A stretch of DNA of 30,848 bases from a virus. The notes under the pieces were generated by a model. It was not told the DNA's origin and made no database searches. It saw only the letters and a list, made by a program, of their open reading frames with translations. Positions 1-30,848 of the stretch are shown in pieces. The position numbers and the translations under genes are program-made. The stretch's first letter is position 1. Every line of letters begins with the position of its first letter. The stretch spans positions 1 through 30,848 of IMG/VR virus record IMGVR_UViG_3300020022_000004; one strand, written 5' to 3'.

Positions 1-18
1 GTCGATAGCGATCGAGCT

Positions 19-66
19 CAAATAAAAACGGCCCGCGAGCCCCCCTTCTTCTGAGCTCGCGGCCGT
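19..66 (-). terminator. Leftward intrinsic terminator upstream of the integrase
   Basis: Arms at 28-40 and 55-66 form a 12-bp GC-rich stem (one bulged base) around a 14-base loop. Read on the minus strand the stem is followed by TTTTTATTT, the classic layout of a rho-independent terminator. It stops transcription arriving from the right. No leftward gene ends next to it: the nearest leftward ORF with any support ends at 3687. It is therefore either the end of a short antisense RNA or the stop for late transcription that has crossed the integrase operon. Confidence 0.8.
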
Positions 67-117
67 CCCTTGTCCGGCTTCCTTACGCGGCGAAAATCCT
101 ATCACATCCTGCCCTGA

Positions 118-146
118 TTGACTCCAAAGACTCCGCATGCTATAAA
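118..146 (+). promoter_or_regulatory. Sigma70-type promoter of the integrase operon
   Basis: TTGACT (118-123) and TATAAA (141-146) are separated by exactly 17 bases, close to the sigma70 consensus. Transcription would start near 153, giving a leader of under 20 bases before the TTG start at 170. Two direct GACTCC copies (120-125 and 129-134) overlap the -35 box and spacer. An inverted copy GGAGTC (158-163) overlaps the ribosome binding site. They could be operator half-sites, which is inference. Confidence 0.7.
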
Positions 147-169
147 GAGCACGTCCTGGAGTCCTGCGC

Positions 170-1210
170 TTGAGCAAGAAACGAAGAGGCGGAGTCTTCG
201 AACGATCCGGCGTCTGGTGGATCGACTATTACGACGCGGCCGGCCTCCGGCATCGCGAGAAGATCGGCCGGCAAGATGAAGCGCGGATCGCATACGCCAG
301 GCGCTTGCAGGAAGTCGCGGACGGAAGATTCGTCTCGCCTCGCAATCGCGTAGCGACTTTCCGTGAGCTCGCGATCGTCGCGCTAGAGCACAAGAAACTC
401 CATCTCGCTCCGCTCTCTTATGAGACGGATGTCCGGCGCCTGGATACCCTTCTCCCGTTGATCGGCTCGATCCCCGTCGAGCAATTATCCGGAGAGAAGA
501 TCGATGAAGTCTTCGCCGGCATGAAGCGCGAAGGCCTTTCCGGATCGACCATAAATCGCTATCGATCGCTTGTCTCCTCCATTTTTTCCTATGCCCTTCG
601 AGTCGGCCGCGTCCGCTCGAATCCCTGCTCCCGAGTGCATCGATACCGCGAGAACGATTCCCGCGTCCGATACCTCCGCGACGAGGAAGAAGAGAAGCTC
701 CGCAAAGAGATCCAGAGGAAATACGCGGATCGCGAGGCGGAGATCGATCTGGCGCTTTATACCGGGATGCGCCGCGGCGAGCAATTCACTCTCAAATGGG
801 AAGATGTCGACCTCGCGGCCGGGATCCTCACGGTCCGCGGCAAGACCGGACGTCGATACATCGTCGTCAATTCCGGCGCTAAGAAGGCGCTCGAGGGACT
901 CCTCGCCGAAGCTACGGCGCGCGGCTCGAAACCGATCTCCTCTGTATACGTTTGTCCGGAGACGAAACGCGACGGTCAACGGGACTGGCGCCGCTGGCTC
1001 GAGACGGCCGCCAAGGCCGCCGGCGTCCGTAATTTTCGCTGGCATGATCTTCGCCACACTTTTGCGTCCCGCCTGGTGATGGCCGGCGTCGATCTCCGGA
1101 GCGTCCAGGAGCTCCTCGGACACAAGTCGATCTTGATGACCATGAAGTACGCGCATCTCTCGCCGGACCATCGAGCGGCCGCGGCCGAGAAGATCGGAGC
1201 GAATAAATGA
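170..1210 (+). CDS. int: Tyrosine recombinase (phage integrase)
   Basis: This 346-residue protein is a site-specific recombinase that would insert and, with a directionality factor, excise the phage genome. Residues 1-60 look like an arm-type DNA-binding region, 62-155 a SAM-like core-binding domain, and 165-335 the catalytic domain. The catalytic set is complete: R201 (TGMRRGE), K225 (GKTGR), H292 and R295 (HDLRH), H318 (LLGH) and nucleophile Y327 (MKYAH). The start is TTG at 170, preceded by GGAG at 158-161, and no ATG gives a better start. The length is usual for the family. Its stop overlaps the next start (ATGA), so it heads an operon. No attachment site could be identified nearby. Confidence 0.95.
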   Translation: MSKKRRGGVFERSGVWWIDYYDAAGLRHREKIGRQDEARIAYARRLQEVADGRFVSPRNRVATFRELAIVALEHKKLHLAPLSYETDVRRLDTLLPLIGSIPVEQLSGEKIDEVFAGMKREGLSGSTINRYRSLVSSIFSYALRVGRVRSNPCSRVHRYRENDSRVRYLRDEEEEKLRKEIQRKYADREAEIDLALYTGMRRGEQFTLKWEDVDLAAGILTVRGKTGRRYIVVNSGAKKALEGLLAEATARGSKPISSVYVCPETKRDGQRDWRRWLETAAKAAGVRNFRWHDLRHTFASRLVMAGVDLRSVQELLGHKSILMTMKYAHLSPDHRAAAAEKIGANK

Positions 1211-1494
1211 TCCTGCCGTCGATGCTTCCCGATGAGCCTCCCGCTGGATGGAAAAAGAGGATGACCTGCCATTTAAATTTTGGCGGAGGAAAATGCGCCG
1301 CGTCGTATGAGGTAAGAAACGGCGCCGACGAGCTGATGCCGATCCGTTGGATATATAACACGCGAGAAGGCATTAGAGGATTCACTCTTCCCGACGTCGA
1401 CGCAGTAATGACCTGGAAGGAGCTCCGCGAGGCCTGGCCGGCATATCTCGAGCGAATGGCCGCGGCTGAGAGCCAGGCCGGAGGGAAACCATGA
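1207..1494 (+). CDS. Small unknown protein behind integrase
   Basis: This 95-residue protein is not recognised. Its ATG overlaps the integrase stop (ATGA), so translation is probably coupled. The N-terminal half contains two cysteines (MTCH, GGKC) inside a likely beta-rich segment, and the C-terminal third (about 65-90) looks helical. There is no signal peptide or membrane segment. It opens a run of small genes joined by 4-base overlaps, which argues for one transcript with the integrase. Accessory roles such as excision control or defence-related functions are possible, but nothing in the sequence selects one. Confidence 0.7.
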   Translation: MILPSMLPDEPPAGWKKRMTCHLNFGGGKCAASYEVRNGADELMPIRWIYNTREGIRGFTLPDVDAVMTWKELREAWPAYLERMAAAESQAGGKP

Positions 1495-1748
1495 TTATCA
1501 ATGGATATCCGGACGAGCTCGACTATGTCAATGCACTGTTGCATGGTCAGGTCCGCGACAAGATCAATAGCTTCCTAGGGACGTTCTGTCTCGCGTGTGT
1601 TCGAGCGGACAGCCAGAACTACGAGCTCCTCCGCCCGCTCCTTCTCATTTTCAGGGAGAAGTACCCCGCGGATCCAAAACGTCTCGCGATGGAGCGGATC
1701 GACTCCGGACGCGAGCGCGCCGGCGATCGAGAAAGAGTCGCGGAATGA
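1491..1748 (+). CDS. Small unknown protein with CxxC pair
   Basis: This 85-residue protein starts with ATG overlapping the previous stop (ATGA). It is mostly helical by composition, with a CLAC pair near residues 33-36 that could bind metal or form a disulphide. The last 20 residues are highly charged (Arg/Glu). No family is recognised. The neighbours on both sides are coupled by overlap, so it belongs to the integrase-linked operon. Confidence 0.65.
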   Translation: MIINGYPDELDYVNALLHGQVRDKINSFLGTFCLACVRADSQNYELLRPLLLIFREKYPADPKRLAMERIDSGRERAGDRERVAE

Positions 1749-1933
1749 TCGACTGGATCCGCCGGCTTTTCCAAATAAAGACGGAGATAGATCCTCCGCC
1801 GGCGGATCCAGACTTCGATTGCATCGAGAACCTGGCGAAACCGTGGATCCATCCGTTTATCGTCCATCGCGAGAGATGCCGGCAATGTCAAGGCCTCGAT
1901 CCTTGTCCGATCGGCCGCGAGCTCCTCAAATGA
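1745..1933 (+). CDS. Small Cys-rich unknown protein
   Basis: This 62-residue protein starts at the ATG overlapping the preceding stop (ATGA at 1745). The frame is open further upstream, but coupling favours this start. Residues 1-10 form an amphipathic helix with two Trp/Phe positions. The C-terminal part has C26, C45, C48 and C54 (RCRQCQG, DPC), a pattern compatible with a small zinc-binding fold. No known family is recognised. Confidence 0.6.
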   Translation: MIDWIRRLFQIKTEIDPPPADPDFDCIENLAKPWIHPFIVHRERCRQCQGLDPCPIGRELLK

Positions 1934-2133
1934 AAAACGCCTGGTTAATCGAATACCAGACTTGCTCGAAGCCTTGCTGGATCGCGACGCGGATCGAAAA
2001 CAATTCTTTCGGCGTAACTTACTCGCCAGGAATGGCGCGCCAATTCGATAACGAGGAAGCCGCGAAGACGGAGATCCATGAGCTCAAGCTCTCCCGCGAA
2101 TGGCAAGCCGTCGAGAGGACGGTGAGCTCTTGA
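1930..2133 (+). CDS. Small unknown phage protein
   Basis: This 67-residue protein starts at the ATG overlapping the previous stop (ATGA at 1930). The layout (a beta-like start with WLIEY, a central WIATR segment, then a helix with EEAAKTEIHEL) resembles short uncharacterised phage proteins in early operons, but that is only a resemblance. Two cysteines (TCSKPC) sit near the N-terminus. Function unknown. Confidence 0.6.
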   Translation: MKNAWLIEYQTCSKPCWIATRIENNSFGVTYSPGMARQFDNEEAAKTEIHELKLSREWQAVERTVSS

Positions 2134-2594
2134 GAGGCCTCCGTACTGGTCGAGCTTGGCGTGCGGAGCTCTGGCTCATCCGCGAGCTTGTCAAGCTAAA
2201 CCGGCCGAAGAGCGTCATCGACGCGGTCCTCGAGACGGCCAAGGCGCGCCGACTCAAAGAACAAACCGCCGGTCTTGGCCCGGAAGGCGAGCGCGAAATG
2301 ATCCAGAAGATCATCGACGCGATAAACGACGAGATCGAAGTTTTCCATCATCCGATGAGGGGAGATCTATTCCGCCGGCAAGTGTACGGCTGGACCGCTG
2401 GAGGCCAGGTCGCGAGAGACGTGCTCCTGGAAAAATGCTCGCAGACTCAGTTATGTCTCGCGAATCCGAAGCGAGCGAAGCTCGCCGGCTGGATCTGTCC
2501 TGTTTGTCACGGAGCCATTTTGACCGGGAAAGAGATCGAGTTTCTCAAACTTCGGCGAGTCGGCCGGCCGCGCGAGCCGGGAGAAGAAGGATGA
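2130..2594 (+). CDS. Unknown protein with C-terminal zinc-ribbon-like motif
   Basis: The best start is TTG at 2130, overlapping the previous stop (TTGA) with GAGAGG about 10 bases upstream, giving 154 residues. An ATG at 2100 would give 164 but lies inside the previous gene. The first 80 residues are helical and charged. The C-terminal part has an EKCSQTQLC segment and, about 25 residues later, CPVCHG, together a plausible four-cysteine zinc site. No family is recognised. Its stop overlaps the next ATG. Confidence 0.65.
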   Translation: MRGLRTGRAWRAELWLIRELVKLNRPKSVIDAVLETAKARRLKEQTAGLGPEGEREMIQKIIDAINDEIEVFHHPMRGDLFRRQVYGWTAGGQVARDVLLEKCSQTQLCLANPKRAKLAGWICPVCHGAILTGKEIEFLKLRRVGRPREPGEEG

Positions 2595-2755
2595 AGCTCC
2601 TCGACTGTCAAGACTGTCGGATGTCATTTCACTGTCATCGCTGTCTTTGCTGCGCTCCGCTCGAGGACGTCCGGAGGCTCGTCCGTCGCGAGCTCGGCCG
2701 CCGGCCGCGGATCGAGAAGGCCAGTCTCCGCCGGCGCCGGCGGGAGGCGAGCTAG
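2591..2755 (+). CDS. Tiny Cys/His-rich protein, likely metal-binding
   Basis: This 54-residue protein starts at ATG 2591, overlapping the preceding stop, with AGAAGAAGG just upstream as ribosome binding site. Residues 6-21 contain six cysteines and two histidines (DCQDC, then HCHRCLCC), a dense pattern expected of a small zinc-binding domain. The C-terminal 25 residues are strongly basic (Arg-rich), which would suit nucleic-acid contact. Family and partner unknown. Confidence 0.6.
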   Translation: MKLLDCQDCRMSFHCHRCLCCAPLEDVRRLVRRELGRRPRIEKASLRRRRREAS

Positions 2756-2935
2756 ATGACGCCTTGGAGGAATGCGCTGGCCGTGCTGATGTTCTCGATC
2801 TTCTCGCTTATCCTCATCCTCGCCGCGGTACGAATGAGCGCCAGGACGAAAGTCAGGATTAGCGTCGCGCTGCTGATCGTCGGGAGTGCGGCGATCGTCG
2901 TCAGTCTGGCGTTTCTCTGGATGGTTAGCCGATGA
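2756..2935 (+). CDS. Small membrane protein, two predicted TM helices
   Basis: Translation from the ATG at 2756, one base after the previous stop, gives 59 residues. Two hydrophobic stretches (about 8-25 and 37-56) are separated by a short basic loop (RMSARTKVR), the pattern of a two-pass inner-membrane hairpin. Size and topology fit a small holin, a pinholin or a superinfection-exclusion protein. The position in the early operon, far from the lysis cassette at the late operon's end, makes exclusion or signalling at least as likely as lysis. Confidence 0.55.
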   Translation: MTPWRNALAVLMFSIFSLILILAAVRMSARTKVRISVALLIVGSAAIVVSLAFLWMVSR

Positions 2936-3036
2936 CCGAGAGCTCGAGGAATACGATCAAGTTTGCCGTCCTGATTCTGGCCGGCGCGCTTTTTGCGCTG
3001 GCCTATGCTGCGAGCCAGAGAGGTTGGGTAGGATGA
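2932..3036 (+). CDS. Very small single-pass membrane peptide
   Basis: An ATG at 2932 overlapping the previous stop (ATGA) opens a 34-codon frame. Residues 9-27 are hydrophobic (VLILAGALFALAYAA) after a short polar start, so it would be a single membrane anchor, or a signal sequence with a possible cleavage after AYA. Its own stop overlaps the next ATG at 3033. The chain of exact overlaps is the main reason to accept it as a gene. Confidence 0.45.
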   Translation: MTESSRNTIKFAVLILAGALFALAYAASQRGWVG

Positions 3037-3464
3037 CTCCCCTCCGACCTGGAGAGCTCTTCCCCGGCGAGGCCTCGGCCGCCTCGCTCGTCAGGGAGCT
3101 CGGCCGAAAGTACGGCTATGGCCGTTTGATCCAGATACTCCGCGAGGCTTGGTCCGAAGAGCTTCAAAACAAATGGCACATGGACACATACGGAGCCGCC
3201 GTCGGCGCCGGCTTTATTTGCGCCTGGTGCCAGATCGATTCCCGGAATGGAAAGCGAGCCGTCCATCCGAATTCGCCGTCTGCGCCGGCCGTGACCCCGC
3301 ACACTTGCGGGACGCGCCTCGCCAGGGAAGATCGGCTCGCCGAGTTTCGCCGGCTCGAGAAGATGGGAGTCGAGATCGAGCGGCTCCCGGAAACAGGTTG
3401 CCGCGCTTGCAAGGAAGAGATCGAGATTCTGCACGCGGAAAGGAAGCCGGAAGGAGACAAATGA
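3033..3464 (+). CDS. Unknown protein with three Cys motifs
   Basis: This 143-residue protein starts at the ATG overlapping the preceding stop. The frame extends upstream, but the coupled start is preferred. The N-terminal 45 residues are helical. Then come CAWC, a lone C in PHTCG, and CRAC near the C-terminus, separated by helical, charged segments. A zinc-binding role is plausible, and no family is recognised. It is the last well-supported gene of the rightward operon. Confidence 0.6.
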   Translation: MTPLRPGELFPGEASAASLVRELGRKYGYGRLIQILREAWSEELQNKWHMDTYGAAVGAGFICAWCQIDSRNGKRAVHPNSPSAPAVTPHTCGTRLAREDRLAEFRRLEKMGVEIERLPETGCRACKEEIEILHAERKPEGDK

Positions 3465-3559
3465 AGCGTGGGGAAGTGCTCATTAGAGCTACTGGCCATC
3501 GCCTCCGGACCGGCTCTGGCGAGCGTTCCAGGGGTTGCTCATCGATCGCGAATCGTTAG
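3461..3559 (+). CDS. Possible 32-residue peptide at operon end
   Basis: An ATG at 3461 follows a good ribosome binding site (GGAAGGAG) and overlaps the preceding stop (ATGA). The product is 32 residues, basic, with no recognised motif. Start context supports translation, while length and composition do not strongly support a functional protein. It may simply be a reinitiation frame. Confidence 0.3.
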   Translation: MKRGEVLIRATGHRLRTGSGERSRGCSSIANR

Positions 3560-3622
3560 CCGGCGATAACCCGATGCCGTGGCTGCCATTGCGCCGCGTC
3601 AAGCGCGAAAATGGGCAGGCCG

Positions 3623-3646
3623 CACAGGACACATAGTCCTGTGTTT
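3623..3646 (+). terminator. Rightward terminator-like hairpin after the integrase operon
   Basis: CACAGGAC (3623-3630) and GTCCTGTG (3636-3643) form a perfect 8-bp stem with a 5-base loop, followed on the plus strand by TTT and a pyrimidine-rich stretch. It lies 63 bases past the last rightward ORF. The T-tract is short, so it would be a modest terminator. From 3560 to 3686 I see nothing else. Confidence 0.45.
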
Positions 3647-3686
3647 CCGTTACCTTCCATGGAGTTGTCGTGTTCTAAAGGACTTA

Positions 3687-3923
3687 TTAGGCCGCTAAAA
3701 GCTCGCCACTATCAAGTGCCCGGACGGTGCCAGCATTTGTCACGGTTTTGTGTGGAGTTTCTGACACAGTTTCCCGGTCCAGATCGTCCAGGATCTCGGC
3801 CAGGTCGCCGGCCGCCAGACGGAGCTCCTCGGTCGCCTGGAACGCCTCCGGCTGCAAGGCGAGCTCCAGCGCCGAGATGCTTACGCGGTCAAGGATAACG
3901 CGGAGGCGGAGCCGTAGATCCAT
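3687..3923 (-). CDS. Possible small acidic unknown protein
   Basis: This is a 78-residue leftward frame. The middle is helical and acidic (EELRLAAGDLAEILDDLDRE), with residue use like the neighbouring late genes. The ATG at 3923 has GGAG only one base upstream, which is too close for a good ribosome binding site. A hairpin lies about a dozen bases before the start. No family is recognised, and it would be the last gene of the leftward strand. Competing plus-strand frames here look worse. Confidence 0.45.
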   Translation of the reverse strand: MDLRLRLRVILDRVSISALELALQPEAFQATEELRLAAGDLAEILDDLDRETVSETPHKTVTNAGTVRALDSGELLAA

Positions 3924-3934
3924 GCTCCGATTGT

Positions 3935-3970
3935 AATGCCGGCCTGTCTTTTTTTAGCCGGCATTCTTTT
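3935..3970 (+). terminator. Inverted repeat with rightward T-tract
   Basis: AATGCCGGC (3935-3943) and GCCGGCATT (3957-3965) are perfect 9-base arms around a 13-base T-rich loop. On the plus strand the stem is followed by CTTTT, on the minus strand by no T-run. It therefore reads as a rightward terminator that would keep integrase-operon transcription out of the late genes. It may alternatively shield the start region of the small leftward ORF. Confidence 0.4.
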
Positions 3971-4072
3971 CTCGAGCGCCTCGCGGGACGGCCGTCCGCT
4001 AGGACATCCGCCGGCGAACAGTCAGTAAGATGACGCCGGCGCGTCCTCCGGCCGCCCCGCGAGGCGTTCGAG
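3971..4072. other. 102-base nested inverted-repeat structure
   Basis: 3971-3994 pairs with 4049-4072 over 24 positions. On the plus strand there is one G-U pair (3976/4067) and one mismatch (3988/4055). Inside, 4001-4005 pairs with 4043-4047 and 4010-4016 with 4034-4040, leaving a 17-base terminal loop. It begins 8 bases beyond the stop of the leftward gene at 4080. On the plus strand it is followed by CTACTTTTCACGTTTT, so a rightward terminator is the simplest reading. A structured RNA, a cruciform protein site or an attachment-related site are other possibilities. Confidence 0.6.
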
Positions 4073-4079
4073 CTACTTT

Positions 4080-4598
4080 TCACGTTTTCATAAATTCGTG
4101 AAACAGGCCCGGCATCTTGTCCGGCTGCTCCTCGAAGACGCGATCGCAAAACGCGAGGATCCGCTCGAGGCTCTTCTTCTGGCCGTCCCATTCGCCGGCG
4201 TAGATCGGCCCGGTGCCCTTCGCTGGCGCATGGAAGCTCACTTGCCCGTTGTGCGGGAGATCGACATACAAGACCCAGGAGGCCTCGCCTCCGATGGGGG
4301 TCTTCGGATCCCGTTTCCATCCCCAGACGATCCCGAGCTGCTCGCCGTGGAGCTCCAGGATTGCGCCGAGGTTTTTCATGCTCCAAGACTTCCGCTGATA
4401 GGCCATCGACCTGTAGGATCCGATTCCGCGGATCCCGCCGCGATAGAGCTTCGCTCGAGCCGAGCATTTTTGAGCGCGGAAAAGATTCAGCGCTACCAGG
4501 CCGAGCTCGCCGCGGCGAGAGAGCTCCGCGTAATATCTTTTCGTGACTTCCGCCTCCGATGTTTGGAAGACGCCGGTCGCGCGCATTGGTAAACTCAC
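4080..4598 (-). CDS. Unknown phage protein, 172 residues
   Basis: The start is GTG at 4598, overlapping the previous stop (GTGA). An internal ATG five codons in is an alternative. Residues 75-140 have an organised beta-rich look with several Trp and a conserved-looking TPIGGEASWVLYVDLP segment followed by QVSFHAP. The last 35 residues are helical. I do not recognise a named family. It is the last substantial gene of the late operon, downstream of the lysis-like genes, so a late accessory role is likely. No signal peptide or membrane segment is seen. Confidence 0.75.
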   Translation of the reverse strand: MSLPMRATGVFQTSEAEVTKRYYAELSRRGELGLVALNLFRAQKCSARAKLYRGGIRGIGSYRSMAYQRKSWSMKNLGAILELHGEQLGIVWGWKRDPKTPIGGEASWVLYVDLPHNGQVSFHAPAKGTGPIYAGEWDGQKKSLERILAFCDRVFEEQPDKMPGLFHEFMKT

Positions 4599-4777
4599 GC
4601 CGAGGCCGCTTCGCCGGTTTTGTTGACGCGCTCCCTAACTCGGAATCGAAGTATCCAGTCGGCGCCCTGCCGGAGCGAGGCGTAGGCCTTTCTGACCTCC
4701 GGCATCGCTTCTTCGCGCTCGGACTTTTCGGCCCAGTCCGCGAGCTCCGCCAGGTCTTCATCCGTAAAGATTCTCAT
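4595..4777 (-). CDS. Small charged unknown protein
   Basis: This 60-residue protein has a strong ribosome binding site (GGAGGACC) before its ATG at 4777, so independent translation is well supported. It is helical and rich in Glu/Asp in the first half, basic in the second. Because of the 68-bp duplication upstream, the reading frame of the spanin-like gene now runs into this gene in frame, so a fusion product could also form. Its stop overlaps the next GTG start. Confidence 0.7.
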   Translation of the reverse strand: MRIFTDEDLAELADWAEKSEREEAMPEVRKAYASLRQGADWILRFRVRERVNKTGEAASA

Positions 4778-4790
4778 TCTGGTCCTCCGT

Positions 4791-5491
4791 TCACTTCTTC
4801 GAGAGCCGGCCGCCGGCGACGCCGGCGATGAAGGCGAGTCCCGGCTTGATCCATCCATTCCAGGCCTTCGACCATTTCGTTTGGCCGGCCAGGCTCTCGA
4901 GCCGGCCCGTGGCTTGATCCATCCGTTCCAGGCCTTCGACCATTTCGTTTGGCCGGCCAGGCTCTCGAGCCGGCCCGTCTCTTTTTTGAGGAGCGCGATC
5001 TGCTCGTCCGCGAGCTGGCGATCGTGATCCCGGCCGGCTAGATCCGCTTTGCATCCCGAGAGATTGTTCTCCGCGATCTTACACGCCGCCAGGCGATTGT
5101 CGAGCGCCTCGGCGTCGACCGTGACGAGCGGCGCCGGCGCCGGCGCGTCCGGCTTCGCGTCCGGAGGCCTGGCCGGCGTCGTCACGACGGCCGAGGCGCC
5201 GGGGATCTCCCGGTTGACGTAGTCCGAGACCTGCGCCGGCGTCTTGATCTTCACGACTTCGGCGAGCGTCGATGCGTTGCGATCGGCCGTTTGCCGGTCG
5301 CGATCGGCCTCGGCCGCGGCCTCGATCTTCCTGCCTTCCTGGACTTTGTCATAAGCGGCCTTGGCCGCCTTGATCTCCGCCTCGCCTTTGAGGCGCGCGT
5401 CGTGCTCCGAGAGCCAGGAGGCGAAGCCGACGGATCCGATCGCCAGGACGGCGACGGCGATCGCGACATACATTTTTGCGTGGAAGCTCAT
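4791..5491 (-). pseudogene. Spanin-like coiled-coil membrane protein, frame broken by 68-bp duplication
   Basis: The start is ATG at 5491, overlapping the previous stop. An N-terminal membrane segment (about 7-24) is followed by a long Ala/Glu/Lys coiled coil, a Pro/Ala-rich linker (about 110-130) and a second helical region with paired cysteines. This resembles Rz-type inner-membrane spanins that join inner and outer membranes at lysis, and the position after a holin-like gene fits. Removing one copy of the duplication restores 210 residues ending in a hydrophobic stretch (GLAFIAGVAGGRL) and SKK at 4791. As it stands, the frame shifts in the repeat and continues to 4595 without a stop, losing that tail. 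The family assignment is moderate; the frame break is directly visible. Confidence 0.6.
4843..4978. repeat. 68-bp tandem duplication
   Basis: 4843-4910 and 4911-4978 are adjacent copies differing at one position (A4857 versus G4925, synonymous in the original frame). Because 68 is not a multiple of 3, the duplication shifts the spanin-like frame. Confidence 0.95.
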
Positions 5492-5733
5492 GGCCGGCGC
5501 CATCCGTCGAGAAACTTCTCGGCGAGCCATTTTCTGGTGTTCTCGTCCTTCTCCCTCGCGATCTCCGTCAAAGCGACCGTCAGAGCTCGGAATTCCATCG
5601 CCGTATGATCCTCGCGGACTCGTTTCCCCAGGCCGTTGAGATCTTTCCGCAATGCCCTAACTACGACCAAGAGCCCGCCGGCCAAGAAAGCGAGCTTGAA
5701 GAGCTCGCCTCCGGAGAGAAACTCGGCTAACAC
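5488..5733 (-). CDS. Holin-like small membrane protein
   Basis: This 81-residue protein starts at GTG 5733, just after a GAGGAA that is rather close to the start. A glycine-containing hydrophobic stretch (about 10-26, LFKLAFLAGGLLVVV) is followed by a charged amphipathic helix that fills the rest. The size, single membrane segment and position immediately before the spanin-like gene suggest a lysis role such as a holin or holin regulator. No named holin family can be assigned, so this rests mainly on context. Its stop overlaps the next ATG (ATGA). Confidence 0.55.
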   Translation of the reverse strand: MLAEFLSGGELFKLAFLAGGLLVVVRALRKDLNGLGKRVREDHTAMEFRALTVALTEIAREKDENTRKWLAEKFLDGWRRP

Positions 5734-6017
5734 TTCCTCGCCGATCGTTTGTTCATTTCCATCTCAAGCCTCCATTTTTCTTTGAGGAGTGCATGGCGGG
5801 TGTCCCGGCGCCAAAGGAGATCGCTCCCCGGTAAACCCGTCTTCTCGAGCATCTCGAGCTGCGCGTCGACGATCTGAGCTTCGATGTACGGCCGGACGGA
5901 TTCCCGGAACGACCCATAGTCCGGAAGCTGGAAGCGATGCTCCTCGATGATGCTGTCGACGAGCGTCTTGTAGGCCGCGGACGCTATGCGCTCGACCGGC
6001 TTCCGCTCTTCCGTCAC
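5727..6017 (-). CDS. Small helical unknown protein (paralogue of its upstream neighbour)
   Basis: This 96-residue protein starts at GTG 6017 with GGAGG about 10 bases upstream. It is mostly helical and charged. It shares an ERIA-A opening and a similar order of helices and Arg/Glu positions with the 102-residue product just upstream, so the two look like diverged tandem copies. No family is recognised. The position between tail proteins and lysis genes is uninformative. Confidence 0.65.
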   Translation of the reverse strand: MTEERKPVERIASAAYKTLVDSIIEEHRFQLPDYGSFRESVRPYIEAQIVDAQLEMLEKTGLPGSDLLWRRDTRHALLKEKWRLEMEMNKRSARKC

Positions 6018-6018
6018 G

Positions 6019-6327
6019 TCAAGTAATCCTCCGGTTCTCGATCGCGAGATCGATCTTGACGAATTCGACGATGAGCTGGTGCTCGCGCGTTTTCAGATCG
6101 TCCGGCGTCATTCTCTGCGACCTGCGATTTTCGCCGAGCTTGGCGATGGTGAGCTCGCGCTGGACGTCGAGCTCGAGCGCCGCGCTAAACTCCTCGGCGA
6201 AGTCCGAAGGCAAGAGCCCTTCCGGACGTTTCGGAAAGAAGCGCCGCATGATGAATCGCGAGGCGGCCGCGATGCGCTCCGTTGGCGTTTTTTCTTCTCG
6301 AGCGCGTCCGTCCAATTGGTCCGCCAA
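6019..6327 (-). CDS. Small helical unknown protein
   Basis: This 102-residue protein starts at TTG 6327, preceded by GAGGG at a short spacing; no ATG gives a comparable product. It is helical and charged, with TERIAAA near the start and a DDLKTREHQL segment in the last third. Both are echoed in the 96-residue protein downstream. Function unknown. Confidence 0.6.
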   Translation of the reverse strand: MADQLDGRAREEKTPTERIAAASRFIMRRFFPKRPEGLLPSDFAEEFSAALELDVQRELTIAKLGENRRSQRMTPDDLKTREHQLIVEFVKIDLAIENRRIT

Positions 6328-6334
6328 GCAGCCC

Positions 6335-7021
6335 TCAATTCATAATACACACGACGGCATGAGAGGTGCCGGCTGGAGGAGCAGGAGCTGAGAAAGAAAT
6401 ACCTATGCATCCGTAGGGACGCGACCCCCCAAGGTCGACGCCGACGTTATAAGTCCCAGCGACTGCCTCGTTCCGATACTGCATCGGAAAAGTTGTGCCG
6501 AAACTGGCAGTCGTCGTCGAGCCGGTATGGGAGCCGCTCGGATAGCCCACCGTGTCCAAGCCGAACCCGATCATCAATTCATCCGCTCCATTCGTTACGA
6601 CCGGAGAAATGGCGGCCGTCCCGGTCCCATTTACCGCGTTGACGGTGTCGACGACTTCAGTGCTAGGGTTCGGAGGGGTCCAGGAGCAAAGCTGTGACAT
6701 GTAAAAACTGGTCGGCGAACCTCCGGTATTGTGCATGTTTACGGTGGGTTGCCCGGCCGTCGTCGCGATGGCCCACCATAGACCGAGGTGATACCCATCG
6801 CCGCGGTCGAGTCCGCCAGCGACAACTTCATTCCAGACATTCCCTTGGTCGTCCGTAATGTTAAAACTGAGAACGCCTCCGCTCGATAGCTGGAGTGCGA
6901 GCAGATCGCCTACGGCAAACGTCCCGCTATTGAAAGCCACGCTTCTGGTGGCGCCAGCCGCAATCGTGGCGGCAAAAGTAAAATCATCCCGCTTGGTGTT
7001 CGAGTGGAACGTCCAGGACAT
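6335..7021 (-). CDS. Probable virion surface beta-sandwich protein
   Basis: This 228-residue protein starts at ATG 7021 with AAAGGAAAGAGAGG upstream. Composition is typical of exposed phage beta proteins: rich in Gly, Thr, Ser and Asn, few charges, many alternating hydrophobic positions, and repeated Gly-Asp or Asn-Gly turns. There is no signal peptide. It lies two genes downstream of the tail-tip gene, where fibre-like or decoration proteins are common. No specific family is recognised, so receptor binding is inference from position and composition. Confidence 0.65.
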   Translation of the reverse strand: MSWTFHSNTKRDDFTFAATIAAGATRSVAFNSGTFAVGDLLALQLSSGGVLSFNITDDQGNVWNEVVAGGLDRGDGYHLGLWWAIATTAGQPTVNMHNTGGSPTSFYMSQLCSWTPPNPSTEVVDTVNAVNGTGTAAISPVVTNGADELMIGFGLDTVGYPSGSHTGSTTTASFGTTFPMQYRNEAVAGTYNVGVDLGGSRPYGCIGISFSAPAPPAGTSHAVVCIMN

Positions 7022-7041
7022 TTCGCGCCTCTCTTTCCTTT

Positions 7042-7923
7042 TTAGAAAGTCCCTCGAATGACGAAGCCGAGTCCGGCCGCCGTGGCGTCCGGAGAAGCCG
7101 GAGCGACAATCTTGAAAACCTGGCCGGCCGTCATCGATTGCGCCGCATGGCTGGACGTCTCGACGACTCCCACAGTCGCGCCGGCGCCGGTAAACGTGAT
7201 CGTCCCGATCTGCGTCGAGTTTTTGAAAATAGCGAAGACTGTCGTCGCCGTGGTTGCGGCCAGTAGGACTGCCTGGCTCGCGAGCGTGTTCGTGAAGTCG
7301 GCCGCAAAGGCGACGGCCTCGTCGACCGGGATATACGCCAGGACTTGCGAGGCCGAAAACGTCCCGTTGACGAAGCCGCCGAATTTATACGGCCGAGGGG
7401 TAAAGACGAGCGCCGTCCCGCCGGAATTGACCTCGACGAGATTGCTACTGGCTCCGGAGTACGACCCCGGAACGTCTCCGAGCCCGGTGAATATCGTGGC
7501 TCCGGCGCCTCCCGAAGTGAGCGAGACGACGTTTGTACCATCGCAGAGCGAGACGACGTTTGTACCATCGCAATAGAGAAGCCGATAGTCAGTCGTCGAC
7601 AGCGCGATTCCCGTCCCCGACGGCGTCTTGACCGTGATCGTGTGCCCGCCGCTGGTTTGGTTCGAAACTATGTACAGTTTCTTATTCGTCGGGACGACGA
7701 TGTTTCGGTTGCCGGTGAGCGCGCCGGTAAAGACAAAGACGAGATGCCCGAGAGCTTCGCCGCCCGCTACGGTTGACATTGTGTAAGTGGCGTCCGGCAT
7801 GGCGATCGCGAGATAGTCCGTCAAGCCGATGTCGAGCTTGTCGAAGGCATAATTCGCCGTGACTTCTTTTTGATTCTGCGCCGCGGCAATGTGCGGGATG
7901 AGCAGGTTGGGAGTCGTCGACAT
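7042..7923 (-). CDS. Tail-associated protein with DUF2793-like N-terminus
   Basis: This 293-residue protein starts at ATG 7923 with GAGGACACC upstream. The opening (TPNLLIPHIAAAQNQKEVT) matches the pattern of DUF2793-type phage proteins found next to tail-tip genes, where a short N-terminal motif probably attaches to the tail. The remainder is beta-rich and ends in a Gly-rich domain. Residues in the middle contain an exact nine-residue tandem repeat (CDGTNVVSL twice), caused by a 27-bp in-frame duplication. Likely an exposed tail protein, with a receptor role inferred. Confidence 0.7.
   Translation of the reverse strand: MSTTPNLLIPHIAAAQNQKEVTANYAFDKLDIGLTDYLAIAMPDATYTMSTVAGGEALGHLVFVFTGALTGNRNIVVPTNKKLYIVSNQTSGGHTITVKTPSGTGIALSTTDYRLLYCDGTNVVSLCDGTNVVSLTSGGAGATIFTGLGDVPGSYSGASSNLVEVNSGGTALVFTPRPYKFGGFVNGTFSASQVLAYIPVDEAVAFAADFTNTLASQAVLLAATTATTVFAIFKNSTQIGTITFTGAGATVGVVETSSHAAQSMTAGQVFKIVAPASPDATAAGLGFVIRGTF
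7519..7572. repeat. 27-bp tandem duplication, in frame
   Basis: 7519-7545 and 7546-7572 are identical adjacent copies. Because 27 is a multiple of 3, the coding frame survives and the protein gains a nine-residue repeat. Confidence 0.95.
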
Positions 7924-7937
7924 AGGGGTGTCCTCGC

Positions 7938-10900
7938 TTAAACTCTCGCGCCGGCCGCGAATCCGTTTCCGACTTGCGCGGATACCTGGTAAATGACGAC
8001 GTCGATCTGTGCTTGAGGCGAGCCGAAGTCCGTCGTCTGATCGGCCGCCGTGTAGACCTGTGACGTGGTAGGAATCGAGATAAAGCGCCGGCCGAAGGCG
8101 CCGTATATGTTCCTAACTTCCATCACATAGCTCTCGGCATCTTCGGAGAGCGGGACGGTGCCCGTCCCATCGAGCCAGGCGCCGCCGATCCGCGTCCGGC
8201 GTTCCCAAGTGACGGTCAAATTCCCGGACATATCGCGCGTCCCGGCGATCTCGACGACCGAGTACGGCTTGAGATCGTTTCCCTGCTCTTGGATTAGCGT
8301 CTCGTTGGCATTCGTCACGGCCGAGCCTACGGTGACGGCTTTGAAAAATTGCGGTATCCCGAGATTAGCCGTCGATATGTTGTTCCGGTGGATCCCACCT
8401 CCTCCGAGAGAGATGAACGTCTCGCCGGGGAGATGCGTCCCGACGGCGTACTCCGTTCCGCGGCGTCCGCGAAGAAAGCGCGAGAGCGTGTAAGTATTCG
8501 GCGCTATCAGAGTTGCGTTGACGTACTGCACGACCTCGTCCCCGATCAATGCGGCGTTGGCGCCGTTGAGGACATTGAGATCCGTAGTCGAGGAGAGCGT
8601 CCCTTCCATCAAATACACGGTGATCGAGCTCGTCTCGTCCCAAGTCCAGACGGCGCGAGGCGCCGGGAGCGTCGCGGAGATGGAGCCGATCGCCGGCTGA
8701 TCGTCCGCGAAGCCGACGGGATCCCAATGATCGGCATCGATCGAGCGGTAGAGGACTCCGCCGGTCCATCCGAGGCCCACGGCCGCCATCGCGAAGTAAT
8801 ACCCGATCAAGCCTGGCGCCGGCGCGTCCGTATCCTGGAGGAGCGGAAGATCCAGGACGAAGAGGAGCGTCGGCGGGAGAGGCTCGACGGTCTGCGAAAC
8901 GAAACCGTCGCTCGTCGCGCCGGCGATCGTCGAGTTATAGCTTCGCGCATCCTCGGATACCACCGTGACCTCCATCGTCAGATCGACGCCGGAAGTCGTC
9001 TTCAGGAGGCGCGCTGCATAGCCGTCGCCGTTGTAGGTGAACTGGATGACGTCCGATGGATCCATCGCCAGGTAGACGGCGCGCCAGAGCTTCATCTCAT
9101 AGCCGTCCTTTTCGTCCCAGATAACCTGCAAGGCCTTCGCGGCCAGCTGCGCGGCTTCATCAGCGTGCAAGGTGACGGGAAGCTCGAGCGTCAGTTTTTG
9201 TCTTGTCTTTTTGACGCGGCCGTGTCTTTGCCTCTTCTGTTTTCCGCTCTGGTAATCGAGCGCCGGATCGATGTAGTTGACTTCCAGCGTCTTCGGAAGA
9301 TCCGCCTCTTGAGCTTCGCTTGGTACTAGTTTTGCGTCCTGGCCTAGCATCCCGAGATCCGCTTCCGGAATATTCGTCGAGGCCGAGGCGCCGCGGAGGA
9401 CGGCCTTGATCTTGTTGTCCGTTTCGGGGAGATCGAAGAAGTACGCCTGCATGAGCGGAGCGAGTGCTCCCTTGACGTCGGGATTCCGCGCGACGAGATA
9501 GCCGCGGACGATGATCGAGGACAAGGCGGTTAGATCCATGTCTCCCGGATCCATCCCGCCTCGAGTGAGAATGTCCCCGACTACGGCGTCGAGCGACTGT
9601 CCTGGAACGGCTTGCCGGTCCAGGTAGAGCCGGTAAGTGAACGGATAGCTCGCGTTGAAGATAATAAAAAGGGAATTCGTCTGGACGTCGTAAGATTGGC
9701 CGCGGACGCCGGTCGGAGAGAGTGGAATCCAATTTGACAAGCCGATGACTTGCTCCTGCACCAGAGTCGAAGAAGAAATTACGGCGATCTCATCGACCCC
9801 ATGCTGATTTGTGAATAAGCGGACGAGTCCATCGGCCGGAACCTGGCCGGCCGGATAAAACGTCGAAATGAATTCCTCATAAGAGGCGCCGAGCCCGAAG
9901 ACTTGGCCGGCGCTCGTCGCGAGGATCGCGAACGTCGAGCACGACATCTTGATGATGTATCCGGTATCGGTGAAGAGCAGAAGCGAATCGTCGACCGAGT
10001 CGTACAGGATGGACTTTGGCGTCCCGACCGTCGCGTTGGATAAGAATTCGATGGCGGGAGCTTCTCCCCCGGATGGCATCGAGAAATAGTTTGAGGCAAA
10101 GCCCCGCTGATCGATGATCGCAATCAAATATTTGTAGGAACCGCCGTGCGTGAGAATGTACGCGCGGGAGTTGTTGTCCAAAGCGATTGAGGGATGGTCA
10201 TAGATGGCGCCCAAAGCTACCGGAATGTAGTCCTGGACGCCGATATTCCTCTTATCCGTTTGAAAATGCGCGGTCGCATGCGTGCCGGTCCAAGGCACGG
10301 TAAAAACGACGAGATTTTCTCCGGCGTGCGTCTTCTGAAATTGATACGCCGACGGCGCTTGCGGCATCCAAAACCGCGCGATTTCGTTGAACGTTCGCGG
10401 ATCGAATTTGATCGCGGCATTCGTCAAATAGTCTGGGAACCCGTTGTCCGGAAAAATTCCTGTGATGGTGCGCCAGATGAAGCCCGCCGTATCGACGCCG
10501 CCCGTCAATGGCAGATTTCCTCCTCCTCCGGAATAATGCGAGCCAGCATACGGAGTGAGCACCCCTTGATTCGTTACGGCGATGGCCTCCGGACCTGCGC
10601 CGATGTTGCCCCAAATGACATGATGATCGACAGTTACCGCGTTTAGTCCTATGCCCCAAGTCGGAGCCGATCCTCCGGTCAGAGCGTCGCCGCTGGTCGA
10701 TGTGACGCATTGGACGTTTCCATTCGAATCGAGGATCTGAGTGCCGACTAGCTCCATCGTCGCGGATGACCAGGCCGGCAAAGGCGTCTTATTGTCGGCG
10801 TTTAGATCGATCCTCTCGACGACCATTCCCGGAGTTTCGAGCACATATGCCGCGCGGTTGACGGTGTCGACATAAACCGCCCACGGCGGATACGGACCAG

Positions 10901-11693
10901 GCCCGGTTCCGCCGTAGGGATCCGTGACCGAAGTCGGCGGATAGATGTCATAGAGGTAAGAATTCGTGATGCCGATCGAAACCTCGCCGCGAATGTTCGG
11001 GAGACGGTTTCCGAAATTGGCGAGCGGAAAGTCCGTATAGACACCGTAATGTGTCCCGCGAAACGCCGGCGTCGAATTGATTCCGACGTGCGCCTGGATG
11101 GTGGGATCCGGTAGCTGAGTCGTCGAACCGGGATAGAGGACCGGCGTGACGATCGCGGTGTTATTGCCTATCCCGGTCGCGAACTTGTTCGAAGTTACGG
11201 AGCCCTTCGATGTCGCGTCATAGATGAGCTTCGCGTCTCCCCAGATCCGCGTACAGTGTGCCAGGCTTCCGATGGGAACCTCGCAAAACGCGAACGCGAA
11301 CGACATCGTATAGGAGTAGCTAAGAGTCGTCTGACTCGGCCCGCCCTTGGCCGATTGCGTGGTTTGCGTTTTCGTTTCCTTGAGCGGCGTGGCCCAGATG
11401 ATCTGCGCGCCGACGAGAAAGCCGCCATAACCAAACGGCCGCGGCGAGCCGTTCGCGGAAGTAGAGATCTGTCCGTCCTGGATTCGAGGACCGGAGACGC
11501 TCGAATTTTGCGGAAAGAAAATATTCCCGAGCGCGCGGCCGGCGGAAAGTCCGATCGAGCCGCCGAGGAGAGCGCCTCCGAGGATGGAACCTCCGGCAAA
11601 CGTGCCGGCAAAGATTCCGAAACCGGCCGCGGCGAGGCCTCCGGTAAGAGCGCCGGCGACGCCGATCCCGATCGCGAGCGCGATCTTCGCCAT
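7938..11693 (-). CDS. Large tail-tip/host-specificity protein with inserted beta-propeller-like region
   Basis: This 1251-residue protein starts at ATG 11693. The frame is open further upstream, but that part overlaps the NlpC/P60 gene and reads as non-coding. Residues 1-58 are a Gly/Ala-rich hydrophobic segment typical of this tail-tip family. About 80-240 is the N-terminal structural domain, ending in FGNRLPNIRGEV. Residues 270-693 contain at least six blade-like repeats (for example SIALDNNSRAYIL, SILYDSVDDSLLLF, SYDVQTNSLFII), a probable beta-propeller, with a small extra domain at 314-367. From about 695 (SLDAVVGDILTRGG) the Phage-tail_3-like region resumes, followed by beta-rich domains. 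It would sit at the tail tip and contact the cell surface. The usual gene order (DUF2460, BR0599, NlpC/P60, then this) supports the call. Confidence 0.85.
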   Translation of the reverse strand: MAKIALAIGIGVAGALTGGLAAAGFGIFAGTFAGGSILGGALLGGSIGLSAGRALGNIFFPQNSSVSGPRIQDGQISTSANGSPRPFGYGGFLVGAQIIWATPLKETKTQTTQSAKGGPSQTTLSYSYTMSFAFAFCEVPIGSLAHCTRIWGDAKLIYDATSKGSVTSNKFATGIGNNTAIVTPVLYPGSTTQLPDPTIQAHVGINSTPAFRGTHYGVYTDFPLANFGNRLPNIRGEVSIGITNSYLYDIYPPTSVTDPYGGTGPGPYPPWAVYVDTVNRAAYVLETPGMVVERIDLNADNKTPLPAWSSATMELVGTQILDSNGNVQCVTSTSGDALTGGSAPTWGIGLNAVTVDHHVIWGNIGAGPEAIAVTNQGVLTPYAGSHYSGGGGNLPLTGGVDTAGFIWRTITGIFPDNGFPDYLTNAAIKFDPRTFNEIARFWMPQAPSAYQFQKTHAGENLVVFTVPWTGTHATAHFQTDKRNIGVQDYIPVALGAIYDHPSIALDNNSRAYILTHGGSYKYLIAIIDQRGFASNYFSMPSGGEAPAIEFLSNATVGTPKSILYDSVDDSLLLFTDTGYIIKMSCSTFAILATSAGQVFGLGASYEEFISTFYPAGQVPADGLVRLFTNQHGVDEIAVISSSTLVQEQVIGLSNWIPLSPTGVRGQSYDVQTNSLFIIFNASYPFTYRLYLDRQAVPGQSLDAVVGDILTRGGMDPGDMDLTALSSIIVRGYLVARNPDVKGALAPLMQAYFFDLPETDNKIKAVLRGASASTNIPEADLGMLGQDAKLVPSEAQEADLPKTLEVNYIDPALDYQSGKQKRQRHGRVKKTRQKLTLELPVTLHADEAAQLAAKALQVIWDEKDGYEMKLWRAVYLAMDPSDVIQFTYNGDGYAARLLKTTSGVDLTMEVTVVSEDARSYNSTIAGATSDGFVSQTVEPLPPTLLFVLDLPLLQDTDAPAPGLIGYYFAMAAVGLGWTGGVLYRSIDADHWDPVGFADDQPAIGSISATLPAPRAVWTWDETSSITVYLMEGTLSSTTDLNVLNGANAALIGDEVVQYVNATLIAPNTYTLSRFLRGRRGTEYAVGTHLPGETFISLGGGGIHRNNISTANLGIPQFFKAVTVGSAVTNANETLIQEQGNDLKPYSVVEIAGTRDMSGNLTVTWERRTRIGGAWLDGTGTVPLSEDAESYVMEVRNIYGAFGRRFISIPTTSQVYTAADQTTDFGSPQAQIDVVIYQVSAQVGNGFAAGARV

Positions 11694-11694
11694 G

Positions 11695-12171
11695 CTAGGC
11701 AACCTCTGGGAACGAGAAAGCGCCGACAATTCGCCGGCGCCAAGGCTCGTTAAGAATGTGCTCGACGACGCGCTCCGGCCCGCCGGAATATGCATGCACG
11801 ATGTAGAGACCATCGCCTCGCAAGGTGATAAAGGCGACGTGCGTCGGAAGATGCGGGATCCGCATCGAGACGATGTCTCCCTCCTGGACCGCCGAGAGTA
11901 GCTTCTGGACGAGGCGCCGCTGGCATTCCGCGTGCACAAAAACGTCGATCGGCTGCGAGTTGTACCCCATATAGTCGCCGCGGTGAAACTGGCTCCCGCC
12001 GAGATCCTTAAGTTGCAGATCCTCGGCGACGCATAGGACCAGGCCGACACAGTCGACGCCGACTCCGATCATCCGCGCTTGATGCCGGAATGGCGTTCCT
12101 ACATACTGCCGCGCTCGGTCGCCGATTTGTTTTCGTCGCTCGATGAGAGCGGGACTCGCTCCGGTTTGCAT
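11695..12171 (-). CDS. NlpC/P60-family tail peptidase
   Basis: This 158-residue protein starts at ATG 12171 with AGGAT upstream and overlaps the previous gene by 73 bases. The NlpC/P60 signature is clear: C41 in DCVGL is the likely nucleophile, H111 in THVAF the general base, and H126 in IVHAY the third position. This family cleaves peptidoglycan stem peptides, and in phages of this type it sits at the tail tip and helps penetrate the wall. Gene order between BR0599 and the large tail-tip protein is the standard one. Confidence 0.9.
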   Translation of the reverse strand: MQTGASPALIERRKQIGDRARQYVGTPFRHQARMIGVGVDCVGLVLCVAEDLQLKDLGGSQFHRGDYMGYNSQPIDVFVHAECQRRLVQKLLSAVQEGDIVSMRIPHLPTHVAFITLRGDGLYIVHAYSGGPERVVEHILNEPWRRRIVGAFSFPEVA

Positions 12172-12371
12172 TCGGCTATCCTCAAGACTCGGCCGTCAAG
12201 ATAACTGCACATCCCTACGGCGGGATGATCGTCGCATCCGCTCCGTTTCGCCGTCTGTCTAAATTCGCGCCATTCTCCCGGCGCCGCCGGCGTCTCAACG
12301 CTGTCGAAGACGGAATGCGTCGCGAGAGCTCCGCACGCATCGCAGTATGTATACTCGCCGATCTTCATCAT
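12099..12371 (-). CDS. Small Cys-rich protein of the tail-tip cluster
   Basis: This 90-residue protein starts at ATG 12371, overlapping the BR0599 stop (ATGA). CDACG near the N-terminus and CDDHP and MCSY in the middle give a Cys/His arrangement compatible with a zinc-ribbon-like fold. The C-terminal 24 residues overlap the start of the NlpC/P60 gene in another frame, which is a long overlap, so the C-terminal end is the less certain part. No named family is assigned. Confidence 0.6.
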   Translation of the reverse strand: MMKIGEYTYCDACGALATHSVFDSVETPAAPGEWREFRQTAKRSGCDDHPAVGMCSYLDGRVLRIAECKPERVPLSSSDENKSATERGSM

Positions 12372-13240
12372 CCCGTCGTCGCGTCAGGGTAGAGCATGAT
12401 CGCGTTGATGCCGGGGAGCTGGTTTTCCCCCTGAAAATTAACGATGTTATTAAATTTGCCGAAGCAATCCTGTGGAGTGTGCCGGCATCCAGGCTCGACG
12501 GCGAATGTGTCGCCGGGAGCGATGGCGAAGGCCATGCTCTCGAAGAGTATGAACCTCGTCCCGTCCCATTCCGCGACTTCCATCAGCGCGCCGTTGTTTG
12601 CTCCCGACGTCCAGGTCAGAACGCCGTCGGCGAAGTATCCATCGCCGGCGGGAGACAATCCGCCGGCCGGCGTAAACTCGCGCCGATCGACGACCATTGC
12701 GACAGTGCCATTCTGCGAGAGCGGAGCCAGGTTGACGGTACAGCGCGCGTCCCCCAGATCCGCGCGGCACGAAGGCCCGAAAGTTTCTCCGATGACGATC
12801 CCGAAAGTGTAGGAGAGCCCGCGTATTTCGACGGTAAACATCCCGCCGGCGATCTTGACCTGGCCGAGCGTGCCCTTCCGGAGCTTCATATCTCCCATTG
12901 TCAGATCGGCCCAATTGACGAGCCGGATATCGATCGAGGCAAAGTCGTACTTTCGAGCGCGGAGATCGCCTTCGGTGACGGCGTCGGAATGGAGAAAGGC
13001 CGTAACTTGGAGATTGTCCGTCGAAAGATCCGATCCAGATTCGCGCGCGCTCGGAGTAAAGCCGGTAGAGGCCGAGAAGACGACAACGCCGTCCCCGTCG
13101 CCGTAATTGTAGGAGATGTCCTGGTCGTGCTGAGTAAAGCCGAGGATCGTCCCGTCTTGCCGTTTCACTTTCCAGAGAAGCGCGACCGTCGTGTACTCGC
13201 CGGAAAGATGCGTGCGCAAGGCGGAGGAGATCGTTTTCAT
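12368..13240 (-). CDS. Phage BR0599/DUF2163 family tail assembly protein
   Basis: This 290-residue protein starts at ATG 13240, overlapping the previous stop. The C-terminal signature of the family is present: C252 and C259 in CRHTPQDC, followed by a conserved-looking FNNIVNFQGE stretch. C158 and C167 (SCRADLGDARC) form the second conserved pair. The family occurs in gene transfer agents and siphophages between DUF2460 and NlpC/P60, where it forms part of the distal tail/hub. The order here is identical. No anomalies are seen. Confidence 0.88.
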   Translation of the reverse strand: MKTISSALRTHLSGEYTTVALLWKVKRQDGTILGFTQHDQDISYNYGDGDGVVVFSASTGFTPSARESGSDLSTDNLQVTAFLHSDAVTEGDLRARKYDFASIDIRLVNWADLTMGDMKLRKGTLGQVKIAGGMFTVEIRGLSYTFGIVIGETFGPSCRADLGDARCTVNLAPLSQNGTVAMVVDRREFTPAGGLSPAGDGYFADGVLTWTSGANNGALMEVAEWDGTRFILFESMAFAIAPGDTFAVEPGCRHTPQDCFGKFNNIVNFQGENQLPGINAIMLYPDATTG

Positions 13241-13917
13241 AAACGGACCTCGACGAGTGTCGTCGATAACGAGGTAATCGGATGGCCATCTCGGACGTTA
13301 GACTCTTCGGTCTGGACATTGAGCTCATCGGAGTCGAACCTGACCGGATAGTGAAACTGGCCGGAGGCTCGGATGATATGCGTATTCGCGATCGCGTGAC
13401 CGCCGTGCATGGTGACGATCCCGGTCGTGTAGTCCAGGTCATAGTTTGACGCCGAGATTGGAGTCCCGTTGTCCGTCAGCGTGACGGTGTTCGCGAGGCT
13501 GTTTCCCTCGTAATCTTTGACCGAGGACATAACCGGCTTCTTGATCTGCCGGACATAGGAGCGCGCGCCGATCGTGTACGTCTTGATGAGCTGATACGGT
13601 CCGAGCGTCGAGCCGTCGCCGACTCCGATAGCCTCGGCCGTGAATGCGAAGTCGAGCCAGTCATGCAGGCGGAAAGCATCAAAACGGCCGCTTACGTTCA
13701 TAAAAAACGCCCGGATTAGATCGATATAGGCCTGCTCCGTCCCGGCATATTTCGACGGAGTGATGAGCGAAACGGACCATTTTGAGCGCGCCAGGCTCCA
13801 GTTTTTATTTCGTTGCTCGAAGCCGGAAAACCCTTGATTGACGGTGGTATTAAAGGCCGGCCCGCCGGTCGCTCGGTAGGAGATGACTCGAGGGAATTCC
13901 GTCTCGAAAAAAGACAT
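13237..13917 (-). CDS. DUF2460 family distal tail protein
   Basis: This 226-residue protein starts at ATG 13917, directly after the tape-measure stop. The N-terminal segment (FPRVISYRATGGPAFNTTV, then WSLARSKWSVSL) and the central FDAFRLHDWLDF stretch are typical of DUF2460, the distal tail protein counterpart of gene transfer agents and many siphophages. Its length is usual. It would sit at the end of the tail tube and attach the hub. Confidence 0.88.
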   Translation of the reverse strand: MSFFETEFPRVISYRATGGPAFNTTVNQGFSGFEQRNKNWSLARSKWSVSLITPSKYAGTEQAYIDLIRAFFMNVSGRFDAFRLHDWLDFAFTAEAIGVGDGSTLGPYQLIKTYTIGARSYVRQIKKPVMSSVKDYEGNSLANTVTLTDNGTPISASNYDLDYTTGIVTMHGGHAIANTHIIRASGQFHYPVRFDSDELNVQTEESNVRDGHPITSLSTTLVEVRL

Positions 13918-16900
13918 TCAGCGTAACCTCGATTGCGCGATGGAGACGGAGTTTCCGATCCTGGCCGCGATTTGCGCTTCGCTGCGCTTGAATGAATCGA
14001 AGTCTGTAACACCATGGAAGTGCACGTGCGTCTCGTTCGATCGGCTGCCGGCGTCGACCTTGAGCGCCGGCGCGATCTGTCCGGCGACTTTCGGAGAGAA
14101 GAATTCGGGATGCTTCTCGCCGACGAGATACATCTTGCCGGGAGAGACTCCGCCTCCGCCCTGGAGGCCTCCGCCGAAGATCCCCGAGAAGACGCCTCCG
14201 ATCGTGCGACCGATCCCGCCGAGGACGGATCCAAGCGATCCTATCAGGCCGGTAAACAGGCTCCCGAGCTTCGAAGTCAGGCCGGATAAGAGACTCGAGA
14301 TTCCGCCGGCCTGGTCGCCGGATTGTCCTCCGCTGTCGAGAAAGGCATTTTCGCTTGCGGAGAAATTGTCTCCGCCGACGGCCTTCCCGATGACATCGCC
14401 GAGAGCTTTTCCGCCGCTATCGACCGGGATGACATAGAACGGCAAGGACGTCGAGCCGTCTCTCTTGCCTCCGCCGATTCCGGAGACTGGTCCTCCGAAG
14501 AGCTTCGTCTCGATCCCGCCGGCGAGGCTCGAGAATAGTTTCTTGATGCCGGCCGTCGCGATCTGTTCATCGAGCGAAGTAAGAAGAGCTCTGAAATTCG
14601 CCTTCCCCGTAGCGACGAGCTTCCCGAGCTGGTCCTCGACGCCGGTGATAGCCGTAGAGAAGGACGCAAAGACGTTTTCGCCGAAGTTTTTCCCCTCAAG
14701 AGCGATTTCATTCAGGAAAGCGCGCGTTTTATCTGTGAGCGTCCCGACTTTGAGCGCCGCGGCGTCCCATTGCTTGATGATCTTGTCGTTTGCGTCATAG
14801 ATGGCCGCATCGACGAGGAGAGTCGATTCTTCGTTGTCCTTGAGAGCTGCTCTGACATCCTCGAGCTTCGCGATCTCGTCGGTGTATTGCCGGATGAGTG
14901 AAAAAGCGCCGGCCTCCTGCGCGATCCGTAAGGCTTTTTGCTGGTCCGATTCCTGGCGATAGAGCGTGATCATGCTCTGGACCGTGGCCTCGCCGGCCGT
15001 AGGATTCGCGGATTGAAACTGACTGATTCTTAGCGCGATTTGAGCTTGGCGAACGGCTTCGGCGCTCTCGAAATACGCGGCCGTAACGGCCTCGAGCGCC
15101 GGCAATTCCTCCCGGAAAGCGAGCGTCTCTTTGTCGACGGCCTCGCGGATCGTGAGCTGGCGGATCTTCGTGAGCTGCGCGCCGTGGACGTCGAGAGCGT
15201 CGTTTGCTTGCCGGACGCCTTTCGCGAGCTCCGCCAGGCGATCGACCGTCGTCCCGATGGTATGGAACGCGAGTTTATACTCGGCCTCGGCTTCCTGGAC
15301 CTTCGCGCGATCCTTCTCGAGCTGCTTGTCGATCCCGGCCTTGGCGACGGCCGCGGATCCGTCCTCGTATGCGGCCGTGACGGCCTCGAGGCCGGCGATC
15401 TGCGCGGAATAGCCGTCCGTCTCTTTTTGGAGCTCCGCGTTGATCTTGACGATGTCAGCGCCGACGATTTTCTCGCGCGTATTCGCGCGGATCGATTCCG
15501 TCTCCTGATCGATAAATTTCTTGAGCCGCGCTTTCTCGGCTCCGGTTTCCCGATCGGCCGCGGCGTTGAGCTTCTGGATGACGGCCGCGGCCTCATTGTC
15601 CGCGACCTGGATACGCTGCGCGGCCGTCGAGAGCTGCATCGCGCCGGCGAGAGTTGTTTCGGCCTGCGCCTGCTGATTGAGCGCGGCGAGCTGTGCCTTG
15701 ATGGCCTCGAGGCGCTTGTCGGCGCCTTCCTTATCGAGAGTGACTTTCGTCCCCGTCCGCGGCTTCTGTACCTCAGAATCCGGAGAATCCTTAAATGCAT
15801 TGGTGAGGAGCGCCTTATAGGAGTCCCAATTTTTTGCGGATTGATCCCGGAAGGCTTGATCGACGGCGACGATCCGCCTCGTCGCTTCGGCGTGCGCTGC
15901 GACGACTCCGCTATAGTCAAATTTCGCCGCGGACTTAGCGACCGCGACGAGCTCCGCGAATTGCTCCTCGAGGGTGCCGATAAAGTCAGCGGCGAGCGCG
16001 CCGGCTTCCCTAAAAACGTAGACGATCAAGCCGCCGAAGGAGACGAAATACTGGGTTATCGTCTTCGCTCCGGAGATGAGATCGTCGAGGCCGGATCCTT
16101 TGGTCGTGAGGCCTTCCGTCAATTGCGTCGCGACGGCCTGCAAAGCCGGGAGGAGCTGTTTCGACAGTTGCAGAGAGGCGCCTTCCCCCGCGGCCTTGAT
16201 CTCGTTGAGAGTTTTCTCGAAATGATGCGCGGCCTCGGCCGTCTCCCGATCGATGACGAGCCCGAGCTTCTTCGCCTCCTCGAGGAGCGCCGTGATCCCT
16301 TCCTTCCCCTGGTTTAGAAATGGAATGAGATCCGGACCTGCGTTCTTTCCGAATAACAGGATGGAGAGCCCCGTTTTCGCGGCTCCGTCACTGAGGCCGG
16401 AGAATTTGTCGGCCAGATCGCCGAAGATCGACTCCGTACTCCGGATCTGTCCGTCCACGCCTTTGACCGAGACGCCTAGACGGGTAAAGGCGTTCTGCGC
16501 GCTGGCCGGCGCTATCGCCGCGGCAAAAACTGCTTTATTGAGCTTCTCGAGGCCCTTCGACATCGTGTCTTGATCGACGCCGGATTGTTTTGCCGCGAAT
16601 CCCAGGCCGGACAAGGCCTCCGTCGAGACGCCGGTCGCTTGAGAGAGGAGGCCGATCTTCGCCGCGGCCTCGGTCGCATGGAGCGCGATCCCAATGATCC
16701 CGACCTCGACGGCCGCGAGAGCTCCCACGGCGACGCCGGCGCCGGCGCCGACGAAGCCGATCGCTCCGCCCAGTTTCCCGATCCCGGTCGCGGCTCCGCC
16801 GGCGAATCCGCCCACTTTCGAGAATGTTTCGGAGATGATCGCGCCGACTTCGCCGAGCGGTCCGAGGAATTGACCGAGGAGGCCTCCGAGTTGATCGAAG

Positions 16901-17013
16901 GACTCATGGATATCCTTGCCGGCCTTCTTAGAGGCGTAAGCGGCCGCGCCCATTCCCGAGACGAAGTCCGCGACATTCGCCTTTAGATCGATGAACAGAG
17001 TCCCGAGTGACAT
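13918..17013 (-). CDS. Tape measure protein
   Basis: This 1031-residue protein starts at ATG 17013 behind AAAGGGAGATAGAAGA. The N-terminus (SLGTLFIDLKANVADF) is typical of tape measures. Residues about 40-120 are Gly/Ala-rich and hydrophobic, followed by a tape-measure core (about 120-290) and a long coiled-coil region (about 400-800). The C-terminal part has Gly/Leu/Ser-rich repeats and a GEKHPEFFSP motif common near the end of these proteins. It fixes tail length and enters the cell with the DNA. At about 0.15 nm per residue this would imply a tail near 155 nm, an estimate from the usual rule. It directly follows the chaperone frameshift product. Confidence 0.92.
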   Translation of the reverse strand: MSLGTLFIDLKANVADFVSGMGAAAYASKKAGKDIHESFDQLGGLLGQFLGPLGEVGAIISETFSKVGGFAGGAATGIGKLGGAIGFVGAGAGVAVGALAAVEVGIIGIALHATEAAAKIGLLSQATGVSTEALSGLGFAAKQSGVDQDTMSKGLEKLNKAVFAAAIAPASAQNAFTRLGVSVKGVDGQIRSTESIFGDLADKFSGLSDGAAKTGLSILLFGKNAGPDLIPFLNQGKEGITALLEEAKKLGLVIDRETAEAAHHFEKTLNEIKAAGEGASLQLSKQLLPALQAVATQLTEGLTTKGSGLDDLISGAKTITQYFVSFGGLIVYVFREAGALAADFIGTLEEQFAELVAVAKSAAKFDYSGVVAAHAEATRRIVAVDQAFRDQSAKNWDSYKALLTNAFKDSPDSEVQKPRTGTKVTLDKEGADKRLEAIKAQLAALNQQAQAETTLAGAMQLSTAAQRIQVADNEAAAVIQKLNAAADRETGAEKARLKKFIDQETESIRANTREKIVGADIVKINAELQKETDGYSAQIAGLEAVTAAYEDGSAAVAKAGIDKQLEKDRAKVQEAEAEYKLAFHTIGTTVDRLAELAKGVRQANDALDVHGAQLTKIRQLTIREAVDKETLAFREELPALEAVTAAYFESAEAVRQAQIALRISQFQSANPTAGEATVQSMITLYRQESDQQKALRIAQEAGAFSLIRQYTDEIAKLEDVRAALKDNEESTLLVDAAIYDANDKIIKQWDAAALKVGTLTDKTRAFLNEIALEGKNFGENVFASFSTAITGVEDQLGKLVATGKANFRALLTSLDEQIATAGIKKLFSSLAGGIETKLFGGPVSGIGGGKRDGSTSLPFYVIPVDSGGKALGDVIGKAVGGDNFSASENAFLDSGGQSGDQAGGISSLLSGLTSKLGSLFTGLIGSLGSVLGGIGRTIGGVFSGIFGGGLQGGGGVSPGKMYLVGEKHPEFFSPKVAGQIAPALKVDAGSRSNETHVHFHGVTDFDSFKRSEAQIAARIGNSVSIAQSRLR

Positions 17014-17017
17014 TCTT

Positions 17018-17868
17018 CTATCTCCCTTTTTCCGGTTTTACGAAGGACATGAGGACTGCGGCCATCTCGTCCGCCGTCTGTCCATTCTTGGCCTCGAGCT
17101 CGCGCTTGAGATCTGGAACGAAGTCCAGAGCCGATATCGGATCGCATTTCTCCGGATCTCGGTTGACGTTGTAGATCGCCGCGGCGATCTCGCCGGCCAG
17201 GAGTCGATGCTCTCGGCGCTCCGCGATCTTTCGATCGCAGAGCGAGTCAAACATCGCCAAAGTCAAGCCGCCGATCTCTTCTTCCGCGAGGCCGAGATCG
17301 TATCGACAGATCGACCAGATCCGAAGCCAGGTTAGCTCGCCGAAGTAGCCGCCGCCTTCATCGGGATCTCCGTCTCGGCGACGGGATATGCCGTCGCCGT
17401 CGCAGCGTTTGGGACTTCTCCCGCGGCGATCCGCGCGGCCTCCGCCTCGGCTTCCTCGCGCGCTTTCTTGATCGCGACCTGGCGCTCCGGAGGAAGTGTG
17501 GCGACGAAGGCGTCGAAGAGAGCATTCTGGATCTGTTTGACGTTGCCGGCGTCCATCAAGGATCGAATGACTTCGAGCCCTTCTGTTGTCGGCTCTCCTG
17601 TTTTCTCGTCGCGAGTGTCGTATTCGGGATGTCTCGCGAGGATTGCTGCATAAAACATCGTCGAGACGACGATCGGCGACGTGTCTTCCCATGTTGTGCC
17701 GTCTAGGAGAGACTTCCCGAGGAGGCCCTGGACGTAGCAAGCCGCGTTAAAGTCGAGCGAAAGATGGAAAGTCCGCTGGAGTTTGTCGCCGCTGTCGTCC
17801 GTCAGGTTTAGTCGCAAAGGAACGGACGGCGCGATCCGCCTGCGGAGCTGAATCGGTTTTGCTGGCAT
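17018..17868 (-). CDS. Tail-assembly chaperone -1 frameshift product (gpGT-like)
   Basis: The upstream chaperone frame (17868 to AAC at 17409-17407) would be joined by a -1 shift to the frame ending at 17018, giving about 154 + 129 = 283 residues. The second frame has no start codon in its conserved part (ELTWLRIW to LAGEIAAAIYNVNRDPEK), a segment typical of the T domain of lambda-type tail chaperones, which recruits the tape measure. CCCAAAC at 17413-17407 lies in the right phase. Seven bases later a perfect 9-bp GC-rich stem (17399-17391 with 17384-17376, 6-base loop) follows. Gene order between tail tube and tape measure matches. Confidence 0.85.
17332..17868 (-). CDS. Tail-assembly chaperone (gpG-like)
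   Basis: This 178-residue protein starts at ATG 17868 with a very strong ribosome binding site (AAGGAGGCACC). It corresponds to the unshifted product of the chaperone pair that keeps the tape measure soluble while the tail tube assembles around it. The first 120 residues hold a compact core (GLLGKSLLDGTTWED, FYAAILARHPEYDTRDEK), and the C-terminal third is an Ala/Glu-rich helix with a loose tail. The slip site lies 25 codons before its stop at 17332. Sequence identity to named chaperones cannot be judged here; position and the frameshift signal carry the call. Confidence 0.8.
   Translation of the reverse strand: MPAKPIQLRRRIAPSVPLRLNLTDDSGDKLQRTFHLSLDFNAACYVQGLLGKSLLDGTTWEDTSPIVVSTMFYAAILARHPEYDTRDEKTGEPTTEGLEVIRSLMDAGNVKQIQNALFDAFVATLPPERQVAIKKAREEAEAEAARIAAGEVPNAATATAYPVAETEIPMKAAATSAS
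17376..17413 (-). promoter_or_regulatory. -1 ribosomal frameshift signal
   Basis: On the minus strand C CCA AAC (17413-17407) is in the zero frame of the chaperone (Val-Pro-Asn) and fits X XXY YYZ exactly. After a 7-base spacer (17406-17400), CGGCGACGG (17399-17391) pairs perfectly with CCGTCGCCG (17384-17376) across a 6-base loop. A -1 slip moves ribosomes into the frame ending at 17018. Confidence 0.85.
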
Positions 17869-18011
17869 TGGTGCCTCCTTGAAACGTTTGTTTCAGACCT
17901 GGAAGAACTGCTCCGCCGCGGCCGAGGCCTCGGCGCTCCGAGGTTGCCTCACGATAACCGCATAAAGAGCGGAGATCGTGAGGATCGGACCATTGTGACA
18001 CATCTGTTTCA

Positions 18012-18029
18012 CTTCGCCTCTAGGCGAAG
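18012..18029. other. Short hairpin at the end of the tail tube gene
   Basis: CTTCGCC (18012-18018) and GGCGAAG (18023-18029) form a 7-bp stem with a tetraloop, overlapping the tail tube stop codon at 18022-18020. No T-run follows on the minus strand, so it is more likely an RNA-stability or attenuation element than a full terminator. The 151 bases between the tail tube and chaperone genes otherwise hold only a doubtful 36-codon frame. Confidence 0.4.
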
Positions 18030-18451
18030 GACGGCTGTCCGGTGATGGCGAGCTTGCCGGCGAACGTCGAGGCCTTGTCGACGGATAGATCGAAGTCCGC
18101 CGATATGGAATAGGCCTTGCAGGAGAACGTTCCCCGGCCGCCGGGGAGGACGATCTTCCAATTTGACAGAGTCCTTCCGTCAAATTGCGCCTGGAGAGCT
18201 TGCTGAGACGTATCCTGCGGGACGTAATTCGCATCGAACGTGAGCTCGCCGCCGTCGAGGAGTGTCGCGAGCTTCTCGCGATAGGCTCCTATCGAATCAA
18301 AATTCGTGACGTCGACGAGATCCATCTTCGAGCCGCCTCGCGCGACCTTGTGGACTTCGGCGATAGTGGTAAATGCTTCCGGACTCCCCCCGTCGCCGAG
18401 CTGCAACTGCGTTCCCTGGCCTGCGAAGGCCCTAGAACCTGCGTAACTCAT
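18020..18451 (-). CDS. Major tail tube protein
   Basis: This 143-residue protein starts at ATG 18451 behind GAAGAAGGGGGAA. The pattern TIAEVHKVARGGSKMDLVDVT followed by REKLATLLDGGELTFDANYVP is characteristic of tail tube proteins of the lambda gpV/TP901-1 type. They form hexameric rings stacked into the non-contractile tail. Length is normal. It lies between the tail completion protein and the chaperone pair, as expected. Confidence 0.9.
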   Translation of the reverse strand: MSYAGSRAFAGQGTQLQLGDGGSPEAFTTIAEVHKVARGGSKMDLVDVTNFDSIGAYREKLATLLDGGELTFDANYVPQDTSQQALQAQFDGRTLSNWKIVLPGGRGTFSCKAYSISADFDLSVDKASTFAGKLAITGQPSFA

Positions 18452-18516
18452 ACTGTTCCCCCTTCTTCACTCATTCGGCCAGTACAGGCCTTCCGCGAAT
18501 TTCTTCGCGAAACTCT

Positions 18517-18985
18517 TTAGGCGCCGTTTGTGTCGGCGAACAAAAACTCGAGATCGAGCGGGACGTTGTAGAGCGCCGCGGCCTCCTCGTAGGAGTCGAG
18601 CTCGAGCGCTAGCGAGCAATAGTCGATCCGAGTCCCGTCAGCGAAGAGTCAGCGAGCAATAGTCGATCCGAGTCCCGTCAGCGAAGAGTCCCTGGAATCC
18701 GACGAGCAATTTTTTCAAGGCGCGCGCGAGATTCTTCGCCTCTTCCGGCGTCCGTCCATAATTCGAAAACTGCATCCTCATCGGTTGCAGAGTCGCCGCC
18801 CCATCCATCATCGGGACGGTGTTTCCGGAGATCTGCGTATAGACGGTAAGCGGAGCGTCAGACTCTTGCGGAGCGACCGTCGCGAAGAGCCCTGTCGTCT
18901 TATCTCTCCGCGTCGCCGGCGTGCCGACGATCGCCGTAAAGCCGGGATCTCCGACGATCATCGCGAATAGTCCGGCTTGCATCAT
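18517..18985 (-). pseudogene. DUF3168-like tail completion protein, C-terminus shifted by 40-bp duplication
   Basis: The start is ATG 18985, overlapping the gp10-like stop (ATGA). The first about 112 residues (VGDPGFTAIVGTPA, ALTVYTQISGNT-type patterns and a KNLARALKKLLVGFQG helix) fit DUF3168 tail completion/terminator proteins that cap the tail tube before head joining. The present frame ends at 18638 (115 residues). Deleting one copy of the 40-bp repeat continues the protein with LALELDSYEEAAALYNVPLD and more, to a stop at 18519-18517, for 142 residues in total, a normal length. The lost C-terminus is coherent coding sequence, so the frame break is recent or artificial. Confidence 0.75.
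18611..18690. repeat. 40-bp tandem duplication
   Basis: 18611-18650 and 18651-18690 are identical adjacent copies. Because 40 is not a multiple of 3, the duplication truncates the tail completion frame. Confidence 0.95.
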
Positions 18986-19452
18986 TGGATCGGCATCCCG
19001 TTCTTGCGAAGCTCTTCTTTCGCCGTCGCGATAAAAACAGAGAGCGCCTCGTCCTTCGAGGATTCGAACGTCGCTCTTATAAAGGGATTCGCCTTGCTTT
19101 TCTTGGTGCCGAATTCCTGGAAGAGTCCCCAAAACGTTTTTTTGCTCGGCCCGATGCTGGCCGTCCCGGCGAGCTCGTCGCCGCGAAAGCTCGTTTTCAA
19201 AATGATCCCGCGCGACAGGAGGCCGAATTCCCTCGAGCGGCCCTTGTATTTCTGGCCTTTGTACTTCGTTCCCCCGAAGACATGCCATCCTTGCGGAGCG
19301 CGGAGCTTCATCTGTTCGCGGAAAACCTGTCCGGCTGCGCGAACGGCCGTCTTGATGATGGCCTTTGCGATCCTCGAGGGAAGCCGCTCGAGCTTCTCCT
19401 GGATCTCGGCGCCTCCAGTCATCTTCGCCTGGATGAGATCGCGAGATGCCAT
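18982..19452 (-). CDS. HK97 gp10-like head-tail protein
   Basis: This 156-residue protein starts at ATG 19452, where the start overlaps the previous stop (TAATG). The N-terminal helix with IQEKLERLPSRIAKAI followed by AAGQVFREQMKLRAP is the hallmark of HK97 gp10-like proteins. The C-terminal GLFQEFGTKKSKANPFIRATF motif is also typical. These proteins act at the neck between connector and tail completion protein, and the gene order agrees. Confidence 0.88.
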   Translation of the reverse strand: MASRDLIQAKMTGGAEIQEKLERLPSRIAKAIIKTAVRAAGQVFREQMKLRAPQGWHVFGGTKYKGQKYKGRSREFGLLSRGIILKTSFRGDELAGTASIGPSKKTFWGLFQEFGTKKSKANPFIRATFESSKDEALSVFIATAKEELRKNGMPIQ

Positions 19453-19823
19453 TAGACAGCGCCTCCGCCGGCGCTTCGCGTCGAGTCGCCTCGCTCGATG
19501 CAGGTTATTTCTAGTATTTTCTTTCGTCCGTCCGGATCCGTTGGATACTCGATCTCGAAATATCGATCATCAAAGAGGATGACCTGGCGCGCCTTGATCC
19601 CGACCGCGTAACGCATGGTGATCTTGTGCGTGACGAGAGAACCTCTCTGCGAGGCCGCAAACTTTTCGGCGCCGGTCAAGGTGAAGACGGACGCCCAGGT
19701 TTCGAGAAACAGCGAGTAATCGCCGGGAGACGTGCCTCCGAGCGGACCTTGAGAGTTAGTCAGATCCATAATCTTGATCCGGTGCCGGAGCTGGCCGGCC
19801 TGGATCCTGGTGCTCGGAGGCAT
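19452..19823 (-). CDS. Head-tail adaptor (SPP1 gp16-like / head closure)
   Basis: The start is ATG 19823 with GAGGAAGGG upstream, giving 123 residues. The frame is open further upstream but without a supported start. The N-terminal AGQLRHRIKIMDL motif, then WASVFTLTGAEKFAASQRGS and a final HKITMRYAVGIKARQVILFD stretch, match the phage head-tail adaptor family (PF05521 type). It closes the head channel below the connector. Length is normal. Confidence 0.88.
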   Translation of the reverse strand: MPPSTRIQAGQLRHRIKIMDLTNSQGPLGGTSPGDYSLFLETWASVFTLTGAEKFAASQRGSLVTHKITMRYAVGIKARQVILFDDRYFEIEYPTDPDGRKKILEITCIERGDSTRSAGGGAV

Positions 19824-19840
19824 GCGTTCCCTTCCTCGAC

Positions 19841-20209
19841 TTACCTCTGGACGTACAGGACCGTTAGCTTGACGAGAGCCGACGACGTCATAACGTGACA
19901 AGTCCCGTCGCCTTCGATCCATCCCTCTTGACCAGACAGAAACGAATAGGCCATCGTCTTTCCGGCCGCGATCGAATAGGCCGTGATGTCCTGCGAACGG
20001 CCTTTCGCGTCCGGCGAAGATGTGATCGTGATCGTCTGAGCGCCGGAGTCCGTATTCTCGGCGAGCAAAACTTCATGCCCGGTTAGCTTGAAACTGTTTC
20101 CGAGCGATGCATCCGAGGCCGCCTTGACGAGATCGAGCGATCCGCCGGCCGGCGCTCCCGAGATGTACGGCCCGTTGGGAATCTGCGAATTTAGTAAGAC
20201 TGGAGTCAT
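19841..20209 (-). CDS. Small probable structural protein of the neck/head region
   Basis: This 122-residue protein starts at ATG 20209 with AGGAG upstream. It has low charge, is rich in Gly/Ser/Thr/Ala and beta-prone. An ENTDSGAQTITITSSPD stretch suggests an Ig- or decoration-like fold. It lies inside the neck cluster, where most phages have no extra gene, so a decoration or stabilising role is possible. No family is recognised. Confidence 0.7.
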   Translation of the reverse strand: MTPVLLNSQIPNGPYISGAPAGGSLDLVKAASDASLGNSFKLTGHEVLLAENTDSGAQTITITSSPDAKGRSQDITAYSIAAGKTMAYSFLSGQEGWIEGDGTCHVMTSSALVKLTVLYVQR

Positions 20210-20235
20210 GCGATTTTATCTCCTCTTCTGAATTT

Positions 20236-21140
20236 TCATCCTCGAGTCGGCGCGAAGTCCTTGATCTCGAGACTCGAGACTAAGGCGTCGAACTGCATCG
20301 GGATCTTTTTGAGATCCGCCGGCGTCACGGTTTCTCGATTCTCGTAATAGCCGCCGGTGATCTGCAAGATCGCGACAAGAGCTCGAGCCGGAACGGCCGC
20401 CGGCGTCGAACCATACCCGGCCTTGAAAAAGATCTTTACGACGCCTGGCGCGCGGACGACGCTCGGCCATTGCGATCCGAACAGCGGAAAGATCCGCGGA
20501 GGCATCGCGTCGCGATCGTAAAGGAAGTCTCCGGACGGCGCCGGCCCTTTGTATGTCCAGATTAGGTCATGGTCGAGCGTCGTCGTCAGTGTCCAGGTTG
20601 GCGCCGCATCGCCGCTCGTCGGCGCCTGGCCTTCGGCCGGCGGAGTCGCCGTCGTGACTTCCCTTCGGCCGGCGGAGTCGCCGTCGTGACTTCCTGTAGT
20701 TTGCCGTTCGAGTCGGCGATCTGGTCGCCGACGGAGTACTCCTCGTCCGCGACCCAGGCGAACGGCGTCGGGAAGAGATCGTGCCAGAGGTTGTCAATAT
20801 CCGCGAGATAGCTGATCTTCTGGATCGAATCGAGCGGAGACTTCGATAGCTTTATCATCTGCGCGTAATTCGGAAGACGATTCCAGTAGCGGATGACTCC
20901 ATAGTCCATTTGATCGCTCCGCTGCTCGAGCGATTTTAATGGGAAGGCGTCAAACGTCTGCCGGTAGGACTTCGTAATCAAGCTCAAGTTTGTGATGTCC
21001 TCGAGATTCTCCCGAGCCGCGCGCGTATAGAGCTTGATGAGCGTGTCTTCCTGGATCGTCGTCACGCGGAGATGACTCTTCGCCGTATCGAGATCGATCG
21101 GCTCGATGGACGTCCCGGTTTCCTCGACGATGGAGCTCAC
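20236..21140 (-). pseudogene. gp6-like head-tail connector, frame broken by 32-bp duplication
   Basis: The start is GTG 21140, overlapping the previous stop (GTGA). The N-terminus (IDLDTAKSHLRVTTIQEDTLIKLYTRAA) is typical of gp6-like/phiE125 gp8 connector proteins that form the ring under the portal. The present frame ends at 20586. Removing one repeat copy restores continuous coding to 20236 (290 residues), including the family's C-terminal helix ILQITGGYYENRETV. Between the two halves lies an unusual small domain (from about residue 128, ending in WTYKG) also present in the tail-tip protein. The C-terminal piece 20236-20505 is still open on its own and has an internal ATG. Confidence 0.8.
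20630..20693. repeat. 32-bp tandem duplication
   Basis: 20630-20661 and 20662-20693 are identical adjacent copies. The length is not a multiple of 3 and splits the connector gene. Confidence 0.95.
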
Positions 21141-21367
21141 GTCTTCCTCTTTCCGCCGGCGCTCTTCTTTGGCGCCGGCCTGGCGATCGGCGCCTCGGCG
21201 CCGGCATCCGGAGTTACGGCGATTTCCGCCGGCGGAGGCGGAGCCGGATTGTCCGGATCGAAGACCATACGCTCGGCCTTCCCCTCGCGAATCAAAAGCC
21301 GCGCCGCGTGATCCTTGACGTCCCTGACCTGGCCGGCATAAGCGCCTACTTTCATTCGAACGTACAT
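21137..21367 (-). CDS. Small head-region protein with Pro/Ala-rich tail
   Basis: The ATG at 21367 is preceded by AAGGAA at good spacing, giving 76 residues; an ATG at 21412 would add 15 but lacks a ribosome binding site. The N-terminal half (GAYAGQVRDVKDHAARLLIREGKAER) resembles short proteins found between capsid and connector genes in siphophages. The second half is Pro/Ala-rich and ends in a basic stretch (KKSAGGKRK), probably disordered. Function unknown. Its stop overlaps the connector start. Confidence 0.7.
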   Translation of the reverse strand: MYVRMKVGAYAGQVRDVKDHAARLLIREGKAERMVFDPDNPAPPPPAEIAVTPDAGAEAPIARPAPKKSAGGKRKT

Positions 21368-21395
21368 TCGCGAGAATTCCTTTTTTCGCGGAAGT

Positions 21396-21427
21396 GCGGG
21401 ACGGCTCCGCAAACCGTCCCGCCTTTT
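21396..21427 (+). terminator. Hairpin between head genes, rightward T-tract
   Basis: GCGGGACGG (21396-21404) and CCGTCCCGC (21414-21422) form a perfect 9-bp stem with a 9-base loop. On the plus strand CTTTT follows; on the minus strand no T-run follows. It sits in a gap of the late operon. It could block stray rightward transcription or stabilise leftward mRNA ends. Confidence 0.4.
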
Positions 21428-21445
21428 CCGCCAGCCTGATCTAGG

Positions 21446-21922
21446 CTAGGCCGTTGCTGTCGCGCTCGACTGCTCGGCGAAACGCGATCCGGTAAGGACC
21501 GCGACGGCCGAGGCGATGACGCTATTCGAGCCGTTCGTCAGTTGGAGCTGAACGTAAGGCGAGCCGTCCGCGAGCTCCGAGGCCTCGAGCTCGATGACGT
21601 AGAAGATCCCGTCATTCGCGCTCGGCGTGTAGCCTGCCGCGGTGACTGCTGTCCGTACTCCGAGGACGTCCTTGTCTGCGCCGGCCGTCTCTTGCTTGTA
21701 GATCGAGAACGGGATCGCGACCGGATTCGAGCCATCCGCGGCCGTGCACTGGTTGAGAATGATCTTCGTGAATGCGGCTGCGGAGACTCCGATCTGGACG
21801 AGGATCGAAGCGTGTCCGTTCTTCTTCATACTGAAGGCCTGCGCTGTCTTTCCCCCGGTGATATCGACTGGCGCGAGGATGTTTACGACGTGTCCCTGCT
21901 CTGCGATTACATAACCTTTCAT
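21446..21922 (-). CDS. Probable head decoration-type structural protein
   Basis: This 158-residue protein starts at ATG 21922 with AAGGGAGAAAG upstream. It directly follows the capsid gene and its hairpin. It is beta-prone, poor in charge in the second half, and rich in Ala, Ser and Thr. The opening GYVIAEQGHVVNILAPVDI and a FYVIELEASELADGSPYVQLQL stretch (in two parts) suggest an extended beta fold. No family is recognised. The position right after the capsid suggests decoration or cement, which is inference. Confidence 0.65.
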   Translation of the reverse strand: MKGYVIAEQGHVVNILAPVDITGGKTAQAFSMKKNGHASILVQIGVSAAAFTKIILNQCTAADGSNPVAIPFSIYKQETAGADKDVLGVRTAVTAAGYTPSANDGIFYVIELEASELADGSPYVQLQLTNGSNSVIASAVAVLTGSRFAEQSSATATA

Positions 21923-21955
21923 CGACTTTCTCCCTTTTCCCGGAAATTTTGTGAT

Positions 21956-21981
21956 GGGAGGCGATCTTCCGATCGCCTCCC
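21956..21981 (-). terminator. Strong hairpin directly after the capsid gene
   Basis: GGGAGGCGATC and its exact complement form an 11-bp stem (21956-21966 with 21971-21981) closed by GGAA (a GNRA tetraloop) on the minus strand. It starts 17 bases past the capsid stop. Only a weak AT stretch (ACAAAATTT) follows, so partial termination or protection of capsid mRNA from decay are both possible. Confidence 0.55.
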
Positions 21982-21997
21982 TGGTGCTGCTTACTTC

Positions 21998-23308
21998 TTA
22001 GGAGCGGACCTGGAGCGTCACAAACGGCGATACCACGTTCGAGCCGTTCTTCGGAGTGAGTGTCTTATTCCAGGATGCTTGACCGTCGACGCGATAGACG
22101 AATCGGAACGTCGTCTCATCGTTCAGGAAACGGACGTGTATCGAGCTCGCGGCCTGCGGAGCTCCCTTGTCGATCATCAAGTACTGCGAGAGATCCGCCA
22201 GGAGGACATCGCCTTCCGTCCCGAGCGTCGCGCAATGCTCGACGGGAATAACCGGCCGGCCAAGCAAAAGGCCGTACTGATTGTTATTCCCGTTGACGCC
22301 GGGAGGCGTATAGAGGAGCTGGACGGCCGTCCCGGAGCCGAGAGTCAGGGGATAGAGCTTCGCTTCGACGTCTTGGTTGATGAACCAACAAGAGTTTTGC
22401 CTCGAGCGAGCCCATAGCCGCTGCCACATATTCAGGACGTCGGCTGTCGAGATCGTCGCGCCGGAATCGGCGCCGTCCTTCGCGACGGAAACCGTCGCGG
22501 CTCCGCCGATGATGCCAAGCGGCTGGCCGGCGCCGGTGCCGTTGAAAATGGCATCCTCGACTTTGAACGTGAACTCTTCCGGAAACGCCTGCATGATGAC
22601 GGCCTCGAGAGCTGTCGAATCCGACAGAAGCTCGTCGGTCGCGTAGCAGAGCCCGATGAGCTTCTGGAGATTCATCTCGATCTGACGAAACTTCGGTTTT
22701 GTCCCGGTGAACGTATCGGCCTCATTAATCCAATACGCCAGGATCCCGCCCCACCGTGAGCCGTCGACTCGGCTCGTCTCATTGAGCGCGTTGATCTTGA
22801 GGCCGTTGGCGTTCGATGAGATGGGTATACGCCGGACGCGCGAGGCGATCTGTCCCGATTCGTATACGCGCAGGATGAGCTCGGCCGAGAAGTCCTTCTG
22901 GACGAGGAATCCCCCATCGGACGGAACGGCTTCGGATGCTCCGGAGGCCGAGGCCTGGATGAGCCGCGGATCGACGAGCCGGCCGCTGGATCGCTCGGCG
23001 CGAACACATGCGACGAGGAAGTCTCCGAAAGTCGCGAAGACGCCCTTCGGATCCGCCGGCGTGCCGGCGCGAGTCGCCGCGAGCTGGTTTTCGTCCGGAA
23101 CGTACTCGATGCTCCGTTCAAATTCGAGGACGTTCTCCTCGCGCTCGAGCGACATCTCGACGGCCTTGAGTGCGTTGAGCTTGTCCTGGTATTCCGCGGA
23201 CTCTTTTTCGTTGAGATCGCGATCTTCCTTTGCGGCTCCGTCGATGAGTGCGCGCAATGCTTTGGTGAGATCCGCCTTCTTCTGACGTAATGCTTTGATA
23301 TTCGACAT
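21998..23308 (-). CDS. HK97-family major capsid protein
   Basis: This 436-residue protein starts at ATG 23308 behind AGGAGAAAAA. Residues 1-80 are a charged coiled coil, the delta/scaffold domain that guides prohead assembly and is removed by the protease. The mature part begins somewhere after residue 85. Family marks include DGGFLVQKDFSAELI, the long-helix region, and GAGQPLGIIGG followed by NGNNNQYGLLLGRPVIPVEH, typical of PF05065-type capsids. The protease gene lies just upstream and the portal before that, the usual order. Confidence 0.95.
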   Translation of the reverse strand: MSNIKALRQKKADLTKALRALIDGAAKEDRDLNEKESAEYQDKLNALKAVEMSLEREENVLEFERSIEYVPDENQLAATRAGTPADPKGVFATFGDFLVACVRAERSSGRLVDPRLIQASASGASEAVPSDGGFLVQKDFSAELILRVYESGQIASRVRRIPISSNANGLKINALNETSRVDGSRWGGILAYWINEADTFTGTKPKFRQIEMNLQKLIGLCYATDELLSDSTALEAVIMQAFPEEFTFKVEDAIFNGTGAGQPLGIIGGAATVSVAKDGADSGATISTADVLNMWQRLWARSRQNSCWFINQDVEAKLYPLTLGSGTAVQLLYTPPGVNGNNNQYGLLLGRPVIPVEHCATLGTEGDVLLADLSQYLMIDKGAPQAASSIHVRFLNDETTFRFVYRVDGQASWNKTLTPKNGSNVVSPFVTLQVRS

Positions 23309-23438
23309 TTTTTCTCCTATTCTTAGGCCTTACCGGATCTCACGCGATCGACGGATCTCGCGATCTCCTGAGGCTTGCTGCAATTCGCCGCGGCCGGCTT
23401 GCGCGTCTGCGCTCCGGCCCGCGGCTGAAACTTATGTT

Positions 23439-23462
23439 TCGATCTAACTTAAGTTAGATCGA
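23439..23462. other. Perfect 24-bp palindrome at the protease stop codon
   Basis: The half-site TCGATCTAACTT is followed immediately by its exact complement, and the protease TAA lies inside it. In RNA it gives a 10-bp stem with a UUAA loop. The 140 bases between protease and capsid hold nothing else recognisable apart from the capsid ribosome binding site. Confidence 0.6.
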
Positions 23463-24354
23463 TCTCCCTCGATCGAGCGGCGAGAGCTCCGGCTCTCTGC
23501 GCCGGACCTGGATCTTTCGAAACCCCAAAGCGCGCGAGCGTGTCGTCCATCGTCGCGACCTTGTCGGCCATATTCTCTTTGATCGCGGCCGCGGCCAGGA
23601 CCATACGGCCTTCGCCGAAACCGGCGCGAACCTCGGCCGGCGCGACTCCGCGGCCCTTGGCGACGGCGCTCACAAACATCGAGTAAAACGAATCGACCGT
23701 CGACTGAGCATTCGATCGAGCGGTGTCGGAGAGCGGCTCGTAAGGATTGCCGTCGACTTTGTACTTGCCGGCGGAGATGAGTGTCGGCTTGATCCCCTCG
23801 ACCTCGAGCGCCTTCGAGATGTCCTCATGCTGCATAAAGACGCCGATCGATCCGACGGCGCCGCTCGGCGTAACGATGATCTCCGAGGCCTGGCTCGCGA
23901 GCCAATACGCCGCACTCGCGGCCATCGTGTCGACTTGCGCGACGATCTTCTTCTGGGCGCTGCCGGCCAGGATCTCGGCGCCGAGCTCCGGAACGCCGTC
24001 AACGGATCCCCCCGGCGAATCGATGTCGAAGACGATGGCCTTGACGTTTCCATCGGCCATCGCTTGACGGAAGAGCTTCGTCGTTTTCTCGATCGACGTC
24101 CCCCCCGGTCCGCTGATGTTATCGACCATATTCATGCGATGCGCGATGATTCCATAGATAGGAATCATGGCGACCGTCCCTGGTGTCGAAGGCCGCGGCG
24201 ACGGACCGGCGCCGACGACGGCCTGGATCTCTTCTTTCGAGAGCTCGTCTCCCGCCGCGCGCATGCGGAGTACTTGGCATATTGCCTCGAGCCGGTCCGG
24301 AAGGATTGCCCACGGCTTGCCGAAGACGTGAGAGTAAACGTGTCTGTATTTCAT
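23449..24354 (-). CDS. S49/SppA-like prohead maturation protease
   Basis: This 301-residue protein starts at ATG 24354, overlapping the portal stop (ATGA). It has the ClpP/crotonase-like S49 fold: IPIYGII near 64-70, IDSPGGSVDG at 111-120, S147 in TMAASAAYW as the nucleophile and K199 in AGKYKVDG as the general base. It would cut the capsid delta domain (and possibly itself) during prohead maturation. The order portal-protease-capsid is standard. The C-terminal 30 residues are Ala/Arg-rich and may be scaffold-like. Confidence 0.93.
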   Translation of the reverse strand: MKYRHVYSHVFGKPWAILPDRLEAICQVLRMRAAGDELSKEEIQAVVGAGPSPRPSTPGTVAMIPIYGIIAHRMNMVDNISGPGGTSIEKTTKLFRQAMADGNVKAIVFDIDSPGGSVDGVPELGAEILAGSAQKKIVAQVDTMAASAAYWLASQASEIIVTPSGAVGSIGVFMQHEDISKALEVEGIKPTLISAGKYKVDGNPYEPLSDTARSNAQSTVDSFYSMFVSAVAKGRGVAPAEVRAGFGEGRMVLAAAAIKENMADKVATMDDTLARFGVSKDPGPAQRAGALAARSREIDLT

Positions 24355-25976
24355 AGCTTCGCTCCTGTCGCCGTTTCGGCGAGCAATTTCGCTTTGCGGA
24401 CCTTGACGAGCGCCTTGTCGGCGAGCTCCGCCGGACTGTCGAGCTCGATCCCCTCAAGCGCGGCCTCGACGTCTTTCGCGCTGGCGATCATCGAGAGGTG
24501 ATCCTGGCAATAGCTGGAGGCCTCGGCGCGCGAGATCCGCATCGTCTCCGAGATGAGATCAATGTGCGAGGCATAGAAGGCGATGGCCTCTTTTTCGAAG
24601 TCCTCTCGATTCTTGGCCTTCTGCGAAGCGCGACGAAGAGCGAGGACTTCCTTCCGGACCAGGCGCTCGCCGGCGCCGAGCGCAAACTGGAGAAGCCGCG
24701 CCTCGGTAGCCGTCTGATCTTCCTGATTTGTCGCGCTGTCGACGGGATCCGGACCGGGAGCGCCGGTGTCGACCATATTCAGCGGCGTCAGATAATCGTC
24801 GCCGTTCTCGATCGGATTCATATTTTCGATCCGCCGGACGTCATTTTTCGAGAGCCAGCCCCATTGACGGCCGATCGCATAGGCCGCATACCGGCTCTTG
24901 ATGTCGCCGCGGAGAAGCGCGTCCATATTGAATTCGGCGAAGTATTCCTCTCCGTCGCCGAGATCGAGCGGATCCAGGAGATCCGCGTTGATCCGCTGCT
25001 CCCATCGAACGGCGCGCGGCCGCTGGTTATCCGTCACGAATTCGATCGCTTGCTGCTCGATGTTCGAGAAGGCCGCCTTCGAAAGATCGCCGATCTTGTG
25101 GAGAGGGACGCGAAAGAAGCCGGCGATATCGGAGCGCGAGAATTGCCTGGCCTCGAGGAATTGCGAGTCCCTGTTGTTCAGGCCGATCGCCTGGTACTTG
25201 AGGCCTTCCTCGAGAATAGCGGCCTTGTGACGATTGACGCCGGTCTGCGATTCATGCCAGGAGTTTTTTATCCGGTTGTATGCGGGATCGCTGAGTTTGC
25301 CGGGGTGCTCGAGGATTCCTCGAGGCTGCGAGTCGTTCGCAAAGAAGCGAGCGGCGTATTCTTGCTGTGCGAGGCCGACTCCGACGACTTCGCGCTGTAC
25401 GGCGATCGTCGACATACCGATCATGCCGTCGGAGGACATCCCGCGGACGTGGAAGATCTCTTCCATCGCATAGTTTGTGACGGTCCCGTCATACCATGCG
25501 CGGACCTGGTAGCGGAGCTTGCCATTCGGAAGACGGTAGACGTTGACGCGATCGGGATGCAGAGGCACAAGCTGATCGATCGCTCCGCGAGGACCGGGAA
25601 GGATGATCGAGAAACAATTCCCGCGGAGCTCGAGATGCGCCTGCATCATCTCGAGGAATTCCATCGCCGTCTGATAAAGATTCGGTTTATTATGAAGAAC
25701 TTTGTACAAAGGGTGCCCGGTCGCGCGCTCTTTGCCTCCGTCTGGTAGCCGCCTGTAGATGATGAGCGGCATCGAGCCGAGCGTCTCCGAGCACACGCGA
25801 ACGCAAGAGAAGACGGCCGAGAGCTGCATCGCCGACTCCGGCGAGACGCGCATCCCCGAATCCGAAGCGTAGCCAGGCCGCGAGTACCAGAAGTCATCAT
25901 GCGGTGAAATAGGGTTGACGCCAGTCCCTAGCCCCATGATGCGAAGCGCGGAACTGAAGTCTCGGACTAATCCCAC
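24351..25976 (-). CDS. HK97-family portal protein
   Basis: This 541-residue protein starts at GTG 25976 with GGGAGG upstream. Features of the PF04860 family are visible: the SAVFSCVRVCSETLGSMPL region, NCFSIILPGPRG, LVPLHPDRV, then EIFHVRGMSSDG and the FRVPLHKIGDL segment followed by NIEQQAIEFV. The portal forms the dodecameric DNA gate. The C-terminal about 120 residues are helical and charged and longer than in many relatives. The gene lies between a small membrane protein and the protease. Confidence 0.95.
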   Translation of the reverse strand: MGLVRDFSSALRIMGLGTGVNPISPHDDFWYSRPGYASDSGMRVSPESAMQLSAVFSCVRVCSETLGSMPLIIYRRLPDGGKERATGHPLYKVLHNKPNLYQTAMEFLEMMQAHLELRGNCFSIILPGPRGAIDQLVPLHPDRVNVYRLPNGKLRYQVRAWYDGTVTNYAMEEIFHVRGMSSDGMIGMSTIAVQREVVGVGLAQQEYAARFFANDSQPRGILEHPGKLSDPAYNRIKNSWHESQTGVNRHKAAILEEGLKYQAIGLNNRDSQFLEARQFSRSDIAGFFRVPLHKIGDLSKAAFSNIEQQAIEFVTDNQRPRAVRWEQRINADLLDPLDLGDGEEYFAEFNMDALLRGDIKSRYAAYAIGRQWGWLSKNDVRRIENMNPIENGDDYLTPLNMVDTGAPGPDPVDSATNQEDQTATEARLLQFALGAGERLVRKEVLALRRASQKAKNREDFEKEAIAFYASHIDLISETMRISRAEASSYCQDHLSMIASAKDVEAALEGIELDSPAELADKALVKVRKAKLLAETATGAKL

Positions 25977-25979
25977 GGC

Positions 25980-26147
25980 TTAAGCCTCCCGCCCTGTTTT
26001 TGATTCTGTCTTAGGTTTGAACTGCGAGACGAAGGCGTATAGAAGAAGTAACGAGCCGAGGACGATGAGCGCGGCTGGCCTGTAGATCCAGGCGATCCCG
26101 CCGATGAGGACGCCCAGGCCGAGGATCGCGATGACGTCTTCCTTCAT
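25980..26147 (-). CDS. Small membrane protein between terminase and portal
   Basis: Translation from the ATG at 26147, overlapping the terminase stop (ATGA), gives 55 residues ending at TAA 25982-25980. Two hydrophobic stretches (about 5-20 and 24-41) are joined by WIYRP, followed by a basic tail (KPKTESKTGREA). It thus looks like a two-pass membrane hairpin with a cytoplasmic tail. Function unknown. A small membrane protein at this site occurs in some siphophages, but I cannot name a family. Confidence 0.65.
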   Translation of the reverse strand: MKEDVIAILGLGVLIGGIAWIYRPAALIVLGSLLLLYAFVSQFKPKTESKTGREA

Positions 26148-27880
26148 ACAGTGCGAATCCCCATCTCGTCGTAAATGGATCCGCCTCCTTTGGCGAACTG
26201 AGCACGGCCGAGTGCCATGATGAGCGCGACCGCTCCGTCGATCTTCTCAATCTTTTTTCTCTTATTCGGTTTTATATTCCCCGCCTCGTCTTCTTTAGTC
26301 ACTAGGTTGTTTATATTCCATCTCAGAACGGGATCGCCGAGATGCGCGATCTTGCCCTTTTTGACCAGTACCTCAAGGTTCTTCGTCGGATCGGACATCG
26401 AGGCGTACCCCTGGCGGAACTCGACCATCGTAACGCCGGCCTCGGTAAGTTGGTTGGCGATCTGCGTCGCATTCCAGGGATCGAAGGCGACCTCCTCGAG
26501 CTCGAATAGACCCTTGTCCGCGATGATCTTGCTCTTGATGACATCGTAGTCTACGACGTTTCCCTCCGTCGCATTGATGAATCCCTCGCGGATCCAGATG
26601 TCGTACTGTACTTTATCCTTCGCGACGCGCTCCGCGACATTCTCGGACGGAACGAAGAAGTCACAAAGGACGGTCCAGAGCGGATCCTGCTCCGTCGGAA
26701 AGAAGAGTTTAACGTAGGCCGTCAAGTCGACTTTGCTCGAGAGATCCAGGCCGGCGACGCATCGACGGCCGCGGAGCTTCTCGAGCATGCGGTCGCGTAG
26801 AATCTTCGGATCGATCCCGTCGAGTGAATAGCCTACGCATTTCTGCCAGTCTTCCGGCCGGATGAGCTTCGTCACTCCGCCGGCGACCCACACGTTTAGA
26901 TGCTTGGTGAGGAAGCCGTTGAGCTTCGAGCTCATGTTCTTCGCAGTTTGCGCCTTGTCGCGAAGATCCTCGATCTTGACGGAGACGAGCAGATTAGGAT
27001 TCGCCTTCTGCCAGCATCTCTCGACAAACCATTTATCGATGTCCTCCGGATCCAGGCCGGCAAGAAAGCAAAAGAGCGAGTCGTCCTGGTAGATCCCTTC
27101 GAGGACGTTCTCACAGTAGCCGTGCTGCTTAAAGCAAGGCCCGTCTAGATTGTCGCCGGCCGTGGTGATGGTGAACTTTAGCGGCTGCCGGCGGGATCCC
27201 GTCGCCGTATCGATGACTTCGTAGACCTTGTCTGTCTTGTGAGCGTGGTACTCGTCGATGATCGCGCCGTGTACGTTCAGGCCGTCGAGCGTGTCCTCAT
27301 CGGCGCCGAGCGGCTCGAATTTCGAGGCCGTATTCGGAATGGACATATTGTCCCGAAAATTCTGGATCCGCTTCGCGAGCGCCGGAGAGGCTTTCCTCAT
27401 GCGCTCGGCTTCCTTGAATACGATCCTGGCCTGGTCCTTCTTCGTCGCGGCGACATAGACCTCGGCGCCTGGCTCGCCGTCCGCGAAAAAGAGATAGAGG
27501 CCGATCCCCGCGGCGAAAGTAGACTTGCCGTTTTTCCTGGCGACGAAGATGTAAGCATTCCGGAATCGGCGGAGGCCTCCGGCGCGCATCCATCCGAAGA
27601 CGCAGTAGATGATGAATTGCTGCCACGGCTCGAGCCGGAACGACTGGCCGGCGAATTCGCCTTTCGAATGTTTCAAGAAGGAAAAAAAGTCTAGAGCGTG
27701 CTGCGCGAGCTTGGGATCGAAGTACAGGCCTCGAGTGTGTCCCGTCTCGAGATCCCGGAGATGACGCCGGCAAGCGAGCGCGACGTTTCTCGAGATGACG
27801 ATCTTGCCGGCCGCGGCGTCCCGGCAATACTTTTCCGCGGGATGTTTGGGATCGATCCTAATTCGGCTTGACGGTGACAT
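26144..27880 (-). CDS. terL: Terminase large subunit
   Basis: This 578-residue protein starts at ATG 27880, overlapping the TerS end by 23 bases. It is the packaging motor and DNA-cutting enzyme of HK97-type phages. Walker A is at 113-121 (VARKNGKST), Walker B at 206-210 (AIIDE). The RNase H-like nuclease acids are probably D379 (GLDLSS), D467 (AFDPW) and D548 (KIDGA). Length and order after TerS are as expected. The C-terminal VALIMALGRA helix is typical. No defects are seen. Confidence 0.95.
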   Translation of the reverse strand: MSPSSRIRIDPKHPAEKYCRDAAAGKIVISRNVALACRRHLRDLETGHTRGLYFDPKLAQHALDFFSFLKHSKGEFAGQSFRLEPWQQFIIYCVFGWMRAGGLRRFRNAYIFVARKNGKSTFAAGIGLYLFFADGEPGAEVYVAATKKDQARIVFKEAERMRKASPALAKRIQNFRDNMSIPNTASKFEPLGADEDTLDGLNVHGAIIDEYHAHKTDKVYEVIDTATGSRRQPLKFTITTAGDNLDGPCFKQHGYCENVLEGIYQDDSLFCFLAGLDPEDIDKWFVERCWQKANPNLLVSVKIEDLRDKAQTAKNMSSKLNGFLTKHLNVWVAGGVTKLIRPEDWQKCVGYSLDGIDPKILRDRMLEKLRGRRCVAGLDLSSKVDLTAYVKLFFPTEQDPLWTVLCDFFVPSENVAERVAKDKVQYDIWIREGFINATEGNVVDYDVIKSKIIADKGLFELEEVAFDPWNATQIANQLTEAGVTMVEFRQGYASMSDPTKNLEVLVKKGKIAHLGDPVLRWNINNLVTKEDEAGNIKPNKRKKIEKIDGAVALIMALGRAQFAKGGGSIYDEMGIRTV

Positions 27881-28385
27881 CGCCGACCGGCTTCCCCGCG
27901 AGATAGGCCTCGAACGGATCCGGCTCGGACGGCTTCTCGATTCGGAGCTTGGCGCGCGACGCCGGCGTCAAGCCGAATTCGATGAGGAAAGACTTCATTA
28001 ACTTCTGTGCATCGTTCGAGATGCTATTAGCGGGATTGCGTTTGTACTTGTATCCGACGACCTCGCGATGCTCGACCGGCCCGCCCATGATCGCTTCCTC
28101 GACGATTATCCCGAGGCGCGCGAGCTCCGTCTCGGCCTGCATCCATCTCGAGAAATTGTGACAATACGCGGCAAGCGCCTTCCCGTCGGCTTCGGTAAGG
28201 ACTTTCATCTCGCGCAAGATCGGGAGGATGTCGTTCCATTCTTTCTCGGCGAGCTCGGAGAGTCCCGCCGGCATGATCGGATCCGAGATCTTCGGCTTCG
28301 GCTCATCTTTCGGGAGTTTCCTCTTCCCCGGATTGCCGCGGAGTTTCTTGACTTCCGTCGGAAGAGGACGGCGACCTCTAGGCAT
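27858..28385 (-). CDS. terS: P27-family terminase small subunit
   Basis: This 175-residue protein starts at ATG 28385, overlapping the previous gene by 8 bases. The N-terminus (GRRPLPTEVKKLRGNPGKR) is the hallmark of P27-type small terminases (PF05119). It is followed by AEKEWNDILPILREMKVLTE and a C-terminal part with MKSFLIEFGLTPASRAKL. It recognises phage DNA and hands it to TerL. The placement directly before TerL is standard. Confidence 0.92.
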   Translation of the reverse strand: MPRGRRPLPTEVKKLRGNPGKRKLPKDEPKPKISDPIMPAGLSELAEKEWNDILPILREMKVLTEADGKALAAYCHNFSRWMQAETELARLGIIVEEAIMGGPVEHREVVGYKYKRNPANSISNDAQKLMKSFLIEFGLTPASRAKLRIEKPSEPDPFEAYLAGKPVGDVTVKPN

Positions 28386-28806
28386 TGCGCGATCCTTCTT
28401 CGCCTTGGAGCCGGAGATCGTTTGTCGCGAGCTCGAGAAGAGTCGCCGACGGAAGGATCCCGAGCTCGGCCGCGACGATTTTCCCCCAGTGTGGATCGCC
28501 GGAATATTTGATCGCGACCTCGGCGATCGTCAAGGCGATAGGATACGAGTGCGATGAACCGGAGAGCATGCGACGGACTTTTCGGTAGAGAGCATTCCAT
28601 CCGTCCGAGTCCGTCGCATAGATGGTGATCTTCGCGCCGAATGGTCCGGCCGTCTGGATCGTCCCCAGGCCGACGTCGCCGTCGTCCGTCAGGTCGCCGG
28701 GATTGTGCGCGCGCCGCGGGACGTCGTTAGGATGATTCGGATCGAAGAAGCCCTCGGCCTTCGCGAAGGCTCGAGCGACTTTGATGACGAGCTCGTCGGA
28801 AACCAT
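28378..28806 (-). CDS. Lysozyme/transglycosylase-like protein
   Basis: This 142-residue protein starts at ATG 28806 with AGAGAGGGACG upstream. The arrangement (helix with AFAKAEGFF, then RRAHNPGDL, then a GLGTIQT and ATDSDGWNALYRKV segment) resembles phage lysozyme-like muramidase folds in which an early Glu (here E18) precedes an NPGDL/NPGNL motif. It would cleave peptidoglycan glycan strands, either as endolysin or as a virion enzyme. No signal peptide is present. The site next to TerS rather than the lysis cassette is unusual, so a structural role is possible. The assignment rests on motif pattern only. Confidence 0.6.
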   Translation of the reverse strand: MVSDELVIKVARAFAKAEGFFDPNHPNDVPRRAHNPGDLTDDGDVGLGTIQTAGPFGAKITIYATDSDGWNALYRKVRRMLSGSSHSYPIALTIAEVAIKYSGDPHWGKIVAAELGILPSATLLELATNDLRLQGEEGSRNA

Positions 28807-28819
28807 TTCGTCCCTCTCT

Positions 28820-29239
28820 TTAGGCCTGCCGCACAGAAAGATGAGCTTCGTATTGCATCGTCGTCGCCCCCGAGGTGACGTAAGCGATCGCGTAGGTTAT
28901 GGTCGTTCCCGCTTTCGCGTTAACCGTGAGACGCCCCTGCAAAGCGGACGTCGTGGTGTTTCCTGCGTTCGTCGTCGCCGCCGCGCCGGCCTGAGTCCCT
29001 CCGAGCGCCACGACGGATTGAACGACGCTGTCCGTCGCATCGGTGTAAGAGATCGTCAACGCTCCAAGGGTTGACGACGTCGTCGCCGCGCGCGTAACTT
29101 TCAGCGCGAATGCGATATCGTACAGCCCGCCCTGCGTCGCCGGAACGGCGTAAAGTGTCGTCGCTCCGATCGCCGCCGCCTGCGTCACTAGATCGACGGC
29201 TGCGAGTGCCGAAACCGGCGAGAGGAGTTTGATCGCCAC
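28820..29239 (-). CDS. Small fibre-associated structural protein
   Basis: This 139-residue protein starts at GTG 29239, right after the fibre stop, with no clear ribosome binding site, so translational coupling is likely. It is very rich in Ala, Thr, Ser and Gly with few charges, a beta-sandwich composition typical of virion surface proteins. It follows two fibre-type genes and is probably part of the same appendage. Family not recognised. Confidence 0.65.
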   Translation of the reverse strand: MAIKLLSPVSALAAVDLVTQAAAIGATTLYAVPATQGGLYDIAFALKVTRAATTSSTLGALTISYTDATDSVVQSVVALGGTQAGAAATTNAGNTTTSALQGRLTVNAKAGTTITYAIAYVTSGATTMQYEAHLSVRQA

Positions 29240-29241
29240 GT

Positions 29242-30390
29242 TTAGCCTATGACCACGACTCTATACTGAGCCGACGTCGGCGCTACTGCGAAAACCAATG
29301 TAATCGTGTTAACCGAGGTGTTTTGAATTTCGACCTGGACCTCGGCGAAGGTTCCCGTCGGCGTAAAAACCTGCGCGATGACGTCCTGCGTCCCCAGGTT
29401 ATGAGTCACTACGATCGATGTCGTCGAGCCGTCGCCGAGGAGCGCGGCGAATTTCGATGGAGTCCCCAACGCCGTTCGCGCCGCCGCTGCTGTCGTGCTT
29501 CCTGTTCCGCCATTCCCTACCGGCAAGGCGCCGGAAACGAAACTCGCTCCGCCGGCCAGGTTCAGAGCCCCATAGTTTGCCTCGACGCCGGCGCCTTGAG
29601 AGAGCAATGACTGGCCCGACGTGGCGCTCGACTTGACGCGGATGTTTCCGCCCGAGACTTCCGTCGACTGCCCTGTCACGTTCGCGGAGAAAACCGTTCC
29701 CGTAAGCGTGAGCCCGGAGCCCGCCGAGTACGTGAGCCCGCCTAAAAATTGCACCCAAGAGACGGCCGTCGTCCCCGGAGTAATCGCGCCTTGTGTCGCG
29801 ACGACCCACGCGGATCCGGCGTTGACTGTCCCGAGCTCGATGAATGCAAAGGCGCCGGAGACATAAGTCGCCGAGGTATTGCAATCGGCCGAGCGCGTCG
29901 GAGCTCCGGCCGCATTGACGGTATAGATACCGTTCTCCGCTCCCGCGGCTTGATTCTTGATGAGAATGCGATCGCCGGTCGCTAGCGCAATCCCGTCGAT
30001 AACCGAGCCATTCGCGAAGGAGCTCGCGAGCGTTCCCGCGACAGTAGTCGCCGCGCGGACGCTGGCTTTGACGTCCAGGCCGAGCGCCACAGAATCGACA
30101 TAGGCCTTCGTCGCCGCATCGGAGCCGGTTGTCGGCGTCGCCACGTTTACCAGTTTGTGGCTGTTGATGCTGAGATCCGCGGCCGGCGCCGCCAGTTGGT
30201 CGAGTGTGTTCGAGAGCTCCGCGAGGATGCGATTCGCCGTACCGTCCCACATCTTCGCGACGTTGGACGTGGTGTTATACCAGATCTGTCCGACTGCGGG
30301 AGAGACGGGATCCGCGGCGAGCAAATGGATAAGCGCGTTTCTGATCTCGTTCTTATTGAGATCGATCGGACCGAGGAATGGAATCGCCAT
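29242..30390 (-). CDS. Tail fibre protein
   Basis: This 382-residue protein starts at ATG 30390 behind GAGGAGAC. The N-terminus (FLGPIDLNKNEIRNALIH) looks like an attachment peptide. The middle has fibre motifs such as ATKAYVDS, ATGDRILIKNQ and ENGIYTV. A VGNGGTGSTTAAAARTALG repeat motif follows near residue 290, common in tail fibres. The last about 65 residues (THNLGTQDVIAQVF onward) form a beta module also seen at the end of the neighbouring 116-residue protein. It probably binds the host surface. Its place ahead of the terminase genes is unusual. Confidence 0.85.
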   Translation of the reverse strand: MAIPFLGPIDLNKNEIRNALIHLLAADPVSPAVGQIWYNTTSNVAKMWDGTANRILAELSNTLDQLAAPAADLSINSHKLVNVATPTTGSDAATKAYVDSVALGLDVKASVRAATTVAGTLASSFANGSVIDGIALATGDRILIKNQAAGAENGIYTVNAAGAPTRSADCNTSATYVSGAFAFIELGTVNAGSAWVVATQGAITPGTTAVSWVQFLGGLTYSAGSGLTLTGTVFSANVTGQSTEVSGGNIRVKSSATSGQSLLSQGAGVEANYGALNLAGGASFVSGALPVGNGGTGSTTAAAARTALGTPSKFAALLGDGSTTSIVVTHNLGTQDVIAQVFTPTGTFAEVQVEIQNTSVNTITLVFAVAPTSAQYRVVVIG

Positions 30391-30399
30391 GCAGTCTCC

Positions 30400-30750
30400 T
30401 CAATTCAGATATGCGCATCCCGCAAACGGAGCCGAAAAACTGATGGTTAGTCTATTGAGATCGTTGTACGCCACATCCCCAATTACCTGATGACCGCTCG
30501 AATCCACGACGGAGACAGATGGATACTTTCCGAGATTGTGCTGCACGTTCCATGTCGCGCTCGCGAGTGTCTGCGTGAAAGTAAAAAAAACATCGGCGCA
30601 ACTTTGCTGGATCTGCGGGAGGTTTGCGATCGCGAGATCAATCAGTAGAAAATTTTCATCGAGGCCGCCAGGCCATCGATCGAAAGCGTCCGGATGATTC
30701 TGGAGAGAGCTGATATTCAGTCCGAGAAACGGCGTTTTCTCCTTCGGCAT
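30400..30750 (-). CDS. Small fibre-tip-like protein, first gene of the late operon
   Basis: This 116-residue protein starts at ATG 30750 with a strong GGGGAGGAAAAA ribosome binding site. Its N-terminal 60 residues include PFLGLNISSLQNHPDAFDRW and a short helix. The C-terminal about 55 residues (NVQHNLGKYPSVSVVDSSG onward) match the end module of the tail fibre next door, including the HNLG turn and a final ISFSAPFAG strand. It is probably a fibre accessory or adaptor with the same tip fold. No chaperone signature is seen. Confidence 0.7.
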   Translation of the reverse strand: MPKEKTPFLGLNISSLQNHPDAFDRWPGGLDENFLLIDLAIANLPQIQQSCADVFFTFTQTLASATWNVQHNLGKYPSVSVVDSSGHQVIGDVAYNDLNRLTISFSAPFAGCAYLN

Positions 30751-30763
30751 CTTTTTCCTCCCC

Positions 30764-30826
30764 GATGTTTACTTATACATTACTATTCCACCATCGAGAA
30801 ACATTTTGAATAACGGCAAATTTCAA
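30764..30826 (-). promoter_or_regulatory. AT-rich leader, possible late promoter region
   Basis: The stretch before the first late gene is clearly more AT-rich than the rest. On the minus strand TATAAG (30777-30772) could serve as a -10 box, but the matching -35 position reads TTCTCG, a poor match, so an activator might be needed. A dyad TTGAA-N11-TTCAA (30806-30826) lies just upstream and could be an operator. Beyond it, to 30848, no gene is seen. Confidence 0.25.
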
Positions 30827-30848
30827 TTTCGCGGGTGTGTGTCGCGGC

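What the first reader, a model, noticed from the sequence alone, without database searches (positions are those of the whole stretch)
28..3687. Terminator polarity suggests late transcription runs antisense over the integrase operon
The hairpins in the convergent zone (3623-3646, 3935-3970, 3971-4072) are all followed by T-rich runs only on the plus strand, so they stop rightward but not leftward transcription. The next good leftward terminator is at 19-66, just past the integrase promoter. Late leftward RNA could therefore cover the whole integrase operon and silence it during lytic growth.
Basis: inference. Interest (0 to 1): 0.6.

Follow-up and report, generated by a model that had tools for sequence, protein, structure and literature searches.

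The report
Leftward-only terminator before phage integrase gene
In this phage and two relatives the only textbook-strong transcription stop signal in the sequence sits just upstream of an integrase gene and faces backwards, as if RNA from the phage's lytic genes runs across that gene on the opposite strand before being stopped; whether that RNA silences the gene is untested.

Summary
The polarity observation holds. The hairpins at 3623-4072 have almost no leftward U-tract, and 29-65 is a strong leftward terminator. It is also conserved: under strict criteria the window (31 kb) and relatives G001 (41 kb) and G002 (42 kb) each hold exactly one strong intrinsic terminator on either strand. In all three it is the leftward hairpin just upstream of this integrase (0.1-0.35 expected from shuffles), directly behind a rightward gene. 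That supports leftward RNA crossing the integrase operon (a convergent, excludon-like overlap).

Corrections: this integrase is a paralogue (int1); the attP-linked integrase (int2) of relatives lies beyond the terminator and would be shielded. Hairpin 3623-3643 is mainly the core of a conserved ~130-bp element, found in 22 related records and resembling these phages' attP. Its leftward U-tract is absent here but present in G001, so convergent-zone polarity is not conserved. Hairpins 3935 and 3971 lie inside the leftward gene block. A weak leftward candidate exists at 1780-1800.

Antisense reach and silencing are inference: there are no RNA data, and Rho could end an untranslated antisense RNA early. 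Verdict: partly supported; new example of a known kind.

The parts
1..25 (+). 3' end of an upstream rightward ORF (stop TAA at 23-25), cut by the contig edge
   Evidence: sequence; rightward genes end at the same place in G001, G002 and G003
17..28 (-). U-tract of the leftward terminator (TTTTTATTTGAG on the minus strand)
29..65 (-). strong leftward intrinsic terminator hairpin; sole strict-criteria terminator of the window, conserved in position and polarity in G001 and G002
118..146 (+). int1 promoter: TTGACT, 17 nt, TATAAA with TG extension; same boxes in G001 with 18-nt spacing
170..1210 (+). int1: tyrosine recombinase of the int1 clade, not the attP-adjacent int2
1207..3464 (+). small overlapping genes of unknown function downstream of int1
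   Evidence: gene model; no Pfam match for those tested
1780..1800 (-). weak leftward terminator candidate inside the operon
   Evidence: number about that expected by chance
3610..3735 (-). conserved att-like element: paired TGGCAC boxes at 3716-3732, hairpin core at 3623-3643
3687..3923 (-). 78-aa gene, left-most gene of the leftward block, homologue in G001
3935..3965 (+). hairpin with rightward tail; possible rightward terminator between two leftward genes
3971..4072 (+). long hairpin (about -75 kcal/mol), no leftward tail, weak rightward tail
4080..30750 (-). leftward lytic (structural and packaging) gene block

Best explanation
29-65 is a functional intrinsic terminator for leftward RNA polymerase. 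Transcription of the leftward lytic block (genes from 30750 down to 3687) has no strong intrinsic stop at its own 3' end. It runs on, untranslated, across the small genes and int1 on the opposite strand and is ended at 29-65, about 50 bp beyond the int1 promoter and before the next rightward gene: a convergent, excludon-like 3' overlap. Lytic transcription would thereby dampen the int1 operon by promoter occlusion, collision or RNA pairing, while the accessory genes, attP and int2 that lie to the left in relatives are protected. Shown: the terminator-like structure, its polarity, uniqueness and conservation, and the gene layout. Inferred: that it terminates in vivo, that the RNA exists, reaches that far in quantity, and affects int1.
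For: Strict scan: exactly one strong intrinsic terminator on both strands in window (31 kb), G001 (41 kb) and G002 (42 kb), each time the leftward hairpin 70-130 nt upstream of int1; shuffle means 0.1, 0.35 and 0.1. An A5 run abuts the stem in all three although hairpin sequences differ. G003 has a -29 kcal/mol hairpin there with a weak leftward tail. Nothing leftward ends near it, and no strict leftward terminator lies between it and the lytic block. None of 17 type-2 loci, in which int1 does not face the following genes, has it.
Against: No RNA data. G016, also convergent, lacks a comparable terminator. In G001 the element hairpin carries a leftward U5 and could end leftward RNA before int1. 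Rho represses untranslated antisense RNA in bacteria (PMC5540618) and C-rich windows occur at about 3490-3530 on this RNA. 12 of the 17 type-2 loci have 26 nt or less upstream of int1, so the contrast is weak. The strict thresholds were chosen after seeing the site.
Confidence: 0.5

Rival explanations
1. Safety barrier: most leftward RNA ends earlier (Rho, weak hairpins). The 29-65 terminator only catches residual read-through, protecting the accessory genes, attP, int2 and, in the prophage, host DNA beyond attL. int1 is not regulated by it.
For: In prophage-like G002 and G003 the terminator lies 1-1.2 kb inside the left att site. Weak leftward candidates exist in the operon. Rho commonly removes antisense RNA (PMC5540618).
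Against: A barrier of this strength, the only one in the genome, is costly to explain if little RNA arrives; does not differ in sequence from the favoured reading.
Confidence: 0.3
2. Upstream-gene terminator or 3' stabiliser: the hairpin serves the rightward gene that ends just before it, as a poor-tailed terminator or an RNA 3'-end protector; the A-tract is incidental.
For: It lies 3-10 nt after the stop codon of a rightward ORF in window, G001 and G002, and close behind one in G003.
Against: No rightward U-tract in any of the four (TCCCTTGTCC, TTCCCGTTTC, TTGGTGTGTT, CGGGGGAGCA), whereas an A5 run abutting the stem is kept in three.
Confidence: 0.12
3. Short divergent RNA: a leftward promoter inside the int1 promoter region makes a small RNA that ends at the hairpin.
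For: G002 has a leftward TTTACA-19-TATAGT match with TG extension just right of the hairpin. TGATA(G/C)GAT-like sequences occur on the minus strand in window, G001 and G003.
Against: No leftward promoter passes the scan in window, G001 or G003; the RNA would be under about 100 nt with no conserved sequence.
Confidence: 0.08

Closest known systems
Excludon / convergent 3' overlap (Sesto et al. 2013, reviewed in PMC7154746)
   Same: Convergent transcription units without a strong terminator between them, so one mRNA would double as antisense to the other.
   Different: Here predicted from sequence only; the overlap (about 3.6 kb) would be closed by a dedicated terminator upstream of the antisense target, in a phage lytic block facing a recombinase operon. 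No RNA or effect shown.
Phage prophage antisense RNAs, e.g. STnc6030 of Salmonella phage BTP1 (PMC7067206)
   Same: Long antisense RNA over phage genes.
   Different: STnc6030 is a separate RNA antisense to structural genes and is shown to act in superinfection exclusion; here the antisense would be a read-through tail of the lytic mRNA over int1.
attP core of tyrosine integrases in tRNA anticodon arms (for the hairpin 3623-3643)
   Same: Inverted core repeats around a variable 5-nt spacer, direct-repeat accessory boxes, single copy, near a tyrosine recombinase gene; the left half resembles the tRNA-Leu anticodon-arm core beside int2.
   Different: 0.3-2.7 kb from the gene, orientation varies, stays intact in G002, which has attL/attR-like repeats beside int2; partner site unknown.

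Membership tests
Intrinsic (Rho-independent) terminator, 29-65 leftward | Stable GC-rich hairpin directly followed by a U-rich tract | tested here: met
   dG -23 to -28, TTTTTATTT
Intrinsic (Rho-independent) terminator, 29-65 leftward | More than chance, and conserved in relatives | tested here: met
   One per genome versus 0.1-0.35 in shuffles; same place and polarity in G001 and G002
Intrinsic (Rho-independent) terminator, 29-65 leftward | Stops transcription in vivo or in vitro | not testable with these tools
   needs a reporter or 3'-end mapping
Excludon / convergent 3' overlap | Convergent units with no strong terminator between them for at least one of the two | tested here: met
   Leftward: no strict terminator between 3687 and 65
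Excludon / convergent 3' overlap | Overlapping sense and antisense RNAs detected | not testable with these tools
   no RNA data
Excludon / convergent 3' overlap | Expression of one unit represses the other | not testable with these tools
   needs mutants or reporters
att site of a tyrosine integrase (element 3610-3735) | Inverted core-type repeats with variable spacer | tested here: met
   Core covaries: 5 of 8 pairs with double changes, 93% paired; spacer varies
att site of a tyrosine integrase (element 3610-3735) | Accessory repeats shared with a recognised attP of the same phages | tested here: met
   TGGCAC pairs near the int2-linked att site in G002, G003, G016 and G019, but not in G001, L031 or L041
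att site of a tyrosine integrase (element 3610-3735) | Split into attL and attR in an integrated prophage, with a matching attB | tested here: inconclusive
   No split copy or attB found; the element is intact in G002, which has a 35-bp attL/attR-like repeat beside int2
att site of a tyrosine integrase (element 3610-3735) | Recombination with a partner site | not testable with these tools
   needs a recombination assay

The most novel reading that the evidence does not exclude
These phages keep a second tyrosine recombinase (int1) with its own att-like site and tie it to lytic transcription in cis: the lytic transcript is left unterminated at its end, crosses the int1 operon in antisense, and is stopped by a dedicated backward terminator that spares the true integration module (int2 and attP).
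Probability: 0.25. Interest if true: 0.7.

Novelty: new member of a known kind. Interest (0 to 1): 0.45.

Why it matters
If true, one of these phages' recombinases is wired to lytic transcription in cis, without a repressor, and the position of a single terminator defines which integration genes are exposed. It is also a case where sequence alone predicts antisense RNA: the only strong terminator in three phage sequences faces a direction in which no gene ends nearby. The conserved att-like element next to int1 raises a separate testable question: why these phages carry two integrases.

Tried and rejected
Hairpin 3623-3643 as a simple rightward terminator: rejected because stem and loop are conserved in about 20 phages while the tails vary.

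Element as the main attP: rejected as the site of int2. tRNA-Leu half-sites or a 35-bp attL/attR-like repeat lie next to int2 instead, and the element is intact in G002.

Element as a sigma-54 promoter (TGGCAC boxes): box spacing varies from 10 to 12 nt, so rejected by inspection.

29-65 as a host terminator captured at attL: in relatives int1 lies 1-2.4 kb inside the att site, and the hairpin follows a phage accessory gene.

Rfam: no family above threshold.

Host: no close annotated phage, and 395 genomes of the phylum of G023 gave no close int1; the host remains unknown.

More close relatives by the second operon gene or conserved DNA: only G001 and one known type-2 record.

Full report
WHAT THE WINDOW IS. 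The window is a whole IMG/VR virus record of 30,848 bases. A codon-based gene model gives int 170-1210 and small genes to 3464 on the plus strand. From 3687 to 30750 the genes are on the minus strand: a 78-aa gene 3687-3923, then tail, capsid, portal and terminase genes. The left edge cuts a rightward ORF whose stop codon is at 23-25.

CHECK OF THE OBSERVATION. The three hairpins exist. Leftward U-tract scores are 0.03-0.12 and rightward 1.1-2.7 (3.4 for 3937-3963), so the polarity is as stated, though the rightward tails of hairpins 1 and 3 are weak. The leftward terminator is 29-65 with TTTTTATTT (dG -23, score 4.55). A strict scan (stem-loop 45 nt or less, tail 4.0 or more, dG -18 or below) finds exactly one such terminator in the window on both strands together; dinucleotide shuffles give 0.1. 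I set the strict thresholds after seeing the site. With looser thresholds (tail 3.4, dG -11) window, G001, G002 and G003 give 17 to 36 candidates each, mostly inside genes.

RELATIVES. Searches with int gave 78 loci in viral contigs. Closest is G001 (IMGVR_UViG_3300050821_003273, 41 kb; int 76% and terminase 91% identical). G001, G002, G003 and G016 share the layout of int1 convergent with a lytic block ('type 1'). Most others have int1 in the direction of the following genes ('type 2'), and nearly all of those tested have no recognisable homologue of this terminase.

THE BACKWARD TERMINATOR IS CONSERVED. In G001 the only strict terminator is leftward at 2342-2378 (dG -31.6, TTTTTGGTTT), 130 nt upstream of int1 and 10 nt after the stop of a rightward gene. 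In G002 it is leftward at 964-991 (dG -20.9, TTTTTCTATTG), 70 nt upstream of int1 and 5 nt after the stop of a rightward gene. Shuffles give 0.35 and 0.1 per genome. The hairpin sequences differ, but an A5 run abutting the stem and a poor rightward tail are common to all three. G003 has a -29 kcal/mol hairpin at the same place with a weak leftward tail; G016 has none comparable. Of 17 type-2 loci none has a leftward terminator there, but 12 of them have no more than 26 nt between int1 and the previous gene, so this contrast is weak.

WHAT IT TERMINATES. No leftward gene ends near it, so it would stop RNA that started further right: either RNA from the lytic block that has crossed the int1 operon in antisense, or RNA started inside the operon. 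No leftward promoter passes the scan close to the hairpin in the window, G001 or G003, but one does in G002. The lytic block of G001 (39804 down to 5978) has no strict terminator of its own. I therefore favour read-through of lytic RNA over about 3.6 kb of antisense, stopped at 29-65. Against full coverage: Rho represses untranslated antisense RNA in bacteria (PMC5540618), and C-over-G windows occur at about 3490-3530 on that RNA.

HAIRPIN 3623-3643 IS SOMETHING ELSE. Its sequence, read on the minus strand as CACAGGAC-TATGT-GTCCTGTG, is the core of an element of about 130 bp found in 22 related records, once per genome in the seven complete or near-complete records where it was found. It lies 0.3-2.7 kb downstream of int1 in nearly all (upstream in L021), on either strand. 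Stem pairs covary (5 of 8 with double changes, 93% paired) and the 5-nt spacer varies. G-U pairs are tolerated at one position, which would also fit an RNA or single-stranded DNA hairpin. Some 70-95 nt away lie paired TGGCAC boxes. In nine genomes, noncoding TGGCAC pairs occur almost only in this element and around the att site of a second integrase, int2. In G001, G003, G016, L031 and L041 the int2-type gene is followed by the 5' part of a tRNA-Leu gene ending in the anticodon loop (CAAGACTTAGGA in G001 and G016, CAGGACTTAGGA in L031 and L041); that half-site resembles the element core CAGGACTA. In G002 a 35-bp repeat at 1-35 and 40571-40605 looks like attL and attR. The tree separates int1 (22 of 30 with the element, none with an attP mark) from int2 (7 of 14 with an attP mark, none with the element). 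The window's integrase is int1. I read the element as a second, att-like site for int1, with moderate confidence; what it recombines with, if anything, is unknown.

CONSEQUENCE FOR THE FINDING. In G001 the element hairpin also carries a leftward U5 (TTTTTGGG, score 3.69), so the lack of a leftward stop in the convergent zone is a property of this phage, not of the group. Hairpins 3935 and 3971 lie between two leftward genes, and I saw no counterpart in the corresponding G001 gap. The antisense RNA would cover int1 and its small-gene operon, while int2, attP and accessory genes of relatives lie beyond the terminator and are shielded. 'Silencing the integrase during lytic growth' therefore applies at most to int1.

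COMPARISON. The layout fits the excludon idea for convergent genes lacking a terminator between them (PMC7154746). Phages have reported antisense RNAs, for example the superinfection-exclusion asRNA of BTP1 (PMC7067206). I found no report in the searched library of lytic read-through ended by a backward terminator upstream of an integrase; that search was limited to open-licence papers.

VERDICT. Observation partly confirmed and strengthened by comparison; interpretation partly supported; new example of a known kind. Shown: structures, polarity, conservation, layout. Inferred: termination in vivo, antisense RNA, silencing.

Noticed in passing
window 3610-3735 (-); L010 5860-6084 (-); L018 4654-4882; L025 5530-5763; others: Conserved ~130-bp element (paired TGGCAC boxes plus covarying hairpin CAGGAC-N5-GTCCTG), in 22 related phage records near int1; resembles the att site of the paralogous int2. 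In most type-2 phages it lies 20-30 nt before a start codon.
   Followed up: partly
G001 (L088-L090), G002 (L091-L093), G003 (L094, L095), G016 (L102-L104), G019 (L107, L108): These phages carry two tyrosine integrases of separate clades: int2 beside an att site (tRNA-Leu half or 35-bp repeat) and int1 with the element downstream.
   Followed up: partly
window 4843-4978: 68-bp tandem duplication (99% identical) within the gene at 4595-5503; 68 is not a multiple of three, so it shifts the frame of the C-terminal end relative to the G001 homologue. Real event or assembly error.
   Followed up: no
window 3687-3923 (-); L010 5978-6247 (-): The 78-aa protein and its G001 homologue both end in LLAA, like a tmRNA-type degradation tag; function unknown.
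   Followed up: no
L010 1-98 and 3396-3493: G001 ends share 88 bp, inside int2, and this stretch is identical over 98 bp to int1: recent exchange between the two integrase genes, a circular genome, or an assembly break at the repeat.
   Followed up: partly
window 118-170; L010 2420-2510 and 340-450: Repeated ACTCC/GGAGT motifs overlap the int1 promoter and resemble the GCGGGGAGT repeats beside the G001 att site, suggesting integrase binding at its own promoter.
   Followed up: no
window 3971-4072: Very stable 102-nt inverted repeat (about -75 kcal/mol) between two leftward genes, with no long relative among the fetched loci (only a 23-bp match); purpose unknown.
   Followed up: partly
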